Part shown: piece by piece, positions 1-64,000 of the stretch
Layout of the letters: each line of letters opens with the position of its first letter
How positions within the stretch are numbered: the stretch's first letter is position 1
Assembly: GCF_021390645.1 (NCBI RefSeq)
Contig: NZ_JAJEJT010000003.1
Location: 310,001-374,000 of the forward strand
Direction: 5' to 3'
DNA from: Paraburkholderia flagellata
GTDB lineage: Bacteria > Pseudomonadota > Gammaproteobacteria > Burkholderiales > Burkholderiaceae
DNA length: 64,000 nucleotides
Made by a program: the position numbers and the translations under genes
Notes under the pieces: model-generated
Told to the model about the DNA's origin: nothing
Seen by the model: only the letters and a program-made list of their open reading frames with translations
Database searches by the model: none

Positions 1-1
1 G

Positions 2-403
2 GCCGGCTCCGGCTACTTCGTGAAGCCGACGATGTTCGTCGATATGCCAGCCGAAAGCCCGCTGTGGCGCGAGGAAATCTTCGGCCCCGTGTTGTGCCTG
101 CGCAGTTTCGATACCGAAGACGAAGCTATCGGCGCGGCCAACGATACCGAGTTCGGCCTGGTTGCCACGGTCGTCACGCGCGACGCCGGGCGGGGCAGGC
201 GGGTAGCGGACGAGCTGGAAGCGGGCGTTGTGTGGATCAATGCGCCGCAGGCGATCTTTCCTCAGACCTCGTGGGGCGGCTACAAGCGCAGCAGCATCGG
301 GCGCGAACTGGGTCCGTTCGGGCTCGCAGCCTTCCAGGAAATCAAGCAAGTTCTCGTGCCTGCGGGTTCCCTCGCAGGTCCGGAACGCGGTCATGGCGCA
401 TGA
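2..403 (+). CDS. Aldehyde dehydrogenase, C-terminal part (cut by window edge)
   Basis: The reading frame is open from the window edge to the stop at 401-403, so only about 133 C-terminal residues are seen. The segments PLWREEIFGPVL, AANDTEFGL, WINAP and WGGYKRSSIGRELG are typical of the C-terminal half of NAD(P)-dependent aldehyde dehydrogenases of the betaine/gamma-aminobutyraldehyde group. The catalytic Cys lies upstream, outside the window. It oxidises an aldehyde to an acid; the polyamine-type importer that follows suggests an aminoaldehyde, but that is inference. The last 15 or so residues, after the conserved core, are not family-typical. Confidence 0.9.
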   Translation, partial: AGSGYFVKPTMFVDMPAESPLWREEIFGPVLCLRSFDTEDEAIGAANDTEFGLVATVVTRDAGRGRRVADELEAGVVWINAPQAIFPQTSWGGYKRSSIGRELGPFGLAAFQEIKQVLVPAGSLAGPERGHGA

Positions 404-549
404 GCATTTGTCATGGCGCGCATGCAGAGATTTAGTTTGTTGCGGGTTATTGACGCACGTACAGTTTATTCACACCGCACGTTCGCGTGACTTTTAGTCA
501 TGGCAGGGCGCATCGAAGAGCGGCCATGCGATTCAATCAGGAGACGACC

Positions 550-1647
550 ATGCAGGGGATCAAGCTGGGGAGAAGGCAGGCCATCAAGGCAATTGGCACG
601 GCGCTGGCGGCATCGGCATTGCCCATGCCATTCATCAGTACTGCCAGGGCACAGGAGAAGAGTTACGCGGGCAAGACCCTTCGGTTGCTCACCTGGTCTG
701 ACGATACCGGTGCGGCGGCTCTGCGCAACATTGCCGCCACGTTCAGCCAGAAGACCGGTGCTCAGGTTATTGCCGACCGTGCCGATGGCACGTCGGGCAT
801 GGTCGCGAAGCTCAAGGCTGCGGGCGACCGGCCGACTTACGACGTGATCACGCTTGCCGGGGTTGGCGCTTCGGGTCTCGCCGATGCAGGCCTGCTGATG
901 AAGCCGGACCTGAACAAGCTGCCCAACCTGAAGGACGTCGCGCCGCAATACCGTACAGGCGCCAACGGATTCGGTGTCGGCTACCTGCTGTGGTCGGACG
1001 GGCTCATCTACAACACGTCCACCGTGAAAACCGCGCCGCCGACCTACGAAGCACTTTGGGATCCGAAGTATGCAGGACGCCTGTTCCTGCCGCCGCCCGA
1101 GTGGGCCGAAGCGGTCGATCTGGCGATCATCGCAGCGAAGATGGCGGGCGGCTCCCAGCAGAATATCGATCCGGGTTTCAAAAAGCTCGCCCAGTTGAAG
1201 GACCGCGTGCTGACGCTCGGCGAAAACCCGAACCAGGTCGCCGATCTGTTTCGCACCGGCTCGCTCGATATTGGCGGCATCTATGCGCCGGCATTCTTCC
1301 CGGACCAGATCCGCAAGCCTGAGTACAAGATGGCTGTGACCTACGGCATGAAAGAGGGCTTCGCGACCCAGTTGATGTTTACGGTCATTCCGAAGTCACA
1401 TCCCGGCGATAGCGATCTCATCCACGCTTTCATCAATCATTCTCTCGACGCGGGCGTGCAGGGCCGCATGGCCGCCGACGTGCTCAACGGTCCCGTGAAC
1501 TCCCGCGCCATCATTCCGGCCGAGAGCCGCGCTTTCGTGCCGTCGCCGCAGCAGATCGCCGAGAAGGCCGTGCTTCATGACGACAAAGCGCTCGCCGCGT
1601 TGCAGCCTGTGTGGATCAAGCGTTTTACCGAGATCTTTTCCGCGTGA
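550..1647 (+). CDS. ABC transporter periplasmic substrate-binding protein, spermidine/putrescine (PotD-like) type
   Basis: 365 residues. The start at 550 is preceded by AGGAGA at a good distance; an in-frame ATG at 526 is less well placed. The N-terminus has a twin-Arg (GRRQAIKAIG) stretch and a hydrophobic core ending near ARAQ, so it is probably exported, perhaps by Tat. The mature part (LRLLTWSDD, GTSGMVAKLKA, YLLWSDGLIYN, NGPVNSRA) matches the PotD/AfuA-type extracellular solute-binding family. It is the first gene of a four-gene importer operon; the next gene starts 5 bp after its stop. Substrate is not proven; a polyamine or similar small cation is the usual one. Confidence 0.9.
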   Translation: MQGIKLGRRQAIKAIGTALAASALPMPFISTARAQEKSYAGKTLRLLTWSDDTGAAALRNIAATFSQKTGAQVIADRADGTSGMVAKLKAAGDRPTYDVITLAGVGASGLADAGLLMKPDLNKLPNLKDVAPQYRTGANGFGVGYLLWSDGLIYNTSTVKTAPPTYEALWDPKYAGRLFLPPPEWAEAVDLAIIAAKMAGGSQQNIDPGFKKLAQLKDRVLTLGENPNQVADLFRTGSLDIGGIYAPAFFPDQIRKPEYKMAVTYGMKEGFATQLMFTVIPKSHPGDSDLIHAFINHSLDAGVQGRMAADVLNGPVNSRAIIPAESRAFVPSPQQIAEKAVLHDDKALAALQPVWIKRFTEIFSA

Positions 1648-1652
1648 GCGCC

Positions 1653-2579
1653 ATGTCAGCACTCTCTTCACGCCGAGCGGGCACGCAGGCAACTGCCGGT
1701 GACGCAACCGCGCCGCACAGCACCGCCACGGCACTGCCGCGCGTGCCGCCGTTGCTGCTGCTCGCGCCGATCCTCGCGTTTCTCGCCGTGCTGATCGCGG
1801 CGGCACTCGCGGTTCTGCGCATGAGCTTCGGGGTCCCAGGCAACGAGTGGCATGCCTTCACGCTGCAGAATTACGTGGACCTGGGGGACGCCTACTTCCT
1901 GCGCTCGCTCTGGCTGACCTTGCGGCTTGCCTTCCAGAGCATGATCGTCGCCGTCGTGCTGGCAATTCCCGTGGCGCTTGCGATGGCGCGTACCCAGTCG
2001 CGCACCGCACGACGCTTCCTGCTCGCCGGCGTGCTCCTGCCGCTGCTGGTCAACCTGCTGTTGCAGGGCTATGGGTGGCTCGTGATGCTGGGGCCCGCTG
2101 GACTCGTCAATCACGCGCTCATGAGCGCGGGGCTGATCCAGCGTCCGGTGCTGTGGCTGTATCGCGAGAATGGTGTGCTGCTCGGACTGATACAAACGGC
2201 GTTTCCGCTCGCCGTACTGCCGATTTCCAGCGCAATGCGCGCGGTTTCGCGCTCGTACGAGGAGGTGGCGGCTACCCTCGGCGCGAGCCGCTGGCAGACG
2301 CTGCGCCACGTCATGCTGCCGCTGGCGATGCCTGGCATCGTCTCGGGGGCATTGCTCGTGTTCGCGTATAACGCCAGCGCGTTCGCGGTGCCATTGCTGC
2401 TGGGCGGCCGCCGGGTGCCGATGCTCGCGGTTCTGGTGCACGACCAGGTGGCGCCGCTGCTGAACTGGCCTGCCGCGTCCGCCTCGGGTGTCGTTCTGAT
2501 GGCCGCGACGCTTGCGGTGATGGCGATCTCACAACTGCTGGTGCGCAACCTGCAACGCCACGCGGAGACCCGCTCATGA
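1653..2579 (+). CDS. ABC transporter permease, PotB-like
   Basis: 308 residues from the ATG at 1653. About six membrane segments are visible, beginning with a hydrophobic stretch after the leader (LLLLAPILAFLAVLI). The cytoplasmic EAA loop reads EEVAATLGASRWQTLRHVMLPLAMPGI, the contact site for the ATPase. It belongs to the binding-protein-dependent inner-membrane family (BPD_transp_1) and pairs with the next permease, whose ATG overlaps its stop (ATGA), indicating translational coupling. Confidence 0.92.
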   Translation: MSALSSRRAGTQATAGDATAPHSTATALPRVPPLLLLAPILAFLAVLIAAALAVLRMSFGVPGNEWHAFTLQNYVDLGDAYFLRSLWLTLRLAFQSMIVAVVLAIPVALAMARTQSRTARRFLLAGVLLPLLVNLLLQGYGWLVMLGPAGLVNHALMSAGLIQRPVLWLYRENGVLLGLIQTAFPLAVLPISSAMRAVSRSYEEVAATLGASRWQTLRHVMLPLAMPGIVSGALLVFAYNASAFAVPLLLGGRRVPMLAVLVHDQVAPLLNWPAASASGVVLMAATLAVMAISQLLVRNLQRHAETRS

Positions 2580-3418
2580 ACGCCCTGCGTATCCCCCTGA
2601 CGATGCCCGGCCGGCTCAGCCGCGTGACGGGACTACTGGCGACGATCGTCCTCTTTCTCGCTGCGCTGCCGATCCTGACGATGATCACGATGTCGTTCGG
2701 CAGTTCCGACACGCTCGAATTCCCGCCGCAGAGCTTCGGCTTTCACTGGTATCGGGCAGCATGGCACAGCTTCGTGACGCCCGATGCGAGCGATGTGCTG
2801 TCCATGGGCACCGCGCTGACAACGAGCCTCATCGTCGCCGTTTCGACGATGCTCATCGCCACCGCCGTTTCCGCGCCGGCTGCCTATGCGCTGTCGCGCT
2901 ACCGCTTTCGCGGCAAGGCCGTGATCGAGCAACTGGTTGCGCTGCCGCTCGTGTATCCGCTCGTGATGCTGGGACTTTCGCTGCTGCTCGTATTCAACGT
3001 CCTGCCGGTGGAACTCGGCGTGGGGCGGCTCATCATTGCGCACGTGATCCTTGCGTTGCCGTTCACGGTGAAGAACTGCGCCGCATCGGTTGCGTCGATC
3101 GGACCGGAGTTCGAGGAAGCGGCATGCGTGATGGGCGCGAGCCCGCGGCGTGCGCTCGTCGACGTCGTGCTGCCGCTCATGCGCCCTGGCATTCTCGCCG
3201 GGATGCTGTTCGCGTTCATCATTTCGTTTAACGAGTTCACGGTGACGTTCTTCCTTTACGGCATCAACACGATGACGCTGCCTGTCTGGCTTTACAGCCG
3301 CACGGTTTCGTCGCTCGACCCAACGGTGTTTTCATTCGCGGTCTTCATCGTCCTGATCGACTTTGCCTTGATCTGGCTGCTCGAAAAGCTCGTCGGCGAC
3401 GAAGGCGTGGCGCTTTGA
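2576..3418 (+). CDS. ABC transporter permease, PotC-like
   Basis: 280 residues; the start codon overlaps the previous stop by four bases. Hydrophobic segments at about residues 15-37, 80-105, 115-140, 150-165, 205-225 and 250-270 and an EAA loop (FEEAACVMGASPRRALVDVVLPLMRPGI) identify the second transmembrane subunit of the polyamine-type importer. The run FNEFTVTFFL after the loop is typical of PotC homologues. Confidence 0.92.
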   Translation: MNALRIPLTMPGRLSRVTGLLATIVLFLAALPILTMITMSFGSSDTLEFPPQSFGFHWYRAAWHSFVTPDASDVLSMGTALTTSLIVAVSTMLIATAVSAPAAYALSRYRFRGKAVIEQLVALPLVYPLVMLGLSLLLVFNVLPVELGVGRLIIAHVILALPFTVKNCAASVASIGPEFEEAACVMGASPRRALVDVVLPLMRPGILAGMLFAFIISFNEFTVTFFLYGINTMTLPVWLYSRTVSSLDPTVFSFAVFIVLIDFALIWLLEKLVGDEGVAL

Positions 3419-3459
3419 GCGCCGCTGCTCTCACGGTCCCCGCGCACGAAGGAATTCTC

Positions 3460-4533
3460 ATGACCCATCTGTCATTGCAGGCCATCACCAAGCGTTTTCA
3501 CAACGCGTTCGCGGTCGACCATGTCGATCTCAACGTCCCGGACGGCAAGCTGGTGTGTTTTCTCGGCCCTTCGGGTTGCGGCAAGACGACCCTGCTGCGC
3601 ATCATCGCGGGCCTGGAAACGCCCACGTCCGGTTCGGTGGTGTTCGCGGGCCGCGACCTCACGCACGTACCGGCCAACCGGCGGGACTTCGGCATGGTGT
3701 TTCAGTCGCTCGCGCTGTTCCCGCACATGAGCGTTGCGGAGAATGTCGCCTATCCGCTGCGCTTGCGCGGCGTCGACAAAAGCGCGCAAGCCAGGCGCGT
3801 AGCCGAACTGCTTGAATTGATACAGCTTCCGCATATGGCTAACCGGCCAGTTACGCAGCTTTCCGGCGGCCAACGTCAGCGTGTGGCGATCGCGCGTGCG
3901 ATTGCTTCGTCGCCGAAACTGCTGCTGCTCGACGAGCCGCTCTCGGCGCTCGACGCGAAACTGCGCGAGGCGATGCAGGTCGAGATCCGGTTGCTGCAAC
4001 AGCGACTCGGCATCACGACGATCATGGTCACGCACGACCAGCGCGAGGCAATGACGATGGCGGACGAGATCGTGGTGATGCAGAAAGGGTGCATCGCACA
4101 AGTCGGCAGGCCGCTCGACATTTACCGCGATCCCGTGAATGAATTCGTGGCGGACTTTATCGGCCTCGGCAACATTTTGCCCGTGACGCTCGAAGGCGAC
4201 GACGGGATCACGCTGCCGGGCGGGCAGCGGATCGCTGTGAATGCCGCTATGCGCGTGCCGGAGCGGGCCGGCGATATTCGCCTGCTCATTCGGCCCGAAG
4301 ACGTGTGTGTGCGGGCCGTGTCTGCGAATCCTGGGCCTAACGCCGTCGCCGGCAAGGTGACGTTCGTCCGCGACGTGGGAGCGCAAATCGAAGCGACGAT
4401 CGATTGCGATGGCTTCACGCTCACAGCCGCCACGACGCCACGCGAGACGCCCGACCTCGAAGTGGGGCGTCCTGTGCTTGCCGAGATGCCAGCCCACGCG
4501 TGCAGGCTGATTCCGGCGCACACCGCGCACTGA
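3460..4533 (+). CDS. ABC transporter ATP-binding protein, PotA-like
   Basis: 357 residues from the ATG at 3460, which has GAAGGA just upstream; an upstream TTG overlapping the previous stop is less likely. Walker A GPSGCGKTT is at residues 36-44, the signature LSGGQ at 134-138, and Walker B LLLLDEP with the catalytic Glu at 159. A C-terminal TOBE-type regulatory domain follows from about residue 240 (LIRPEDV). It energises the importer of the three preceding genes and closes the operon. Confidence 0.95.
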   Translation: MTHLSLQAITKRFHNAFAVDHVDLNVPDGKLVCFLGPSGCGKTTLLRIIAGLETPTSGSVVFAGRDLTHVPANRRDFGMVFQSLALFPHMSVAENVAYPLRLRGVDKSAQARRVAELLELIQLPHMANRPVTQLSGGQRQRVAIARAIASSPKLLLLDEPLSALDAKLREAMQVEIRLLQQRLGITTIMVTHDQREAMTMADEIVVMQKGCIAQVGRPLDIYRDPVNEFVADFIGLGNILPVTLEGDDGITLPGGQRIAVNAAMRVPERAGDIRLLIRPEDVCVRAVSANPGPNAVAGKVTFVRDVGAQIEATIDCDGFTLTAATTPRETPDLEVGRPVLAEMPAHACRLIPAHTAH

Positions 4534-4590
4534 AATCTCGCATTGAAATTTTTTACCCCCACAAAAAGCAGTTGGAAGGAGACACCCGTC

Positions 4591-5415
4591 ATGAACACCA
4601 CTATCGTCACCAAGCGTTCCGTGCAGCGCTTTGCGGCTCACGCTATCGCCACTTTCGCGTTCGCCGGCATGGCTAGCCTCAGCGCGTTTGCGCCGCTCGC
4701 GCATGCGGACGCGCTCGACACGATTGCGAAATCGGGCGTCGTGCGTGTCGGCGTATTCGAGGACTATCCGCCGTTTGGATCGATCGGACCGGACATGCAA
4801 CCGCAGGGCTACGACATCGACGTGGCCAATCTGATCGGCAAGGCCTTGAACGCGAAAGTCGAACTCGTGCAGGTGACCGGCGACAACCGCATGGCCTACC
4901 TCGCCGATCACAAGGCAGACATGCTGTTGTCGGTTGGGCAGACGCCCGAGCGTGCGAAGGTGATCGACTTCTCGCAGCCGTATGCGCCGTACTATCTCGC
5001 GGTATTCGGGCCGAAATCGCTTGCGGTGAAGAATGCGGGCGACCTGGCCGGCAAGACGGTGGCCGTGGCGCGCGGCACGCTCGAAGATCTGAGCGTATCC
5101 AAGGTGGCGCCGCCTTCCGCGACGATCAAGCGTTTCGACGATCCGAATGGCGCAATCTCGGCGTTCCTGTCTGGCCAGGCTCAACTGCTCGTCGTTGGCA
5201 ACGATGTTGGCGCGACGATCATGGCCCGTCATCCTGCCAACGATCCTGAGCAGAAATTCTCGTTGTTCAGTTCTCCGGACCACGTTGGTCTGAACAAGAA
5301 CGAACCGCGCCTGATGCAGAAGGTCGACGGCGCCATCGCCGCCGCGAAGAAGGACGGCTCGATGAACGCGATCTCGCTCAAGTGGCTGCGCGCGCCGCTG
5401 CCGGCCAATCTTTGA
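4591..5415 (+). CDS. Polar amino-acid ABC transporter substrate-binding protein
   Basis: 274 residues. The start at 4591 has a strong Shine-Dalgarno (GGAAGGAG, about 4574-4581). A signal peptide runs to ALA/HADA near residue 35. The mature protein is SBP_bac_3: VRVGVFEDYPPFG, GYDIDVANLIGKAL, and DMLLSVGQTPERAKVIDFSQPY, where the Arg of PERAK is the usual ligand for the alpha-carboxylate of an amino acid. It opens a second importer operon with the next three genes. Specificity cannot be read from the sequence; the glutamate/cystine/lysine-arginine type is plausible. Confidence 0.92.
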   Translation: MNTTIVTKRSVQRFAAHAIATFAFAGMASLSAFAPLAHADALDTIAKSGVVRVGVFEDYPPFGSIGPDMQPQGYDIDVANLIGKALNAKVELVQVTGDNRMAYLADHKADMLLSVGQTPERAKVIDFSQPYAPYYLAVFGPKSLAVKNAGDLAGKTVAVARGTLEDLSVSKVAPPSATIKRFDDPNGAISAFLSGQAQLLVVGNDVGATIMARHPANDPEQKFSLFSSPDHVGLNKNEPRLMQKVDGAIAAAKKDGSMNAISLKWLRAPLPANL

Positions 5416-5458
5416 TGCGCTCCGTATTTCGCATACTTGAACAATCGATGGCGCAGCG

Positions 5459-6217
5459 ATGACTTATACATTCGACTTTAGTGACTTCGGTCTGTACACG
5501 GGCATGCTCGCGCGCGGCATGGAGGTGACGCTAGGCCTGACGGCGGTTTCCACCGTGCTAGGCGGCGCGCTTGGGATCGCCGGCGCGAGCCTGGCCGTCG
5601 CGGGGCCGAGGTGGGTGCGAGCGCTGGTTGCGTCCTATGTCGAGCTGATCCGCAATACGCCCTTTCTCGTGCAGCTCTTCTTCGTGTTTTTCGGGCTGCC
5701 GGGACTGGGCGTGCAGATCAACGAGATGCAGGCGGCGGTATTGGCGATGACGGTGAATCTGGGCGCGTACGCGACTGAAATCGTGCGTGCCGGCATCGAC
5801 TCGATTCCACGCGGCCAGCGTCAGGCGGCGATGGCGCTCGGTTTGCAGGGGCGGCAGGTGTTCCGCTTCGTCGTGCTGCCCCAGGCGCTCGCCAACGTGT
5901 TCCCGGCGCTGCTCGGGCAGGTACTGATCGTGATGCTCGGCTCGGCCGTTGTCTCGCAGATTTCCGTGCCTGACCTGACTTATGCAGCCAACTTCATCCA
6001 GTCTCGCAACTTCCGCTCGTTCGAGAGCTACGTGATCATCACCGTGATCTATCTCCTTCTGTCGATCGTGCTGCGGCTACTCATCAACCGGCTTGGTAAA
6101 GGCCTCTTCGCCGGGCGCACGGCGCGCGGCGCCAGCGCTTCTCGCGCGCGCCTGCGTTCGTGGTTGCCAGGTCGCGCCCGCATGGCGGCATCGGGCCTTC
6201 CTAAGGAGCGTTCGTAA
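5459..6217 (+). CDS. Polar amino-acid ABC transporter permease (HisM/GltJ type)
   Basis: 252 residues. The N-terminal ELIRNTPFLVQLFFVFFGLPGLG and EIVRAGIDSIPRGQRQAAMALGL stretches are diagnostic of the His/Glu/Gln/Arg/opine permease family. Its stop TAA overlaps the A of the next gene's ATG, so the two permeases are coupled. The C-terminal 40 residues are Arg/Ala-rich and look like a cytoplasmic tail. Confidence 0.93.
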   Translation: MTYTFDFSDFGLYTGMLARGMEVTLGLTAVSTVLGGALGIAGASLAVAGPRWVRALVASYVELIRNTPFLVQLFFVFFGLPGLGVQINEMQAAVLAMTVNLGAYATEIVRAGIDSIPRGQRQAAMALGLQGRQVFRFVVLPQALANVFPALLGQVLIVMLGSAVVSQISVPDLTYAANFIQSRNFRSFESYVIITVIYLLLSIVLRLLINRLGKGLFAGRTARGASASRARLRSWLPGRARMAASGLPKERS

Positions 6218-6873
6218 TGGTCGAGTTCACTCTCTGGGATATTGCGCGCAACCTGTTGCTCGCCGCGCGCTGGACCGTTCTGCTTTCGCTTTGCGCATTC
6301 GTCGGCGGCGGCGTGGCGGGCCTCGTGCTGCTGGCGATGCGCGTGTCGCCTTTGGCCTGGCTGCGTCGCATCGCGATCCTGTACGTCGAGTTGTTTCAAG
6401 GCACGCCGCTCCTGATGCAGCTCTTTCTCGCGTTCTTCGGGCTGCCGCTCATTGGCATCGAAGTCTCGCCGTGGCTGGCTGCGACGGTGACACTGACTCT
6501 CTATACGAGCGCCTATCTGGCCGACATCTGGCGTGGGTGTGTCGAAGCCGTGCCGCGAGGGCAGTGGAGCGCCGCGGCCAGCCTCGGCATGACATGGCCT
6601 CAGCAGCTACGTTACGTCGTCTGGCCGCAGGCATGGAAGATCGCCGTGCCGCCGACGGTCGGCTTTCTGGTGCAGGTCGTGAAGAGTACGGCGCTCACGT
6701 CGATCATCGGCCTGACCGAGCTGACCAAGACCGGAACCATGATCACCAATGCCGTGTTTCGTCCGTTCCCGATCTACGCAATGGTCGCACTGCTGTACTT
6801 CGCGATGTGCTTTCCGCTCACGTGGTATGCGCGTGCGCTCGAAGGCCGCTACCAGCGCAGCCGTCACCGCTGA
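6217..6873 (+). CDS. Polar amino-acid ABC transporter permease (HisQ/GltK type)
   Basis: 218 residues, overlapping the previous stop. Same family as its neighbour: YVELFQGTPLLMQLFLAFFGLPLIG and DIWRGCVEAVPRGQWSAAASLGM mark the membrane core and the ATPase-contact loop. It forms the heterodimeric channel with the preceding permease. Confidence 0.93.
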   Translation: MVEFTLWDIARNLLLAARWTVLLSLCAFVGGGVAGLVLLAMRVSPLAWLRRIAILYVELFQGTPLLMQLFLAFFGLPLIGIEVSPWLAATVTLTLYTSAYLADIWRGCVEAVPRGQWSAAASLGMTWPQQLRYVVWPQAWKIAVPPTVGFLVQVVKSTALTSIIGLTELTKTGTMITNAVFRPFPIYAMVALLYFAMCFPLTWYARALEGRYQRSRHR

Positions 6874-6912
6874 TCGCTTGAACCTCAACTCATTTCAGAA
6901 GCAGGTTTCGAC

Positions 6913-7638
6913 ATGATTTCCATTAGCAACGTATCGAAGTGGTACGGCCAGTTCCAGGTGCTCACCGAGTGCACGACGGAAGTGAAAAAGGGCGAAGTCG
7001 TCGTGGTGTGCGGTCCGTCTGGATCGGGAAAATCGACGCTCATCAAGACAGTCAATGGCCTCGAACCGATCCAGAGCGGCGAGATCCGGATCAACGGCGA
7101 GTCGGTGGGTGACAAGAGGACCAACCTGTCGAAGCTGCGCTCAAAAGTGGGAATGGTCTTTCAGCACTTCGAACTGTTCCCGCACATGTCGATTACCGAC
7201 AACCTCACGCTCGCACAAGTGAAGGTGCTCGGTCGGCGCAAGGACGAGGCGGCGCAAAAGGCACTGGGGCTGCTGCATCGCGTGGGTTTGCGCGCCCACG
7301 CGGACAAGTATCCGGGCCAACTCTCCGGTGGCCAGCAACAGCGTGTCGCGATCGCCCGTGCGTTGTCGATGGATCCGATCGCGATGCTATTCGACGAGCC
7401 GACTTCCGCACTCGACCCCGAGATGATCAACGAGGTGCTGGACGTGATGGTCGAACTTGCTCAGGAGGGCATGACGATGATGTGCGTGACGCATGAGATG
7501 GGCTTCGCGAGGAAGGTGGCAAACCGCGTAATCTTTATGGACCAGGGCTGTATCGTCGAAGACGATCTCAAAGAGGCGTTCTTTGCGCAGCCGAAGTCCA
7601 GTCGCGCGAAGGATTTCCTTTCGAAGATCCTGCACTAG
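6913..7638 (+). CDS. Polar amino-acid ABC transporter ATP-binding protein (GlnQ/HisP type)
   Basis: 241 residues. Walker [10 protein letters not shown] at residues 34-42, Q-loop [11 protein letters not shown] near 84-92, signature LSGGQ at 137-141, DEPTSALD at 161-168, and the switch His in [16 protein letters not shown]. It completes the amino-acid importer; the LysR gene 32 bp downstream on the same strand may be co-transcribed. Confidence 0.95.
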
Positions 7639-7670
7639 CACGCAAGCGTCAAACCGGACATCCGAACGCC

Positions 7671-8579
7671 ATGAGACGTCTTCCTCCGCTCAACGCACTT
7701 CAGGTATTTGAAGTGGTTGCCCGCCATCGCAGCTTCACGCGCGCTGCGGAACATCTGTGTATCACGCAGGGGGCGGTAAGCCGGCAGGTCCTCAGCCTGG
7801 AGGACTACTACAAGTTTCCCCTCTTCATAAGAGGCAAGAAGGGGCTGACCTTGACGGCCGATGGCGAGATGCTGCTACCCGTCGTGAGGGAGGGACTCGC
7901 GCGTATCGAAGACATCTCGCTGCGCCTGACGCGGCAGCGCACGGATCTCGCCATGAAGGTGCCGACCTGCATCATGCGCTGGATGTTGCCGAAAATCACG
8001 CGGTTTCAGGGAGAGCACCCCGACTTGCTGGTGCAGATCACGACAACCTGGCAGCATGACGTCGACTTTCAGGTCGAGCCGTTCGATGCCGCGATCATTT
8101 ACGGTTCATCGCCGGGCGTCGATGTTCACGCGGTGCCGCTCTTCGATGAGCAGATTACGCCCGTCTGCGCGCCGGAGCTGCTGAACAGCAAGCCGCTCGC
8201 GCAGTTTGCCGATCTCTCGCATTTCACGCTGCTCCATCCGACGCGAGACCATCGGGACTGGAAACAATGGCTCGGCGAGGTCGGCGCGACGCAGGTGGAC
8301 GCGAACATCGGACCGAGTTTCGAAACACTCGATCTGGCGACAAACGCGGCGATGCAGGGCTTCGGTATCGCCATCGGCGATCGGACGCTGGTTGATGACG
8401 ACCTCGCGGCGAGGCGCCTTGTCATGCCGTTCGACAAGGTGATCGAAACGGGGGCTCGCTATTACTTTGTCTATCCCGAGTGCGTGGCACATCAACCCAA
8501 AGTGAAGCTCTTCAGCGAGTGGATCGCACTAAATCGCCAACAAGAGCGGATGATTGCGCCGGTAGCGCAGACCCGCTGA
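7671..8579 (+). CDS. LysR-family transcriptional regulator, GcvA-like
   Basis: 302 residues. The winged helix-turn-helix is N-terminal (LPPLNALQVFEVVARHRSFTRAAEHL, then ITQGAVSRQV), a form characteristic of the GcvA subgroup; an effector-binding domain follows from about residue 90. It lies immediately downstream of the amino-acid importer, in the same direction, and is the natural candidate to control it. The effector is unknown. Confidence 0.9.
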   Translation: MRRLPPLNALQVFEVVARHRSFTRAAEHLCITQGAVSRQVLSLEDYYKFPLFIRGKKGLTLTADGEMLLPVVREGLARIEDISLRLTRQRTDLAMKVPTCIMRWMLPKITRFQGEHPDLLVQITTTWQHDVDFQVEPFDAAIIYGSSPGVDVHAVPLFDEQITPVCAPELLNSKPLAQFADLSHFTLLHPTRDHRDWKQWLGEVGATQVDANIGPSFETLDLATNAAMQGFGIAIGDRTLVDDDLAARRLVMPFDKVIETGARYYFVYPECVAHQPKVKLFSEWIALNRQQERMIAPVAQTR

Positions 8580-9053
8580 AATGGTCGTGCCGTGCACGCT
8601 TCACCCGACAATGACTGTAAGTTGCAGCGATGCGACCCTCGAGCTTGCGCAGGGAATGTCTCAATCTGGCGTCACGCTGCTCGGGGGCGTGAACGGGTAC
8701 AGCCGGCGCTCAGTGGCGCGATGCTCGCTCACCAAAGCGCGGGACTTCCGATCGCGGTTCGATCTCCGCCGGCTGACCAGGTTGACGCCGTTCGGAAGCT
8801 TCGCGGTCGAGGCGCCTGCTGTCCATGGTCGTTCGCCGCTCCCTGGTGAGCACTCGGTGTAGCCTGGACTTGATCATGGTCCTTCTCCTTTTCGTTCGCG
8901 TGGACAAGGTCAGGGTACAGGCACAAACCACTGGAGCGCAATCCCTTTAAGGCGTCGCTACTGCCTCTGTTGCTCAAGCGACCTGTGCGGCAAGAGGGAT
9001 TGTTTCGATACCGCGCCCAAGCGTGACGTTATGCCGTAAAGCAGAAGACAGAC
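8580..9053. other. Intergenic region between convergent LysR and porin genes
   Basis: 474 bp without a recognisable family. Apart from one short minus-strand frame with a strong ribosome-binding site (separate entry) I see only weak, non-conserved frames and no clear rho-independent terminator. Confidence 0.5.
8710..8877 (-). CDS. Possible small protein, 55 residues, no known family
   Basis: An ATG at 8877 (minus strand) is preceded by AAGGAG seven bases upstream, close to an ideal ribosome-binding site. The frame runs 55 codons to TGA. The product is highly charged (MIKSRLHRVLTRERRTT at the start, many Arg and Glu later) with no signal peptide or membrane segment. I recognise no homologue. 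The strong start signal argues for a real gene; low complexity and lack of context argue against. Confidence 0.3.
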   Translation of the reverse strand: MIKSRLHRVLTRERRTTMDSRRLDREASERRQPGQPAEIEPRSEVPRFGERASRH

Positions 9054-10184
9054 CTAAAAGCGGTCGATCATCCCGAACTGGACGCCTCTCACAGAAGCAC
9101 CCGGCCAGGAAGGTGTGAGCCCGGTCACGTTCACGCCTCTGAGTGTGAATTCAGCTTGCCCACGATTTCGAAGCCAGCCGGCGCTCGCATAGAGCAGGAC
9201 GCGCCTGGAGAGATCGTATTCGCAAGCCGCACTAAACTGATCGGCGTCGTTGTCACCTCCCGACTGGTCGCGCAGCCAGGTGTATCCGACTGACGCCCGA
9301 AGGCGCGCGTTGACTGCGTAGCGGGCTGACGCGGACACGCCGTCGTTCTGATAGCGCGGCGTCCCGCCGTCTCCGTTGAACCAGGAAAGGAATCCGGTAA
9401 CCGGACCCCACTCGTACGAGATCCCACCAAGGTTCGCGCGTAGTGCGCCGCTACCGTGGGTTTGCTGATGGGCGTACGAGAGGCGCAGTGGGCCGTTGTG
9501 CCACGAGAATGTTTCGATGTGGCCTGCAAGCCCGTTGCCGTCGCCGTCTTGTGCATCGCGCAGCGACACCATGATGCTGGTGGAAAAGCCGTGCACTTCA
9601 GGCGAAAGATACGTGAGTGCGTTGCTTTCGTAGGGCGTGATCTTGGAGAGATTGTTCAGACCTGAGGCGATGGTGCCGGCGCCGAACGCGTCGAGTTGAC
9701 CCTTAAATGGAATGTATATTGGGGAATACTGACGGCCCATGCGCAGCGTCCCATAAGCCGTGCCCACGCCGATCCACGCCTGGCGGTTGAACAACGTGTT
9801 CGCGACCGCATAGGTGCCATCCGTTGAACCGAAACCGTTTTCAAGGTCGAACAGAATCTTTACGCCGTTGCCGATACCCTCGGCGCCGCGCAAGCCAATT
9901 CGCGAGCCGCGATATGCACCGGAATCCATGCGGGCGACGTAACCCGCGCCAGGGTTCGTGAGTTCGATGCTCGTGTCGAGTGAGCCGTAAAGTGTCACAG
10001 CGCTTTGCGCGTGGGCAGGTGAGGTGTAAGCAACGATTGCCGTCGCGGCGACACACGCGCGCAGGACGAGACGCCTGCCACTCGTGCCACTCGCGGGCCG
10101 GCAATGTGTCCCGCCGCCGGATGCGGGGTCGTGGCACTGATGAGCGCGTCGTAACGCGCAGAATACGAGGGAGGAACGACTCAT
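9054..10184 (-). CDS. OmpC-type porin
   Basis: About 376 residues from the ATG at 10184. After a hydrophobic export segment ending SPAHA, the mature protein starts QSAVTLYGSLDTSIEL, the usual beginning of betaproteobacterial trimeric porins, with later blocks SRIGLRGAEGIGNG, RQAWIGVGTAYGTLRMGRQYSP and a terminal Phe needed for outer-membrane insertion. The part before the export segment is long, Cys/His/Arg-rich and unlike porin leaders; no ATG, GTG or TTG lies close to the signal peptide in frame, so the true start or an upstream frameshift is uncertain. Confidence 0.85.
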   Translation of the reverse strand: MSRSSLVFCALRRAHQCHDPASGGGTHCRPASGTSGRRLVLRACVAATAIVAYTSPAHAQSAVTLYGSLDTSIELTNPGAGYVARMDSGAYRGSRIGLRGAEGIGNGVKILFDLENGFGSTDGTYAVANTLFNRQAWIGVGTAYGTLRMGRQYSPIYIPFKGQLDAFGAGTIASGLNNLSKITPYESNALTYLSPEVHGFSTSIMVSLRDAQDGDGNGLAGHIETFSWHNGPLRLSYAHQQTHGSGALRANLGGISYEWGPVTGFLSWFNGDGGTPRYQNDGVSASARYAVNARLRASVGYTWLRDQSGGDNDADQFSAACEYDLSRRVLLYASAGWLRNRGQAEFTLRGVNVTGLTPSWPGASVRGVQFGMIDRF

Positions 10185-10262
10185 TCGGAATGGAGGAAAC
10201 GAGCGCGCAGGCAACCCTGCGATCGCGCCGTTGCGATTCGCACGGTTGCGAGAAGCCCCAGA

Positions 10263-10305
10263 AAAAGAGAGGGGGAGGCATACCGGTAACCCGTATGCCT
10301 CCCCC
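10263..10305 (-). terminator. Rho-independent terminator of the PQQ dehydrogenase gene
   Basis: A perfect 13-bp stem (GGGGGAGGCATAC at 10271-10283 pairing with 10293-10305), nine-base loop. On the minus strand the stem is followed by TCTCTTTTTC, a T-rich tract. It lies 24 bp past the stop of the dehydrogenase gene. Confidence 0.85.
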
Positions 10306-10328
10306 GAGGGAACGTGAGAATTCGACGC

Positions 10329-12764
10329 TTACGGGTGGCCGGGCAACGCGTAGGCAATCACGTAATCGCCACGATCCGGCGACTGGCGCGCGCCGCCCGC
10401 CGAAATGACGATGTACTGCTTGCCGTCGATGGCGTAGCTCATCGGCGTGCCCTGGCTACCCACCGGCAGACGCGCCTTCCACTCTTCCTTGCCCGTCGAA
10501 CTGTCGAACGCGCGCAGGTAATAGTCCTGCGTTGCCGCGAAGAACACGAGGCCGCCGGCGGTCGTGAGCGAGCCGCCGATTGTCGGCATGCCTATCGGTG
10601 TGGGCATGTGCATCTGCACGCCATAGAGGCGCGTGTCCTTCACCGTGCCGAGCGGCACTTGCCATGCGATGCTGCGTGTTTTCAGGTCGACGGCCGTGAG
10701 GCTGCCGAAAGGCGGCTTCTGACAAGGGATGCCGAGCGGCGAGAAGAAGCGGTCCTTGAGCACCGAGTACGGCGTGCCGCCGAGCGGCACGGCGCCCATG
10801 CCCGCATTCACCGCTTCGTTGCCGTCCGACGTGCCGCTACGGTTCTTTTCCTTTTCGAGGTGGACCCAGAGACCGAGGCGCATGTCGTTCACGTAGATCA
10901 TGTCCGAGTTCGGGTCATACGAGAGCCCGCCCCAGTTCATGCCGCCGAGCGAGCCAGGGAAGCTGAGCGAGCGGTCGGTGTCCGGCGCAGTGAAGAGGCC
11001 GTCGTAGCGGATGCCACGGAAGATCACGCGGCACATCAGCTGGTCGATGGGCGTCACGCCCCACATGTCCGAATCCTTGAGCACGTCGGCGCCGATCTGC
11101 GGCATGCCCACGGAGAGCGGCTGCGTCTTCGCGTACGGTTCGTTCGGAATCGTCGCGGACTTGACCGGGTGTTCGACGACCTTCGTGAGCGGCTTGCCGG
11201 TGAGGCGGTCGAGCACGAACAGCTGCCCCATCTTCGTACCGACGATCAGCGCTGGCACGCGCTTGCCGTCCTGCATCGGGAAGTCGATGAGCGTCGGCTG
11301 CATCGGTACGTCATAGTCCCAGAGGTCGTGGTGGACAGTCTGGAAATGCCACTTCTCGGTGCCCGTGGTGGCATCGAGCGCGAGGATCGATGCGCCGTAC
11401 TTCTCGTCGAGCGCGGTGCGCTTCACGCCCCACAGATCGATGGCCGCATTGCCCACCGGCATGTAGACCGTGTTCGACGTCGCGTCGTAGGTCATCGGCG
11501 CCCACACGTTCGGCGTCGAGCGCGTGAAGGTCTTGCCTTGCGCCGGCGCCGCATGGTCGTCCGGATTGCCCGGATCGAACGCCCACTTCATCTTGCCGGT
11601 CATCACGTCGAAGCCCCGGATCACGCCGCCGGGCATGTCGAGCGTGACATTGTCGGCAACGCGCCCGCCCGTGACCACGGTCGTGCCCGCGACGGTCGGC
11701 GCCGAGGTGAGCTGGTACAGCGGGCTCTTCGCGTTGCCGAGTCCCGCCTTCAGGTCGATGATGCCGTGGTCGCCGAAATCGTCGCAAAGCTTGCCCGTGT
11801 CGGCGTCGAGTGCAATGAGCTTCGCATCGATCGTGTTCATGAAGATGCGGCGGCGGCAAATTGCCTGCTGCGCCGGATCGGCCAGGGCGGCGATCGGCGA
11901 AACCGGCGTCGAACCAACGGCGGTCGGCTGCACGAGCGGCTTCGTTGCGTCGAAGTACGCAAGGCCACGGCAGCGCACCCACACCGTGGTTTTGGTCGGA
12001 AACGCGTGGCGCCACTTCTCGGTGCCGGTTGCGGCGTCCACGGCAATCACCGTGTTGTGCGGCGAGCACAGGAACAGCGTCTTGCCGACTTGCAGCGGCG
12101 TTTCCTGGTCTTCCGAGCCGCCGCCGTCCGGGCTCATCGGCGTGTCGCCGGTGTGGAAAGTCCACGCGACCTGGAGGTTCTTCACGTTGTCGCGATTGAT
12201 CTGCGTGGCGCCCGCGAAACGGTCGCCGCCGGCCGAGTGGCCGTAGGCGGTCCAGTCCTCGGTGCCGGCGTTGCTGGCTGCGGCCGTGGGCGCTTCGGTG
12301 CCGAACTTGCCGTGCGGCACGAACATGCCGTAGACGAACGCGGCGTTGCAGACGAACAGCACGGCGGCCAGAGCCCACGCAGCGCCGCGTGCGGGCGCTT
12401 TGCCTTCGCCGTGGCGCAGCACGGGCCAGAACGGCGCGAGCAGCATGCCGATCATCGAGAACATGAAGATGCGCGTGTTGAGCGGCCAGAAGTCGAAGCC
12501 GGCTTCCCACACGGCCCACAGCGCCGTGGCGATCAGCATCACGAGGTAGATGACGAACGCACTGGAGCGGCGCCGCGCGAGTTGCACGCCGGTCGCGCAG
12601 AGCGCGAGACCCGCCAGCAGGTAATACCAGCTACCGCCGCGCGCGATCAGCATGCCGCCGCCGATGGTGAAGTAGAGCCCCAGAAGCAGGCCGACCAGTC
12701 CTGCCAGGGTGAGACCCATCCGGGTCAAGGGAGAGATGGGTTCCGTGTTGGATTGCTTGGACAT
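10329..12764 (-). CDS. gcd: Membrane-bound PQQ-dependent dehydrogenase, glucose/quinate/shikimate family
   Basis: 811 residues, close to E. coli Gcd (about 796). Five membrane helices occupy the first 150 residues (for example MGLTLAGLVGLLLGLYF and AAWALAAVLFVCNAAF); the rest is the periplasmic eight-bladed PQQ propeller, with DWTAYGHSAGGDRFAGATQINRDNV at its start and repeated ALDATTGTEKWHF-type blade motifs. The family oxidises aldoses such as glucose, or quinate/shikimate, and passes electrons to ubiquinone; sequence alone does not decide the substrate, so the symbol is tentative. The gene stands alone between two porin genes and has its own terminator. No PQQ synthesis genes are in the window. 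Confidence 0.9.
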   Translation of the reverse strand: MSKQSNTEPISPLTRMGLTLAGLVGLLLGLYFTIGGGMLIARGGSWYYLLAGLALCATGVQLARRRSSAFVIYLVMLIATALWAVWEAGFDFWPLNTRIFMFSMIGMLLAPFWPVLRHGEGKAPARGAAWALAAVLFVCNAAFVYGMFVPHGKFGTEAPTAAASNAGTEDWTAYGHSAGGDRFAGATQINRDNVKNLQVAWTFHTGDTPMSPDGGGSEDQETPLQVGKTLFLCSPHNTVIAVDAATGTEKWRHAFPTKTTVWVRCRGLAYFDATKPLVQPTAVGSTPVSPIAALADPAQQAICRRRIFMNTIDAKLIALDADTGKLCDDFGDHGIIDLKAGLGNAKSPLYQLTSAPTVAGTTVVTGGRVADNVTLDMPGGVIRGFDVMTGKMKWAFDPGNPDDHAAPAQGKTFTRSTPNVWAPMTYDATSNTVYMPVGNAAIDLWGVKRTALDEKYGASILALDATTGTEKWHFQTVHHDLWDYDVPMQPTLIDFPMQDGKRVPALIVGTKMGQLFVLDRLTGKPLTKVVEHPVKSATIPNEPYAKTQPLSVGMPQIGADVLKDSDMWGVTPIDQLMCRVIFRGIRYDGLFTAPDTDRSLSFPGSLGGMNWGGLSYDPNSDMIYVNDMRLGLWVHLEKEKNRSGTSDGNEAVNAGMGAVPLGGTPYSVLKDRFFSPLGIPCQKPPFGSLTAVDLKTRSIAWQVPLGTVKDTRLYGVQMHMPTPIGMPTIGGSLTTAGGLVFFAATQDYYLRAFDSSTGKEEWKARLPVGSQGTPMSYAIDGKQYIVISAGGARQSPDRGDYVIAYALPGHP

Positions 12765-13141
12765 TTGTCTTTTCGTTGTTACGCCGGATTGGCTTCGAAG
12801 GCGAGAGGAGGGCGCAGTGCGTACGCCTCCCGCGCCTTTCCCATTGCGCCTGCGACGAAGCGCCGCCTGTTCGTGCAGGCGGGTAATGGTCTAAAATTAA
12901 CCAGATAGTACATTTTAAGATCAAATCGAAAACTCTGCCCGCAAACTTGCAGCGGTTTGCGTCGGTTGTGGGCGGCGGCAGATCGGGCGCGGTCGAGTCC
13001 TGTTTTTTACAGTGCGGCAACAGCAATCGGGGAAATTAAATAGATTTTCATTTGCCGGACAGCTATTCATTACATGCCACTCAGTAAGCTGAAGCATTCA
13101 GAGGAAATCATTCGAATCCCTATTGCTTGCTGGATGGAAAC
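12765..13141. other. Divergent promoter region, gcd / DUF4148 gene
   Basis: 377 bp. It holds the 5' regions of both flanking genes. Base composition falls between about 12890 and 13085 (for example AAATTAAATAGATTTTCATTT), as expected for promoters, but I could not assign paired -35/-10 boxes with confidence. Confidence 0.4.
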
Positions 13142-13429
13142 ATGAGAGCGCATTCACGTACCGCCGTTGCTTTCGCCGCGATGTTCTGGAGCCTTTCGGC
13201 GCTCGCTGCACCTCGGCTTACTCAGCAGCAGTGCCATTCATATCCCTTTCAGCGGGTCGCCGGCACCGTCACACACGCGCAATTGATGGGCGAACTGGGG
13301 GAACTGGAGGACCGAGGCTACCGCCCCGGCTCTGACGATGGGATCTACCCGGCCGATCTGAACGCCGCACAAAAGCAACTCGGCGACGACTATCGCGCGG
13401 ATTGCATGCACAGAAAGCCCGCGACCTGA
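13142..13429 (+). CDS. DUF4148-type small secreted protein
   Basis: 95 residues from the ATG at 13142. A signal peptide ends near SALAAP (residue 23). The mature part contains THAQLMGELGELEDRGYRPG followed by YPADLNAAQKQLG, the pattern of the DUF4148 family of periplasmic proteins abundant in Burkholderia and relatives (hydroxyl/acid motif, helix, then YPADIQAAE). Function unknown. Unusually it carries Cys residues in the mature part. Confidence 0.75.
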   Translation: MRAHSRTAVAFAAMFWSLSALAAPRLTQQQCHSYPFQRVAGTVTHAQLMGELGELEDRGYRPGSDDGIYPADLNAAQKQLGDDYRADCMHRKPAT

Positions 13430-13491
13430 GCACGCCGTGCCGAACCTGAAGCGGGCGCATGAGTTGGCGGCCGGTGGCCTTGCGGGCACAA

Positions 13492-14682
13492 TCAGAAGGC
13501 GATCGCTAGCCCGCACATCGCCACGAACTGATTGGGCGTCGAAGACGGCGTGGTGTTCTGCGAGTCCCCAACAATCGGTCGCGCGGCGATGATGTCGCCG
13601 CTTCCACCGGCTCCGAGCGTGTAGCCGGAGGCATGCTGATAAGCCTGGAGCGCGTACACCGTGGTCCGTTTGGACAGGTGGTACATCTCCTTCAGTGAAA
13701 CCTGCTGATAACGCGCGGCGTCGTCGATTCCATTCGCGGAAGAGGCCCGTGTGTAGCTGTACCCAGCCGACACTTCCAAAGGAACGCTGACTCTATAGCT
13801 TGCCAACGCGCCATAGGTGTTGAAGACCGCGGCGTCGTTGAAAAGCGCGTGGCTGTCCGGCCGGTAGATCACATTCGAATAGTTGAGGCCAAGTACGAGC
13901 CTGCCTGTCGTATAGTTCATCGCGGCCGCAACCTGCTGGACCTGGCGTGCGGAAAGATAGCCGTTGTTCAGCTCCGAGTGCGGGAATTGCGCGCTTGCAT
14001 TGGGATCGAAGCCGCCCGCGTAGTCGGTGTTGTACATACTCAGATACCCGGCGGCGATCGAAAGCGGACCCCCGTCGTAGCGCAGGGCTGCGCTGAATAG
14101 ACTGCCGCGTTGCAGGCTGCCCGCGACCCCGCCGATGCCATACTGCGCGCTCGCGCGCAAACCATGGAAGGCCGGCGACGTGTAAACCACGGAATTGTTC
14201 GCGCGTATGTCCGTGTCGAATCCGTCGATGTCGCCCGGATGCGCACCGGTTGCCCCGCTTAGCCAGCTTACGGGTCCGAGCGTGCCAACGAGCATGTAGT
14301 ACGGGGTGTACTGACGACCAAGGGTCAGCGTTCCCCATCGTGCGTCCTGCAAGCCGACAAAGGCGTAGCGGTTAAAGGCCAGCCCGGTGGTTTGCTGGGC
14401 ACCGGTTCCGGGATCGAAACCCTCCTGCAAATCGAATACTGCGCTCAAGGTCGAACCCAGAACCTCCGTTCCCTTCAGTCCGAATTTGGACGCATAGAGA
14501 TTGCCTTGCCGCATATAAACGTTCGAACTGCCTTTCTGATTGTTCGACCAGGTTATTGCTTCATCGACATTTCCGTAAAGCATCACGCTTTCTTGCGAAA
14601 ATGCTGATTGGACCGAAAACGCCGCGCCAATCAGAGCCGCCCCAAGCCCAAGGGGATATTTGAAATCCAAAGTCATTTTCAT
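13492..14682 (-). CDS. OmpC-type porin
   Basis: 396 residues; signal peptide ends SVQSAFSQ, mature start ESVMLYGNVDEAITWSNN. Porin blocks SKFGLKGTEVLGSTLSAVFDLQEGF and RYAFVGLQDARWGTLTLGRQYTPYY are present and the chain ends in Phe. It would form a trimeric 16-strand outer-membrane channel. It shares only the family framework with the porins at 9.1 and 38.7 kb. Confidence 0.93.
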   Translation of the reverse strand: MKMTLDFKYPLGLGAALIGAAFSVQSAFSQESVMLYGNVDEAITWSNNQKGSSNVYMRQGNLYASKFGLKGTEVLGSTLSAVFDLQEGFDPGTGAQQTTGLAFNRYAFVGLQDARWGTLTLGRQYTPYYMLVGTLGPVSWLSGATGAHPGDIDGFDTDIRANNSVVYTSPAFHGLRASAQYGIGGVAGSLQRGSLFSAALRYDGGPLSIAAGYLSMYNTDYAGGFDPNASAQFPHSELNNGYLSARQVQQVAAAMNYTTGRLVLGLNYSNVIYRPDSHALFNDAAVFNTYGALASYRVSVPLEVSAGYSYTRASSANGIDDAARYQQVSLKEMYHLSKRTTVYALQAYQHASGYTLGAGGSGDIIAARPIVGDSQNTTPSSTPNQFVAMCGLAIAF

Positions 14683-15063
14683 CCAGTGTCATTATTCGCG
14701 ACGACGGACGCGACGTGGACTCGCGCGTCTAGGCGCGCATGATTTGGCCCGAATAATGAGCACTCCACCGCGGTCCGTTATCGGCGCGGGATTTTAACTG
14801 AATGGTTAGTTTTAAGGGCCGGCGACAGCAGCCACCCCCACGGGCGAGGCCGATGTTACGTTGACGAGGCACCAACGGCGCTACCGAAACGCCTGGAACT
14901 GTCCGCTCATCATTTGCAGCATCTTGTTCGCGGCGACCGAGAGCCTGCGACCGGCGCGGGTGACGAGATGCGCTTGCGCGTTCTCGAGGATCGCTTGCGC
15001 GATCCTCACCGCGAATACCTCCTTCGCCCGCAACGCGGTTTCAAGTCCGTGAAACCCGCATGC
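14683..15063. other. Region between porin and metI-like gene
   Basis: 381 bp containing the porin upstream region (AT-rich near 14795-14815, TTTTAACTGAATGGTTAGTTTTA) and a short minus-strand frame described separately. AACTGAATGG/TTAGTT around 14797-14812 resembles a promoter or operator, but no consensus boxes are certain. Confidence 0.4.
14881..15009 (-). CDS. Possible small protein, 42 residues
   Basis: GTG at 15009 (minus strand) is preceded by AAGGAGGT at 15024-15017, a full anti-16S match seven bases upstream. The frame codes for 42 residues and ends TAG at 14881. The product is helical and basic (ILENAQAHLVTRAGRRLSVA and NKMLQMMSGQFQAF), with no recognised family. The frame is also open upstream of the GTG to about 15080, so it could instead be the tail of a decayed longer gene. 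Confidence 0.35.
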   Translation of the reverse strand: MRIAQAILENAQAHLVTRAGRRLSVAANKMLQMMSGQFQAFR

Positions 15064-15096
15064 GCGTCCTAAGCCAGCAGGGCTGGCTCAGGACGC
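15064..15096 (-). terminator. Strong hairpin after metI-like gene
   Basis: A 15-bp stem with one mismatch and a three-base loop (GCGTCCTaAGCCAGC at 15064-15078 against 15082-15096), starting two bases after the metI stop. There is no T-run on either side, so it may act as an mRNA-stabilising or factor-assisted terminator. Confidence 0.6.
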
Positions 15097-15098
15097 CG

Positions 15099-15755
15099 TC
15101 AGTGCTTGTGATCGAAGCGGCGAGTGAAAAACTCGCCCGCCAACTGGATAACTGAGACGAGCGCGACCAGTATGAAGATCACGACGACCATCACCTGGGT
15201 TTCGTAGCGCTCGTACCCGTAGCGAATCGCCATGTCGCCAAGGCCTCCGCCGCCGACGGCGCCAGCCATCGCCGACATGTCGATCATCGCGATTGCAGTT
15301 ACCGTGACGCCGCCGAGAATGCCGGGCAGCGCTTCAGGCAAGAGCACGTGACGCACGATCTGGAGTCGTTTGCAGCCCATCGCGCGCGCGGCCTCGATCA
15401 GCCCCGGCTCTACACCGCCGAGATTGACCTGGACGACCCGCGCAAAGAACGGGATCAGGTTCGCGCTCAACGGTACGACGGCCGCCCACGCGCCCAGCGT
15501 CGTACCGACGATCAAGCGCGTGACGGGCAGCAGCGCGACCAGCAGGATGATGAAGGGGATCGCACGAAACATGTTGATCGCCGTCGAGAGCGTTTTGTGC
15601 AGTAAGGGCCGCGGATAAAGACCGCCTGGCGCGCTCAGTGTGAGCACGATCGCGAGCAGCATGCCAGCGACAATCGCGATCAGCATGGACGCGCCCACCA
15701 TCAGCAGGGTCTGGAGCAGCGCCTGAATGTAGCGGTCAGCCAGGGTCGGCGACAT
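15099..15755 (-). CDS. Methionine-type ABC transporter permease (MetI-like)
   Basis: 218 residues, the usual MetI length, with five hydrophobic segments. The ATPase-contact loop is EPGLIEAARAMGCKRLQIVRHVLLPEALPGILGG, and NMFRAIPFIILLVALLPVTRLIVGT is family-typical. It sits 43 bp after the MetQ-like gene. The MetN ATPase that normally precedes MetI is not present here or anywhere in the window. Confidence 0.92.
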   Translation of the reverse strand: MSPTLADRYIQALLQTLLMVGASMLIAIVAGMLLAIVLTLSAPGGLYPRPLLHKTLSTAINMFRAIPFIILLVALLPVTRLIVGTTLGAWAAVVPLSANLIPFFARVVQVNLGGVEPGLIEAARAMGCKRLQIVRHVLLPEALPGILGGVTVTAIAMIDMSAMAGAVGGGGLGDMAIRYGYERYETQVMVVVIFILVALVSVIQLAGEFFTRRFDHKH

Positions 15756-15798
15756 AACCTTTCACCTCATGTGGCAACATGTTCAGGTACGCCAGGAA

Positions 15799-16614
15799 TC
15801 AGAATGCGGGTATCACGGAACCATTGAAGTGCGTCTGGATAAAGTGCCTGACTTCCTCGGACTGGTAAGCTTTGACGAGCTTCGGCACCCACGATGCGTT
15901 GCGGTCCTGCTCGCGCACCGCGATGACGTTCACGTACGGGTTGTGTTCCTTGCGCTCGACAGCGATGCCGTCGCGCGTTGCGTAGAGTCCCGCCTCGGAC
16001 GCCACGTTATTGACGATGGCCGCTGCGTCGACGTCGGGCAGTGAACGCGCCTGGACGAGCGGGTCGGCCTCGACGAAATTCAGCTTGCGTGGGTTGGTGC
16101 GCACGTCCTGCAGCGAAACCGTGCCAGCATAGGGATCGACGCCATCGCGCAACGTAATGAGTTTGTGATCGCGCAGGATCACGAGTGCCCGGGTCTGGTT
16201 GCTCGGGTCGGCAGGAATGCTGACCGTTGCGCCGACAGGCAGCGCTTCGAGCGACTTGTATTTCTTCGAGTAAAAGCCGATGGGCGAAATATACGTGTCG
16301 CCGACCGCCACGAGCTTGTAGCCGCGCGATTTGACCTGATCGCGCAAATACGGAATGTGCTGGAAGGAATTGGCGTTCAGATCGCCATTGTTGAGCGCCT
16401 CATTCGGGCTCGCGGTGCCGCTGATCACGATTGCCTCAACGTCGAGTCCGTCCTTCTTCGCTACCCGTGTGACGACTTCCCATATCTGCTCATCGACGCC
16501 GCCGGCCACGCCCACCTTGAGTGGCGTCGGTGCGCCGGCAGCGAACGCGGGACCGCTGACAAACGGCAGTACGAGCACAAGGGCAATGAGAATGCGCAGG
16601 GTTCGTCGAATCAT
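15799..16614 (-). CDS. MetQ/NlpA-family substrate-binding protein
   Basis: 271 residues. The mature part (LKVGVAGGVDEQIWEVV, NEALNNGDLNANSFQHIPYL, ADPSNQTRALVIL, VNNVASEAGLYA) is clearly NlpA/MetQ, which binds methionine or related compounds. The leader ends SGPAFAAGAP with no Cys, so unlike most MetQ proteins it is not a lipoprotein and is predicted to be free in the periplasm. It forms a two-gene unit with the permease downstream. Confidence 0.92.
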   Translation of the reverse strand: MIRRTLRILIALVLVLPFVSGPAFAAGAPTPLKVGVAGGVDEQIWEVVTRVAKKDGLDVEAIVISGTASPNEALNNGDLNANSFQHIPYLRDQVKSRGYKLVAVGDTYISPIGFYSKKYKSLEALPVGATVSIPADPSNQTRALVILRDHKLITLRDGVDPYAGTVSLQDVRTNPRKLNFVEADPLVQARSLPDVDAAAIVNNVASEAGLYATRDGIAVERKEHNPYVNVIAVREQDRNASWVPKLVKAYQSEEVRHFIQTHFNGSVIPAF

Positions 16615-17000
16615 GAAGATGGCTCCGGGATGAAAGGATGAGCTGATATGCCCGGAAATTATAGGAATGTAGATCTGTATCGCACTACGATTAGATTATC
16701 GAAAGCTAATGACACACGCGGTGCCGTGTAAGTGGGCGAGCCGGGCATGCCGGTAGTGCGTGCGGGGGACGCATAGGGACTTTGCGCGAGGTACTCCATG
16801 GCGATGCATCTGTTGCAGCGTGCTCACCAGTATTGTGGCCAGTGTTGTGAGCAGGTTGGCGAACGCCGTCAAAACAAATGGATATAGCAACTATGTAAAC
16901 GACCGCTACGTCAAAGTGTGACGCCCGGCCGCACTGGCAACCGCCTGACACCCCTATACTTACTGACTGTAATCTTGATGGTGCGTATGTGGAGGTCGCA
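16615..17000. other. Divergent upstream region, metQ-like / small-protein pair
   Basis: 386 bp. A minus-strand TATAAT at 16663-16658 could be the -10 box of the metQ-like gene (transcript start about 40 bases before its ATG), though no good -35 accompanies it. No known riboswitch fold is apparent. Nothing else recognised. Confidence 0.35.
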
Positions 17001-17303
17001 ATGTATAAGGCAGCTGAAAACGAAGTTCACTGGGAATCACTGAAAGCAATCGCGAGAGAGGAACTCGGGATAAGCACCCTCACGGAGTCAGGCAAGATCT
17101 CAACGGACGTTCGGCTGGTGCGGATTGCCGCGCTTGCCAGTGCGTTCGAGCGGGCTTACGACTTAGGGTTATTGATGGGGCACATGGTAGCGAGGGCAGA
17201 GCAGGGGAAGGCCATGGCGTCGAAATCGAGGTGTCGCGCGGAACAGGAGTGGGTGCGTGCCTCTGCTGACGACCTGATGAGCACCCGTTCGCACTCTCAC
17301 TGA
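17001..17303 (+). CDS. Small protein, first of a tandem paralogous pair
   Basis: 100 residues from the ATG at 17001, which has TGGAGG upstream. Residues 8-65 carry the pattern W-x2-L-x2-IA-x4-L-x-I-x2-L-x-ESG-x4-D-x-R-x2-R-x3-LA-x-A-x-E-x-AY-x-LGL, which recurs in the next gene. The layout (helix, short strand with I-x-L, helix ending AYxLG) resembles small DUF6900-type domains; the assignment is tentative. A Lys/Arg-rich tail follows. No signal peptide. Function unknown. Confidence 0.7.
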   Translation: MYKAAENEVHWESLKAIAREELGISTLTESGKISTDVRLVRIAALASAFERAYDLGLLMGHMVARAEQGKAMASKSRCRAEQEWVRASADDLMSTRSHSH

Positions 17304-17318
17304 AAGCCGGAGCGAATC

Positions 17319-17519
17319 GTGATCGATAGAACCCCGAATCATCCTTGCTGGCCGGCACTTGTTGCGATAGCCAACCAGCACCTCGAAATCAGCAACCTCG
17401 AAGAATCCGGGCGAAAGCTCACGGATATCCGTTTCCTGCGGGTGCCGGATCTCGCTGATGCCCTCGAGCAAGCCTACCAGTTGGGGCTTAACGTGGGCTA
17501 CAACGCGGAACCTGAATAG
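17319..17519 (+). CDS. Small protein, second of the tandem paralogous pair
   Basis: 66 residues, 15 bp after the previous stop and so probably in the same transcript. It repeats the core of the preceding protein (CWPALVAIANQHLEISNLEES aligned with its HWESLKAIAREELGI region; AYQLGLNVGY with AYDLGLLMGH) but lacks the C-terminal tail. Acidic, cytoplasmic, function unknown. Confidence 0.65.
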   Translation: MIDRTPNHPCWPALVAIANQHLEISNLEESGRKLTDIRFLRVPDLADALEQAYQLGLNVGYNAEPE

Positions 17520-17838
17520 GCGCTGGGCCCCTCCTGAAGGGCAACCCGACACAATGGGAACTGCTGCTCGGGATTGCGAAGTGCCACGTCAGTACATTCC
17601 AAAGCAATGCAGACGAAAAGATCGATACGAGCATTGGAACCGCGGGCTAACCGTCGGCGCTTTGTCGTCCTCGGCCAACCCGCGACGGCAGTACGGCACG
17701 TCTGGGCGTACGACTTCGTGTCCGACGCGTGTGTCAATGGCCTGTAGTTGAAGCGGTCAGTCAAGAAACACTTGCGCCCGTGAAAATGTCGTGCTAATTT
17801 TTCATGAAATTTAGCCGAATAATTTCACGGATGCCGCC
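17520..17838. other. Upstream region of the Puu-like cluster
   Basis: 319 bp. The left part shows no conserved gene. The right 60 bp is AT-rich and carries the operator-like repeats listed separately. Confidence 0.4.
17778..17830. promoter_or_regulatory. Operator-like repeats before the amine oxidase gene
   Basis: CCGTGAAA at 17778-17785 is matched in inverted form by TTTCACGG at 17823-17830, with a third, palindromic copy TTTCATGAAA at 17800-17809 between them. The right arm ends eight bases before the ATG at 17839, a repressing position. The XRE-cupin regulator encoded downstream is the obvious candidate ligand. Confidence 0.5.
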
Positions 17839-19128
17839 ATGTTCGTCGAGTCGACCCAGCATGTGGAGAGCTACTACGCCCGCACCTTGCCTGGTCAGGT
17901 GCCCGCGCGTCCGGCATTGGCAGGCGAGTGCGATGCCGATGTCCTGATCGTCGGGGCCGGTTTCAGCGGACTGCACACGGCGTTGCGTCTCGCGCTCGCG
18001 GGCCAGCGGGTGGTTGTCGTTGAGGCAAGCCGCGTGGCGTGGGCCGCGTCAGGGCGAAACGGCGGGCAGGCGCTGCTCGGCTGGTCGTGCGATATGGGGC
18101 CGCTCGAACAGTCGCTGGGGCGCGATGGCGCGCGCGAACTGTGGGAGAGCATGCGCTGGGCGGCGCGCGAGGTGCACGAGCTACCCGCGCGTCACGGTTT
18201 CGACGCCGATTACCGGCCCGGCAGCCTGTGGACCGCCGTCAAGCGCGGCCGCGTCGCGTCGCTGGAAAAGGCACGCGACGAAGCAGCGCACAAGTGGGGC
18301 TATGATGCGCTGCGCATCATCCGCGAGCAGGAGATGCCCGAATGGGTGGGCAGCCCGCGCTATCTCGCCGCGCTCTACGATCCCGAGGCCGGCCACGTCA
18401 ATCCGCTCAAGCTCGCGCTCGGCCTTGCCGCCGCCATCGAGCGTGCGGGCGGGCGCATCTTCGAACAGACCCGGGTGCTGAGTTGGAGCGAAACGTCGAC
18501 GGGTTTCATCGCGACTACGCCTGCTGGCCTGATCCGCGCGAATACGCTCGTGCTCGCCTGCAACGCCTATATCGACCACCTCGACCGCGAACTCGCGCGC
18601 CGCGTCCTGCCGGTCGGCACGTATCAGGTGGCGACCGTGCCGCTCGACCCGCAACTGGCGCATACGCTTCTGCCGCGTAACAGTTGTGTGATCGACAACC
18701 AGTTCGTGCCCGACTATTTCCGGTTGAGTCCCGACCATCGGCTGCTGTTCGGTGGCGCGTGCACTTATCTCGGTGGCATCCCCAAAGACATTCGCGCCGC
18801 GATCCGGCCGAGCCTCGAACGCGTTTTCCCGCAACTGCGCGGCGTCGAACTCGAATACGCATGGGGCGGCCATATCGACATCAGCATCCGGCGCACGCCC
18901 GATGTAGGTCACGCGCGCGGGCGCTACTGGCTGCAGGGTTTCTCGGGGCACGGGGTGCTGCCGACGCTGGCCGCGGCGCGCGCGGTGTCCGATGCGATCC
19001 TCGGCGATACGCGCTTGCTCTCGCTCTACGAGGACATCCATAATCCACGTTTCCCCGGCGGCGACGCGCTGGCCGCGCCGCTCGAAGCGCTCGGCAAGCT
19101 GTGGTATCGCATGCGCGACGTGGTTTGA
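17839..19128 (+). CDS. FAD-dependent amine oxidoreductase, gamma-glutamylputrescine oxidase-like (PuuB type)
   Basis: 429 residues. The dinucleotide-binding fold VLIVGAGFSGLHTALRLA begins near residue 35 and is followed by VVVVEASRVAWAASGRNGGQ, the DAO/PuuB signature. The C-terminal YAWGGHIDISIRRTPDVG and GFSGHGVLPT motifs also match PuuB/OrdL. The family oxidises a secondary or gamma-glutamylated amine to an aldehyde. It is followed 14 bp later by a PuuR-like regulator and then by a PuuA-like ligase, so a gamma-glutamylation route for putrescine or another amine is likely. Confidence 0.88.
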   Translation: MFVESTQHVESYYARTLPGQVPARPALAGECDADVLIVGAGFSGLHTALRLALAGQRVVVVEASRVAWAASGRNGGQALLGWSCDMGPLEQSLGRDGARELWESMRWAAREVHELPARHGFDADYRPGSLWTAVKRGRVASLEKARDEAAHKWGYDALRIIREQEMPEWVGSPRYLAALYDPEAGHVNPLKLALGLAAAIERAGGRIFEQTRVLSWSETSTGFIATTPAGLIRANTLVLACNAYIDHLDRELARRVLPVGTYQVATVPLDPQLAHTLLPRNSCVIDNQFVPDYFRLSPDHRLLFGGACTYLGGIPKDIRAAIRPSLERVFPQLRGVELEYAWGGHIDISIRRTPDVGHARGRYWLQGFSGHGVLPTLAAARAVSDAILGDTRLLSLYEDIHNPRFPGGDALAAPLEALGKLWYRMRDVV

Positions 19129-19142
19129 TTGAGGTATCCGGT

Positions 19143-19700
19143 ATGGACAGGGACGAAGAGATAGAAGGCCTCGCGATTCTCATTCGCGATCTGCGCAAGC
19201 ACAAGAAGGTGACGCTGACCGAACTCGCGCAGCGGATCGGCCGCTCGGTGGGCTTTCTCTCACAGGTCGAGCGCGGCCTGTCGCGGCCCACCGTCGCCGA
19301 TCTCACCGCCATCGGCGAGGCGCTGCAGACGCCCACCACGTACTTCTACAGCGTGAGCAAGCCGCGCGCACTGCCGTGGGTCACGCGCCCCAGTGAGCGG
19401 CGCACGCTCTATTACGGCGGCGGCATCACCGACGTGCTCGTCTCGCCGAGTATGTCTTCGGGCTTCTCGATGCTGGAGAGCCTGCTGGAGCCGGGCGCTA
19501 CGAGCGGCGAACGCCCCGTGGACGACAGCGACGAGCAGGGTGGCTTCGTGCTCGAAGGCGAACTTACCATCTGGCTCGATGGCGAGAACGAAGCGGTCAC
19601 GCTCAAGGCCGGCGACAGCTTTCAACTGCCGGCGCGCTGCCGCTTCAGTTACGCGAATCGCTCGGACGAGGCCGCACGCGTGCTTTGGGTGTACACCTGA
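19143..19700 (+). CDS. XRE-family regulator with C-terminal cupin domain (PuuR-like)
   Basis: 185 residues from the ATG at 19143. Helix-turn-helix at about residues 12-65 (LRKHKKVTLTELAQRIGRSV, FLSQVERGLSRPTVADL); cupin_2 domain at about 110-180 (GFVLEGELTIWLDGE, LKAGDSFQLPA). This architecture is that of PuuR and related repressors of amine catabolism. It lies between the oxidase and ligase genes and probably represses both through the palindromes at 17.8 and 19.77 kb. Confidence 0.88.
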   Translation: MDRDEEIEGLAILIRDLRKHKKVTLTELAQRIGRSVGFLSQVERGLSRPTVADLTAIGEALQTPTTYFYSVSKPRALPWVTRPSERRTLYYGGGITDVLVSPSMSSGFSMLESLLEPGATSGERPVDDSDEQGGFVLEGELTIWLDGENEAVTLKAGDSFQLPARCRFSYANRSDEAARVLWVYT

Positions 19701-19739
19701 CGCCTGGAGCGACGCAGGCCTGATATGAAGGCGCGTGCG

Positions 19740-19780
19740 TTGCTGGCACGCGTGCCGCCATTATGATTTGGATTCCAAAT
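19740..19780 (+). promoter_or_regulatory. Promoter overlapped by palindromic operator, upstream of the PuuA-like gene
   Basis: TTGCTG (19740-19745) and TATGAT (19762-19767) are 16 bases apart, a plausible sigma-70 promoter. A 7-1-7 interrupted palindrome, ATTTGGA-T-TCCAAAT (19766-19780), overlaps the -10 box and the predicted transcript start, the classic location for repression. Confidence 0.55.
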
Positions 19781-19822
19781 TAACTAGCAGGTCCACCATC
19801 TCTCGCTAACGAGGAACCCGAA

Positions 19823-21169
19823 GTGAGTGCCATCGCAACTGACCTCCTGAGCGAAGTACGCGCCTTTCGCGCGGCTCATCCCGATGTGCAATACGTCGAC
19901 CTGATTTCCCTCGATATTCCGGGGCATTTCTACGGCAAGCGCTATCCCATCGCCATGCTAGAGAAGGTGGCTGCCGGCACGCTGCTCAAGGTGCCGCAAA
20001 ACTGCATCCTGCTTGGTGCGCAAGGCGGGCTGTATTCGATCGGTGAATACTGCTTCCACGACGGCGACCCCGACGTGCCACGCCGCCTCGTGCCCGGCAC
20101 GCTCAAGCCGGTGCGCTGGGAGCGTCAGCCGCTCGCGCAGATGCTGATGACCTCGGACGGCACAGCGACGCCCATTGGGTTCGAGCCGCGCCAGGTGCTC
20201 GCGCGCGTGCTCGATCGCTTCACGCGGCGCGGCCTCAAGCCGGTGGTCGCGTTCGAGCTGGAGTTCTATCTGTTCGATGCGAAGCTGCACGAAGGTCTGC
20301 CGCAGCATGCGCGTGATCCGCTATGCGAGGATGAAGACGATCAGCCGAACATGCATATCGAGCGCCTATCGCGTTTCGCGCCCGTGCTGCACGAGATGGT
20401 CGAGTCCGCACGCGAGCAGGGTGTGGATGCGACCGTCATCACCGCCGAACTCGGGCCGGGGCAGTTCGAAATCAATTTTGGCCATTGCGATGACGCGCTG
20501 CGCGCAGCGGACTGGTCCGCGCTCTTTTGCCGAAGCACTCGCGGTGTGGCGCTGCGCCACGGTTATCGCGCGAGCTTCATGTCGAAGCCGCTGCTCGACG
20601 TCCCGGGCAGCGGCATGCACGTGCATGTGAGCCTCTACGACGAGGCGGGCCGCAACGTGCTAGCGGCACGCGAGCGGCGCGCGCTGCGTCATGCGGTGGC
20701 GGGTTGCCTCGCGTTGCTCCCGCATTGCATGCCCGTCTTCGCGCCCAATCACAACGCGTTCCGGCGCTATGGCGCGATGGTCAACGCGGCGAGCCGGGCG
20801 AGCTGGGGTTTCGAGGACCGCGATGCCTGCATCCGCATTCCCGAGTCCGACGAAGCAAATCTACGCATTGAACACCGGCTCGCGGGGGCGGACGCCAACC
20901 CGTATCTCGTGCTCGCGGCCATCCTCGCCGGAATCGAGCAGGGCCTGGAAGCGGGCCGCGAACCGATTGCGCCGCTCAACGACGACCGCGCGAGCGGCAT
21001 CGATTTTCCGGGCGACATGCTCTCGGCGGTGGCCGCCATGCGCCGGCATGCCGGGGTGCGCGAGGGGCTCGGCGACGACTTCACCATGGTTTATTGCGAA
21101 AATAAACGGCAGGATCACCTTGATTTTATGAACGCGATCGGGGCACGAGAATATCGCTGGTTTTTGTAA
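19823..21169 (+). CDS. Glutamine synthetase-family ligase, gamma-glutamylpolyamine synthetase-like (PuuA type)
   Basis: 448 residues, GTG start with GAGGA upstream. The type-I glutamine synthetase fold is evident: FELEFYLFD with metal-binding Glu, ELGPGQFEINF, GSGMHVHVSLYD with the conserved His pair, NAFRRYG and the C-terminal RIEHRLAGADANPYL block with active-site Arg. Length and the Puu-like neighbours favour a gamma-glutamylamine synthetase over ammonia assimilation; substrate unproven. Confidence 0.88.
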   Translation: MSAIATDLLSEVRAFRAAHPDVQYVDLISLDIPGHFYGKRYPIAMLEKVAAGTLLKVPQNCILLGAQGGLYSIGEYCFHDGDPDVPRRLVPGTLKPVRWERQPLAQMLMTSDGTATPIGFEPRQVLARVLDRFTRRGLKPVVAFELEFYLFDAKLHEGLPQHARDPLCEDEDDQPNMHIERLSRFAPVLHEMVESAREQGVDATVITAELGPGQFEINFGHCDDALRAADWSALFCRSTRGVALRHGYRASFMSKPLLDVPGSGMHVHVSLYDEAGRNVLAARERRALRHAVAGCLALLPHCMPVFAPNHNAFRRYGAMVNAASRASWGFEDRDACIRIPESDEANLRIEHRLAGADANPYLVLAAILAGIEQGLEAGREPIAPLNDDRASGIDFPGDMLSAVAAMRRHAGVREGLGDDFTMVYCENKRQDHLDFMNAIGAREYRWFL

Positions 21170-21190
21170 CGTGACCTGAACTTTAGACTC

Positions 21191-21217
21191 TCGAGCGCCA
21201 CACGCGACGGCGCTCGA
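21191..21217 (+). terminator. Hairpin after the PuuA-like gene
   Basis: Perfect 9-bp stem TCGAGCGCC / GGCGCTCGA with a nine-base loop, 21 bp past the stop. No T-run follows, so termination strength is uncertain. Confidence 0.5.
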
Positions 21218-21519
21218 AACAAGGTCGAGACGCAACGAACGATGTTGTCGCCGACGCAGCTTTAATCTGGATGCCGAAATGAAAATATTTCGACGATGCC
21301 TCGTCTCACAGGCGGACTAGCGTGGGTGCACCCGGTGACGCGTACGAGCGTTACGCGATTCGTGTGCGAAGGAGGCTGGGCACGGTGCGGGGCGGCCCCA
21401 TCTGTCGCCGCTGGACCGAAAAGGTTTTCTGTGTGTGTCATCGTACAGAGCCGTTTCATGTGATAACGTGCGTACTCAGGGCCAGCATGACGTTTCAGCC
21501 GACCACCAGAAGGATGCTC
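21218..21519. other. Upstream region of a small hypothetical gene
   Basis: 302 bp. No gene recognised. Frames continue upstream from the hypothetical gene but without protein-like composition. Confidence 0.35.
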
Positions 21520-21810
21520 ATGGAATTCAACAATGGCGCTGTACTTGAAGCTCTTCGACTTGCTTTGCATCGACAAATTCCGTGGCACAAGCGACCGGCA
21601 ATATTCACGTGGCTTCGCTCACAGGGTCTGATCCAGACCGTTGACCAGAAACCTCCTCCCAGTGCGAAATATCTCCCGGCGCACCAGATTGCTATCCTGA
21701 CCGACAAAGGACAGAAAGAAATCCAGCGCATCGAGGCGTCGAAGCACGTTTCTGGATGGCTGGACGGCGACTACTTCGCAACGTTCCTTGCAGAGATTAC
21801 GTTTTCCTGA
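21520..21810 (+). CDS. Hypothetical protein, 96 residues
   Basis: The ATG at 21520 is preceded by AGAAGG; ATGs at 21487 and 21514 are alternatives. The sequence begins MEFNNGAVLEALRLALHRQ and has an ILTDKGQKEI segment, reminiscent of a winged-helix protein with a recognition-helix-like WLRSQGLIQTV stretch and a beta wing containing LTDKG. It may be a small winged-helix DNA-binding protein, but I know no family match. Monocistronic, between a ligase and a convergent AraC gene. Confidence 0.55.
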   Translation: MEFNNGAVLEALRLALHRQIPWHKRPAIFTWLRSQGLIQTVDQKPPPSAKYLPAHQIAILTDKGQKEIQRIEASKHVSGWLDGDYFATFLAEITFS

Positions 21811-21986
21811 CTGCGCAGCGATCGCTTGCCAGCCAGGTGTACCTGGCATGGACTCGGTCGAGTTTTTCTCTCGACAGACAGCATCGGCATGCTAATTATT
21901 CCGATGTGACATCGCCTTACACCATCGGGGCACTCCCGGCCGACCGGCACACGCGGGTTCCATTTACCCAGTTGAACCGCATCCAT

Positions 21987-22988
21987 TCAAGGCCGCTTGC
22001 CTGACCTCCAGGCCGAGACGCTGCATCCATAGCGGCCTGTGAACCACCTTGAGAACGCACTCAACGAAGAGAAGCCCAACAGCCTCGCCACATCAGTAAA
22101 GGGACGTTCACCAGACTCGACGTAGCGGGTCACGAGTTCGGCCCTGACCTCGTCGACGATCGATAAATAGGTGTGGCCGTGCTCGGCAAGATGCCGGTAG
22201 AGCGTCTTACGGTGCATGCCAAGCTTCTGGGCGACGAGCCCAGAATCGCAATCACCAACCTGCAGCATGGCAAACACGAGTTCCCGGACCTTCTCCGGCA
22301 CGCTCGCGTTTGACTGTGCCAGCTTCGCATTGAGAAATTCCCGCGCGTATGACGCGAGCAACGGATCGTACGAAGAGATCGGCGTATCCAGGACGGCACT
22401 CGTGAGCACGATGCCATCGAAGTCCCTGCCGAAATCGACAGGCACGCCGAATATGCGCCGGTGTGCAGCAAGGCTGCGTGGCGCCCGATGGGAAAAGCAG
22501 ATGCAGCGAGGCCGCCATTCGCCCCCCAAAAGCGATGCCAGCGTGCGATGCAGGACGCAGACGACCAGTTCGACCGACTGACGAAACGTACCGGGCCCTG
22601 CATTGAGTACCTCCACTATGAGCGTCGCAACGTCTCCAGACTCCAGCACCCGCGCGCCCATTGCCTCGTTTTGCAGACGCACGTAGCGCGAGAACGAATC
22701 CAGCGCACGTCGCAGGGTTGGCTCTTCCTGCAGGGCAATGGCCAACGGACCGAGATTGGAGAGCTGCCGCGTCTCTCCCATGCGAAGACCAAAGTCCGAT
22801 GCACCGCTTTTCGCAGCGGATTCTTCAAGCATGCGCATGACTGGCTCGGCAGGAAGCCGGATGTCCGGATCAAGCAATGCCGCCGCGCTGATGCCCGCCC
22901 GGCGCAGCTCCGCGTGGGGATCGAGCCCCACTTCACGTGCAACAGTCACATAGTTAGTCAGGCTTGCGCTTCTCAGCAATGACGGCAT
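21987..22988 (-). CDS. AraC-family transcriptional regulator (cluster A)
   Basis: 333 residues from the ATG at 22988, which has GGAG upstream. The N-terminal domain (residues 1-200) is the arabinose-binding-like PF12625 type (SLTNYVTVAREVGLDPHAELRRA recast in paralogues). The C-terminal AraC DNA-binding domain contains VAQKLGMHRKTLYRHLAEHG and FTDVARLLGFSSLSAFSRWF. It is closely similar to the AraC protein at 48.9 kb and more distantly to that at 29.0 kb. It is transcribed away from cluster A and probably activates it. Confidence 0.92.
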   Translation of the reverse strand: MPSLLRSASLTNYVTVAREVGLDPHAELRRAGISAAALLDPDIRLPAEPVMRMLEESAAKSGASDFGLRMGETRQLSNLGPLAIALQEEPTLRRALDSFSRYVRLQNEAMGARVLESGDVATLIVEVLNAGPGTFRQSVELVVCVLHRTLASLLGGEWRPRCICFSHRAPRSLAAHRRIFGVPVDFGRDFDGIVLTSAVLDTPISSYDPLLASYAREFLNAKLAQSNASVPEKVRELVFAMLQVGDCDSGLVAQKLGMHRKTLYRHLAEHGHTYLSIVDEVRAELVTRYVESGERPFTDVARLLGFSSLSAFSRWFTGRYGCSVSAWRSGKRP

Positions 22989-23011
22989 AGGGATCTCCAC
23001 CAGTGCCTCAA

Positions 23012-23041
23012 AATGTAAAGTATCTCGCCACAAAATGGCAA
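23012..23041 (-). promoter_or_regulatory. Promoter of the cluster A AraC gene
   Basis: On the minus strand TTGCCA (23041-23036), an 18-base spacer and TACATT (23017-23012). The -10 region lies in a 17-base block (CTTTACATTTTGAGGCA) that recurs with two changes upstream of the AraC gene at 48889. Confidence 0.55.
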
Positions 23042-23133
23042 ATTCATCCGCTTCTTTTCGCTGACACTTCGACCACGCCGACGCATGCGGAAGCACGTCG
23101 ATCAACGAAGGATTCCGAAAGATGGGAAGCCAC

Positions 23134-23385
23134 ATGGCACACGCAATTCGAATGCACAAGACGGGCGGCCCTGAGGTCATGCGGTGGGAGCCGATCGACG
23201 TCGGCACGCCTCGCCCTGGTCAGGTTTGGCTGCGTCACGCGCTCGCAAGCAAGCTCTTTGGTCACGTCGCGGCCGGCAGGATCAAGATCGAGATCAACCA
23301 GCGCTACGAATTGCCAGACGCTGCGCAGGCCCACCGCGATCTCGAGGCGCGCAAGACCACAGGTTCATCGGTTTTCACCGTCTGA
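23134..23385 (+). pseudogene. Internally deleted quinone oxidoreductase (MDR family)
   Basis: 83 codons, still in frame. The first 36 residues align with residues 1-36 of the intact quinone oxidoreductase at 33165-34145 (TGGPEV, PGQV, LRH) and the last 47 align with its residues 280-326 (LFGHVAAGRIKIE, AQAHRDLEARKTTGSSVF). About 243 residues, with the whole NADPH-binding fold, are missing. It cannot be an active enzyme. It is followed after 10 bp by a TauD gene, the same spacing as in the intact copy, so it is a relic of a duplicated gene pair. Confidence 0.9.
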
Positions 23386-23395
23386 CGAGGCTTTC

Positions 23396-24244
23396 ATGAG
23401 AATCGAGCCGCTTACCTGTTCGATCGGCGCCGAGCTGTTCAACGTGAACCTGGCTCACGCCGTCCACGACGACGGTCTGTTTGCCAGCATCCGTGCGGCG
23501 CTGCTCAAGTATCGCGTACTGTTTCTGCGCGGCCAGGACATCACGAGCGCCGAACACGTGGCCTTTGCACGCCGCTTCGGCGAACTCGAGGATCACCCGG
23601 TCGCCGGCAGCGATCCTGAGCATCCGGGGCTCGTGCGCATCTACAAGGACCCGAGCCAGCCCAGCCCGCGCTACGAGAACGTCTGGCATACCGATGCCAC
23701 ATGGCGTGAAGCGCCCCCGTTCGGGTGCGTGCTGCGTTGCCGTGAATGCCCGCCGGTCGGCGGCGACACGATGTGGGCCAACATGGTCCTCGCCTACGAG
23801 AACCTGCCGGCTCACGTCAAGGAGCAAATTGCCGATCTGCGTGCGCGCCACAGTATTGAGGCGAGCTTCGGGGCTGCGATGTCTATCGAAAGGCGCCTCG
23901 CCCTGAAAGCCCAATATCCGGATGCCGAGCACCCGGTCGTGCGCACGCATCCCGAAACGGGCGAAAAGATCCTCTTCGTCAATGCTTTCGCCACGCACTT
24001 CACCAATTACCACACGCCGCAGCGCGTTCGCTTCGGACAGGACGCCAATCCGGGCGCCGGACAGTTGCTGGCCTACCTGCTGAGTCAGGCCTATCTGCCG
24101 GAGTACCAGGTGCGCTGGCGCTGGACGAAGAACAGTGTGGCGATCTGGGACAACCGCAGTACGCAGCACTATGCGGTCATGGACTACCCGCCCAGCGTTC
24201 GCCAGATGGATCGCGCGACGATCGTCGGCAACAGGCCGGTCTGA
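23396..24244 (+). CDS. TauD/TfdA-family Fe(II)/2-oxoglutarate dioxygenase (cluster A)
   Basis: 282 residues. The 2-His-1-carboxylate iron site is His98-x-Asp100 (VWHTDATW) and His258 (DNRSTQHYAVMDY), with Arg269 as the probable 2-oxoglutarate anchor. The family hydroxylates a carbon next to a sulfonate, ether, amine or phosphonate. It is a close paralogue, of equal length, of the protein at 34156-35004. Neighbours are an MFS importer, two SDRs and an HD-domain protein, which suggests hydroxylation followed by oxidative cleavage of a small organic substrate. The substrate is unknown. Confidence 0.92.
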   Translation: MRIEPLTCSIGAELFNVNLAHAVHDDGLFASIRAALLKYRVLFLRGQDITSAEHVAFARRFGELEDHPVAGSDPEHPGLVRIYKDPSQPSPRYENVWHTDATWREAPPFGCVLRCRECPPVGGDTMWANMVLAYENLPAHVKEQIADLRARHSIEASFGAAMSIERRLALKAQYPDAEHPVVRTHPETGEKILFVNAFATHFTNYHTPQRVRFGQDANPGAGQLLAYLLSQAYLPEYQVRWRWTKNSVAIWDNRSTQHYAVMDYPPSVRQMDRATIVGNRPV

Positions 24245-24345
24245 TCCGCAAGGGCGGCGGCATACCCGCGGGCCGATTTCATGGCCCACAGCCATTCGAC
24301 TTTCCGAAGTAGCCAATCACAAGGGCAGTCTACAAAGGGGACATC

Positions 24346-25644
24346 ATGCTGGAAGAGAAAATTGGCTCGTTTGCCGGACCCGCCGTCCCGGTGCGCACGA
24401 CCCACTCGCGCATTTATGCGTGGGTGGTGTTCGGATTGATCTTCGGCCTCATGCTCTCCGACTACATGTCGAGACAGGTGCTGAATGCGGTGTTCCCGCA
24501 ACTAAAGGCCCAGTGGCATCTCACCGACGCGCAGCTCGGCCTGCTCAGCGGCGTGGTCGGCCTGATGGTCGGCTTGCTGGCCTTTCCGGTGGCGCTGATC
24601 GCAGACCGCTGGAACCGGACGCGAAGCGTCGTGTTGATGGCGCTCTTCTGGAGCCTCGCTACGCTCGGATGCGGGCTCGCGGAAAACTACGGTCACATGC
24701 TGACCGCACGACTGCTCGTCGGGATCGGTGAAGCCGGTTATGGCAGCGTCGGCCTCGCCATCATCCTGAGTGTGTTTCCAGCGTCAATGCGGGCCACTCT
24801 CACGGGCGCCTTCACTTCCGCCGGGATGCTCGGCTCGGTGCTTGGCATGGCGGGCGGTGGAGTGATCGCGGCGCGCTTTGGCTGGCGCACCGCCTTCATC
24901 GGGATGGCGCTGTTCGGGATCGTGCTTGTCCTTGCGTGCGCCGTGACCGTTACGGAAGCCCGTGTGAAGCACCACGCGCGTCGCAACGAGAGCGGGGCGC
25001 GCGGTGTTGCTCAGTCGCTGCCGAAGCTCATCAAATCGCTGTTCTGCACGCCAACGCTGGTTTTCACGTATGTGGGCAGCGGTCTGCAGCTCTTCACTGC
25101 CTACGCCATCATTGCCTGGCTGCCCAGTTACCTCAATCGCTACCACCACATGGCCCCGGCGAAAGCCGCTCTCTCTGCCGCGCTCATGCTGATCGTGAGT
25201 GGCGTGGGCATGGCGGTCTGCGGGATCGTCACGGACTGGGTCGCGCGCAAGTCATTGGGCGGCAAGGTCACACTGGCGATCGGCTACTGCCTTGGATCAT
25301 GCGTACTGCTGATGATTGGCATGCGTATGGACGCGGGCGGCGCCCAGTTCGTTGTCATCGCCGCTGGTGTGTTTCTGGCCGCGGGGACCTGGGGGCCCGC
25401 GGGAGCGATGGCGACCAACCTCGTTCATCCCTCGATTCTTTCCACGGCGCTAGCCACTTTGACGCTCGCCAACAACCTGCTCGGCGGCGCGCCCGGGCCC
25501 TGGCTGACCGGGGTCCTGGCGGACCGCATTGGTTTGCTTGGCGCCCTGCAACTGATTCCGCTGGTCTCCGTCGCTGCGGCGCTCGCGTTTGCCTGCGCCA
25601 AAGTGACCTACGAGCGCGACCTGCGCCGCTTCCAGACAACGTGA
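24346..25644 (+). CDS. MFS transporter (cluster A)
   Basis: 432 residues with about 12 membrane helices. Family motifs include SDYMSRQVLNAVFPQLKAQW, the loop 2-3 motif (ALIADRWNRTRSV) and VGIGEAGYGSVGLAIILSVFP, features of Spinster-like and related MFS carriers. Preceded by AAAGGGGAC before its ATG. It is a paralogue of the transporter at 31502-32824 and presumably imports the cluster's substrate. Confidence 0.9.
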   Translation: MLEEKIGSFAGPAVPVRTTHSRIYAWVVFGLIFGLMLSDYMSRQVLNAVFPQLKAQWHLTDAQLGLLSGVVGLMVGLLAFPVALIADRWNRTRSVVLMALFWSLATLGCGLAENYGHMLTARLLVGIGEAGYGSVGLAIILSVFPASMRATLTGAFTSAGMLGSVLGMAGGGVIAARFGWRTAFIGMALFGIVLVLACAVTVTEARVKHHARRNESGARGVAQSLPKLIKSLFCTPTLVFTYVGSGLQLFTAYAIIAWLPSYLNRYHHMAPAKAALSAALMLIVSGVGMAVCGIVTDWVARKSLGGKVTLAIGYCLGSCVLLMIGMRMDAGGAQFVVIAAGVFLAAGTWGPAGAMATNLVHPSILSTALATLTLANNLLGGAPGPWLTGVLADRIGLLGALQLIPLVSVAAALAFACAKVTYERDLRRFQTT

Positions 25645-25694
25645 GGACCGTAGGGCGAGTGCGCCCCGCCGCTTGAACCATACAGGAGTTTTTG

Positions 25695-26426
25695 ATGACA
25701 CAGACCAGTACACCTTTCTCCCTCGACGGAAAGATCGCCGTCATTACCGGTGCGGGCCGCGGCATCGGCCGCGCGATTGCGCTGGCGTATGCGCGCGCGG
25801 GCGCGTCCGTTGTGTGCAGTGCGCGCAGCGAAGAGGAGATCGTAGAGACCGCCGCGCTGATCCGCGATGGGGGGGGAGCGGCGATCGCGCAGACGGCAGA
25901 CGTCGCCAACTACACTGACACGGTTGCGCTGTTTCAGCGCGCGACTGATGCATTTGGCGGTATCGATATCGTCGTAGCAAACGCCGGTGTCGCTTCTGAT
26001 CTGCGCAAGATCGAGGACAGCGATCCGGCAGAGTGGCGCAAAGCAATCGACATCAATCTGAACGGCGCCTATCACACCGCGCACGCGGCCATCCCGCATC
26101 TGCGCCGGCGCGGGGCCGGCAAGATCATCATGGTGGGCTCGGGGCAGCGCAACCGCCCGGTGCCCGGCTTCTCCGCCTATTCGTGCTCAAAGAGCGGTCT
26201 GTGGATGCTGACCCAGTCGTTGGCCGTGGAACTGCTCGATTACAACATTAGCGTCAACGAACTCATTCCGGGTCCCGTGAAAACCGCCATGACGCGCGAC
26301 GTCCCGATGCCGGTTGGCGAGTGGGCCAAGCAACCCGAAGACGTGGTGCCGTTGGCCCTGTTCCTCGCCAGCATGCCCGACGGAGGGCCGACGGCACAAA
26401 GCTATAGCCTGATGCGGCGCGCGTGA
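25695..26426 (+). CDS. SDR-family oxidoreductase (cluster A, first)
   Basis: 243 residues, ATG at 25695 with CAGGAG upstream. Cofactor motif ITGAGRGIGRAIA, structural NAG (VANAGV), catalytic Ser in MVGSGQRN, and Tyr-x3-Lys in SAYSCSKSG are all present, so a functional NAD(P)-dependent dehydrogenase or reductase is predicted. It could oxidise the alcohol made by the dioxygenase. The C-terminus (GGPTAQSYSLMRRA) replaces the usual TGQxxxVDGG ending. Confidence 0.9.
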   Translation: MTQTSTPFSLDGKIAVITGAGRGIGRAIALAYARAGASVVCSARSEEEIVETAALIRDGGGAAIAQTADVANYTDTVALFQRATDAFGGIDIVVANAGVASDLRKIEDSDPAEWRKAIDINLNGAYHTAHAAIPHLRRRGAGKIIMVGSGQRNRPVPGFSAYSCSKSGLWMLTQSLAVELLDYNISVNELIPGPVKTAMTRDVPMPVGEWAKQPEDVVPLALFLASMPDGGPTAQSYSLMRRA

Positions 26427-26466
26427 GTCTCACAGGCAATCCAATACTCAGAAAGTGGAGATATTC

Positions 26467-27342
26467 ATGCTGATGAACGAACAGGCTGGCCATTCCAGCA
26501 AAGCGGCGGCATCGAACGCAGGCCCGCTCGCGGGTCGCGTCGCGCTGATCACGGGGGCCGGTCGTGGCCTTGGGGGAACCATCGCCCGGCATTTTGCGCG
26601 AGCGGGCGCGGACATCGTCATCTGCGACGTAAATCTGGCCGCCCTCGAGGAAACGCGGCAAGCCGTCGAAGCAATCGGGGCCCGCTGTATGGCGCTCGAC
26701 TGCGACATCACGTCGAGCAGCAATGTGAGGGCGATGTTCTCAGCAATCGTCGAGCGCTTTGGCACCTTGCACATTCTGGTGAACAACGCGGCGGTGGGCC
26801 CCACGGCTGCTCCTGACGAGGTGAGACGCAACAAGCATTACGCGTACATCACAACGCCGCAGCCCCGGCGAGCGCTTGGCTTCACGAGCGAGATCACCGA
26901 CGAGGACTGGCATCGCTATTGGGACGTCAACGTCCACGGTACGTTCTACTGCACGCGTGAAGCACTCAAGTTGATGCAGGGGCAAAAATACGGCCGTATC
27001 GTGAATCTTGCCTCAGTGGCGGGCTTCTCGACCATCAGCGCTCACAGTCCGCACTACAGTGCCACCAAAGGGGCGGTCATTGCGTTCACGAAAGCCGTCG
27101 CGGCTGAGGTCGCGGGCGGCAACGTCCTCGTCAATGCGCTTGCGCCGGGCGGGGTGTCGACGCCATTCTTCGAGCAATATCTGGACTCCATCGGCGAGGA
27201 GGCACGCAACCGGTTCTGGCAGATCGTACCCGCCGGGCGGTTTGGCACGATGGATGAATACGCAGCGGTCGCAACGTTCCTCGCAGGCGATCACTACTTT
27301 GTCGGGCAGGTCATCAGCCCCAATGGCGGCGCCGTAATCTGA
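26467..27342 (+). CDS. SDR-family oxidoreductase (cluster A, second)
   Basis: 291 residues from the ATG at 26467 (GGAG upstream). TGAGRGLGGTIA, NNAAV, SVAGF and Tyr-x3-Lys (HYSATKGAV) are intact, and it ends FVGQVISPNGGAVI. Between NNAAVGPT and DEDWHRYWDVNVHGT there is an insert of about 35 residues rich in Arg/Pro (around residues 115-145), unusual for the family and perhaps a substrate lid. Same strand, 40 bp after the previous SDR gene. Confidence 0.9.
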   Translation: MLMNEQAGHSSKAAASNAGPLAGRVALITGAGRGLGGTIARHFARAGADIVICDVNLAALEETRQAVEAIGARCMALDCDITSSSNVRAMFSAIVERFGTLHILVNNAAVGPTAAPDEVRRNKHYAYITTPQPRRALGFTSEITDEDWHRYWDVNVHGTFYCTREALKLMQGQKYGRIVNLASVAGFSTISAHSPHYSATKGAVIAFTKAVAAEVAGGNVLVNALAPGGVSTPFFEQYLDSIGEEARNRFWQIVPAGRFGTMDEYAAVATFLAGDHYFVGQVISPNGGAVI

Positions 27343-27449
27343 GTGGCGAATGCGTGGCGCGCGCAGGCCTGAGCGGGCTGGGCGGCGCACGCCGCGTACC
27401 ACTGCCCGGAATTCTATCCATTCACTCATCCAATCTGCGACGCCGCATC

Positions 27450-28028
27450 ATGACACTGGCCACGTTCAAACGCATGCAGGACAGCACCCAGGAGGACTGG
27501 GGCATCATCAAGCCGCAAGCTGCGGAGTACTTCTCCAAACTGCCCGGGCGGGTGATTGCGCACCTGTCGCTGCTCCAGGGGGAATTCAGCGGATTTCCAA
27601 TCGACCGCTATCAGCACTGTCTCCAGACCGCGACCTTGGCGCTGAAGGACGGCCGTGACGACGAGTACGTGGTGTGCGCGTTGTTGCACGATATTGGAGA
27701 CACGCTCGGCTCGTACAACCATCCCGAAATAGCGGCCGCCATCCTCAAACCCTTCGTGTCCGAAGCGAACCTTTGGATGATTGAGCACCATGGCATTGTG
27801 CAGGGTCACAACTTCTTCCACCATATTGGCATGGACCGCAATATGCGTGAGCAGCTCAAGGAACATCCCCACTATCAACGCACGCTCGAGTTCGTCGATC
27901 TCTACGACGATCCGGCATTTGACGCCTCGTCGCAGACCTGGTCGATCGATGTGTTCGAGCCGATTGTGCGTCGGGTGATGAATACTCCGAAACGATCGAT
28001 CTACAAAACGATTACCGAGGCGGTATGA
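27450..28028 (+). CDS. HD-domain protein, PhnZ/TmpB-like putative diiron oxygenase
   Basis: 192 residues, ATG at 27450. It contains RYQHCLQTA (His56), LLHDIGD (His80-Asp81), NHPEIAAAIL (His91), MIEHHGIVQGH (His113/114) and LEFVDLYDD (Asp150). This order of His, His-Asp, His, His, Asp is that of HD-domain mixed-valence diiron oxygenases (PhnZ, TmpB, MIOX) and their relatives annotated as phosphonate-associated HD proteins; ordinary HD phosphohydrolases are the alternative. In PhnY/PhnZ and TmpA/TmpB such a protein cleaves the product of a 2-oxoglutarate dioxygenase, and one is encoded 3 kb upstream here. It ends cluster A. Confidence 0.75.
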   Translation: MTLATFKRMQDSTQEDWGIIKPQAAEYFSKLPGRVIAHLSLLQGEFSGFPIDRYQHCLQTATLALKDGRDDEYVVCALLHDIGDTLGSYNHPEIAAAILKPFVSEANLWMIEHHGIVQGHNFFHHIGMDRNMREQLKEHPHYQRTLEFVDLYDDPAFDASSQTWSIDVFEPIVRRVMNTPKRSIYKTITEAV

Positions 28029-28761
28029 CCAGGTGACGCATTCGAAACCCCGACCCGCGCGAGGCTGACATTAGATTCTTTGACCACGAGCGACGCGCCG
28101 GGAAGTGGTTCCAAAGGATTCGCAGGACCAGCGGATTCTGGCCTCTTCGCGATAGATGAGTGATTTTCCGCTCGTGGCCCTTCCCGCGGCGCACTAGCGA
28201 AGCGTCGCCAACACGTTCACCGCGCTTGCGCTTACCATCGAAGCGGACAAGGCGGCTCGCCTGGTGGGACGCGTGCACTCGGACCGTCCCGTGCGCAACG
28301 GTTGCGATCTGGGAGTCCTGGGACACCGCCGTTCACCACGTCGACGCGCTGCTTCCTGGATGCGCACTTCTGCCTCGGGCCTTCGGTTCTGAAGCGACTG
28401 GGCTGGAAAGTCTTTCGAGTCAAAGGCTTGAGTGAATCATTCAAGCGGTTACTCACAGCCTTGTCACCAAAATCTGTGGATAAGTCGGGAGCGCCAGGGC
28501 AGGTTCACTGTGCGTTTTTGACGCGGCCTTCCGCCGCAATGTCATGCACTAGTTCGACAAGCCGACCCAGGCGCCCGCGCTCCGACCAAACCACTGTTCG
28601 CAAGATAGAGGATTTAGCACCTATATAGGAATTTCCTGGCGAGAGAAGTCGAACGTATGACTGCGATCAGTTCTGCTTTCCCGTGTTTTCCCCAAGCTGG
28701 GAACGCGGCCCTTTCAGGATAAAATCAGCGCGCGTCGGCAGGGATGCACGACGCCGTGTGT

Positions 28762-28815
28762 GAAGTCGTAAGTGACTTCTTGCGGGCCCGCCACTTCGAT
28801 GGCGGGCTTTTTTTT
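28762..28815 (+). terminator. Hairpin plus rho-independent terminator (unit 1)
   Basis: GAAGTC-GTAAGT-GACTTC (28762-28779) forms a 6-bp hairpin; then GCCCGCCA / TGGCGGGC (28786-28793, 28800-28807) with loop CTTCGA is followed by eight T, a textbook terminator. No protein gene ends just upstream, so it may end a small RNA. Confidence 0.8.
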
Positions 28816-28871
28816 GACGTGGCCTGATAGTTGACTTTACATATAAAATAGGGATTGATAGAATGAAGGAC

Positions 28872-28940
28872 GAATGGGTAACTCCATTCTGATCTCTTTG
28901 CAAAGCCTGTCATCACGTTCACGAGTGACAGGCTTCTTTC
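28872..28940 (+). terminator. Hairpin plus terminator-like stem (unit 2), possible small RNA end
   Basis: GAATGG-GTAACT-CCATTC (28872-28889) followed by a 10-bp perfect stem AAGCCTGTCA / TGACAGGCTT (28903-28912, 28926-28935) and a CTTTCTTTC tail. The arrangement repeats unit 1 about 110 bp downstream with unrelated sequence. Confidence 0.6.
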
Positions 28941-28998
28941 TTTCGGGCCAGCGTTTATCGGTTACCGGAACAGCCGGGCTGGAACCGTTCGCGCGCGC

Positions 28999-30009
28999 CT
29001 AGTCGCGCCGCATCAGGTGGCCCGCACGCCACGCTCGCGGCGTCACGCCAGATCGCGCCGTAAACCACTTGGTGAATGAGCCCTGCTGGGTATAGCCGAG
29101 CAGAGCGGCCACCCGGCCGATGGGATAGCTCGGATTCATCATGTAGCGGACCGCCAGATCCCCCCGGACTTCGTCAAGAAGCGCCGAGAAACTGGTATCG
29201 GCGGATTCGAGATGGCGCTGCATGGTCCGCACGCTCAGTCCCAGATGGCGGGCGACCAGTTCGACGGTGGCCTGCTCGAGCGGCAGCAACAGATAAATCG
29301 CCTTGCGTACTTCCAGCACCTTCGAATCAATGTCAGCCACGTTCATCGGACCGGCCAGGCTTTCTGCATAACGAACGAGTTCTGGATCGGCGGCGGGATT
29401 CGGGTAGTCGAGATCGTCAGCGGAGCAAATGAACCCGTTGAAATCGCTCCGGTAGACCAATGGGCAGCCGAAGAAGCGCCGATGAAACGTCAAATCCGCT
29501 GGGGCTGAGTGGGCAAAGTGAACGGCGCGCGGTTTCCAGCGCTCGCCGATCAGGGCACTGGAGTGGCGCATGAGGACGCCGACAGCTAGTTCGATCGCCT
29601 GCCTCGTTGGCGTACCTGGGTGAACGACCAGTTCCTCCCGGATGGTGACTGTTTCACCGGCGGTCTCGACGTGCATCGCGAGCGCTTCATTGAGCAAATG
29701 GCGGTATTGGGCCGTGGCGAGCAACACCTCGCGAAGCGTACGCTTGTGTGCCAACAGGACATTGACAACTCCAGCCCCAAAATTTCGCCGCGTTTCGGCC
29801 ACTTGCAGGCCGAAAGTCGGACAGCACGCCATTTCCGCGGACAACTCCATCAACTCGCAAGCCGCTGCGACCGGGACGCGGTCATCGGGATTTGCGAGCG
29901 CTGCCGCATCGATGCCGACCTTTTGAACCAGGTCGACCGGGTTGAGCCCGAGACGTCGGGCCACATCGAAATACCCGCTCATGGCTGCCGATCGCAGCAT
30001 AGTTTCCAT
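28999..30009 (-). CDS. AraC-family transcriptional regulator (cluster B)
   Basis: 336 residues, AGAGG before the ATG. N-terminal arabinose-binding-like domain (YFDVARRLGLNPVDLVQKVGI), C-terminal AraC domain with VARHLGLSVRTMQRHLESAD and GRVAALLGYTQQGSFTKWF. More divergent from the other two AraC proteins in the window than they are from each other. It faces away from cluster B, which it probably controls. Confidence 0.92.
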   Translation of the reverse strand: METMLRSAAMSGYFDVARRLGLNPVDLVQKVGIDAAALANPDDRVPVAAACELMELSAEMACCPTFGLQVAETRRNFGAGVVNVLLAHKRTLREVLLATAQYRHLLNEALAMHVETAGETVTIREELVVHPGTPTRQAIELAVGVLMRHSSALIGERWKPRAVHFAHSAPADLTFHRRFFGCPLVYRSDFNGFICSADDLDYPNPAADPELVRYAESLAGPMNVADIDSKVLEVRKAIYLLLPLEQATVELVARHLGLSVRTMQRHLESADTSFSALLDEVRGDLAVRYMMNPSYPIGRVAALLGYTQQGSFTKWFTARSGVTPRAWRAGHLMRRD

Positions 30010-30303
30010 TTCAACCTCTTTTCTTCACCGACTCGACGTCAGCCTCGATTGCCCGGCTTCAGATATTGACGCATCGGAGCAATTGAAATCCAGTGTGACG
30101 TTGACTTTTCAACTTATACACCACCCTGAGACGCTCGCGCCGGGTATCGGTGTTTTCACCAGCTGACACGAAAAGATAAAACGATGGCGTCAAATCACAA
30201 AAGTGCAAACCGCGTCTGCCGTATCGTGCGTTAGCGGCGGCACGATTCAGGGACCATTCCCCGGTCATGCTGGAGAGCCACCATCCTCAGGAGCCTGGAA
30301 CAA
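30010..30303. other. Divergent promoter region of cluster B
   Basis: 294 bp shared by the AraC gene and the BKACE gene. A TTGACT lies at 30102-30107 on the + strand but no matched -10 box is clear. No palindrome comparable to those elsewhere was found. Confidence 0.4.
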
Positions 30304-31359
30304 ATGCAATTTCTCGACGACTCGTTGCACCCCGAGAATCAGGACAAAGTTGTTATCACAACTGCACCGTACGGACCGGAATGGATGCCCGAAGATTTCC
30401 CGGAAGACATTCCGGTGACGATGGAAGAGCAGATCCAGAAGGCTGTCGACTGCTACAACGCTGGCGCGACCGTTCTGCACCTGCATGTGCGTGAACTCGA
30501 CGGCAAGGGCTCCAAGCGCCTCTCGAAGTTCAATGAGCTTATCGCCGGCGTGCGCGCCGCGGTGCCGGACATGATCATCCAGGTGGGCGGCTCGATCTCG
30601 TTCGCGCCGGAAGACGAAGGGCAGGCCGCCAAGTGGCTCTCCGACGATACGCGTCACATGCTCGCCGACCTCGAACCTAAGCCGGACCAGGTCACGGTCG
30701 CGATCAACACGACGCAGATGAACATCATGGAGCTGCTTTATCCGGAGTATCTGGAAGGCACGTCGCTCTCCAACCCTGCGTTCATGGCCGCCTACAGCGA
30801 AATGACGGTTCCCGCCGGTCCCGCGTGGGTGGAGGAGCATCTGCGCCGCCTGCAGGCTTCGGGCATTCAGCCCCACTTCCAGCTCACCGGCATTCACGCC
30901 CTCGAGACGCTCGACCGCCTGGTGCGCAAGGGCGTGTACATGGGGCCGTTGAACCTCACGTGGATTGGCATTGGCGGTGGCTTTGACGGCCCGAACCCGT
31001 TCAACTTCGCTAACTTCGTCCACCGTGCGCCGGATGGCTGCACGCTCACCGCCGAGTCGCTGCTCAAGAACGTGCTGCCGTTCAACATGATGGCGATGGC
31101 TATGGGCCTGCATCCGCGCTGCGGTATCGAGGACACGATCATCGACCAGCACGGCAAGCGCTTCACGTCCGTGCAGCAGATCGAGCAGTGCGTGCGCGTG
31201 GCGCGCGAGCTGGGCCGTGAAATTGCCACGGGCAAGGAAGCACGCGAGATTTACCGCATTGGCGTGCAGTACGAAACGATCGACGAGACGCTCACGGCCA
31301 ACGGCATGGCGCCGAACCGCAAGCCCGGCGTGAGGAATCTGCCGTTGCGCGCGGCGTGA
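30304..31359 (+). CDS. Beta-keto acid cleavage enzyme, long BKACE (DUF849) type
   Basis: 351 residues. The zinc ligands of the family (His46, His48, Glu230 in Kce) correspond to His59 and His61 (VLHLHVRE) and Glu276, and the substrate Arg to Arg272 (PRCGIED, preserving the Arg-x3-Glu spacing). BKACEs condense a beta-keto acid with acetyl-CoA to give acetoacetate and a new CoA ester. It is about 40 residues longer than classical members and is a close paralogue of the protein at 47682-48740. First gene of cluster B. Confidence 0.9.
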   Translation: MQFLDDSLHPENQDKVVITTAPYGPEWMPEDFPEDIPVTMEEQIQKAVDCYNAGATVLHLHVRELDGKGSKRLSKFNELIAGVRAAVPDMIIQVGGSISFAPEDEGQAAKWLSDDTRHMLADLEPKPDQVTVAINTTQMNIMELLYPEYLEGTSLSNPAFMAAYSEMTVPAGPAWVEEHLRRLQASGIQPHFQLTGIHALETLDRLVRKGVYMGPLNLTWIGIGGGFDGPNPFNFANFVHRAPDGCTLTAESLLKNVLPFNMMAMAMGLHPRCGIEDTIIDQHGKRFTSVQQIEQCVRVARELGREIATGKEAREIYRIGVQYETIDETLTANGMAPNRKPGVRNLPLRAA

Positions 31360-31501
31360 TGGATTGGACACCGATGCGGGCGTGAGCTGGCGTCGGGGCT
31401 CCAGAGGTAGTATGCCGCGGCGACACGGGGTGCCAGTCGCGGCCAATTTGTCCAAACGGACAGAGCGGTCACCAAAAAGCTAGACGTGAAGGAGACAAAC
31501 G

Positions 31502-32824
31502 ATGCTCATGCAGCATGCTGAGCCCACGACGGGTGATGTTTCAGTGGCAAAAGACGACGTGCGCGCCTATGCCTGGGTCGTGTTTGCATTGACGGCCGGG
31601 TTGCTGCTTTCCGACTACATGTCGCGGCAGGTCCTGAATGCCGTGTTTCCTCTGCTCAAGAGCACCTGGAGCCTCTCCGACACACGGTTGGGATCGCTGA
31701 GCAGCGTGGTCGCACTGATGGTCGGCGTGCTGACCTTTCCGCTGTCGGTCCTCGCCGACCGCTGGGGACGAGTGAAAAGCATCATCCTGATGGCGGCGAT
31801 GTGGAGTCTTGCGACGCTGGGCTGCGCACTCTCGACGAACTACGGCGAAATGCTGCTCGCACGCGCCTTCGTTGGCATCGGCGAAGCCGCCTACGGCAGC
31901 GTCGGGGTCGCGCTGGTTCTGAGCATCTTTCCGGCACGCCTGCGCTCGACCCTCACCGCGTCGTTCATGGCGGGCGGGGCATTTGGCTCCGTTCTGGGCA
32001 TGGCCATCGGCGGTGCGGTAGCGGCTCATGTCGGTTGGCGCGCGGCCTTCGGCACGATGGCCGGGCTTGGGCTCGCTCTGGTCGTCGTGTATCGCTTCGT
32101 TGTCACCGAAAAGCGCCTTGCGCCGATGCAACCGGCCAGCGTGAGCCGCGCGGCGAAAACGCCGGGCGTGCGCACGAGTTTCCGTACCCTGATGAAAGGA
32201 CTCTTTTCGACGAAGTCGGTCATTTGCGCCTATGTCGGCAGCGGCTGCCATCTGCTGGTTCCCGCAGCGGTCTGGGCGTGGGTGCCGAGTTTTCTGAACC
32301 GCTACTACGGCATGGCCACCGCCCAGGCGGCGGCGACAGGTGCGCTCTTTGTTCTCGTCACGGGCGTGGGCATGGTGGTGTGCGGTAACCTGGCCGACCG
32401 CGTCAGCAAGAATCGCCCGCAGAATAAGTGGGCAACGGCCATCGCCTATTGCCTGATCTGCTTCACGCTGCTCGCGATCGGCTTTCGCATGCCCGCCGGC
32501 ACACTGCAACTCGTGGTGATCGGCTGCGGGATGTTCTTCTGCGCAGGGGCGAGCGGCCCTTCGGGCGCAATGGTAGCAAACCTCACGCCGCCGTCGATCC
32601 ACGCGTCCGCATTTGCCACGCTGACGCTGGCAAACAACCTGCTCGGACTGGCCCCGGCTGCCGTCCTGACGGGTCTGGTCGCAGACCATATTGGCCTCCT
32701 CGGCGCATTACAACTCGTGCCGTTTGCGTCCCTGATCGCGGCCACCGCCTTCTTCATCGGCAAGCGCAACTACGGCCGCGATCTGGATCGCGTGAATGCA
32801 CTACGTGAGCAGGCCGCGTATTGA
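31502..32824 (+). CDS. MFS transporter (cluster B)
   Basis: 440 residues, start at 31502 preceded by AAGGAG. It aligns along its length with the cluster A carrier (SDYMSRQVLNAVFP, VLADRWGRVKS, VGIGEAAYGSVGVAL, LANNLLGLAP). About 12 helices. Predicted importer of the cluster's substrate or a related compound. Confidence 0.9.
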   Translation: MLMQHAEPTTGDVSVAKDDVRAYAWVVFALTAGLLLSDYMSRQVLNAVFPLLKSTWSLSDTRLGSLSSVVALMVGVLTFPLSVLADRWGRVKSIILMAAMWSLATLGCALSTNYGEMLLARAFVGIGEAAYGSVGVALVLSIFPARLRSTLTASFMAGGAFGSVLGMAIGGAVAAHVGWRAAFGTMAGLGLALVVVYRFVVTEKRLAPMQPASVSRAAKTPGVRTSFRTLMKGLFSTKSVICAYVGSGCHLLVPAAVWAWVPSFLNRYYGMATAQAAATGALFVLVTGVGMVVCGNLADRVSKNRPQNKWATAIAYCLICFTLLAIGFRMPAGTLQLVVIGCGMFFCAGASGPSGAMVANLTPPSIHASAFATLTLANNLLGLAPAAVLTGLVADHIGLLGALQLVPFASLIAATAFFIGKRNYGRDLDRVNALREQAAY

Positions 32825-33164
32825 CAGATTGAGCTGATGGGACCTGCGCCGCTGCCCACGTTCGCGGGTCGGGCGCAGTCCTCGGGTCGAGCGCAAGTCT
32901 AGAGTAAGCGCTCGATCCGTGGCGGTACGTCGCGCAAGAACGTCGATTCTGCGTATATGCTTGATATATCAACTAGATAATTGATTTCTCGTCGTTTTGT
33001 TATTAGACCCCTGCGGTAATTTTTACTTTGGACATTGGGCGCTGCGGCGCGCCATACACGCCCAAACAAACGACTGATCTGGGAAATGCGCCTGGGGCAG
33101 GGACGATCTGTTCCGCCGCAGGCGAATTGCATTTTGCATCCGACTAACGGATAGGAGATTGAAC
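32825..33164. other. Region before the quinone oxidoreductase gene
   Basis: 340 bp. Left half has no gene; the AT-rich right half carries a palindrome (separate entry), indicating an internal promoter for the oxidoreductase-to-BON part of cluster B. Confidence 0.45.
32961..32985. promoter_or_regulatory. Palindromic operator candidate before the quinone oxidoreductase gene
   Basis: TTGATATATCAA (32961-32972) is a perfect 12-bp palindrome; its right half ATCAA pairs again with TTGAT at 32981-32985. The sequence lies in an AT-rich island about 180-200 bp before the ATG. Confidence 0.4.
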
Positions 33165-34145
33165 ATGGCGAAGGCAGTACGCTTTTATGAAACCGGTGGT
33201 CCCGAAGTCTTGCGCTACGAAAGCGTCGAAGTGGGCGACCCCGGCCCCGGGCAGGTCCGCCTGCGCCATGAGGCAGTCGGCCTGAATTTCGCCGATACCT
33301 ACTTCCGCTCCGGCCTGTACCCCGTTCCGCTGCCTGCCGGCATGGGCGTGGAAGCCGCGGGCGTGGTCGAGGCCGTGGGCCCCGAGGTGACCAACGTCGC
33401 AGTGGGCGACCGCGTGACCTACACCGGTTTCATCAACACGCTCGGCGCGTACAGCACCGAACGCCTGATCCCGGCGGCGCCCCTCATCAAGCTGCCCGAC
33501 GCGATTGCGTGCGAAACGGCGGCCGGCATGACCATGCGAGGCCTCACGTCGTCGTACCTCATGCGCCGCATCCACGACTTCAAGGCCGGCGACACGATCC
33601 TGCTGCATGCAGCCGCGGGCGGTGTCGGCCTGATCGTCTCGCAGTGGGCGAAGCTGCTGGGCCTCACGGTGATCGGCACGGTGTCGAACGAGGCGAAAGG
33701 CGAAGTGGCGCGCGCACATGGTTGCGACCACATCATTTACTACGGCCGCGAAGATGTCGCGAAGCGCGTGCGCGAACTGACGAACGGCGTGGGCGTGAAC
33801 GTGGTGTTCGACAGCGTGGGCAAGGACACCTTCGAAGCGTCGCTCGACTCGCTCAAGCGCCGCGGCCTGATGGTTTGCGTCGGCACGGCTTCGGGCCCGA
33901 TTCCGCCGTTCAATCCGCAGATCCTCGCGATGAAGGGCTCGCTCTATCTCACGCGCCCGGCGCTGGCGGACTATATCGCCGACCCCGCGGAAAAGAACGA
34001 GCTGGCTTCCGAGCTGTTCGGGCACGTTGCCGCGGGCCGCATCAAGATCGAACTGAACCAGCGTTACGCGCTGGAAGACGCGGTGCAGGCGCACCGCGAC
34101 CTCGAAGCGCGCAAGACGACGGGGTCGTCGGTCTTCGTCATCTGA
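33165..34145 (+). CDS. Quinone oxidoreductase, zinc-independent MDR family
   Basis: 326 residues, ATG at 33165 with GGAG upstream. N-terminal GroES-like domain (ETGGPEVL, PGQVRLRHEAVGLNFADTYFR), NADPH-binding Rossmann motif HAAAGGVGLIVSQWAKLLG, and no structural or catalytic zinc Cys pattern, as in QOR. It reduces quinones or alpha,beta-unsaturated carbonyls with NADPH. The TauD gene follows after 10 bp. A deleted copy exists at 23134-23385. Confidence 0.93.
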   Translation: MAKAVRFYETGGPEVLRYESVEVGDPGPGQVRLRHEAVGLNFADTYFRSGLYPVPLPAGMGVEAAGVVEAVGPEVTNVAVGDRVTYTGFINTLGAYSTERLIPAAPLIKLPDAIACETAAGMTMRGLTSSYLMRRIHDFKAGDTILLHAAAGGVGLIVSQWAKLLGLTVIGTVSNEAKGEVARAHGCDHIIYYGREDVAKRVRELTNGVGVNVVFDSVGKDTFEASLDSLKRRGLMVCVGTASGPIPPFNPQILAMKGSLYLTRPALADYIADPAEKNELASELFGHVAAGRIKIELNQRYALEDAVQAHRDLEARKTTGSSVFVI

Positions 34146-34155
34146 GGAGCGCAGC

Positions 34156-35004
34156 ATGAAAGTCGAACAACTGACCTATGCCATCGGCGCGGAACTGACC
34201 GGCGTGAATCTCGCCGATGCCGTTCACGACGACGCGCTCTTCGCCGAGATTCGCGCGGCGCTGCTCAAGCACCGTGTGCTGTTCCTGCGCGACCAGAACA
34301 TCACGCGCACCGAGCACGTGGCGTTCGCGCGCCGCTTCGGCGAGCTGGAGGATCATCCGGTGGCGGGCAGTGACCCGGAGCATCCGGGCCTCGTGCGCAT
34401 CTACAAGAACCCGGAGCAGCCCAACGACCGTTACGAAAACGCGTGGCACGCGGACGCCACCTGGCGCGAGGCGCCGCAGTTCGGCGCGGTGCTGCGCTGC
34501 GTGGAGTGCCCGCCCGTGGGCGGCGACACGATGTGGGCGAACATGGTGCTCGCCTACGAGAAGCTGCCGGAACACGTGAAGGCGCAGATCGACGGCCTGT
34601 ATGCGCGCCACAGCATCGAGGCGAGCTTTGGTGCGGCCATGCCGATCGAAAAGCGCCATGCCCTGCGGGCGCAGTTTCCTGACGCGGAACACCCGGTGGT
34701 GCGCACGCATCCGGAAACCGGCGAGAAGGTGCTGTTCGTGAGCGCGTTTGCGACGCACATCACGAACTATCACACGCCCGATCGTGTGCGCTACGGTCAG
34801 GACGCCAACCCGGGCGCGGGCGACCTGCTGCGCTATCTCGTGAGCCAGGCCTATATTCCGGAGTACCAGGTACGCTGGCGCTGGAAGCCGAACAGCATCG
34901 CGATCTGGGACAACCGCAGCACCCAGCACTATGCAGTGATGGACTATCCGCCGTGTCACCGCAAGATGGAACGCGCCGGCATTATCGGCGACAAGCCGTA
35001 CTGA
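34156..35004 (+). CDS. TauD/TfdA-family Fe(II)/2-oxoglutarate dioxygenase (cluster B)
   Basis: 282 residues. Iron ligands His98, Asp100 (AWHADATW) and His258 (STQHYAVMDY), with Arg269 the probable co-substrate anchor. Roughly four fifths of positions appear identical to the cluster A copy. Here the partners are a quinone oxidoreductase, a serine hydrolase and an acyl-CoA synthetase rather than an HD oxygenase, so the two copies may act on different substrates or at different steps. Confidence 0.93.
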   Translation: MKVEQLTYAIGAELTGVNLADAVHDDALFAEIRAALLKHRVLFLRDQNITRTEHVAFARRFGELEDHPVAGSDPEHPGLVRIYKNPEQPNDRYENAWHADATWREAPQFGAVLRCVECPPVGGDTMWANMVLAYEKLPEHVKAQIDGLYARHSIEASFGAAMPIEKRHALRAQFPDAEHPVVRTHPETGEKVLFVSAFATHITNYHTPDRVRYGQDANPGAGDLLRYLVSQAYIPEYQVRWRWKPNSIAIWDNRSTQHYAVMDYPPCHRKMERAGIIGDKPY

Positions 35005-35026
35005 AGCGCGCAGGAGACCAAAACAA

Positions 35027-35587
35027 ATGACGCTTGAAACCACACCGACCATTCTGATGGTCCCGGGGTTGCGCGACCACGTGGCGGAGCACTGGCAGAC
35101 GCTGCTGGAAAGCCGGCTGCCCAAGGCGGCCTCGGTGCCGCCTCTCGAGCACGACAAACTGAGCTGCGCGGCGCGCGTGGCCGCGCTCGACGCGGCGCTC
35201 GCGAAGATCGACGGTCCCGTCATTCTCGTCGCGCACAGCGCGGGCGTGATGATCACGGTGCATTGGGCGCAGCAGCACAGCCGCAAGATTCATGGCGCGC
35301 TGCTAGCCGCGCCGGCGGACCTCGAAACGCCGCTGCCGGCGGGTTATCCGGCCTTCGACGCGCTGGCCGAAAACGGCTGGCACCCGATTCCGCGCAAGCC
35401 GCTGCCGTTCCCGAGCATCGTGGGCGCGAGCCGCAACGATCCGCTCGCGCAGTTCGAGCGCGTGGAGGCGATGGCCAGGGATTGGGGCAGCAGCCTGGTC
35501 GATCTCGGCGAAGTGGGACACCTTAATCCAGCCGCCGGCTTCGGCGAATGGCCGATGGCGGAGAGCCTGATCCGTGAACTTCTCTGA
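35027..35587 (+). CDS. RBBP9/YdeN-family serine hydrolase
   Basis: 186 residues, alpha/beta-hydrolase fold. ILMVPGLRDHVAEHWQTLLE opens the domain; the nucleophile is Ser in VAHSAGV, the acid Asp in ASRNDPLA and the base His in VGHLNPAAG. Length and motifs fit the RBBP9/YdeN family of small esterases. Its stop overlaps a possible upstream start of the next gene. Confidence 0.9.
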   Translation: MTLETTPTILMVPGLRDHVAEHWQTLLESRLPKAASVPPLEHDKLSCAARVAALDAALAKIDGPVILVAHSAGVMITVHWAQQHSRKIHGALLAAPADLETPLPAGYPAFDALAENGWHPIPRKPLPFPSIVGASRNDPLAQFERVEAMARDWGSSLVDLGEVGHLNPAAGFGEWPMAESLIRELL

Positions 35588-35636
35588 CCCGCGCGCGGTG
35601 AATGCTGGAAACGACACCGCCAGCAACGAGCATGCG

Positions 35637-36278
35637 ATGACGATCGAGGTTTTTCTCGATTTCATCTGTCCGTGGTGCCTGATCGGCAAACGCAACCTGG
35701 AAACGGCCTTGCGCCGCTTCGCGCAATTGCGGCCTGATGTACCGATCCAGGTGCTGTGGCGCTCGCACCAACTGTTGCCCGGCACACCCCCAGAAGGGAT
35801 GTCATACCAGGCGTTCTATCTCGCCCGGCTCGGAAGTCCCGAGGCAATTGCGACGAGGCGGGCGCAGGTGCGGGCCGCAGCCCATGCTGCGGGCATCACG
35901 TTGGCGTTCGAACGCATCGAGGTGCTGCCGAACACGACACTTGCCCACCGCCTTCTTGGCTGTGCGATCGCTCACGGCACCGACGCGCAGCAAGCAACGC
36001 TGGTCGAGCGTCTGTTTGGCGCCTACTTCGTTGAGGGTAGGGACATCGGCAATCTGCATGTGCTTGAGGAGATCGGCCTTGAGTGTGGCCTGAATCACGA
36101 GGCCATGCTCGACCATTGGACGGACTCCCATGAACGCCGCAGCGGCGGGCTGTCGCCGCAGGCTCAGCATGGCATCAGCGGTGTTCCGACCTTCGTGTTC
36201 AACAGGAAATTTGCGCTCTCAGGCGCACACGCTCCCCACGCGCTGCTGGAAGCCTTGATGCAGTCTGCTCCGGCATAA
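35637..36278 (+). CDS. DsbA-family (FrnE-like) thioredoxin-fold oxidoreductase
   Basis: 213 residues from the ATG at 35637; a GTG at 35574 overlapping the previous stop would add 21 unconserved residues. IEVFLDFICPWCLIGKRNLE carries the CPWC pair of the FrnE group, and GISGVPTFVFNRKFALSGA has the cis-Pro loop. No signal peptide, so cytoplasmic. The group includes 2-hydroxychromene-2-carboxylate isomerase-like and disulfide-active proteins; role here unknown. Confidence 0.88.
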   Translation: MTIEVFLDFICPWCLIGKRNLETALRRFAQLRPDVPIQVLWRSHQLLPGTPPEGMSYQAFYLARLGSPEAIATRRAQVRAAAHAAGITLAFERIEVLPNTTLAHRLLGCAIAHGTDAQQATLVERLFGAYFVEGRDIGNLHVLEEIGLECGLNHEAMLDHWTDSHERRSGGLSPQAQHGISGVPTFVFNRKFALSGAHAPHALLEALMQSAPA

Positions 36279-36371
36279 GGAACAACGGAATGTCAAGTTC
36301 GATACGGTTGTGCTCGGTCGATGAACTCGGCCCCGGGCTGCGCAAACAAATGACCATTGAGGAGAAATAGG

Positions 36372-38000
36372 ATGCAAGGCTTGATGATGCAGCAACCGCT
36401 GCTGGTTGCTTCGCTGCTCAGGCATGCTGAACGCCACCATGGCACACGGGAAATCGTGTCGCGGCGTGTCGAGGGAGATATTCACCGTTACACGTACCGG
36501 GACCTGGCGCAACGCGCGCGCCGCATGGCCAACGCCCTGACGGGGCTCGGTGTGAAGCCAGGCGAGCGAGTAGGGACGCTCGCATGGAACGGATACCGGC
36601 ACATGGAGCTCTATTTCGCCGTCTCGGGTTCCGGGTCCGTGCTGCATACGCTCAACCCGCGGCTGCATGTCGATCAGCTCGCCTATATCATCGAGCACGC
36701 CGAAGATCGCGTGGTGTTCTTTGACCTCACGTTCCTGCCGCTCATCGAAAGCGTGGCGGCTAAGGTCAAGAGCCCCAAGGTTTTCATCGCGATGACCGAT
36801 CGCGCGCACATGCCTCGGGGCCACGGCTTGTCCACGATGCTCATGTGCTACGAAGACCTCGTCGACGGCCACAGTGACGAATTCGAATGGCCGCTGCTGG
36901 ACGAGAACACAGCGTCGTCGCTGTGCTACACCTCGGGCACGACCGGCAATCCGAAGGGCGTGCTCTATAGTCACCGCTCGACCCTGCTGCACACCTACGC
37001 GGCCGCGTTGCCCGACGCTCTGAACTGTTCGGCCCGTGACGCCATTCTTCCTGTCGTGCCGATGTTCCATGTGAACGCGTGGGGCCTGCCGTACATCGCG
37101 TGCATGGTCGGCGCGAAGCTCGTGTTCCCGGGACCGGCGCTGGACGGCAAGTCGCTCTATGAGCTTATCGAAGGGGAACACGTCACGCTATCGGCCGGAG
37201 TGCCGACGGTCTGGCAGGGCCTGCTTGCACACGTCGAATCGGTGAAGGGTTCATTCTCGACGATGCGCCGCACGATCATCGGCGGCGCACCGTGTCCGAC
37301 GGCGATGACGACGGCATTCCAGAAGGAGCATCACGTCGAAGTGCTCCATGCGTGGGGCATGACGGAGTTGAGCCCGGTCGGCACGGTCTGCAGTTTCAAG
37401 GCGCATCAGGTCGATCTGCCTGATGCGCAGCGTTATGCATTGCAAGCGAAGCAGGGCCGCTCGGTGTTCGGCATCGACATGAAGATCGTCGACGTTGCGG
37501 GCAAGGAACTGCCCTGGGACGGCGCGGCCGCTGGCGATCTGCTCGTGCGCGGCCATTGGGTGACGCGTGATTACTTCGGCGGCGATTACAGCTCGCCGCT
37601 CCTGGACGGCTGGTTCCCAACCGGTGACGTCGCAAAGATCGATGCCGACGGCTTCATGCAGATTACCGATCGCAGCAAGGACGTGATCAAGTCCGGCGGC
37701 GAGTGGATCAGTTCGATCGACATTGAAAACATCGCGAGCCTGCACCCGCAAGTGGCCGTGGCGGTCTGCATTGCGGCGCGCCACCCGAAGTGGGATGAGC
37801 GGCCGCTTCTGCTGATCGTGCCCAAGGCCGGCAGCGCGCTGTCCGCAGAGGGACTGCTGGACTTCTTCGATGGGCGCATCGCGAAATGGTGGAAGCCAGA
37901 CGCGGTGGTGTTCATCGATTCGGTCCCGCTCGGCGCAACCGGCAAGGTGCTCAAACATCAGTTGCGCGATCAGTACGGCAACTACTATCTGTCGGCCTGA
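36372..38000 (+). CDS. Acyl-CoA synthetase (AMP-binding), medium/long-chain type
   Basis: 542 residues from the ATG at 36372, with GAGGAG upstream. P-loop-like CYTSGTTGNPKGV near residue 190, adenylate motif WGMTELSPV, and the hinge DRSKDVIKSGGEWIS followed by a C-terminal catalytic Lys in ATGKVLKHQLRDQ. It activates a carboxylic acid to its CoA thioester. In cluster B it could feed or use products of the BKACE and hydrolase. Confidence 0.92.
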   Translation: MQGLMMQQPLLVASLLRHAERHHGTREIVSRRVEGDIHRYTYRDLAQRARRMANALTGLGVKPGERVGTLAWNGYRHMELYFAVSGSGSVLHTLNPRLHVDQLAYIIEHAEDRVVFFDLTFLPLIESVAAKVKSPKVFIAMTDRAHMPRGHGLSTMLMCYEDLVDGHSDEFEWPLLDENTASSLCYTSGTTGNPKGVLYSHRSTLLHTYAAALPDALNCSARDAILPVVPMFHVNAWGLPYIACMVGAKLVFPGPALDGKSLYELIEGEHVTLSAGVPTVWQGLLAHVESVKGSFSTMRRTIIGGAPCPTAMTTAFQKEHHVEVLHAWGMTELSPVGTVCSFKAHQVDLPDAQRYALQAKQGRSVFGIDMKIVDVAGKELPWDGAAAGDLLVRGHWVTRDYFGGDYSSPLLDGWFPTGDVAKIDADGFMQITDRSKDVIKSGGEWISSIDIENIASLHPQVAVAVCIAARHPKWDERPLLLIVPKAGSALSAEGLLDFFDGRIAKWWKPDAVVFIDSVPLGATGKVLKHQLRDQYGNYYLSA

Positions 38001-38049
38001 CGGCCGGCCGGATCACATTACCCAGCAGCAATAACCACAGGAGTATGTA

Positions 38050-38418
38050 ATGACCACGACTACCAAAACGCTCAGCCTGATTCTCTGCACGCTGCTCGCT
38101 TCGGCGTCCCTGAACGCGTCGGCCCAATCCGCAGCTAGCGCGCCCAGCGCGACCACCGCGACGGAGTCCAGCGCAGCAGCGCCCGCTACGCCGACCAACA
38201 CGAAGTTGCGTCGCGCGGTGTATACCGCAATCGCGAAGCACAAGGAAATTCACGGCGGCAGCATCGGTGTCACCGCCAAGAATGGCGCGGTCACGCTGAA
38301 TGGTTCGGTCACGGACGCCGCGCAAGTCGACAAAGTCGCCGAGATCGCAAAGGGTGTGCCTGGCGTGACCTCGGTGACCAACAAGCTGATTGTCCAGAAG
38401 CCCCTGGGCGGGATGTAA
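38050..38418 (+). CDS. Periplasmic BON-domain protein
   Basis: 122 residues, CACAGGAG before the ATG. Signal peptide ends near NASAQ, then an Ala/Ser/Thr linker and one BON domain (VYTAIAKHKEIHGGSIGVTA, GAVTLNGSVTDAAQVDKV, PGVTSVTNKLIV). BON proteins such as OsmY bind membranes under stress. It ends cluster B and is followed by a terminator. Confidence 0.9.
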   Translation: MTTTTKTLSLILCTLLASASLNASAQSAASAPSATTATESSAAAPATPTNTKLRRAVYTAIAKHKEIHGGSIGVTAKNGAVTLNGSVTDAAQVDKVAEIAKGVPGVTSVTNKLIVQKPLGGM

Positions 38419-38464
38419 GCATGGATGACTCGCCGGAGGTACTGTCGCCTTCCGGCAATCGCAC

Positions 38465-38486
38465 GGGCCGGCGCAGTGGCCGGCCC
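38465..38486 (+). terminator. Terminator hairpin after the BON-domain gene
   Basis: GGGCCGG (38465-38471) pairs with CCGGCCC (38480-38486) across an eight-base loop; a short GTTTC tail follows, 46 bp after the stop. Confidence 0.6.
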
Positions 38487-38654
38487 CGTTTCAACACAAT
38501 GGCGTACCTGGGCGGGTCGTGCAGTGCTTCGAATGGGTCCGGTATATTAAGGATGACGTACTAAAACGCGGCGATCGGGCCGTATTCGACCCAGTCGCCG
38601 CGCCTCGACCGCTCATTGCGCACGCTGCCAGATCACGGGTGAAATAGAAATGAC

Positions 38655-38677
38655 AAAGCCGCCTGGGCGGCGGCTTT
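38655..38677 (-). terminator. Second hairpin downstream of the porin gene
   Basis: AAAGCCGCC / GGCGGCTTT, nine perfect pairs with a five-base loop. On the minus strand the arm ends in TTT and runs into TGTCATTTC, a weak T-rich tail. It lies beyond the hairpin at 38700-38730, as a back-up terminator. Confidence 0.55.
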
Positions 38678-38699
38678 GGGTCGGTCAGCGGATCGCGTC

Positions 38700-38730
38700 G
38701 GATCGGGCCAGTGCAGAACTGGCCCGATCC
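38700..38730 (-). terminator. Strong hairpin after the porin gene
   Basis: A perfect 13-bp stem (GGATCGGGCCAGT with ACTGGCCCGATCC) and a five-base loop, 11 bp past the porin stop. No T-run directly after it. Confidence 0.65.
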
Positions 38731-38741
38731 CCGGATATCAC

Positions 38742-39941
38742 TTAGAAAGTATGGCGCAGGCCGATGTTGACGGCCGTGGTGTTCTTGCCCGGAGCGACAG
38801 GCGTGCCGTAAATCAGTTCCTGGTTCATCTGTCCGCGGTTGGACACGTAGCCGGCCTGGGCATAAACCAGCGTGCGCTTCGACAGGCTGTAGTCGCCACC
38901 GATTGCGTAGGCGGTCGACTGGTTCTGGTTGTTCTTGTTGTCCTTGATGTAGTAGACGCCCGAGGTGAAGTTGAGCGCAGGGGAGTAGCGGTAGCCGAGA
39001 CCGCCCGTCCACATGTCGAAATCACCCGAGACGACAAACGCCTTCGGCACCCCATTCGGGTTGGCCGGATTGCGCCCGTTGCTGAACGACCCGGAGACCG
39101 AGATGCCATGCCACGTGTATTTCGCGCCGAAGTACACGAAGCGGTTGTTGTTCAGGCCGGTTGCAGGAATGCCGTTCGGCAGGTTCGCAGCCGAAGCCGC
39201 GTAGGAGAACGGATTGGCGTCGTGCCCGTTGTAGTACACGGCATCCGCGTTCAGACCAAAGCCCGAATACTTGAGCACTGCCGACTCGCGCGTGCCGCCT
39301 TGGGGCTGGCCTGCGACGCCGCCGGGCGCGTACTCGAGTGCAGCGGACACACCGTAGAACGACGGCGAATTGTAGACGATCGCATTGTCGTCATACAGCG
39401 CGCCAATCTGACCGTTCGTGTTGCTTCCCGTCCAGCCCGACATCGTGTTCATCGTAAGCCAGGCGGTCAGGACGCTGCCGAAATACTGCGCATTGCGCAC
39501 GTCCGTTTCGGCCATTGCGTAGGCCATCGGCGCGAACTGGCGGCCGAAGTCGATCTTGCCGAACGGTCCCGACACACCGACAGTCGTGACCTGGGTGAAA
39601 ATCGAGCCGCCACTCGGGGTATCGGACTTGCCTGGCTGGCCGTTCGAGCTGTTAAACGAGCCCTGGAGCTTGAAGTTGGCGGCGTATCCGCCGCCAAGGT
39701 CCTCGGAGCCCTTCATGCCGAAGATGCTCGAATAGATGCCACCGTCCTTGAGCTGCACCACATGACCCGCGTTGCCGTTAATTTTTGTGTTCGGCAAAAA
39801 GGGGGCCGCTGCGTACGCTGCCGACGTGCTCTGGTAGAGCAAACCAGAGTCCACGGTTCCGTAAAGCGTCACCGATGATTGCGCATGTGATGCGCCTGCG
39901 AATGCGAAAAGCGCTGCGGCGCAGGTAATCCTCAACTTCAT
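38742..39941 (-). CDS. OmpC-type porin
   Basis: 399 residues from the ATG at 39941, which has GGAG upstream. Signal peptide MKLRITCAAALFAFAGASHA, mature start QSSVTLYGTVDSGLLYQ; SIFGMKGSEDLGGGYAANFKL and GKIDFGRQFAP are porin blocks and the chain ends GLRHTF. A G-run palindrome shared with the MalT-like regulator region lies about 100 bp upstream, suggesting co-regulation. Confidence 0.94.
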   Translation of the reverse strand: MKLRITCAAALFAFAGASHAQSSVTLYGTVDSGLLYQSTSAAYAAAPFLPNTKINGNAGHVVQLKDGGIYSSIFGMKGSEDLGGGYAANFKLQGSFNSSNGQPGKSDTPSGGSIFTQVTTVGVSGPFGKIDFGRQFAPMAYAMAETDVRNAQYFGSVLTAWLTMNTMSGWTGSNTNGQIGALYDDNAIVYNSPSFYGVSAALEYAPGGVAGQPQGGTRESAVLKYSGFGLNADAVYYNGHDANPFSYAASAANLPNGIPATGLNNNRFVYFGAKYTWHGISVSGSFSNGRNPANPNGVPKAFVVSGDFDMWTGGLGYRYSPALNFTSGVYYIKDNKNNQNQSTAYAIGGDYSLSKRTLVYAQAGYVSNRGQMNQELIYGTPVAPGKNTTAVNIGLRHTF

Positions 39942-40451
39942 GTGGTCTCCGACGTAACTAAGTTCAACCCCGAGCAACATTAGATTCTAAAAAGATGATG
40001 TTGCAACTGATTGAGGATGATACGCACGACCACACAAAGCTTTCCCCCCATCGGAGGGGGGGCGGGTTTTCCGGAATTTCGCTAGATCATGTCAGCCATC
40101 GATCCATATGCTGCGGCGCTTTCAGCCCTATATAGCGATCACCTACTCGCAGCTTGAATTCCGCGGCTTGCTATTTACGTTGTAGCCTGGTGACAAGTTC
40201 AGGGGGTGCCGTTAATACAAATGATGGTTGCAATATCATCTATACGATAGTTGGTATTTCAGCGCTTTCGTAAAACTGGAATTCAACCTTTGGACCCCGA
40301 ATAATATCCACTTTCATAGGGGAAAACGCTGAGTTTGTATGACACCAACCGGTCCATAAGGGCGTCCCTGTGCAGGATGCCTTAGGACTGAACAGAATGG
40401 CTACGCCAGGCACAGATCCCGCGAATCGGCTAGTCACGCGCAGGAGCCAAT
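39942..40451. other. 510-bp region between porin and MalT-like regulator gene
   Basis: Contains the porin promoter region and the G-run palindrome at 40044-40062. The rest (40080-40450) has no recognisable gene; short frames that run into the regulator's 3' end have no support. Confidence 0.45.
40044..40062. promoter_or_regulatory. G-run palindrome, porin promoter copy
   Basis: CCCCCC-ATCGGA-GGGGGGG, about 103 bp before the porin ATG. A near-identical element (CCCCCCATCG with a G-run arm, inverted) occurs at 43249-43272. Likely operator of the MalT-like regulator; a purely structural role is the alternative. Confidence 0.55.
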
Positions 40452-43148
40452 TCAAGCGCTTTCCTGAATCAACCCCATCAGTTGCGCGCGGCGAACGATC
40501 TGCTTGCGCGACGTCGCGTCGAGCTTGACGAAGAGATTCTTGAGATGCCACTTCACGGTTTCCTGGCCGACACCCATGGCAAGCGCGATCTCCTTGTTTG
40601 TGAGGTGGCGGCTGACCAGTTCGAGCACGGTGCGCTCCTTGGGGGTAAGCGCCGTACTCGGCATGACGCGCGATCTGCCTTCCGGTTCGGCGTCCCGTGA
40701 GGCGACCGGGGCTGCGGGCTTGATCGACTGGGCGCGCACGGCCCGCGGCTCGCTGTCGCCGTCACGCTCCCGCAACCAGTCCGCGAACGCGGGATGAAGG
40801 GCGAGTGTCGAGAGAGACATCCCGTAGGTGACGGCGAGACCTTTGGCCTCGCGCAGCAGCGCGGAGCCGTCTGCGCCGAGCCGGTCCTGCGCAAACGCGC
40901 GCGCGGCCATTAACTCGGCGCCCACGCCACCGAGTTTCATCGAATCGGTCCACTCCTGCGCGAGGGCCAATGCCGCTTCGGCACCTCGCCAGTCCTGCGC
41001 AGCGAAGGCGACAAATGCCCGCGCGATGTGCTGGTGCATGAGCAGCGCGCCGCGCTTGAGCGGCGCATCTTCGGTGGCGTGTCCAGCGACGATATCGTCC
41101 AGACGGCTGGCAAGCGTGTGGCAACTCGCCGAACGGAAACGGCCGCTGTGCAGCCTGATCTGTTCGGCTAGACTGACCACGCATAGCCTCGGCATACGAC
41201 GTGCGGTTCCGATGGCGCCGAGCGTCTCAAGCAGGTCAAAGGCTCGGTGCTCGGCGCCGCAAGCCGCCGCGACCCGGGCGGCAGTGCGGTAGGCAAAGAT
41301 CACCGCATCTGGCGTCCCGCTGCGCTCAATGACGTCCAGCCGGTTAGCGAGCAACGCTGCCGCTTCGTTGAGATCGCCCTGTTTGTGCCGGGTTGCGGCG
41401 AGGAGGGCGGCGAGCATGCAGGAAAACGGGTGTCTGCGCCCCAGGTCGTCGTCCGCCTGCGCGAGGGCCGGACGCAATGCGCGCTCGGCGAGCAGCACCT
41501 GCCCCTCAAGGAGGTAGCTGAAACCCGTAAGGCACGCGCGCCAACGAACCACGTAGCGGTTGGCCGCACTGGCGTCCCCGCGGGGTGCGTGCCGGCCGAA
41601 CTGGCGCGCCGCCGCATAATCGCCCGCCATGATGGCTCGTATGAATAGGCGGTTGGCGTGTACCTGCTGCAGCCAGGGGTCACTAACAGGCGGTGTGTTC
41701 CCCCAGCGTTCGAGCAGACGCGCCGCCCGGTCAGGCTCATCGGCGAAATAGGCGGCCGCACTCAGAATGAGGTCGATCTCAAAGCGCATCGCCTCATCGG
41801 GCTCTGTGCTGCGCAGGATCGCCTGCGCCTGCGACTCGGCCTGTTGCTGCCGGTCACTGAGCGCGAGCGCCCATGCCATCGCGAGCCGTAGACGCGGATG
41901 TCGTTCCAGGACCGCCTCAGGCAACCATTCGAGCCACTCGAGCACGGTAACGACGTGGCCCTGCGTGACGGCCTCGTGCAGCGACCGTTGTGCCAGCACA
42001 TACGCGGTCTCCTCCTCCCCGCACGCGAGCGCGTGGCGTGCGGCGGCTTCGGGCATGCCGTTGTCCGCCAGCCACAGCATCGCGCGGCGGTGCAATTCTT
42101 CCCGTGTGGAGGGTGGCAGGGCAGCCAGCCGCGCGCGCAGCGCGTCGCGCGCCATCGCATGCATGCGGAACCATTGATCACGCCCCTGCGCGCCGACAAA
42201 GAGCGGTGTTTCCTGGGCAAGCCGCAGGAGCCGCTCGCGCGCATCCTGTGCCCCGGTGATGGCCGCGCACAGATCGTCGCGCTGAAGTTCGACGATCGAT
42301 ATGCGGGTGAGGAACTCTGCGTCCTCGCTGCTGAGTCTCTCGAGCAGAGCCGTGACGAACTGTTCACGAATGCCGGCCGTGCTGCTGGCGAAGGCGTCGA
42401 TGCTCGCGACGGGATCATCGGCGTCCGCGATGGCGGCGAGGGTGAGTTGCAGGCCGAGCGGCCAGCCTTCTGCGATGTCGTGCAGTCTGGCGCTCGCTTC
42501 GGCATCGACAACGGCGTCCAGCCGGCCGCCGATCAGCGCGATGGTTTCGTCCAGACGAAAGCGAAGTGCAACGGCGTCCACCGTCACGCACCGGCCAAAG
42601 GCACTCAGGCGCCGGATCACCTTGTCGAATCCGGCTCGCGCGGCAATCACCACGCGCAGGTTGGGCGGCAGGTTTTCGAGCAGGTAGACAAGCGCGTCGA
42701 AGCTCGCTTGCGGCAGCTTTTCGGCTTCATCCAGTATCAGGACGGTATCGAGCGCGGTGCGGGCGACTTCCGCCAGCCATGCGGTGATCCCCTCCAATGG
42801 CGAATCCGGGAGCGCGCCGCCCTCGAGCAGGCGCTTGCCGAATGCGACCTTGCCGGACGCCGCGCGCACGGCAAGCGTGAGGCCTCCGAGCAGGCGCAGA
42901 GGGTCGTCGTGCCCGTCCAGCGAGAGCCAGGCGACCGCACTACCGTGTCTCAGGTATTCCTGTCGCCACTGGATCAGGAGGGACGTCTTCCCAAAGCCCG
43001 GTGGTGCATGCACAACGGTCACGGCGCGATTGCGGAACTGCTCGTTGTCCGACCCCAGACGGCTGCGAGCTAGCATGTCCCTCGGCGCACGCGGCGGGAT
43101 GATCTTGAGCGTCGCTTCCGGACTCGTGACGGATAGTTGCTTTGTCAT
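40452..43148 (-). CDS. MalT-like ATP-dependent LuxR-family regulator
   Basis: 898 residues from the ATG at 43148 (MalT is 901); an upstream start would extend into the palindrome region. Walker A APPGFGKTSLL is near residue 45, a STAND-type NTPase and a long helical repeat region follow, and the C-terminal LuxR domain reads LTPKERTVLELVSRHLTNKE then VGQETVKWHLKNLFVKL. Such proteins are activated by a small ligand plus ATP and bind short G-rich boxes. Divergent from the USP/hemerythrin fusion gene. Its ligand is unknown. Confidence 0.93.
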   Translation of the reverse strand: MTKQLSVTSPEATLKIIPPRAPRDMLARSRLGSDNEQFRNRAVTVVHAPPGFGKTSLLIQWRQEYLRHGSAVAWLSLDGHDDPLRLLGGLTLAVRAASGKVAFGKRLLEGGALPDSPLEGITAWLAEVARTALDTVLILDEAEKLPQASFDALVYLLENLPPNLRVVIAARAGFDKVIRRLSAFGRCVTVDAVALRFRLDETIALIGGRLDAVVDAEASARLHDIAEGWPLGLQLTLAAIADADDPVASIDAFASSTAGIREQFVTALLERLSSEDAEFLTRISIVELQRDDLCAAITGAQDARERLLRLAQETPLFVGAQGRDQWFRMHAMARDALRARLAALPPSTREELHRRAMLWLADNGMPEAAARHALACGEEETAYVLAQRSLHEAVTQGHVVTVLEWLEWLPEAVLERHPRLRLAMAWALALSDRQQQAESQAQAILRSTEPDEAMRFEIDLILSAAAYFADEPDRAARLLERWGNTPPVSDPWLQQVHANRLFIRAIMAGDYAAARQFGRHAPRGDASAANRYVVRWRACLTGFSYLLEGQVLLAERALRPALAQADDDLGRRHPFSCMLAALLAATRHKQGDLNEAAALLANRLDVIERSGTPDAVIFAYRTAARVAAACGAEHRAFDLLETLGAIGTARRMPRLCVVSLAEQIRLHSGRFRSASCHTLASRLDDIVAGHATEDAPLKRGALLMHQHIARAFVAFAAQDWRGAEAALALAQEWTDSMKLGGVGAELMAARAFAQDRLGADGSALLREAKGLAVTYGMSLSTLALHPAFADWLRERDGDSEPRAVRAQSIKPAAPVASRDAEPEGRSRVMPSTALTPKERTVLELVSRHLTNKEIALAMGVGQETVKWHLKNLFVKLDATSRKQIVRRAQLMGLIQESA

Positions 43149-43248
43149 CAGATTGGGGCGAAGAACTGCGCTGCGAACATGCCGATTGAAACGGGGGTCG
43201 GGCAGGGTTGAATCAATTATAGCGGACCCATTCCGCTTCCAAACCAGC

Positions 43249-43272
43249 CTCCCCCCCTTTCGATGGGGGGAG
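43249..43272. promoter_or_regulatory. G-run palindrome, regulator/fusion-gene copy
   Basis: CTCCCCCC with GGGGGGAG around an eight-base centre (CTTTCGAT), between the divergent MalT-like gene (about 100 bp) and the fusion gene (55 bp). Read on the minus strand it contains CCCCCCATCG exactly as the copy at 40044. Confidence 0.6.
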
Positions 43273-43326
43273 ATTCCCAGCACGGATTTCCCTACCATTG
43301 CGGGCAATCCAGCAACTCAGAATCAC

Positions 43327-44241
43327 ATGTTTCGACATCTCGGAATATTCATTGAGCCGAGCGAACCTTGCTCGGATGCGGCTATTCAGGTGCTCGAATT
43401 TGCCCTCGAAAATAGTACCCGGATCAGTCTCTGGTACGCACAGAGGTGGCCGGATGATCCCCACGCCCAGACGCATTGCGAGTTCGTGGCGCGCGAAGCA
43501 CTCGCGCGTACTGAGGCTGCTGCACTGGCGATGGGGATCCCGTGCAGGGCCGCGGCGCTCTTTTCGTCGCAACCTGCACAGGAAGTGTTGAACGCGGTGA
43601 ACCATTACGGGTGCGACGCGATCGTCATGGTGCGGGGCGAGGCGGCGGCACCCGGGTCGCAGTTGTTCGAATTGCCCTCGCTCGCTACGGTTCCCGTGCT
43701 GACGTTTGGTATCGGTTGTACACCACCCGCCATTCAGGCCCTTGAACTGCTGCGCACCGAGTACCGGCGACACGCTGTCCTGTTGCGCCAGTGGCTGTGC
43801 CTGCTGAGTGACCGGAACGTGTCGGATGGGTCGACCCTCCGCGCGCATTGCGTGGGTCTGCGGGCGGTCATCGAGCAGATCCGCAGCACCTTGCATCCCT
43901 TGCAGCGTTGCAAGGAACTCACTCTCTATGGCCGACTCCGGCGGCGTGTCGAAAGCGTGCGCGCCGAAATCGACGAAGTCCTGCTGCTGGGTCAGCGCGC
44001 TCACGAACTGCTCGGCGAGTTCGAGTCGATGGTGTCGCGACAGGCGGGAGACGTCGAGGCGGCGGAACTGCTATGCGCGCTCGAGCGCTACGCCCAGATC
44101 ATCTGGACCGCTCGCGGTCGCGAAGAGGGCGTCATCGTCCCAGCAGCACGTCGCCACCTGAGCGTAGCCGACTGGGAGCGCCTTCATGCAGAATTCATCA
44201 ATGCGTGCTGCACAGGCGACGGCGCGAACAGGAGTGTATGA
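43327..44241 (+). CDS. Universal-stress-like / hemerythrin-like fusion protein
   Basis: 304 residues. Residues 1-130 resemble a UspA fold (FIEPSEPCSDAAIQVLEFAL, ending NHYGCDAIVMVRGEAAAPGSQLFELPSL and VPVLTF). Residues 135-290 are all-helical with a hemerythrin/HHE-like pattern: EYRRHAVLLRQWLCLL near the start and REEGVIVPAARRHLSVADWERL at the end. Several metal ligands of true hemerythrins are not conserved (the expected His before REE is missing), so metal binding is doubtful. Divergent from the MalT-like gene and directly joined to an MFS gene. Confidence 0.7.
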   Translation: MFRHLGIFIEPSEPCSDAAIQVLEFALENSTRISLWYAQRWPDDPHAQTHCEFVAREALARTEAAALAMGIPCRAAALFSSQPAQEVLNAVNHYGCDAIVMVRGEAAAPGSQLFELPSLATVPVLTFGIGCTPPAIQALELLRTEYRRHAVLLRQWLCLLSDRNVSDGSTLRAHCVGLRAVIEQIRSTLHPLQRCKELTLYGRLRRRVESVRAEIDEVLLLGQRAHELLGEFESMVSRQAGDVEAAELLCALERYAQIIWTARGREEGVIVPAARRHLSVADWERLHAEFINACCTGDGANRSV

Positions 44242-45465
44242 ATGTCGAGCATGCAAACCATGACAGAGATCGAAGGGCACAGGGTCCACACCCCGACATT
44301 CGTCGTGCTCGTGGCTGGGCTGTCAATGCTCGGGCAGTTCGCGATCGCCACCTACCTGCCGGCGTTTTCCATCATGGCGCAGTCGCTTCATGCGACCCCG
44401 ACGCAGATCCAGCAATCGTTGACGGCCTACCTGCTGCCTTTCGCGCTGATGGTGCCGTGGCACGGGGCAATCTCCGATGCGCTCGGCCGCCGTCGCATGA
44501 TTCTGGCCGGCAACGCGCTGTTCACCATTGGTTCGCTGATGTGCGCGGCTGCCCCGAGCATCTCGTTGCTCTATGCCGGCCGTGCCCTGCAGGGCATGAG
44601 CGCCGGGGCCGGCGTCATCATTGGCCGGGCGATGGTGCGCGACATTTTTCACGGTGCCGATGCGCAAAAGATCATGGCGTTGGTGGCGATGATCTTCGCG
44701 CTTGCACCTGCGATTGCGCCCGTCTGCGGCGGCTGGCTGCTGCTGTGGACGGGTTGGCGCAGCATTTTCGTTTTCCTCGCGTTCCTGTCGGCATTGCTCG
44801 TCGTGATCAGCTGGTTTCTCGTCCCGGAGACCCTGCCGCCGGCGCGCCGCCATCCGCTGAATCCCGTCTCGCTGGCGCGCGCATATGGAACGTTGTTCGC
44901 GAAGCCGCGCTTTGTTGCGCTCGCGCTCGCCAACGCCGCGGTCAATCTCGCGATCTACCTTTACGTCCTCTCTGCGCCAACCTTTGTCGTGAAGCATCTC
45001 GGCCTTGGTGAGCAGTCGTTCGGCTACCTCTTCCTCCCGATCGTCGCAGGCCTGATCGCCGGTGCCGCGCTCGCCCACCGTGCCGCAGGGCATGGCAGCG
45101 CGGTGCGTAATGTGCTGGTGGGCCATCTGGTGATGCTGGTGGCCGGCGTGATCAACATCAGCCTCAACGCGATGCACGCTTCACCGTTGCCGTGGGCGCT
45201 CGTGGCGCTACCCGTTTTCAGTCTCGGCATGATGATGACCCAGCCTTTCCTTCAGGTCCTCGCGCTGGATTGCTTTCCGGAGAGGCGCGGCCTGGCGTCG
45301 AGCTGCTACGTCACCGTCCAGCAGTTTGGCAACTTCCTGTCCTCGGCACTGCTGGTTCCCTTGCTGCTCGGCAGCACCCTGTACATGGCTCTGGGCATGG
45401 CTGTATTGCAGTGCATTGGTCTGGTGATGTTCTGCGTCGCAAAGCGCCATGGAGAATCCGGCTAA
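44242..45465 (+). CDS. MFS drug-efflux transporter, Bcr/CflA type
   Basis: 407 residues, start immediately after the previous stop, so translation is coupled. Twelve helices; family motifs GQFAIATYLPAFSIMAQSLH, GAISDALGRRRMILAGN, and GRALQGMSAGAGVIIGRAMVRDI, the last being the Bcr/CflA signature. Probably exports a toxic compound under the control of the regulator upstream. Confidence 0.92.
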   Translation: MSSMQTMTEIEGHRVHTPTFVVLVAGLSMLGQFAIATYLPAFSIMAQSLHATPTQIQQSLTAYLLPFALMVPWHGAISDALGRRRMILAGNALFTIGSLMCAAAPSISLLYAGRALQGMSAGAGVIIGRAMVRDIFHGADAQKIMALVAMIFALAPAIAPVCGGWLLLWTGWRSIFVFLAFLSALLVVISWFLVPETLPPARRHPLNPVSLARAYGTLFAKPRFVALALANAAVNLAIYLYVLSAPTFVVKHLGLGEQSFGYLFLPIVAGLIAGAALAHRAAGHGSAVRNVLVGHLVMLVAGVINISLNAMHASPLPWALVALPVFSLGMMMTQPFLQVLALDCFPERRGLASSCYVTVQQFGNFLSSALLVPLLLGSTLYMALGMAVLQCIGLVMFCVAKRHGESG

Positions 45466-45555
45466 GCGTTGCGCGCGGGTCGCCGGCTACTCCATTTCAC
45501 ACAGTCAGTCGCAGCGCTCGCGCTGCTCCCGTATTTCTCGTTTGAGTCGTTTTCG

Positions 45556-46065
45556 ATGTTTCGCACCAACGTAGTACCGCTGAGGTTGCTGAGTGTGTTC
45601 GGCTGTTCGGTGGCTGCCATTGCCGGCTTCTCGCTCGCGCATATGGCGCCCGCATTCGCCGACCAGCTCGATCAACATAATCAGCTTGTGAGCCAGTTCA
45701 TCAAGGAGAGGCATGCCGATCCACTCGTCGCGGACTGCGCGGCCCACGGCATTTTCGTCGCCAGCACCTCGCGTGCTATCGACCACGTCGAGTTTCGTCC
45801 CGGGTCGTTCGAGAAGGGGCGCGCATCAGTCACCCCGTGGAATGTTTCGTTCGGCGAGCGCAAGCAGCATGTCGTGGTCGACACGATCGTGACTGTCGAA
45901 GGTCAGGGCATCCGCACGTCCGGGCGCGAACCGCTGAGTCTGCGTTTTCGCTGCGGCTATGTCGGTGGCAGATTGTTCGCGTTCAGCTGGAATGACCCTG
46001 TGCAACCGGGGGCGCTGCACAACAGGGGAGGGTTCGGCAAAAAGCATTTGCTCGCGGCGATGTAA
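45556..46065 (+). CDS. Secreted protein of unknown function, possibly BspC-like
   Basis: 169 residues from the ATG at 45556. A signal peptide ends near APAFADQ. The mature part has a Cys pair (VADCAAHG and LRFRCGYVG) that may form a disulfide, and SVTPWNVSFGERKQHVVVDTI and LFAFSWNDPVQP, blocks I associate with small Burkholderia proteins named for a BspC-like domain. The family name is tentative; function unknown. Confidence 0.65.
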   Translation: MFRTNVVPLRLLSVFGCSVAAIAGFSLAHMAPAFADQLDQHNQLVSQFIKERHADPLVADCAAHGIFVASTSRAIDHVEFRPGSFEKGRASVTPWNVSFGERKQHVVVDTIVTVEGQGIRTSGREPLSLRFRCGYVGGRLFAFSWNDPVQPGALHNRGGFGKKHLLAAM

Positions 46066-46146
46066 GCAAACAACGCGTGGCGCACGGCGCACGCGTTGCC
46101 GTACTCGGCACCAAACTGCGTGGCGCGCTGCGCCACAGTTTGCCGC

Positions 46147-46548
46147 TTAGCCAGTTTGCCCGGCCTCGGCCATGCGACGCTCGTGCGCCGCAGCCTCTTC
46201 GATGAGCATCGGGGCAGCGAGGCTCATCGAATGGATTCCAAGCACGGACACGAACTGGAGCACGGCCGTGATCTCCTCTCGGGTCGCGCCCACCTCCAGC
46301 GCGCGGCGAATATGACGCCGCACACCGGGTCCATACATGTGCGTCACCGCGGCGTCGACGGCAATCGCCAGAAACTCCACCGTCTTCGCATCCAGCACGC
46401 CCGACGTCTGCGGTGCCATCGCCATCGCCATGAATTGCTCGGTCCACCTGGGATCGAGTTGAGCGAACGAATCCCAGTTCGCATTCCAGTTGCCACTTTC
46501 ACGCAGCGCATTGCATGTCGGTGTGTCGATGGCGTCGTTCATCTTCAT
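46147..46548 (-). CDS. Carboxymuconolactone decarboxylase-family (AhpD-like) protein without the Cys pair
   Basis: 133 residues from the ATG at 46548 (GGAG upstream). The core AVDAAVTHMYGPGVRRHIRRALE and GATREEITAVLQFVSVLG follows the CMD fold, with His retained at the end of the motif. The Cys-x2-Cys of peroxidase members is replaced by Thr and Gly, so peroxidase activity is not expected. Next to two BKACE genes; maybe a lactone-active or structural relative. Confidence 0.8.
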   Translation of the reverse strand: MKMNDAIDTPTCNALRESGNWNANWDSFAQLDPRWTEQFMAMAMAPQTSGVLDAKTVEFLAIAVDAAVTHMYGPGVRRHIRRALEVGATREEITAVLQFVSVLGIHSMSLAAPMLIEEAAAHERRMAEAGQTG

Positions 46549-46647
46549 CGGGAGTGCTCCTTGTTTGTTCGTTACAGCCGGCGTCATCCGGCGCGGCTTA
46601 CGTTGGCGCTGCCAAGGGACGTGACCGTCCAATGTGCGCTTTCGCTG

Positions 46648-47580
46648 CTAAAGCGCGACCTGATCCGCGCCCTTGAGTTGAAGGATCTCGCGGGCTTCGT
46701 CGGGCGTCGCAATCACGAGCCCCAGACCTTCAAGAATCTGCCGGACTTTGCGAACCTGCTCCGCATTGGACTTCGCCAACTGACCTTTGCCGATCCACAG
46801 GCTGTCCTCGAGGCCCACGCGCACATGGCCGCCCATGGACGCCGCCATGGCCGCAATCTTCATCTGGCTCGCGCCGGCGCCGAGCACGGACCAGCGATAG
46901 TCCTGGCCGAAGAGACGGTCAGCCGTGCGCTTCATGTGCATCACGTCGTCGGGGTGAGTGCCAATGCCGCCCAGAATGCCGAACACCGTCTGGATAAAGA
47001 AAGGCGGTTCGATCAGTCCGCGCTCGGCGAAATGCGCGACGTTGTACAGGTGCGCTGTGTCGTAGCACTCGAATTCATAGCGTGTGCTGTTCGGTCCGAG
47101 TTCGTGAAACGCGGTCTCGAGATCGCCATACGTGTTGCGGAAAATGAGATCCTTGCTGCCTTCGAGGTAGTCCCGCTCCCATTCGTGCTCGAACTTGCTG
47201 AAGCGCCCGAGCATAGGAAAGAGCCCGAAGTTCATGGTGCCCATGTTCATCGAGGCGATCTCGGGCTTGAACACGCGGGCCGGCCGCATGCGTTCCTGCA
47301 CCGTCATATAGGGCGAGCCACCGGTCGTCAGGTTAATGATGGCGGGGCTGCGTCGGGCGATCGATTTCAGGAACGGGGCGAAGGCCTCCGGGCGCTGATC
47401 CGGCTTGCCGGTCTGGGGATCGCGAGCATGCAGGTGGACAATGGCTGCGCCTGCTTCGCAGGCTTCGATAGCCGCGTCGGCGATTTCATCCGGCGTCACC
47501 GGCAGGTAAGGCGACATCGAAGGTGTATGGATCGCGCCGGTCACGGCGCAGGTGATGATGATTTTGTTCCGGGCCGTCAT
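46648..47580 (-). CDS. Beta-keto acid cleavage enzyme, classical BKACE type
   Basis: 310 residues, the usual length. His49 and His51 (IVHLHARDPQTG), Glu258 and Arg254 (HVRVGLEDSL) match the Kce zinc ligands and substrate Arg. NLTTGGSPYMTVQERM and the family C-terminus (KSNAEQVRKVRQILEGLG) are present. It uses acetyl-CoA to cleave a beta-keto acid, as in lysine or carnitine degradation; substrate unknown. Confidence 0.93.
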   Translation of the reverse strand: MTARNKIIITCAVTGAIHTPSMSPYLPVTPDEIADAAIEACEAGAAIVHLHARDPQTGKPDQRPEAFAPFLKSIARRSPAIINLTTGGSPYMTVQERMRPARVFKPEIASMNMGTMNFGLFPMLGRFSKFEHEWERDYLEGSKDLIFRNTYGDLETAFHELGPNSTRYEFECYDTAHLYNVAHFAERGLIEPPFFIQTVFGILGGIGTHPDDVMHMKRTADRLFGQDYRWSVLGAGASQMKIAAMAASMGGHVRVGLEDSLWIGKGQLAKSNAEQVRKVRQILEGLGLVIATPDEAREILQLKGADQVAL

Positions 47581-47681
47581 GTCTGGTATTCGTCAAAGGA
47601 GAGGGCGGGTCCAGCAGGTCCGTTGCCGGGCAACGATATCAACCGAACCCGCAGAAGTCGTTGTCCGGCGGGTCCGAGCGC

Positions 47682-48740
47682 TTACGCCACCCGACGCATC
47701 GGCACGTTCTTCACGCCCGGCTTGCGGTTCGGCGCCATGCCGTTGGCGGCCAGCGTTTCTTCGACATCCTTGTACCAGGTGCCGATGCGGTAGACTTCGC
47801 GCGCCTCCTTGCCATTGGCGATCTCACGGCCCAGTTCCTTCGCGATGCGCACCGTCTGCTGGACCTGCTGCACCGAGGTAAAGCGATTGCCCTTCTGGTC
47901 GATCAGGGTGTCCTCGATACCGCAGCGAACATGCATGCCCATCGCAAGAGCGATCGTGTTCCAGGGCAGTACATTCTTGAAGAGCGACTCGGCGGTCACG
48001 GTGCAGCCGTCTGGCGCGCGCTGGATGAAGTCGAAGAGATTGAACGGATGCGGTCCATGATGGCCGCCGCCGATGCCGATGCAGGTAAGGTTGAGCGGGC
48101 CGGTGTAGATCCCCTTGCGCACCATGCGGTCCAGCGTCTCGAGCGCGTGCATGCCGACCAACTGGAAGTGTGGCTGGATGCCGGCCTTTTGCAGACGCCG
48201 CAGGTGCTCCGCTGCCCACGCTGGCCCGGCCGGCACGATCATTTCGCTGTACGCTTCACGCACGGACGCCTTGGCCATGTGAGTACTTTCGTAGTACTCC
48301 GGATAGATGAGCTCCATGATGTTCATCTGGATCGTGTTCAAGGCCACCGTCACCTGATCCGGTTTCGGATCGAGTTCGGCCAGTGCATGGCGCGTGTCGT
48401 CCGACAGCCATTGGGCGGCCTGACCTTCGTCTTCCGGTGCAAACGAGATCGAACCGCCCACCTGGATGATCATGTCGGGTACGGCCTTGCGCACACCGGC
48501 GATCAATTCATTGAACATGGAGAGCCGCTTGGAGCCCTTGCCGTCGGGTTCGCGTACGTGCAGGTGCAGTACGCTCGCACCCGCTTCATAGCAATCGACC
48601 GCCTTCTGGATCTGCTCCTCCATGGTCACCGGGATGTCTTCCGGAAAGTCTTCCGGCATCCACTCGGGGCCATAGGGCGCCACGGTGATCACGACCTTGT
48701 CCATGTTCTCCGGGTGCAGCGAATCGTCGAGAAATTGCAT
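47682..48740 (-). CDS. Beta-keto acid cleavage enzyme, long BKACE type
   Basis: 352 residues, near-identical in layout to the 351-residue enzyme at 30304 (both begin MQFLDDSLHPEN). His59, His61 and the Arg272-x3-Glu276 pair are conserved. It is read away from the AraC gene at 48889, with the classical BKACE and CMD genes after it in the same direction, so the three are probably one operon. Confidence 0.92.
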   Translation of the reverse strand: MQFLDDSLHPENMDKVVITVAPYGPEWMPEDFPEDIPVTMEEQIQKAVDCYEAGASVLHLHVREPDGKGSKRLSMFNELIAGVRKAVPDMIIQVGGSISFAPEDEGQAAQWLSDDTRHALAELDPKPDQVTVALNTIQMNIMELIYPEYYESTHMAKASVREAYSEMIVPAGPAWAAEHLRRLQKAGIQPHFQLVGMHALETLDRMVRKGIYTGPLNLTCIGIGGGHHGPHPFNLFDFIQRAPDGCTVTAESLFKNVLPWNTIALAMGMHVRCGIEDTLIDQKGNRFTSVQQVQQTVRIAKELGREIANGKEAREVYRIGTWYKDVEETLAANGMAPNRKPGVKNVPMRRVA

Positions 48741-48850
48741 ACGGGTGTCCGCGAAATGTCTTTTCGTGTGGGGAGTGGCCGCCCATCGAACAGGACGCGC
48801 CGACTGGTCAATACGTGGATCAAAGCGTATCCCCCAACCACCATCATGAT

Positions 48851-48879
48851 TTGACGGATCGGGGCAAACGCTTTACATT
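48851..48879 (+). promoter_or_regulatory. Promoter of the third AraC gene, predicting a nearly leaderless mRNA
   Basis: TTGACG (48851-48856), 17-base spacer, TACATT (48874-48879). The expected transcript start is only one to three bases before the ATG at 48889. The block CTTTACATTTCGGGGCA (48871-48887) matches that upstream of the cluster A AraC gene at 15 of 17 bases. Confidence 0.6.
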
Positions 48880-48888
48880 TCGGGGCAT

Positions 48889-49887
48889 ATGCCGACCCTC
48901 ATCCGAAGTTCGAGCTTGACCAATTTTGTGGAGGTCGCCCGTGAGGTAGGCCTGGATCCCCACGTCCAGTTGAAAAGGGCACGGATCGACACGTCGGCAC
49001 TGCTCGATCCGGACCTGATGATCTCGGCGACAGCGGTCATGCGCCTGCTGGAGAACTCTGCGAGGCGTGCCGGCGTCGAGGACTTCGGGCTGCGGATAGC
49101 GGAAACACGGCGTCTGGAAAACCTTGGGCCGCTTGCCCTTGTCCTGCGCGAGGAGCCCACCCTGCGCAAGGCCTTGGAGTCACTGGCACGTCACGTCGGG
49201 TTGCACAATGAGTCAACAGCCCTTCGCATCGAGGACGCGGATGGCGTGACCGTGCTCAAGCAGGTGGTGATCGGTGGCGCGCGCGGGTCGCTGCGGCAAT
49301 CCGTAGAGTTGCTGGTGTGCGTGCTGTACCGGATGCTCAAGTTACTGCTTGGGCCCGACTGGAAGCCGCAGAGCATCTGCTTCTCCCACTGCGCACCGAA
49401 AAGCCAGGCCACTCACAGGCGTATTTTCGGGTTGCCCGTGCACTTCGACATGGACTTCGATGGCATCGTACTCGCCAGCGCCGATCTCGATTTTGGGCTG
49501 CCTTCCTATGACCCGGTCCTCGCGCCGCGCGCACGGGATTTTCTGAATGCCAAGCTGGCCCAGTCCGAAGCGCCGATGCCCGACAAAGTCAGGAAGCTCG
49601 TGCTCGCTCTGCTGCCAACGGGCGGGTGCGATGTGGAGCGTGTGGCGCAGCAACTCGGCGTCGACCGCAAGACCATGTTCCGGCATCTGCGCAAACACGG
49701 TCAGACCTATTCCACGATCGTGGAGGGCGTTCGCGGCGACCTCGTGATCCGCTACGTCGAGAACAGCGACAGACCGCTATCTGATGTGGCCGCGTTGCTC
49801 GGCTTCTCGTCGTTGAGCGCCTTTTCCAGGTGGTTTGCCCTTCGCTTCAGGTCTAGCGCTTCCGAGTGGCGTGTCGCGAACCGATAG
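48889..49887 (+). CDS. AraC-family transcriptional regulator (BKACE operon)
   Basis: 332 residues. N-terminal SLTNFVEVAREVGLDPHVQL and AETRRLENLGPLALVLREEP; C-terminal VAQQLGVDRKTMFRHLRKHG and SDVAALLGFSSLSAFSRWF. Closely paralogous to the cluster A regulator (21987-22988). Divergent from the BKACE-BKACE-CMD operon, its likely target. Confidence 0.92.
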   Translation: MPTLIRSSSLTNFVEVAREVGLDPHVQLKRARIDTSALLDPDLMISATAVMRLLENSARRAGVEDFGLRIAETRRLENLGPLALVLREEPTLRKALESLARHVGLHNESTALRIEDADGVTVLKQVVIGGARGSLRQSVELLVCVLYRMLKLLLGPDWKPQSICFSHCAPKSQATHRRIFGLPVHFDMDFDGIVLASADLDFGLPSYDPVLAPRARDFLNAKLAQSEAPMPDKVRKLVLALLPTGGCDVERVAQQLGVDRKTMFRHLRKHGQTYSTIVEGVRGDLVIRYVENSDRPLSDVAALLGFSSLSAFSRWFALRFRSSASEWRVANR

Positions 49888-50105
49888 GACTGGGCGACCA
49901 TCGTCCTTTGCATTCCTGAAGACACCCACCTTTACGTGAGCGCGGGAGCACAAGGTCAAAATGTACCTGCCGTCATACCGTCTCGCGCTCGGTAACTTCA
50001 CAATGCACTAGGGACTCCTTCGCAAATTCGGCTTTGATTTTTGCCGCAGGATCGGACGTAACCCACGCCGTCGCCCAACGGGGGGAACCCTCTCGAATCC
50101 TGTGT

Positions 50106-51638
50106 TCAAGAGGGCTTCTGCACGCTTTCCACCGCCTTTTGGCGCGCCGCCTGGGCGTCGACGATCAGCTTGTATGCTGCGTAGTATTTGAAAATGTTGC
50201 GCACATAAGTCGTCGTTTCGAGTCCGATCTTCTCCGCTACGACAACTTCGACATTGTTGAACCACTTGTCCGGATCAAGACCTTGCTCTGCCGCGATTTT
50301 GCGCATCTTCGCGATGTTGGCCGGCCCCGCGTTGTAGCTCGCGAATGCAAAGAGCGATCGGTCGCTTGCGCTGAAGTGAGCATCGGAGAAGTATTTGGAC
50401 ATGAGGGTGTCCAGGTATTTGGCGCCGGCATGAACATTGGACTCGGCCACGGAAATACTGCCCACGCCCATTTCCTTGCCCGTGGCCGGCATCAGCTGCA
50501 TGATGCCGATCGCCCCGACGTGGCTGCGTGCGGACTGGTTGAGTTGCGACTCCTGGAAACCTTGCGCGGCAAGCATAAGTGGATCGAAGTCGTACTGGGT
50601 GCCGTATTTCTGGAAGAGCACAAGTGTTGCATCGAAGCGCTTCTGTTCTGCGTCGCCGCCATTGTTGCGGATCTGCTTGATCCTCTTCATGTATTGCGCG
50701 AGGAGGTATTCAGCCACACCCTGCTTCTTCAGGTAGTTCAGGTAGAAGTCGTTCAGGGCAGCCTGCAACTGTGGGCTGTTCTTGCGTATCGCCCAGCCTG
50801 TATAGCCCTCGGCGCTCACGGCGAGGTCGTCACGCACCTTCAGTTGCGGCAGCACCTGTGCCCAGAGGCGCGCCTTCCAGTCGTCCACGATGCTGATGCC
50901 TAGCAGTCCCGCGTTGACCATCTCCATGACGTCTTCGTCTTCCAGTGCGTCGGGCAGCAGCATGATGTTGACAGGCGGCTTGCCGCTCTTGCGAAACCGC
51001 TCATTCAGTGCGCTCAGGCTCTCGTAGTAGCTCGACGACTTGCGCACATAGACCTGCTTTCCCGAAAGATCATCGAGTGTCGAGAGCGAGGGCGACTTTG
51101 GCCCGGTGACGACCAGCTCACGCACGGGCTTGCGATCGCGCGGCGCGATGAAGTCAACGATCTTGAGCCGCTCGTCGGTCGCAGTCAGATTGCCCGCGGA
51201 GATGTCGCCGGTTCCGGCAACGAGGCCAGTCAGCAGCTTGTCGCGCGTAGTGGGAATCAGGAAAACGGTGAGCGGCCGCTTGTTCAGTTGGGCCGCGTAC
51301 TTCTTGTTGACATAGCGTTCGAAGTTGCGCGCCAACTCGGCCGCGATCCCGCGTTCGCGGCCCTTGTCGACAAAGTAGAGCGTCCGGCTATAGGGAACAA
51401 GGAACCGGATAGCGTGACGGTTGAGCATTGCGTCGAAGTCGCCGGTCCACGGCTTGTTCGTGAGGCTCAGTTTTCGCACGCCTGAAGCCGGAACTGGTGG
51501 GGCCTTAGCGGGCGCGGTGGCTGCGGGGGTGGATGCGGCAACGGCCGCTACAGGCTGCGCGGCGTGCGTGCCGACTTGCGGCGCCAAGACGCACAGGGCA
51601 AGCGCCCAGCCGATCATAACGCGGACTGTCACGTTCAT
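50106..51638 (-). CDS. MltF-like lytic transglycosylase with solute-binding domain
   Basis: 510 residues from the ATG at 51638 (GGGAGG upstream). Signal peptide to about residue 28. An SBP_bac_3-like domain spans about 70-300 (FLVPYSRTLYFVDKGRERG, GTGDISAGNLTATDERLKIVDF), followed by an SLT domain with catalytic Glu in QGFQESQLNQ and HVGAIGIMQLMPATGKEMG, AGAKYLDTLM, FASYNAGPANI. It cleaves murein in the periplasm. No lipobox Cys, so it is probably soluble or held by its leader. Confidence 0.92.
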   Translation of the reverse strand: MNVTVRVMIGWALALCVLAPQVGTHAAQPVAAVAASTPAATAPAKAPPVPASGVRKLSLTNKPWTGDFDAMLNRHAIRFLVPYSRTLYFVDKGRERGIAAELARNFERYVNKKYAAQLNKRPLTVFLIPTTRDKLLTGLVAGTGDISAGNLTATDERLKIVDFIAPRDRKPVRELVVTGPKSPSLSTLDDLSGKQVYVRKSSSYYESLSALNERFRKSGKPPVNIMLLPDALEDEDVMEMVNAGLLGISIVDDWKARLWAQVLPQLKVRDDLAVSAEGYTGWAIRKNSPQLQAALNDFYLNYLKKQGVAEYLLAQYMKRIKQIRNNGGDAEQKRFDATLVLFQKYGTQYDFDPLMLAAQGFQESQLNQSARSHVGAIGIMQLMPATGKEMGVGSISVAESNVHAGAKYLDTLMSKYFSDAHFSASDRSLFAFASYNAGPANIAKMRKIAAEQGLDPDKWFNNVEVVVAEKIGLETTTYVRNIFKYYAAYKLIVDAQAARQKAVESVQKPS

Positions 51639-51892
51639 GATGAGCCTCCCCGTTACAACGGGACAACGAGACGATGACCTGCGAATCAATCGTCCGCATC
51701 AATCGACCACAGCGTATGACGACTTCAGAGCGGCTCGCCTTCTCCGGAATCTGCCACCAACCGCGGCGAGTTCGGCAGCCGACAGCCCCCCGTGTCAATG
51801 AAGCAGTGGCAATTCTGCGGTGTGTTTGCTTCCCGGATGATGCTCCGTTGGCAGCATATGTGCAATCAGGGGAAGGTTACTCGCAAGCTGTA

Positions 51893-52759
51893 TCACGCGA
51901 AATAGCTGATCCCCGAGGCGATCATCAGCAGGTTCACTGCACGGGCGAAATGATTGTCCGATAGCCGCTGATAAAGTGTCATGCCGACTGTGGTGCCGAG
52001 AAGCGACGCGGGTATGCAGAGCAGGATCGCTGGATCAAACCCCACCTTGCCGGAAGAGTGGCGCAGGAGACTGATCGCCGCAAGGGCTGCCACCTGCATG
52101 ATCAATATGAATGGCTGGAACATCGCACGCTGACGCCCCTTATTCCAGCCCTTGAAGCCGCACCAGATGGTGACGAACGCACCGGGAAAGCCGGCCGCGC
52201 CCCCTGTGATTCCGCCGAGAAATCCGGCGAAGGCATCGAAGGCCGTTGCCTGGCGACCGATGACTAGAGGCTTGCGGGCGAGCATGTAGCAACCGTAAAG
52301 GACAAGAAACGCGCCAAGCACGTGCGTATAGACATGGCGGTCCAGCGTCAGCAGTACGGTTATGCCAACGGGCAGTCCGACTGCGCCGCCGATCAGAAAG
52401 ACAGTCAGTTCACGCCATTGGATCTCGCGCTTGAGCGACCAGACCATTGCAGTCTGGTTCGCGACGCTGCAGACGATCATGATCTGAACGATCTGCACCG
52501 GGTCGCCGGACAGATGAAATAGCATGGCGCCGCATACGGCGGAGAAAGCGAACCCTGCAATGCTCGACACCGCGGACGCCAGAAGAACGGAGCCAATGAC
52601 AAGCGGGTTGACGCCACTTTGCGTGGACAACGAAAGGCAGAGCACTGTCGCGATCACGAGCACCGCCCATTGAGTCCTGAGTTGCCAGGTGCGGCTGGGT
52701 GGTGTGCTCGACGAAAGGGAAGATACTGCGGGGCTTCCAGGCTCAGGTTCGGTATCCAT
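51893..52759 (-). CDS. TSUP-family (TauE/SafE) permease
   Basis: 288 residues from the ATG at 52759; an ATG at 52789 is an alternative. Eight hydrophobic segments; GGAVGLPVGITVLLTLD and the FLGGITGGAAGFPGAFVTIWCGFKGW block in the second half are typical of TSUP/TauE proteins, which move sulfonates, sulfite or small acids. Monocistronic, substrate unknown. Confidence 0.88.
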   Translation of the reverse strand: MDTEPEPGSPAVSSLSSSTPPSRTWQLRTQWAVLVIATVLCLSLSTQSGVNPLVIGSVLLASAVSSIAGFAFSAVCGAMLFHLSGDPVQIVQIMIVCSVANQTAMVWSLKREIQWRELTVFLIGGAVGLPVGITVLLTLDRHVYTHVLGAFLVLYGCYMLARKPLVIGRQATAFDAFAGFLGGITGGAAGFPGAFVTIWCGFKGWNKGRQRAMFQPFILIMQVAALAAISLLRHSSGKVGFDPAILLCIPASLLGTTVGMTLYQRLSDNHFARAVNLLMIASGISYFA

Positions 52760-53315
52760 TGCCTTGATTCTCCCGTCCTGGTTCAGCATCGGAAGGAATC
52801 CGCCTTTCCCGGCCAGTCGGCACAGGAACGCCTTGCTCGCAGATTGAGTACGGCGAGTGCGCTTGTGGAGGGAAGGGACGTCTGACCAAAGTGATACGCG
52901 GCGTGACTTTCAGCTTGGTTCCCGAAATGTGCGGCAGCGCACATTCCAGGACGTATGTGCATGCAATGCGCACTGTCCCTTTGTTTGATGGGTGCGTCGC
53001 CGCCTGGTGCCGTAGCGACATGTGGTTGCATTCACGCACAACGTTCGCAACGGAAGTGCTTTTTCCTCAGGGTCATCGCGAAGTCGAGCCCATCCTCGCC
53101 GCGGCGCCGGCGCAGATCGCACAGGCATACGCGCCGTTGGCGCTCGCACGGCAAACCTCGACGCCGAGCGGGTTTGCCAACCTGGCCAATGCCATGAAGG
53201 CGAATCAAGGAGAGCGTTGAAGCGCTAGAAGGGCACTGCAGTCCGGTGCGCCGTAACCCGTGGCCTGCGGACGAAAACAAGCCCCCACGGATAGGGGCTC
53301 GCTTTATCGCGTTGA
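52760..53315. other. 556-bp region without a confident gene
   Basis: Upstream of the TSUP gene. A + frame at 52891-53220 has coding length but no family, start signal or periodic conservation I can see. A terminator for the next minus-strand gene sits at its right end. Confidence 0.4.
53273..53299 (-). terminator. Rho-independent terminator of the small secreted-protein gene
   Basis: AGCCCC / GGGGCT stem (53280-53285 and 53294-53299), eight-base loop. On the minus strand it is followed by TGTTTTC, 16 bp past the stop at 53316. Confidence 0.65.
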
Positions 53316-53735
53316 TCAGTTGGCGGGTTGGTTGGCGAGTTCAGGATGCTTTGCGATCACTTGGCTAAACAGCGGCTTTGCTGCCGCCAGGCAGTCCGGT
53401 GTGAGAAGTTCACGCTTGTCCACCCCATACGTCGTGGCGAGATCCTGCATGCTCTTGACGAGCGTGTTTGTAGCTTCTGCGGAGGTGCAATAATCCGCGC
53501 GGTCGGCACGTTTGCGCAGCATCTCAGGCAACGTTTTGGCGTAGTCCGGTCGCGCAAGATCCTTCGCCCCGACGGGGTTGATGGTCTGCACCTTGTCGGC
53601 CGCTTCCTTCATGCATACGGCCGTTGCGTGAATCATCACGGTGCAAACGGGGGGAATGGATTGAGCCTCGGTGGCCGAGGCGTTAGAGAGAGCGCCAGCG
53701 AGGAGCAGCGCAGCAGCGATGTGAGGTTTTTTCAT
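53316..53735 (-). CDS. Small secreted protein of unknown function
   Basis: 139 residues from the ATG at 53735. Signal peptide MKKPHIAAALLLAGALSNAS. The mature protein has four Cys (PPVCTVM, TAVCMKE, ADYCTSA, TPDCLAA), probably two disulfides, and is otherwise helical. No family recognised. Preceded by an AT-rich upstream region. Confidence 0.75.
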   Translation of the reverse strand: MKKPHIAAALLLAGALSNASATEAQSIPPVCTVMIHATAVCMKEAADKVQTINPVGAKDLARPDYAKTLPEMLRKRADRADYCTSAEATNTLVKSMQDLATTYGVDKRELLTPDCLAAAKPLFSQVIAKHPELANQPAN

Positions 53736-54181
53736 CGTAGTGTTTTCGCAGGTGTTCTGCAGGTTCTCCATTGGCGGAAACCCCTGATTCGGGGTTTTCC
53801 CTCGTGCTAAGCCGCACCCCCAAACCCGACACTTCTATTTGGGACCCACAATAAAAACATCGATAATTTATGTTATGTAAAATTATATCCAGGCATATCG
53901 ATAGCCCTCGTCAGCCAACTCCCTCCCAGTGCGCCGATCGCGCCCCTCAAACAACACCCCCAACCACGCTAAATCACCGGATTAAAAGGCATTTATCCGC
54001 CAATCCCTTTTTTCGCGCGCCGCACAACGCAGGCATAATTCCAAAGGAGCAGCGCGATTAAAAGGGTCGTTTTCGTATTCCTGAATATCTATGGACTACG
54101 CAAGGCGAGACGTTCTTGCGCCTCCGTTCCCTCAATAGATTATCTGGCGTCGCCATCGCGGCGCGAGGCAGGAATGGATTC
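53736..54181. other. AT-rich divergent intergenic region
   Basis: 446 bp between the secreted-protein and FtsH-like genes. The stretch 53845-53890 is almost entirely A/T (ATAAAAACATCGATAATTT and following), in sharp contrast to the window. It may hold both promoters; no single pair of boxes is certain. Confidence 0.5.
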
Positions 54182-56098
54182 ATGAAACCGGCAAGGAATT
54201 CGCGGTGGTCACGCTTTGGCCGATACGTCGCGCTGGGTGTTTGCGCGGCCGCAGTCGCGGCAACGGCTGGCTTCTTCTACTGGCGGCATGAAGCGAATCT
54301 TGCGCAGTCCCAGCCTGCGGCGCTTGGCGGCGTCGCCAGCGAAATGCGGCATGACGCGTCACCGTGGACGAAGCGCGAAAAAGATGCCTCGGAATTGCTG
54401 CGCGATATTCACGACCGCGATGTCGCCGCCATCGGTGTGAGCCGCGAAGCGATTCTTGTCTCAACGCTCAAAGGCGAAAAGTATTATGTGGCCGATCATA
54501 ACGGCGCGTTTTCGAACGCCCTGCTGCTTGGCGATCTGAAGCCGGGCGCCACGCCGCCCTGGCAACTCGTCTGGCTGCCGCACGCCGATGTGCGCGTCGG
54601 CGCCGCGCGCTGGACCGAAGCGTTCGACCGCCTGCGCGACGCGCTCAGTCTGCTGCTTCCCCTGCTGATGCTAGGCGGCCTGCTCTGGTTCATGCGCCGC
54701 GAAATGGGCGGCGGCGCGCAATTGCTCGGCGAGTCCCCCACGTTGCGCTTCGACGACGTGATTGGCGCGGGCGAGGCGAAAGCCGCGCTCGCCGACGTGC
54801 GCGCGTGGCTCACCGAGCCGGCGCAGTTCACGGGCATGGGCGTGCGCGCGCCGTGCGGCGTGCTGATGACGGGTGGCCCAGGCGTTGGCAAGACGCGCCT
54901 CGCGCAGGCGCTTGCAGGCGAATGCGGCGCGAATTTCATCGCCATCACAGGCAGCTATTTCAGCGCGAAGTATTACGGCGTTGGCATTCAGAAGGTCAAG
55001 CGCCTGTTCGAACTCGCGCGCAAGAACGCGCCCACAGTCATCTTCATCGACGAGGCGGACGGTCTCGGCAAGCGCACCGATACCGGCGGCGGCCCGGTCG
55101 AGGCGGAAAGCAACCGCATCATCAACCAGTTGCTCGCGGAGATGGATGGGTTCGAATCGAACGAAGGCGTGATCATCGTCGCCGCGACCAATCACCCGGA
55201 CAATCTCGACGAAGCCCTGCGCCGCCCCGGCCGTTTCGACCGCACGGTGCAGGTGCGTCTGCCCGACCTCGAGGATCGTGCCGAGATTCTGCGCTTCTAC
55301 GCCGCCAATCTGAAGTCGAAAGCCGACGACATCGATTTCAACCAGCTCGCGCGGCTGACCACGGGCCTTTCTCCGGCCACGCTCTCGATGATCGTGAATC
55401 AGGCGGGTCTCGTCGCGCGCAAGGCTGGTAAGCAGAAAGTCGCCGCCGTGGATTTTCTCGAGGCGATCAAGATTGCGCGCATTGGTGACGTCAACGGCGC
55501 CGAGCGCGCGCTTTCGGACGACGAGCGCACGCGCATCGCGATTCATGAAGCGGGACATGGACTCGTCGCCGCCCTCCTCGGCACTGGCGTGCTCGAAGAA
55601 GTGACGATTTTGCCGCGCGGCGGCGCGTTGGGCGTCGCGCTGATCACGAAAATGCAGGACAAGTATCTGTATCGCGAGACGGAAATGCGCAACGAAATCC
55701 AGGTGCTGCTGGGCGGTCGCAACGCGGAACTGCTCATGTTCAGCGAAGCATCGAGTGGCGCGGCGCAGGACCTGCAGGAGGCTTCGCGCATCAGCCTCGA
55801 CATGGTGTCGAAGCACGGCTTCAACGCGGATGGCAATCTGTTCAGCCTCGCGGCACTGCCGCAGCAGGTCGCAGGCTTGCAGTTGAAGACTGCGATCGAG
55901 CACGCAAACGGGCTGCTGCACGAACTCAACGACGCGTGCTTCGCGCTGCTGCGTGCGAACGAGCCGGTACTGCGCGCAATCGCCGATCAGTTGCTCGAGT
56001 CGGAGACGGTGCCCGGCGAGGCCGTCTATCGTCTGATTCGCGAGCATGCGGCGGCTGTGGCGAGCACACAGGCGGTGACCGAAGCGGCCACCGCTTGA
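54182..56098 (+). CDS. FtsH-like membrane AAA+ zinc protease, divergent paralogue
   Basis: 638 residues, ATG at 54182. Membrane helices at about 15-33 and 153-171 enclose a short periplasmic part, as in FtsH. Walker A GGPGVGKT at 231-238, Walker B VIFIDEADG near 286-293, second region of homology RRPGRFDRT with Arg348 and Arg351, zinc site HEAGH at 455-459 and third ligand Asp530 (SGAAQD). The pore loop is Tyr-Tyr-Gly (264-266) in place of the Phe-Val-Gly of housekeeping FtsH. It should be an active protease with altered substrate gripping. Confidence 0.92.
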   Translation: MKPARNSRWSRFGRYVALGVCAAAVAATAGFFYWRHEANLAQSQPAALGGVASEMRHDASPWTKREKDASELLRDIHDRDVAAIGVSREAILVSTLKGEKYYVADHNGAFSNALLLGDLKPGATPPWQLVWLPHADVRVGAARWTEAFDRLRDALSLLLPLLMLGGLLWFMRREMGGGAQLLGESPTLRFDDVIGAGEAKAALADVRAWLTEPAQFTGMGVRAPCGVLMTGGPGVGKTRLAQALAGECGANFIAITGSYFSAKYYGVGIQKVKRLFELARKNAPTVIFIDEADGLGKRTDTGGGPVEAESNRIINQLLAEMDGFESNEGVIIVAATNHPDNLDEALRRPGRFDRTVQVRLPDLEDRAEILRFYAANLKSKADDIDFNQLARLTTGLSPATLSMIVNQAGLVARKAGKQKVAAVDFLEAIKIARIGDVNGAERALSDDERTRIAIHEAGHGLVAALLGTGVLEEVTILPRGGALGVALITKMQDKYLYRETEMRNEIQVLLGGRNAELLMFSEASSGAAQDLQEASRISLDMVSKHGFNADGNLFSLAALPQQVAGLQLKTAIEHANGLLHELNDACFALLRANEPVLRAIADQLLESETVPGEAVYRLIREHAAAVASTQAVTEAATA

Positions 56099-56129
56099 GC
56101 AGCCGCTTCGCGCCCCGTCGTTCAGGTCC

Positions 56130-59100
56130 TCAGGCCCTTTCGAGAGCCGCCATCGCCCTCACGATTACCAGCAGCACGGAAAGACTCACGCCGGTGGAAG
56201 CACGCAGTTCCGTCAGCAACTGCCCATAGCGCTCTAGCGCTGCCTCGTGCTCTGCGCACCATGCGTCAACGAGCGTTTGTGGATCCGCGGAATCGGCGCC
56301 TTGCGCGAGCACGTTAGTGGTGAGTGCGCGCTTGAGATGCGCCACCTCGGCGAGCGCCGCCGCGCGCGCCATGGTGTCCCAATGCGTCGGCGTAGGCAAC
56401 GTCGCCGCACGCTCGCCAATCCAGCTGTAGTTGAGCCGCGTGCCCAAGGCAAAGTACGCCGCCGCAACGCGCTCGAGCGGCCGGTCGCACGCGGCGGCCA
56501 CATCGGCGATGTCTAGCAGTGCTACTGAAATATCTCCGCTCGCCACACGCAGTGCAAGCGCGTTTTCAACGCCGGCCGTCACGAGCTCACCCTGGCGTGC
56601 CGAGAGTGCTTCGAGATCCGCTTCGGGCAACAGCGTCGGCAATTGCGGCGCGAGTCGCTGCGCGGCGTCGCGGCAACGCGCCAGCAGCGTGCTCACGCCA
56701 TCGTTACTGACCGCGCCCGCCTGCAGATGCCGCAGGAACCATAGCGCCGCGCGTTCGAGCAGCCGCGCGATGGCGACGAACATGCGCGCCTGCACGTCGT
56801 CGGCCACGCGGTTGTCGAGCGCGTCGATGGCGCGCCAGATATCGTTGAGGCCGAATACGTCCTGTGCCATGACGCAGGCGCGCACAATTTCGCCGGGCTG
56901 CGCGTCGGTTTCCTCCATCAAACGGTGTACGAATTCGCAGCCCACCCGGTTCACCAGCGCGTTCGTCAGATGCGTCGCAAGAATTTCGCGCCGCAGCGGA
57001 TGCCGATGCATCGGTTCGCTAAAGCGCTGCTGCAACGGTTGCGGGAAGTAGTCGATCAGCAGGTCCGCAACGAGCGGGTCTTCCGGCACGGGCGAGTCGA
57101 GCAGCGCATCGTAGAGCCACATCTTGCTGTACGCGAGCAGCACGGCACGCTCCGGCGAGGTGAGCCCGAGTTTCGCGACCTGGCGTTCGGCGATTTCGTC
57201 GTCGGTCGGCAGGAATTCGATATGCCGGTTGAGGCGTCCTGCGCGTTCGAGCCAGCGCATCAGGCGCGATTCGGCATCGAGCAGTTCCACAGCGTAGCGG
57301 CCCGCGATCGAAAGCGCCTGCGTTTGGTAGTAGTTGTCGCTCAGCACCAGCAGGCCGACTTCGTTGGTCATCTCCGCGAGCAACGTGTTGCGCTGCTTCG
57401 TCGTCATCTCGCCGTCGGCCACCACGAGTCCGAGCAGGATCTTGATATTGACTTCGTGGTCCGAACAATCCACACCTGCTGAGTTATCGATCGCATCCGT
57501 GTTGATATGGCCGCCATGCTGGGCGAATTCGATACGGCCGAGTTGCGTGACACCGAGATTGCCGCCCTCGCCCACGACCTTGCAACGCAGCTCCGAGCCG
57601 TTCACGCGCACGGCGTCGTTGGCGCGGTCGCCGGCCTGCGCGTTGGTCTCGCGCGCGGATTTCACATAAGTGCCAATGCCGCCGTTATAAAGCAGATCGA
57701 CGTTCGCCAGCAGGATCGCGCGAATCAACTCGGTTGGCGAGAGCGCTGCCGCCTCGATGCCGAGCACCGTTCGCACCGCGGCCGAGAGTGGGATCGTCTT
57801 CATGGTGCGCGCGAACACGCCGCCGCCCGCCGAAATCGTGGCGGGATCGTAGTCGGCCCAGCTCGAGCGTTCGAGCGCGAAGAGCCGCGTTCGCTCGGCG
57901 AGGCTCACAGCCGGATCGGGGTTGGGGTCGAGGAAAATGTGCCGGTGGTCGAACGCCGCGACGAGTTTGATATGCGGCGAGAGCAGCATGCCGTTGCCGA
58001 ACACGTCGCCCGACATGTCGCCGATGCCGACCACGGTGAAATCGGTGGCTTGCGTATCCACGCCCATCTCGCGGAAATGCCGCTTGACCGACTCCCACGC
58101 GCCGCGCGCCGTGATCGCCATCTTCTTGTGGTCGTAGCCCACCGAGCCGCCCGACGCGAAAGCGTCGTCGAGCCAAAAGCCGTATTCAGCGGATATCGCG
58201 TTCGCGTAGTCGGAGAACGTAGCCGTGCCCTTGTCGGCGGCCACGACGAGGTACGGGTCGTCGGGGTCGTGACGTACGACATCGGGCGGTGGCACGATCG
58301 CGTTGTTCACGAGATTGTCGGTGAGATCGAGCAGGCCGCGCAGGAAGGTCTGATAGCACGCTATGCCTTCGCGCATCCACGCTTCGCGCTCGCTCGCCGG
58401 CGGCGGGTTCTTCACTACGAAGCCGCCCTTCGATCCCACGGGCACGATCACGACGTTCTTCACCATCTGAGCCTTCATGAGGCCGAGCACTTCAGTGCGG
58501 AAGTCCTCGCGGCGATCCGACCAGCGCAGGCCGCCACGCGCAACGCGTCCGCCGCGCAGATGCACGCCTTCCACGCGCGGCGAATAGACCCAAATCTCGA
58601 ACATCGGCTTGGGCTCGGGCAGGCCGGGCACTTTCGACGGATCGAATTTGAACGAGAGCGAGGGCCGCTCTGCACCATTGGCTTCGCGCCGGAAATAGTT
58701 CGTGCGCACTGTTGCGTTGATCACGCCGAGGAACTGGCGCAGGATACGGTCTTCGTCGAGATTGGGCACCTGGTCCAGCGCGCTTTCAATGGCCTTGAGC
58801 ATGAGCGCCGTGCGTTCTTCTCGCGCCTGTGAGTCGCGCGGATCGAACCGGAGTACGAACAATTCGACGAACTGCCTTGCGATCGCAGGGTTGCCGGTTA
58901 GCGCGCGCTCGATATAGGCGTCGCTGAAGGTTGAGCCCACCTGGCGCAGATATTTCGCATAGGCGCGCAGGATCGTGACTTCGCGCGCGCTCAGGTAAGC
59001 GCGCAGCACAAGGCGGTTGAAATCGTCGTTTTCGATGCGTGCGTTCCAGACGCTTTCGAACGCGTCTTCGAACAGGCTCTTCACGCGTTCGATATCGAAT

Positions 59101-60971
59101 TCGGCATCGTCCGCGAGTTCAAGACCGAAATCGTGGACCCATGCAGGCTCGCAGGACGGCGCCTCGATCACATAGGGGCGCTCTTCATCCACGCGCACGC
59201 CGAGATGTTCGAGCATCGGCAGGCTGCGCGAGAGCGCAATGGCCTCGCCCGCACAATAAACCTTGAAGCGGAACGTACGCGGCCCCGCCTCGATGGGGCG
59301 ATACAGATTCATGGCGATGCGCGGCGTTCCCTGCACGCGCTCGATCAGTTCGATGTCGCGTACCGCCGTGCGCGCGGGGTAGTCGTCGCGATAGCCGGGC
59401 GGAAACGAATCGGCGTACCGGTGCAACAGACGTGTGCCCTGCTCTTCCCCGAATGCGTCGAGCAGCGCATCAGCCAGATCGTCCTGCCAGCGGCGCGTGA
59501 CCTGCACGAGCCGCTCTTCCAGTTCGCGCGTGTCGACTTCGGGCATCGTGCCGGGCTCGGCGTGCACGACGAAATGAATCCGCGCAATGGCCGACTCCGA
59601 AAGCAGTGGCGTGAACTCCACGGAAACGCCGTTGAAAGCCTCTACGAGCAGGCTTGCGATGCGCCGCCGCAGATCGGTGTTGTACTTGTCGCGCGAGACA
59701 TATACGAGGCACGAAACGAAGCGATTGAAGCGGTCACGCCGCACGAATAGCCGCGTGCGCTGGTGTTCCTGCAAGCGCAGCACGCCGAGCGCGATGTCGA
59801 AAAGTTCGTCTTCGCTCGCCTGCAACAGCTCGTCGCGCGGATAGGTTTCGAGCACCGTCACCAGCGATTTGCCGAGGTGGCCTTTGGGCAGAAAACCTGC
59901 GCGTCGCACGATATTCGCGCATTTGCGCCGCACGATCGGGATTTCGGCGGTGGACACCATATAGGCGGTCGAGGTGTAGAGGCCCACGAAGCGGCGCTCG
60001 CCGCACACCTTGCCATCCGCGCCGACGAGCTTCACGCCCACATAGTCGAGATAGCCGGGCCGGTGCACGGTGGCGCGCGAGTTCGCTTTCGTCAGGAAAA
60101 TGGGCCACGCGCCGCTGATGATCTCCTGGGCCGCGGGCGGCAACGGCGTGATGTCGGGCGCGCCCGGAGCACGCAGCGATTCGCGCAGAATGCCGAGGCC
60201 CGAGCCTTCCACGCCGCGCAGTGCGTAGCCGCCGTCGTGCGAAACCAGCGCGTAATCGCGCTGGCCGAGGAACGTGAAATGGTCGGCCACCATCCATTCG
60301 AGAAATGCGCGCCCTTCGATGTCCTCTGCGCTCGTTTCGCGCGCTTTCATCGTCTTGATCGTGGTGCGCGCGGCTTCGAGGAGGTTCGGCCAGTCTTCTA
60401 CGGACGCCCGCACATCCCCAAGCACCTTGGTAATGTCGCTGCGCAATTCGTCAAGCTTTGCTGCGTCGCCGCAGCGGTCCACTTCGAAATGGATGAACGA
60501 GGCGAGTTGCGATTGCCCGTCGCCGGCGCTGGCGCCGCCCTCGTCGATGCGCTCGATCGCGCCATCCTTGCCGCGCCAGATCCGGAATACCGGGTGCAGC
60601 GCGGAATGCAGCGCGAGCCCCAGGCGGTTGACGGCCATGGAAACCGAATCGACGAGAAACGGCATGTCGTCGTTCACGATTTCAATGACCGTGTGGTCCG
60701 AATGCCAACCGTGCTGTTCGAGGATCGGGTTGTAGACCTGCACACGCTCACTGCCCGGCACGAAGCGCTGCGCGGTTCGCCAGTGCGCCATCGCGGCGCC
60801 GTAGAGGTCGGCGATGCTGCGGCTGCGCAGATCTTCGGCGTCGGCGAAATCGTAGTAGTGCCGCAGGAGAGGCTCGACAATCTGGAATGTAGGCTCGGGC
60901 AAGCGCGCCCGCGCAAATTCCACGACGTCGGAGAGCAGATGGGCGACGAATTCTTCGTTCCTCGCTAGCAT
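56130..60971 (-). CDS. gdhB: NAD-specific glutamate dehydrogenase, large (about 180 kDa) type
   Basis: 1613 residues, AAGGAG six bases before the ATG. This is the L-GDH180 class: a long N-terminal regulatory region with ACT-like segments (residues 1-700), the catalytic part with GSKGGFVVKN near residue 845 (substrate Lys), GGSVGYDHKKMAITARGAW and the NAD-binding GIGDMSGDVFGNGML, then a long C-terminal helical region. It converts glutamate to 2-oxoglutarate and ammonia, which supports growth on amino acids or amines imported by systems in this window and supplies 2-oxoglutarate. Symbol used by analogy. Convergent with the FtsH-like gene, only 31 bp apart. Confidence 0.95.
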   Translation of the reverse strand: MLARNEEFVAHLLSDVVEFARARLPEPTFQIVEPLLRHYYDFADAEDLRSRSIADLYGAAMAHWRTAQRFVPGSERVQVYNPILEQHGWHSDHTVIEIVNDDMPFLVDSVSMAVNRLGLALHSALHPVFRIWRGKDGAIERIDEGGASAGDGQSQLASFIHFEVDRCGDAAKLDELRSDITKVLGDVRASVEDWPNLLEAARTTIKTMKARETSAEDIEGRAFLEWMVADHFTFLGQRDYALVSHDGGYALRGVEGSGLGILRESLRAPGAPDITPLPPAAQEIISGAWPIFLTKANSRATVHRPGYLDYVGVKLVGADGKVCGERRFVGLYTSTAYMVSTAEIPIVRRKCANIVRRAGFLPKGHLGKSLVTVLETYPRDELLQASEDELFDIALGVLRLQEHQRTRLFVRRDRFNRFVSCLVYVSRDKYNTDLRRRIASLLVEAFNGVSVEFTPLLSESAIARIHFVVHAEPGTMPEVDTRELEERLVQVTRRWQDDLADALLDAFGEEQGTRLLHRYADSFPPGYRDDYPARTAVRDIELIERVQGTPRIAMNLYRPIEAGPRTFRFKVYCAGEAIALSRSLPMLEHLGVRVDEERPYVIEAPSCEPAWVHDFGLELADDAEFDIERVKSLFEDAFESVWNARIENDDFNRLVLRAYLSAREVTILRAYAKYLRQVGSTFSDAYIERALTGNPAIARQFVELFVLRFDPRDSQAREERTALMLKAIESALDQVPNLDEDRILRQFLGVINATVRTNYFRREANGAERPSLSFKFDPSKVPGLPEPKPMFEIWVYSPRVEGVHLRGGRVARGGLRWSDRREDFRTEVLGLMKAQMVKNVVIVPVGSKGGFVVKNPPPASEREAWMREGIACYQTFLRGLLDLTDNLVNNAIVPPPDVVRHDPDDPYLVVAADKGTATFSDYANAISAEYGFWLDDAFASGGSVGYDHKKMAITARGAWESVKRHFREMGVDTQATDFTVVGIGDMSGDVFGNGMLLSPHIKLVAAFDHRHIFLDPNPDPAVSLAERTRLFALERSSWADYDPATISAGGGVFARTMKTIPLSAAVRTVLGIEAAALSPTELIRAILLANVDLLYNGGIGTYVKSARETNAQAGDRANDAVRVNGSELRCKVVGEGGNLGVTQLGRIEFAQHGGHINTDAIDNSAGVDCSDHEVNIKILLGLVVADGEMTTKQRNTLLAEMTNEVGLLVLSDNYYQTQALSIAGRYAVELLDAESRLMRWLERAGRLNRHIEFLPTDDEIAERQVAKLGLTSPERAVLLAYSKMWLYDALLDSPVPEDPLVADLLIDYFPQPLQQRFSEPMHRHPLRREILATHLTNALVNRVGCEFVHRLMEETDAQPGEIVRACVMAQDVFGLNDIWRAIDALDNRVADDVQARMFVAIARLLERAALWFLRHLQAGAVSNDGVSTLLARCRDAAQRLAPQLPTLLPEADLEALSARQGELVTAGVENALALRVASGDISVALLDIADVAAACDRPLERVAAAYFALGTRLNYSWIGERAATLPTPTHWDTMARAAALAEVAHLKRALTTNVLAQGADSADPQTLVDAWCAEHEAALERYGQLLTELRASTGVSLSVLLVIVRAMAALERA

Positions 60972-61158
60972 GACGAACTCCTTGTCGGATAGTCATCGAC
61001 TGCATCGGCGGTTCAGTCATTATGCACCGGCAAGGTGATCGAACGATGAATGCGTGCGCACGAGCGGCCTCACGGCAACGCGTTGCCCGCTCACGCGCTG
61101 CGTCGCAATACAGATGTTGGCGCAGACCTGCCGCCTGCGAACGGCCGCTTCAACGCGC

Positions 61159-62118
61159 TTATGGCTCTGCTTTCGAAGGAGAATTGAATTGGGCAAGCAG
61201 CCAGGTGCGAAGCTTCTGGCTCGTCTCCCATCGGACGCTGGCCTGCGGGAGGACAACGTAATAACCCAGCGACAATGGCAACGAAAAGTCGAACAGGCGT
61301 CGCAGCCTTCCGGCCGCGATATCGCGCTCGACGAGATGTTCGCTCGTGAGCGCAATGCCCTGCCCCGCAATGGCCGCATCGATGGCGAGCGACGACTGAC
61401 TGAAGCGCGGCCCTTTCAGCGTGCCGAGTTCGTTTGCGCAACCCAAGGCGTTGAAAAACTCCGGCCACAGATCATGAGAATCGTGGAGCAGCACATAATT
61501 CTCCAGGTCCGCGATCGTGCGCATTGGGTAATCGGGCTTGATCAGTTGCGGGCTGGCTACGGCGAATACCTGCAGCGGGAATAACAGGTCGCTGACGAGG
61601 CCTTTCGCGAACGGTGGCTTGCCAAGCCGAACCGCGATATCCACGCCATCTGACCTGAAGTTGCACAGCGCCGCATCGGCAATGATCCGGACGTCGATTT
61701 CCGGGTGCTGCTCGCTAAACTCTGCTAGCCTGGGTATCAGCCATTTCGAAGCGAACGACGGCGTTGTGCTGATCGTGAGGGACGTCGAACGCCGGTTCAG
61801 CGCCTCGGTCGCGTCTGCAACGATCGTGAGCGCCCGTTGAACGGCAGCGAAGTACGTGTGCCCCTCGGTCGTGAGAGCGAGACCTCGCGGCCCCCTTGCG
61901 AAAAGGGCCAAATTCAGGGCCTCCTCCAGCACCCGCACCTGTTGTGCAACCGCGCCTTGCGTCACGCCGAGTTCCTCGGACGCGAGGCGGAAATTGAGGT
62001 GGCGGGCGGATGCGTCGAACGCGCGGAGCGCATTGAGCGGCGGCAAATGGCGTGGTTTCAATGAGTGCTTCAACGGATATATTGCCTGTTGGCAGGCCGG
62101 CAATTTGCCAGCAGTCAT
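61159..62118 (-). CDS. LysR-family transcriptional regulator, GcvA-like
   Basis: 319 residues from the ATG at 62118; a TTG at 62070 is an alternative that would remove 16 atypical residues. HTH: LPPLNALRAFDASARHLNFR, LASEELGVTQGAVAQQVRVLE. The effector domain starts near residue 110 (LTISTTPSFASKWLIPRL). Divergent from the SDR-PNPOx pair, with a palindromic site in between; it most likely controls them and itself. Confidence 0.92.
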   Translation of the reverse strand: MTAGKLPACQQAIYPLKHSLKPRHLPPLNALRAFDASARHLNFRLASEELGVTQGAVAQQVRVLEEALNLALFARGPRGLALTTEGHTYFAAVQRALTIVADATEALNRRSTSLTISTTPSFASKWLIPRLAEFSEQHPEIDVRIIADAALCNFRSDGVDIAVRLGKPPFAKGLVSDLLFPLQVFAVASPQLIKPDYPMRTIADLENYVLLHDSHDLWPEFFNALGCANELGTLKGPRFSQSSLAIDAAIAGQGIALTSEHLVERDIAAGRLRRLFDFSLPLSLGYYVVLPQASVRWETSQKLRTWLLAQFNSPSKAEP

Positions 62119-62139
62119 TCAACAGCTAGCCAGCAGTAA

Positions 62140-62160
62140 TTTTATTGTCAGACAATAAAA
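62140..62160. promoter_or_regulatory. Perfect 21-bp interrupted palindrome, LysR site
   Basis: Arms TTTTATTGTC (62140-62149) and GACAATAAAA (62151-62160) around a single base. A further half-site GACAAT lies at 62170-62175. It includes the T-N11-A pattern expected of LysR sites and stands 22 bp upstream of the LysR ATG and 100 bp before the SDR ATG. Confidence 0.75.
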
Positions 62161-62260
62161 AACATCATTCGACAATCGAATCATAACGCCATACAGTTTC
62201 TACACGAAATCCCATGCAGCGCAGCCCTGCCGCGCTGAATCCATTCAAGGAGAGAGCAAC

Positions 62261-62965
62261 ATGGCAGTAGAAAAAGTAGCACTCGTCACGGCGGCCGGCA
62301 AGGGCATGGGCGCGGCGATCGCGCGCGAACTGGCAGCCAGCGGCTACCGCCTGGCCTTGATGTCGCCCTCCGGCAGCGCGGCCGAACTGGCGAAAGAACT
62401 GGGTGGATTCGGCTTTACGGGCTCGGTAACCGAGCCCGACTGTATCGACCGATTCGTTCGCGAAACGCTTGAAAAGTACGGCCGCATCGACGCCGTGGTG
62501 AACAACACGGGGCACCCGCCGAAGGGCGATTTGCTTTCCATCGCCGACGAACAGTGGCACCTCGGGCTCGATCTCATCTTGCTCAACGTCGCTCGCGTGC
62601 TGCGCCGCGTGACGCCGGCGTTTCTCGAACAAGGCGGCGGCGCGGTGGTGAATATCTCGAGTTTTGCCGCCGATGCGCCGGAGCAGGCCATGCCCGTTTC
62701 TTCCGCACTGCGCGCCGCGTTGAGTTCGTTCACACGTCTCTATGCCGATCGCTACGCCAAGGACAATATTCGAATCAATTCCGTGCTGCCGGGATTTATC
62801 GACAGCTGGCCCGAAACTCCCGAGATCGTTGCCCGCATTCCGGTTGGCCGCTTCGGCAAGACACAGGAGATCGCGCAAACGGTCGCATTCCTCTTGTCGG
62901 ATGCCGCGGGGTACATCACGGGGCAAAACATCCGTGTCGATGGCGGCATCGTGCGTGCCCTGTAA
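62261..62965 (+). CDS. SDR-family protein lacking the catalytic Tyr and Lys
   Basis: 234 residues; GGAGAG before the ATG. Rossmann fold TAAGKGMGAAIA (a variant of TGxxxGxG), VVNNTG and NISSFAA with the catalytic Ser (133/134) are present and the C-terminus is the usual AGYITGQNIRVDGG. At the Tyr-x3-Lys site the sequence is Ser147-x3-Arg151 (VSSALRAAL). Normal SDR catalysis is therefore unlikely. It resembles SDR-like subgroups noted for an imperfect tetrad. First gene of a pair under the LysR palindrome. Confidence 0.9.
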   Translation: MAVEKVALVTAAGKGMGAAIARELAASGYRLALMSPSGSAAELAKELGGFGFTGSVTEPDCIDRFVRETLEKYGRIDAVVNNTGHPPKGDLLSIADEQWHLGLDLILLNVARVLRRVTPAFLEQGGGAVVNISSFAADAPEQAMPVSSALRAALSSFTRLYADRYAKDNIRINSVLPGFIDSWPETPEIVARIPVGRFGKTQEIAQTVAFLLSDAAGYITGQNIRVDGGIVRAL

Positions 62966-62975
62966 CTCGGTGAAT

Positions 62976-63554
62976 ATGGATCAAATCGTCGACACGGTGT
63001 GGGCGCGCCTGCACGCTGGCGCAAACGCCGGCAAGGAGCGCTCGCCCTTCACGATGCTGCAGGCCGCGACGATTGCGCTAGACGGTGCACCCACCGTGCG
63101 GACGGTCGTGCTGCGACACGCCTCTCGCGAGCAACGTTCAGTCATGTTTCATACCGACGTGCGGTCTACGAAGGTGACCGAATTGAGGCGCGACCCGCGC
63201 ATATCGCTCGTCGGCTGCGATCTCGACGGTGGCATTCAAATACGGCTGCATGGCGTTGCGAGAATCGTCGATGCGCCGGCGGAAACGAGAGAGGTCTGGA
63301 ACGCGAGCAGACCTCGAACGTTGATCGTCTATCGCACGCCGGTTGCGCCCGCGACGCCGCTCGCGTCTCCCGCTGAAGCGCATGCAACGACGCAGGCCGA
63401 AGATCTCGACTCAGCGGCCGGATTCGACAACTTCTGCCTGATTGAAGTGACCGTAGCGAGAATCGACTACCTCGATCTGAATCCCGCTGGGCATATGCGG
63501 GCCAGTCTCGTGTTTGAAGAAGGGAAATGGCGCGGGACCTGGATCGCGCCTTGA
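62976..63554 (+). CDS. Pyridoxamine 5'-phosphate oxidase-family (FMN-binding split-barrel) protein
   Basis: 192 residues, 10 bp after the SDR stop. FTMLQAATIALDGAPTVRTVVLR and VMFHTDVRSTKVTELRRDPRISLV are split-barrel PNPOx features; the C-terminal CLIEVTVARIDYLDLNP and HMRA segment is also typical of the HugZ/alr4036-like group. Probably an FMN enzyme; whether it makes pyridoxal phosphate cannot be said. Confidence 0.85.
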   Translation: MDQIVDTVWARLHAGANAGKERSPFTMLQAATIALDGAPTVRTVVLRHASREQRSVMFHTDVRSTKVTELRRDPRISLVGCDLDGGIQIRLHGVARIVDAPAETREVWNASRPRTLIVYRTPVAPATPLASPAEAHATTQAEDLDSAAGFDNFCLIEVTVARIDYLDLNPAGHMRASLVFEEGKWRGTWIAP

Positions 63555-63845
63555 ATTGCCGGCTGTTTATTTTGTTGCCCGCGTGAATGCCATGCCAGGC
63601 AACGGGCGCAGCCCGGTAGGGCCGCATCGCTTCGTCCGCAAAACGGGGCGCCTCGTGAAACAGTTACAAGATAAGTGTTGACGCTGGCTCACCCGGCAGG
63701 TACTGTGCTGTTCGAAGGTCAAGAAGTTCGATTGCTGTTCATCAATTGCTCGCTCCTCGGCGGTATTCGTTGTCCTCTCCCTCCTTGTCGCTTCGCGTGC
63801 TCTTTAAGAGAGCAAATCTTCGTTTATTTTTCTCAAGGATTCTTC
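63555..63845. other. Upstream region and long leader of the cold-shock gene
   Basis: 291 bp. The promoter listed next predicts an untranslated leader of about 130 bases, as in cspA-type mRNAs that are controlled by leader folding. A CTTTAAGAGAG stretch near 63800 and TTTATTTTTCTCAAGGA before the ATG (with AAGGA as ribosome-binding site) are seen. Confidence 0.6.
63678..63706 (+). promoter_or_regulatory. Promoter of the cold-shock gene
   Basis: TTGACG (63678-63683), a 17-base spacer and TACTGT (63701-63706). Transcript start is expected near 63713. Confidence 0.6.
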
Positions 63846-64000
63846 ATGGATACCGGTACCGTTAAGTGGTTCAACGACAGCAAAGGCTTTGGCTTCATTA
63901 CCCCGGACAAGGGCGGCGACGACCTGTTCGCTCACTTCTCCGAGATCCGCAGCGACGGCTTCAAGACGCTGGCTGAAAATCAGAAGGTGAGCTTCGAAAC
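63846..64000 (+). CDS. Cold-shock protein, CspA family (cut by window edge)
   Basis: The ATG at 63846 is preceded by AAGGA; 51 complete codons are seen before the window ends. [18 protein letters not shown] has RNP1 (KGFGFI, residues 13-18), and DLFAHF (26-31) is RNP2. This is the OB-fold single-strand nucleic-acid chaperone, about 67 residues when complete. Confidence 0.96.

Follow-up and report, generated by a model that had tools for sequence, protein, structure and literature searches.

A TauD-associated HD-domain protein in Paraburkholderia flagellata: a possible diiron oxygenase of carboxylate breakdown, grouped with PhnZ, TmpB and MIOX by profile and predicted structure

In the 64,000-nucleotide stretch of Paraburkholderia flagellata DNA analysed here (the window), a gene for a 192 aa HD-domain protein stands in one run with a gene for a TauD-type hydroxylase. 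The reading that we favor, to which we would assign a rough probability of 0.45, is that the gene module degrades a carboxylate other than a phosphonate, and that the HD protein would act as a diiron oxygenase cleaving a hydroxylated intermediate of that same pathway. The character of the surrounding genes suggests that the HD protein aids the breakdown of an organic acid and not of a phosphonate.

The genes of the first cluster, cluster A, lie on the + strand. TauD_A (23396..24244, 282 aa) had been described as a 2-oxoglutarate dioxygenase, and this holds: it matches the Pfam family TauD (PF02668) at 3.6e-63, with the HxD...H triad of Fe(II)/2-oxoglutarate dioxygenases at H98, D100 (within the motif WHTD) and H258. 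Its closest PDB sequence is 5vn6, 'Taurine dioxygenase' (4.4e-166), and it scores under the NCBIfam taurine dioxygenase cut-off (NF007104, 250.2/313). It is followed by MFS transporter A (24346..25644, Pfam MFS_1 8.8e-40), which would presumably work as an importer, and by two full short-chain dehydrogenases, SDR1 (25692..26426, adh_short 1.8e-54) and SDR2 (26455..27342, adh_short 5.4e-52). The gene for the HD-domain protein (27450..28028), identified by family alignment, AF2 model and fold comparison, was started at ATG 27450 rather than at GTG 27354 because the family alignment begins at the former. Divergent from the cluster, on the - strand, is an AraC-type regulator (21987..23207, Pfam Arabinose_bd + HTH_18), so that the importer, two SDRs and AraC regulator claimed in the preliminary description all have their counterparts in the Pfam matches. 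Orthologues of this regulator adjoin the module at three other loci (L011, L012 and L013); its start in the ORF list may sit too far upstream. The cluster genes are under purifying selection, the HD gene having a dN of 0.09 and a dS of 0.89 against Paraburkholderia mimosarum.

Downstream lies a second set of genes, missed in the preliminary description, that is very likely part of the same pathway. This cluster B, which has its own AraC-type regulator (28999..30009, - strand, Pfam), comprises on the + strand a BKACE-family gene (30304..31359, Pfam BKACE 2.6e-61), MFS transporter B (31502..32824, 55% identity with MFS A), QOR, an NADPH:quinone-reductase-like MDR (33159..34145, NCBIfam NF008024 362 bits, cut-off 348), and TauD_B (34156..35004), which is 80% identical to TauD_A. 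Then come a serine hydrolase (35027..35587, Pfam Ser_hydrolase), a DSBA-family protein whose gene overlaps it (35574..36278, Pfam DSBA), and an acyl-CoA ligase matching the 3-(methylthio)propionyl-CoA ligase model (36387..38000, NF005426 910 bits, cut-off 822). Judged by eye, short ORFs resembling the serine hydrolase gene trail the module at several loci. At one of the related loci (L013), BKACE, TauD and HD share a single gene run.

Taken together, these genes can be arranged by analogy with the catabolism of gamma-butyrobetaine, on which gamma-butyrobetaine dioxygenase (BBOX), carnitine dehydrogenase and BKACE act. The MFS proteins would bring in a carboxylate-type substrate, TauD would hydroxylate it using 2-oxoglutarate and O2, the SDRs would turn the alcohol so formed into a beta-keto acid by oxidation, and BKACE would split the latter with acetyl-CoA. 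The HD protein, as an oxygenase of the diiron type, would attack a hydroxylated intermediate of this pathway, with O2 cleavage giving a shorter carboxylate. An example of gamma-butyrobetaine/carnitine catabolism is found in an Arctic SAR11 island (PMC12421898), and the window resembles such clusters in gathering a hydroxylase, a dehydrogenase and BKACE. It differs from them, however, in that the hydroxylase is of TauD type, the dehydrogenases are SDRs and the transporters are MFS proteins; the term 'HD domain' never occurs in the main text of the SAR11 account.

The placement of the HD protein rests on profile and fold comparisons, since the ligand pattern by itself is not diagnostic; HD hydrolases can share the same set of six. 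When the protein was compared by profile and by structure prediction (AF2 model, pLDDT 95.3), as had been proposed, it grouped with PhnZ, TmpB and MIOX and apart from the phosphohydrolases, which supports its assignment to that branch. The preliminary description had the order of the metal ligands right in H56, H80-D81, H91 and H114, each invariant in 61/61 sequences (the window protein and 60 relatives), and erred in the last one: position 150 is Asp in 5/61 only, and D150 was rejected as the distal ligand in favor of D153 (codon 27906..27908, + strand), which is Asp in 61/61 and aligns with an Asp of the RRWDD motif in PhnZ-type proteins. These six residues are the predicted diiron ligands, and the protein probably binds iron. 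It is quite unlikely, in our view, that the protein is instead a phosphohydrolase or other metal hydrolase of general role, clustered here by chance or for housekeeping. The public names of these proteins ('phosphohydrolase' or 'HD domain-containing protein'), the ligand set common to some HD hydrolases, and the many sampled HD loci with neither a 2OG-oxygenase nor a carnitine neighbour would fit such a role, but no hydrolase approaches the oxygenases in the profile or fold comparisons, and the module seems to have gained the HD gene twice.

Within the oxygenase branch, the protein stands apart from the characterized members. In contrast to PhnZ and TmpB it falls far under the NCBIfam cut-offs for PhnZ (TIGR03276, 36/214.6), PhnZ1 (22.9/300) and TmpB (NF049941, 39.6/300), and it lacks the YxxE substrate loop described for those enzymes (PMC8177086), having F46-S-G-F49 at that site of the alignment; position 49 is F in 31 and Y in 30 of the 61 sequences, and nothing else. 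The Lys of their HVDAK motif is replaced by an invariant Gln118. In the case of MIOX, the window protein gives no match to Pfam PF05153 and only a weak profile match in the PDB (E 0.32), while 11 of 28 A1 members match PF05153 with E-values of 1 or lower (best 2.7e-5). A MIOX search across 120 genomes returned zero matches and was uninformative, because the controls were equally silent. In the tree, the HD side forms a clade of exactly 134 tips with a support of 0.924; for the PhnZ set, the scripted monophyly test was False after rooting.

PhnZ works with PhnY and TmpB with TmpA, and a phosphonate pathway of either kind would be consistent with the fold and ligands that the window protein shares with these enzymes and with the one dioxygenase near a relative (L160) that scores above the NCBIfam TmpA cut-off (422.5 vs 400; L161 at 358 and L162 at 317.7 are under it). 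We consider it very improbable. Besides the missed cut-offs and the missing YxxE, the partners here are BKACE, SDR and MFS genes, and the source genome has a separate PhnZ-like gene that does pass TIGR03276. Among the window genes scanned by family, no phn gene or phosphonate transporter was above cut-off, in agreement with the preliminary description, whose suggestion that the substrate may be something other than a known phosphonate is also supported, nothing that we found indicating phosphonates. Against PhnT2 (cut-off 457.7), the ABC ATPase encoded at 3415 reaches no more than 392.6, and it exceeds the threshold of the polyamine model TIGR01187 (358.1 vs 355.6); a DAO gene at 17839 is under the cut-off for the aminophosphonate oxidoreductase TIGR03329 (162.9/632.8 bits). 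With the phosphonate HD cut-offs missed and no phn gene among the scanned window genes, a phosphonate pathway was rejected as the leading view.

Gene order in relatives bears on whether the HD protein acts in the pathway of its neighbours. The window and two Pseudomonas genomes have TauD and HD in a single gene run, and SDR1-SDR2-HD was seen in 5 genomes, the hydroxylase being in the run in 4/5 (window, L012, L013 and L069). The order in the fifth, P. mimosarum (L011), is MFS-SDR1-SDR2-HD, without TauD; an AurF-like protein there is weak (Pfam 22.7/29.6 bits, no match at 1e-5). It is possible, if somewhat unlikely, that TauD, the SDRs and BKACE make up the pathway while the HD protein is a true oxygenase acting on another molecule, for instance a by-product or an additional substrate. 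The order SDR1-SDR2-MFS-BKACE-QOR-TauD is kept at 9/9 further loci of the genus (L090-L098), and in all nine the HD gene is missing from the fetched stretch. Three of these genomes have no HD match genome-wide at E 1e-10, though one of the three is 85% complete and its L098 contig is 8.2 kb long and ends inside the module. Conversely, L011 has HD without TauD. Across the HD family, moreover, class II aldolase is the commonest of five counted partners (27/139 loci; 14 adjacent and on the same strand). These three points we counted against a role of the HD protein in the pathway. Two observations speak against its acting on another molecule: in L069 the module seems to have acquired HD a second time, independently, and at other loci TmpA-like and PhyH genes abut HD.

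The wider family is large and has other recurrent partners that went unnoticed in the preliminary description; it occurs in 59/398 genomes, against 13/120 with a strong TIGR03276 match, and its frequency in the phylum equals or exceeds that of the PhnZ type. One universal partner was considered and rejected, as the neighbours vary by clade, being class II aldolase, genes of beta-oxidation, carnitine genes or 2OG oxygenases, with no recognised partner in some cases. Carnitine-dehydrogenase-like genes lie near seven relatives (L160, L165-L167, L169, L170 and L172). An initial TauD model, for which seven of the eight proteins came from the source genome, overlooked TmpA-like neighbours, and 2OG-oxygenase neighbours were then sought with PF02668, among the matches listed, and with a second model. 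None of the three 2OG-oxygenase models matched at 51/60 sampled HD loci, a further point counted against the pathway role. A rather doubtful extension of our preferred reading is that the whole family consists of diiron oxygenases cutting C-C bonds of hydroxylated carboxylates supplied by TauD, TmpA/BBOX-like and PhyH hydroxylases. By analogy with TmpB, carnitine and O2 could then give glycine betaine and glycolate, which satisfies a four-electron balance, and in the window an organic acid might be shortened in a similar way, without CoA.

A review in 2020 counted three HD-domain oxygenases and expressed the hope that conserved features would reveal more (PMC8177086); a PhnZ for methylphosphonate and a fungal fusion have been added since (PMC10574752). 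Among the open-licence papers listed by our searches, none showed an account of the present family. Its members have the ligands of the oxygenases but not the loop of the phosphonate enzymes, and are repeatedly found next to 2OG hydroxylases and carnitine genes. If even one member uses O2, the name 'phosphohydrolase' now carried by thousands of proteins would become doubtful, and a new C-C cleavage chemistry would be opened.

Cluster A is a run of five + strand genes separated by 28-107 bp, encoding a TauD-type Fe(II)/2-oxoglutarate (2OG) dioxygenase (23396-24244), an MFS transporter, two short-chain dehydrogenases (SDR1 and SDR2) and the HD protein (27450-28028), with a divergent AraC-type regulator in front. 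Compared with P. mimosarum, HD, SDR1 and SDR2 have dN/dS values of 0.07-0.10, as has HD compared with Pseudomonas tumuqii, which shows that the coding of these three genes is real. The preliminary description had paired TauD with HD as candidate partners in oxidative cleavage, and the residues it named in TauD (H98, D100, H258) and most of those in HD (H56, H80-D81, H91, H114) are all present. The proposed distal ligand D150 has to be replaced, as Asp occupies position 150 in 5 of 61 sequences (the window protein and 60 drawn phylum-wide) versus position 153 in 61 of 61, and D153 falls on the Asp of 13 PhnZ-type proteins when the two sets are aligned with hhalign (E 6.7e-21, probability 99.3). 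Among the matches listed, the closest named proteins are from Paraburkholderia, with P. sacchari at 88%.

In excerpts of PMC8177086, the HD oxygenases named as known are MIOX, PhnZ and TmpB, and excerpts of PMC10574752 add PhoF, a fungal fusion, and a PhnZ for methylphosphonate; among the matches listed for several searches of open-licence literature, no account of the present HD family was found. The family is large, with at least 7984 significant matches among 8000 candidates scored and matches to the window protein at 1e-20 in 90/398 genomes of its taxonomic family. By its profile (1e-30) it occurs in 59/398 genomes of the phylum versus 13/120 with strong PhnZ-type matches, and is thus at least as common as the PhnZ type. 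The genome has a PhnZ-type gene of its own (G000:C2:471630-472157; TIGR03276 244.7 bits, cut-off 214.6), upstream of which an ABC-permease-like and a GntR-like ORF were judged by eye.

In P. tumuqii (locus L013), the genes QOR-TauD-BKACE-MFS-SDR1-SDR2-HD, where QOR is a quinone-reductase-like protein, form a single + strand run with gaps of 14-84 bp, and Pseudomonas sp. Leaf48 (L012) has QOR-TauD-SDR1-SDR2-HD. The same parts are split in the window over cluster A and the neighbouring cluster B (28999-35004: AraC, BKACE, MFS, QOR and TauD_B). The QOR-TauD_B region (33135-35935) is duplicated on this contig at a distance of 795 kb (G000:C3:1138392-1141192), with 95% identity in DNA, and the BKACE-MFS part (30304-32816) has an 82% match; besides TauD_A of cluster A, four TauD paralogues with identities of 66-80% are encoded on the contig. 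Elsewhere in the window, another BKACE (Pfam 2.1e-66) and a divergent AraC-type regulator lie side by side (47682-48740 and 48889-49887), and FAD amino-acid oxidase, XRE-cupin regulator and glutamine-synthetase-like genes form a single run (17839-21169) that resembles gamma-glutamylputrescine catabolism and misses the specific NCBIfam cut-offs.

SDR1 was matched at 1e-70 in 12/144 genomes of the genus, and all 12 were inspected for module neighbours. TauD is nearby in 11 of the 12 loci, the exception being that of G248, and HD accompanies SDR1/SDR2 in three genomes (the source genome, G248 and G157). Nine loci (L090-L098) each have TauD, QOR, BKACE, MFS, SDR1 and an SDR2 match, the last weak (139-144 bits) in L094-L098, and HD was found at none of them, L098 being an 8.2 kb contig that stops within the module. 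Six of these nine genomes have an HD match at another place, two of them partial (G412 and G213), and in three (G428, G225 and the 85% complete G463) none was found anywhere at E 1e-10. Given these module loci without HD, and three genomes without any HD match, HD supplements the module and does not belong to its core.

Neighbours across the phylum were sampled at 60 of the 61 HD places outside the source genome, G583 being excluded. A TmpA-like dioxygenase adjoins HD on the same strand in three (L160-L162), a PhyH-type 2OG oxygenase in six (L171, L173, L175-L177, L183; those of L175 and L183 confirmed with Pfam PhyH) and a carnitine-dehydrogenase-like gene in six (L165-L167, L169, L170, L172), and a class II aldolase lies in the fetched stretch of four; in 51/60, three 2OG-oxygenase models gave no match. 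The PhyH-type genes lie directly 5' of HD, several abutting or overlapping it by a few bases. The TauD background (154 in 248.7 Mb from 57/58 other genomes) predicts 0.007 adjacent cases in 60; the figure covers TauD density, and related genomes are not independent. As a positive control, a TauD-family gene lies directly beside at least 6/10 PhnZ-type genes in the non-own genomes common to the PhnZ-type and TauD-family searches.

A set of 139 HD loci, uneven and partly redundant (L001 is the window itself, L011 and L050 come from a single species, and L047/L063, L080/L164 and L085/L163 are duplicate places), has a class II aldolase in 27 stretches, adjacent on the same strand in 14, compared with PhyH in 6, TmpA-like in 5, carnitine dehydrogenase in 7 and TauD-type in 6, the last excluding the window, whose stretch stops short of TauD. 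The 14 loci with an adjacent class II aldolase/adducin-family gene (L015-L018, L032, L042, L046, L054, L056, L076, L127, L129, L154, L155) include a 12.9 kb Sphingobium plasmid. In L020, L021, L024, L026 and L039, HD is flanked by a FadB-like gene on one side and a thiolase gene on the other; acyl-CoA dehydrogenase and SDR genes follow downstream, giving a beta-oxidation-like run.

The L160 dioxygenase passes the TmpA cut-off of 400 (422.5), and those of L161 and L162 fall below it (358 and 317.7). In L160 it lies on the strand of HD, together with a binding protein of OpuAC type (257 with the choline model, cut-off 379); the other strand holds a BKACE and, not adjacent to HD, a carnitine-dehydrogenase-like protein at 413.7 against a cut-off of 414 for L-carnitine dehydrogenase. 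The gene after HD in L166 scores 590.8 for carnitine 3-dehydrogenase (cut-off 592), and the other five adjacent genes of this kind were assigned solely by similarity to it. BKACE enzymes act on a beta-keto acid and acetyl-CoA. Excerpts of PMC12421898 describe an Arctic SAR11 island that groups genes for BBOX, carnitine dehydrogenase and BKACE, and 'HD domain' has zero occurrences in its main text. The TauD, SDR and BKACE of the window can be read as a version of this scheme built from different enzyme families: TauD would hydroxylate the substrate, an SDR would oxidize the product to a beta-keto acid, and BKACE would cleave this with acetyl-CoA. HD would then cleave a hydroxylated intermediate in an O2-dependent manner. 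Gene content, ligands and fold are observed here; step order, substrate and chemistry are what we infer.

Several findings count against this reading: HD is dispensable for the module, the class II aldolase is a commoner partner, and near most sampled family members no 2OG oxygenase was recognised. So does P. mimosarum L011, since among the five genomes with SDR1-SDR2-HD (window, L011, L012, L013, L069) TauD is in the run in four and absent from that of L011. The stretch 3' of HD there (L011 10935-15479) encodes a protein weakly resembling AurF, along with a 2Fe-2S ferredoxin reductase and an isocitrate-lyase-family protein, and may possibly supply a replacement hydroxylase.

The remaining locus, L069, carries SDR2, SDR1, HD and TauD. 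Its HD protein is 86% identical to that of L059, from another genus, versus 56% to the window protein, and belongs to a different clade; an SDR/TauD module of the same kind therefore seems, from sequence comparison, to have gained or exchanged its HD gene in a separate event. Of all the evidence, this apparent independent recruitment argues most strongly that the link between HD and the module matters.
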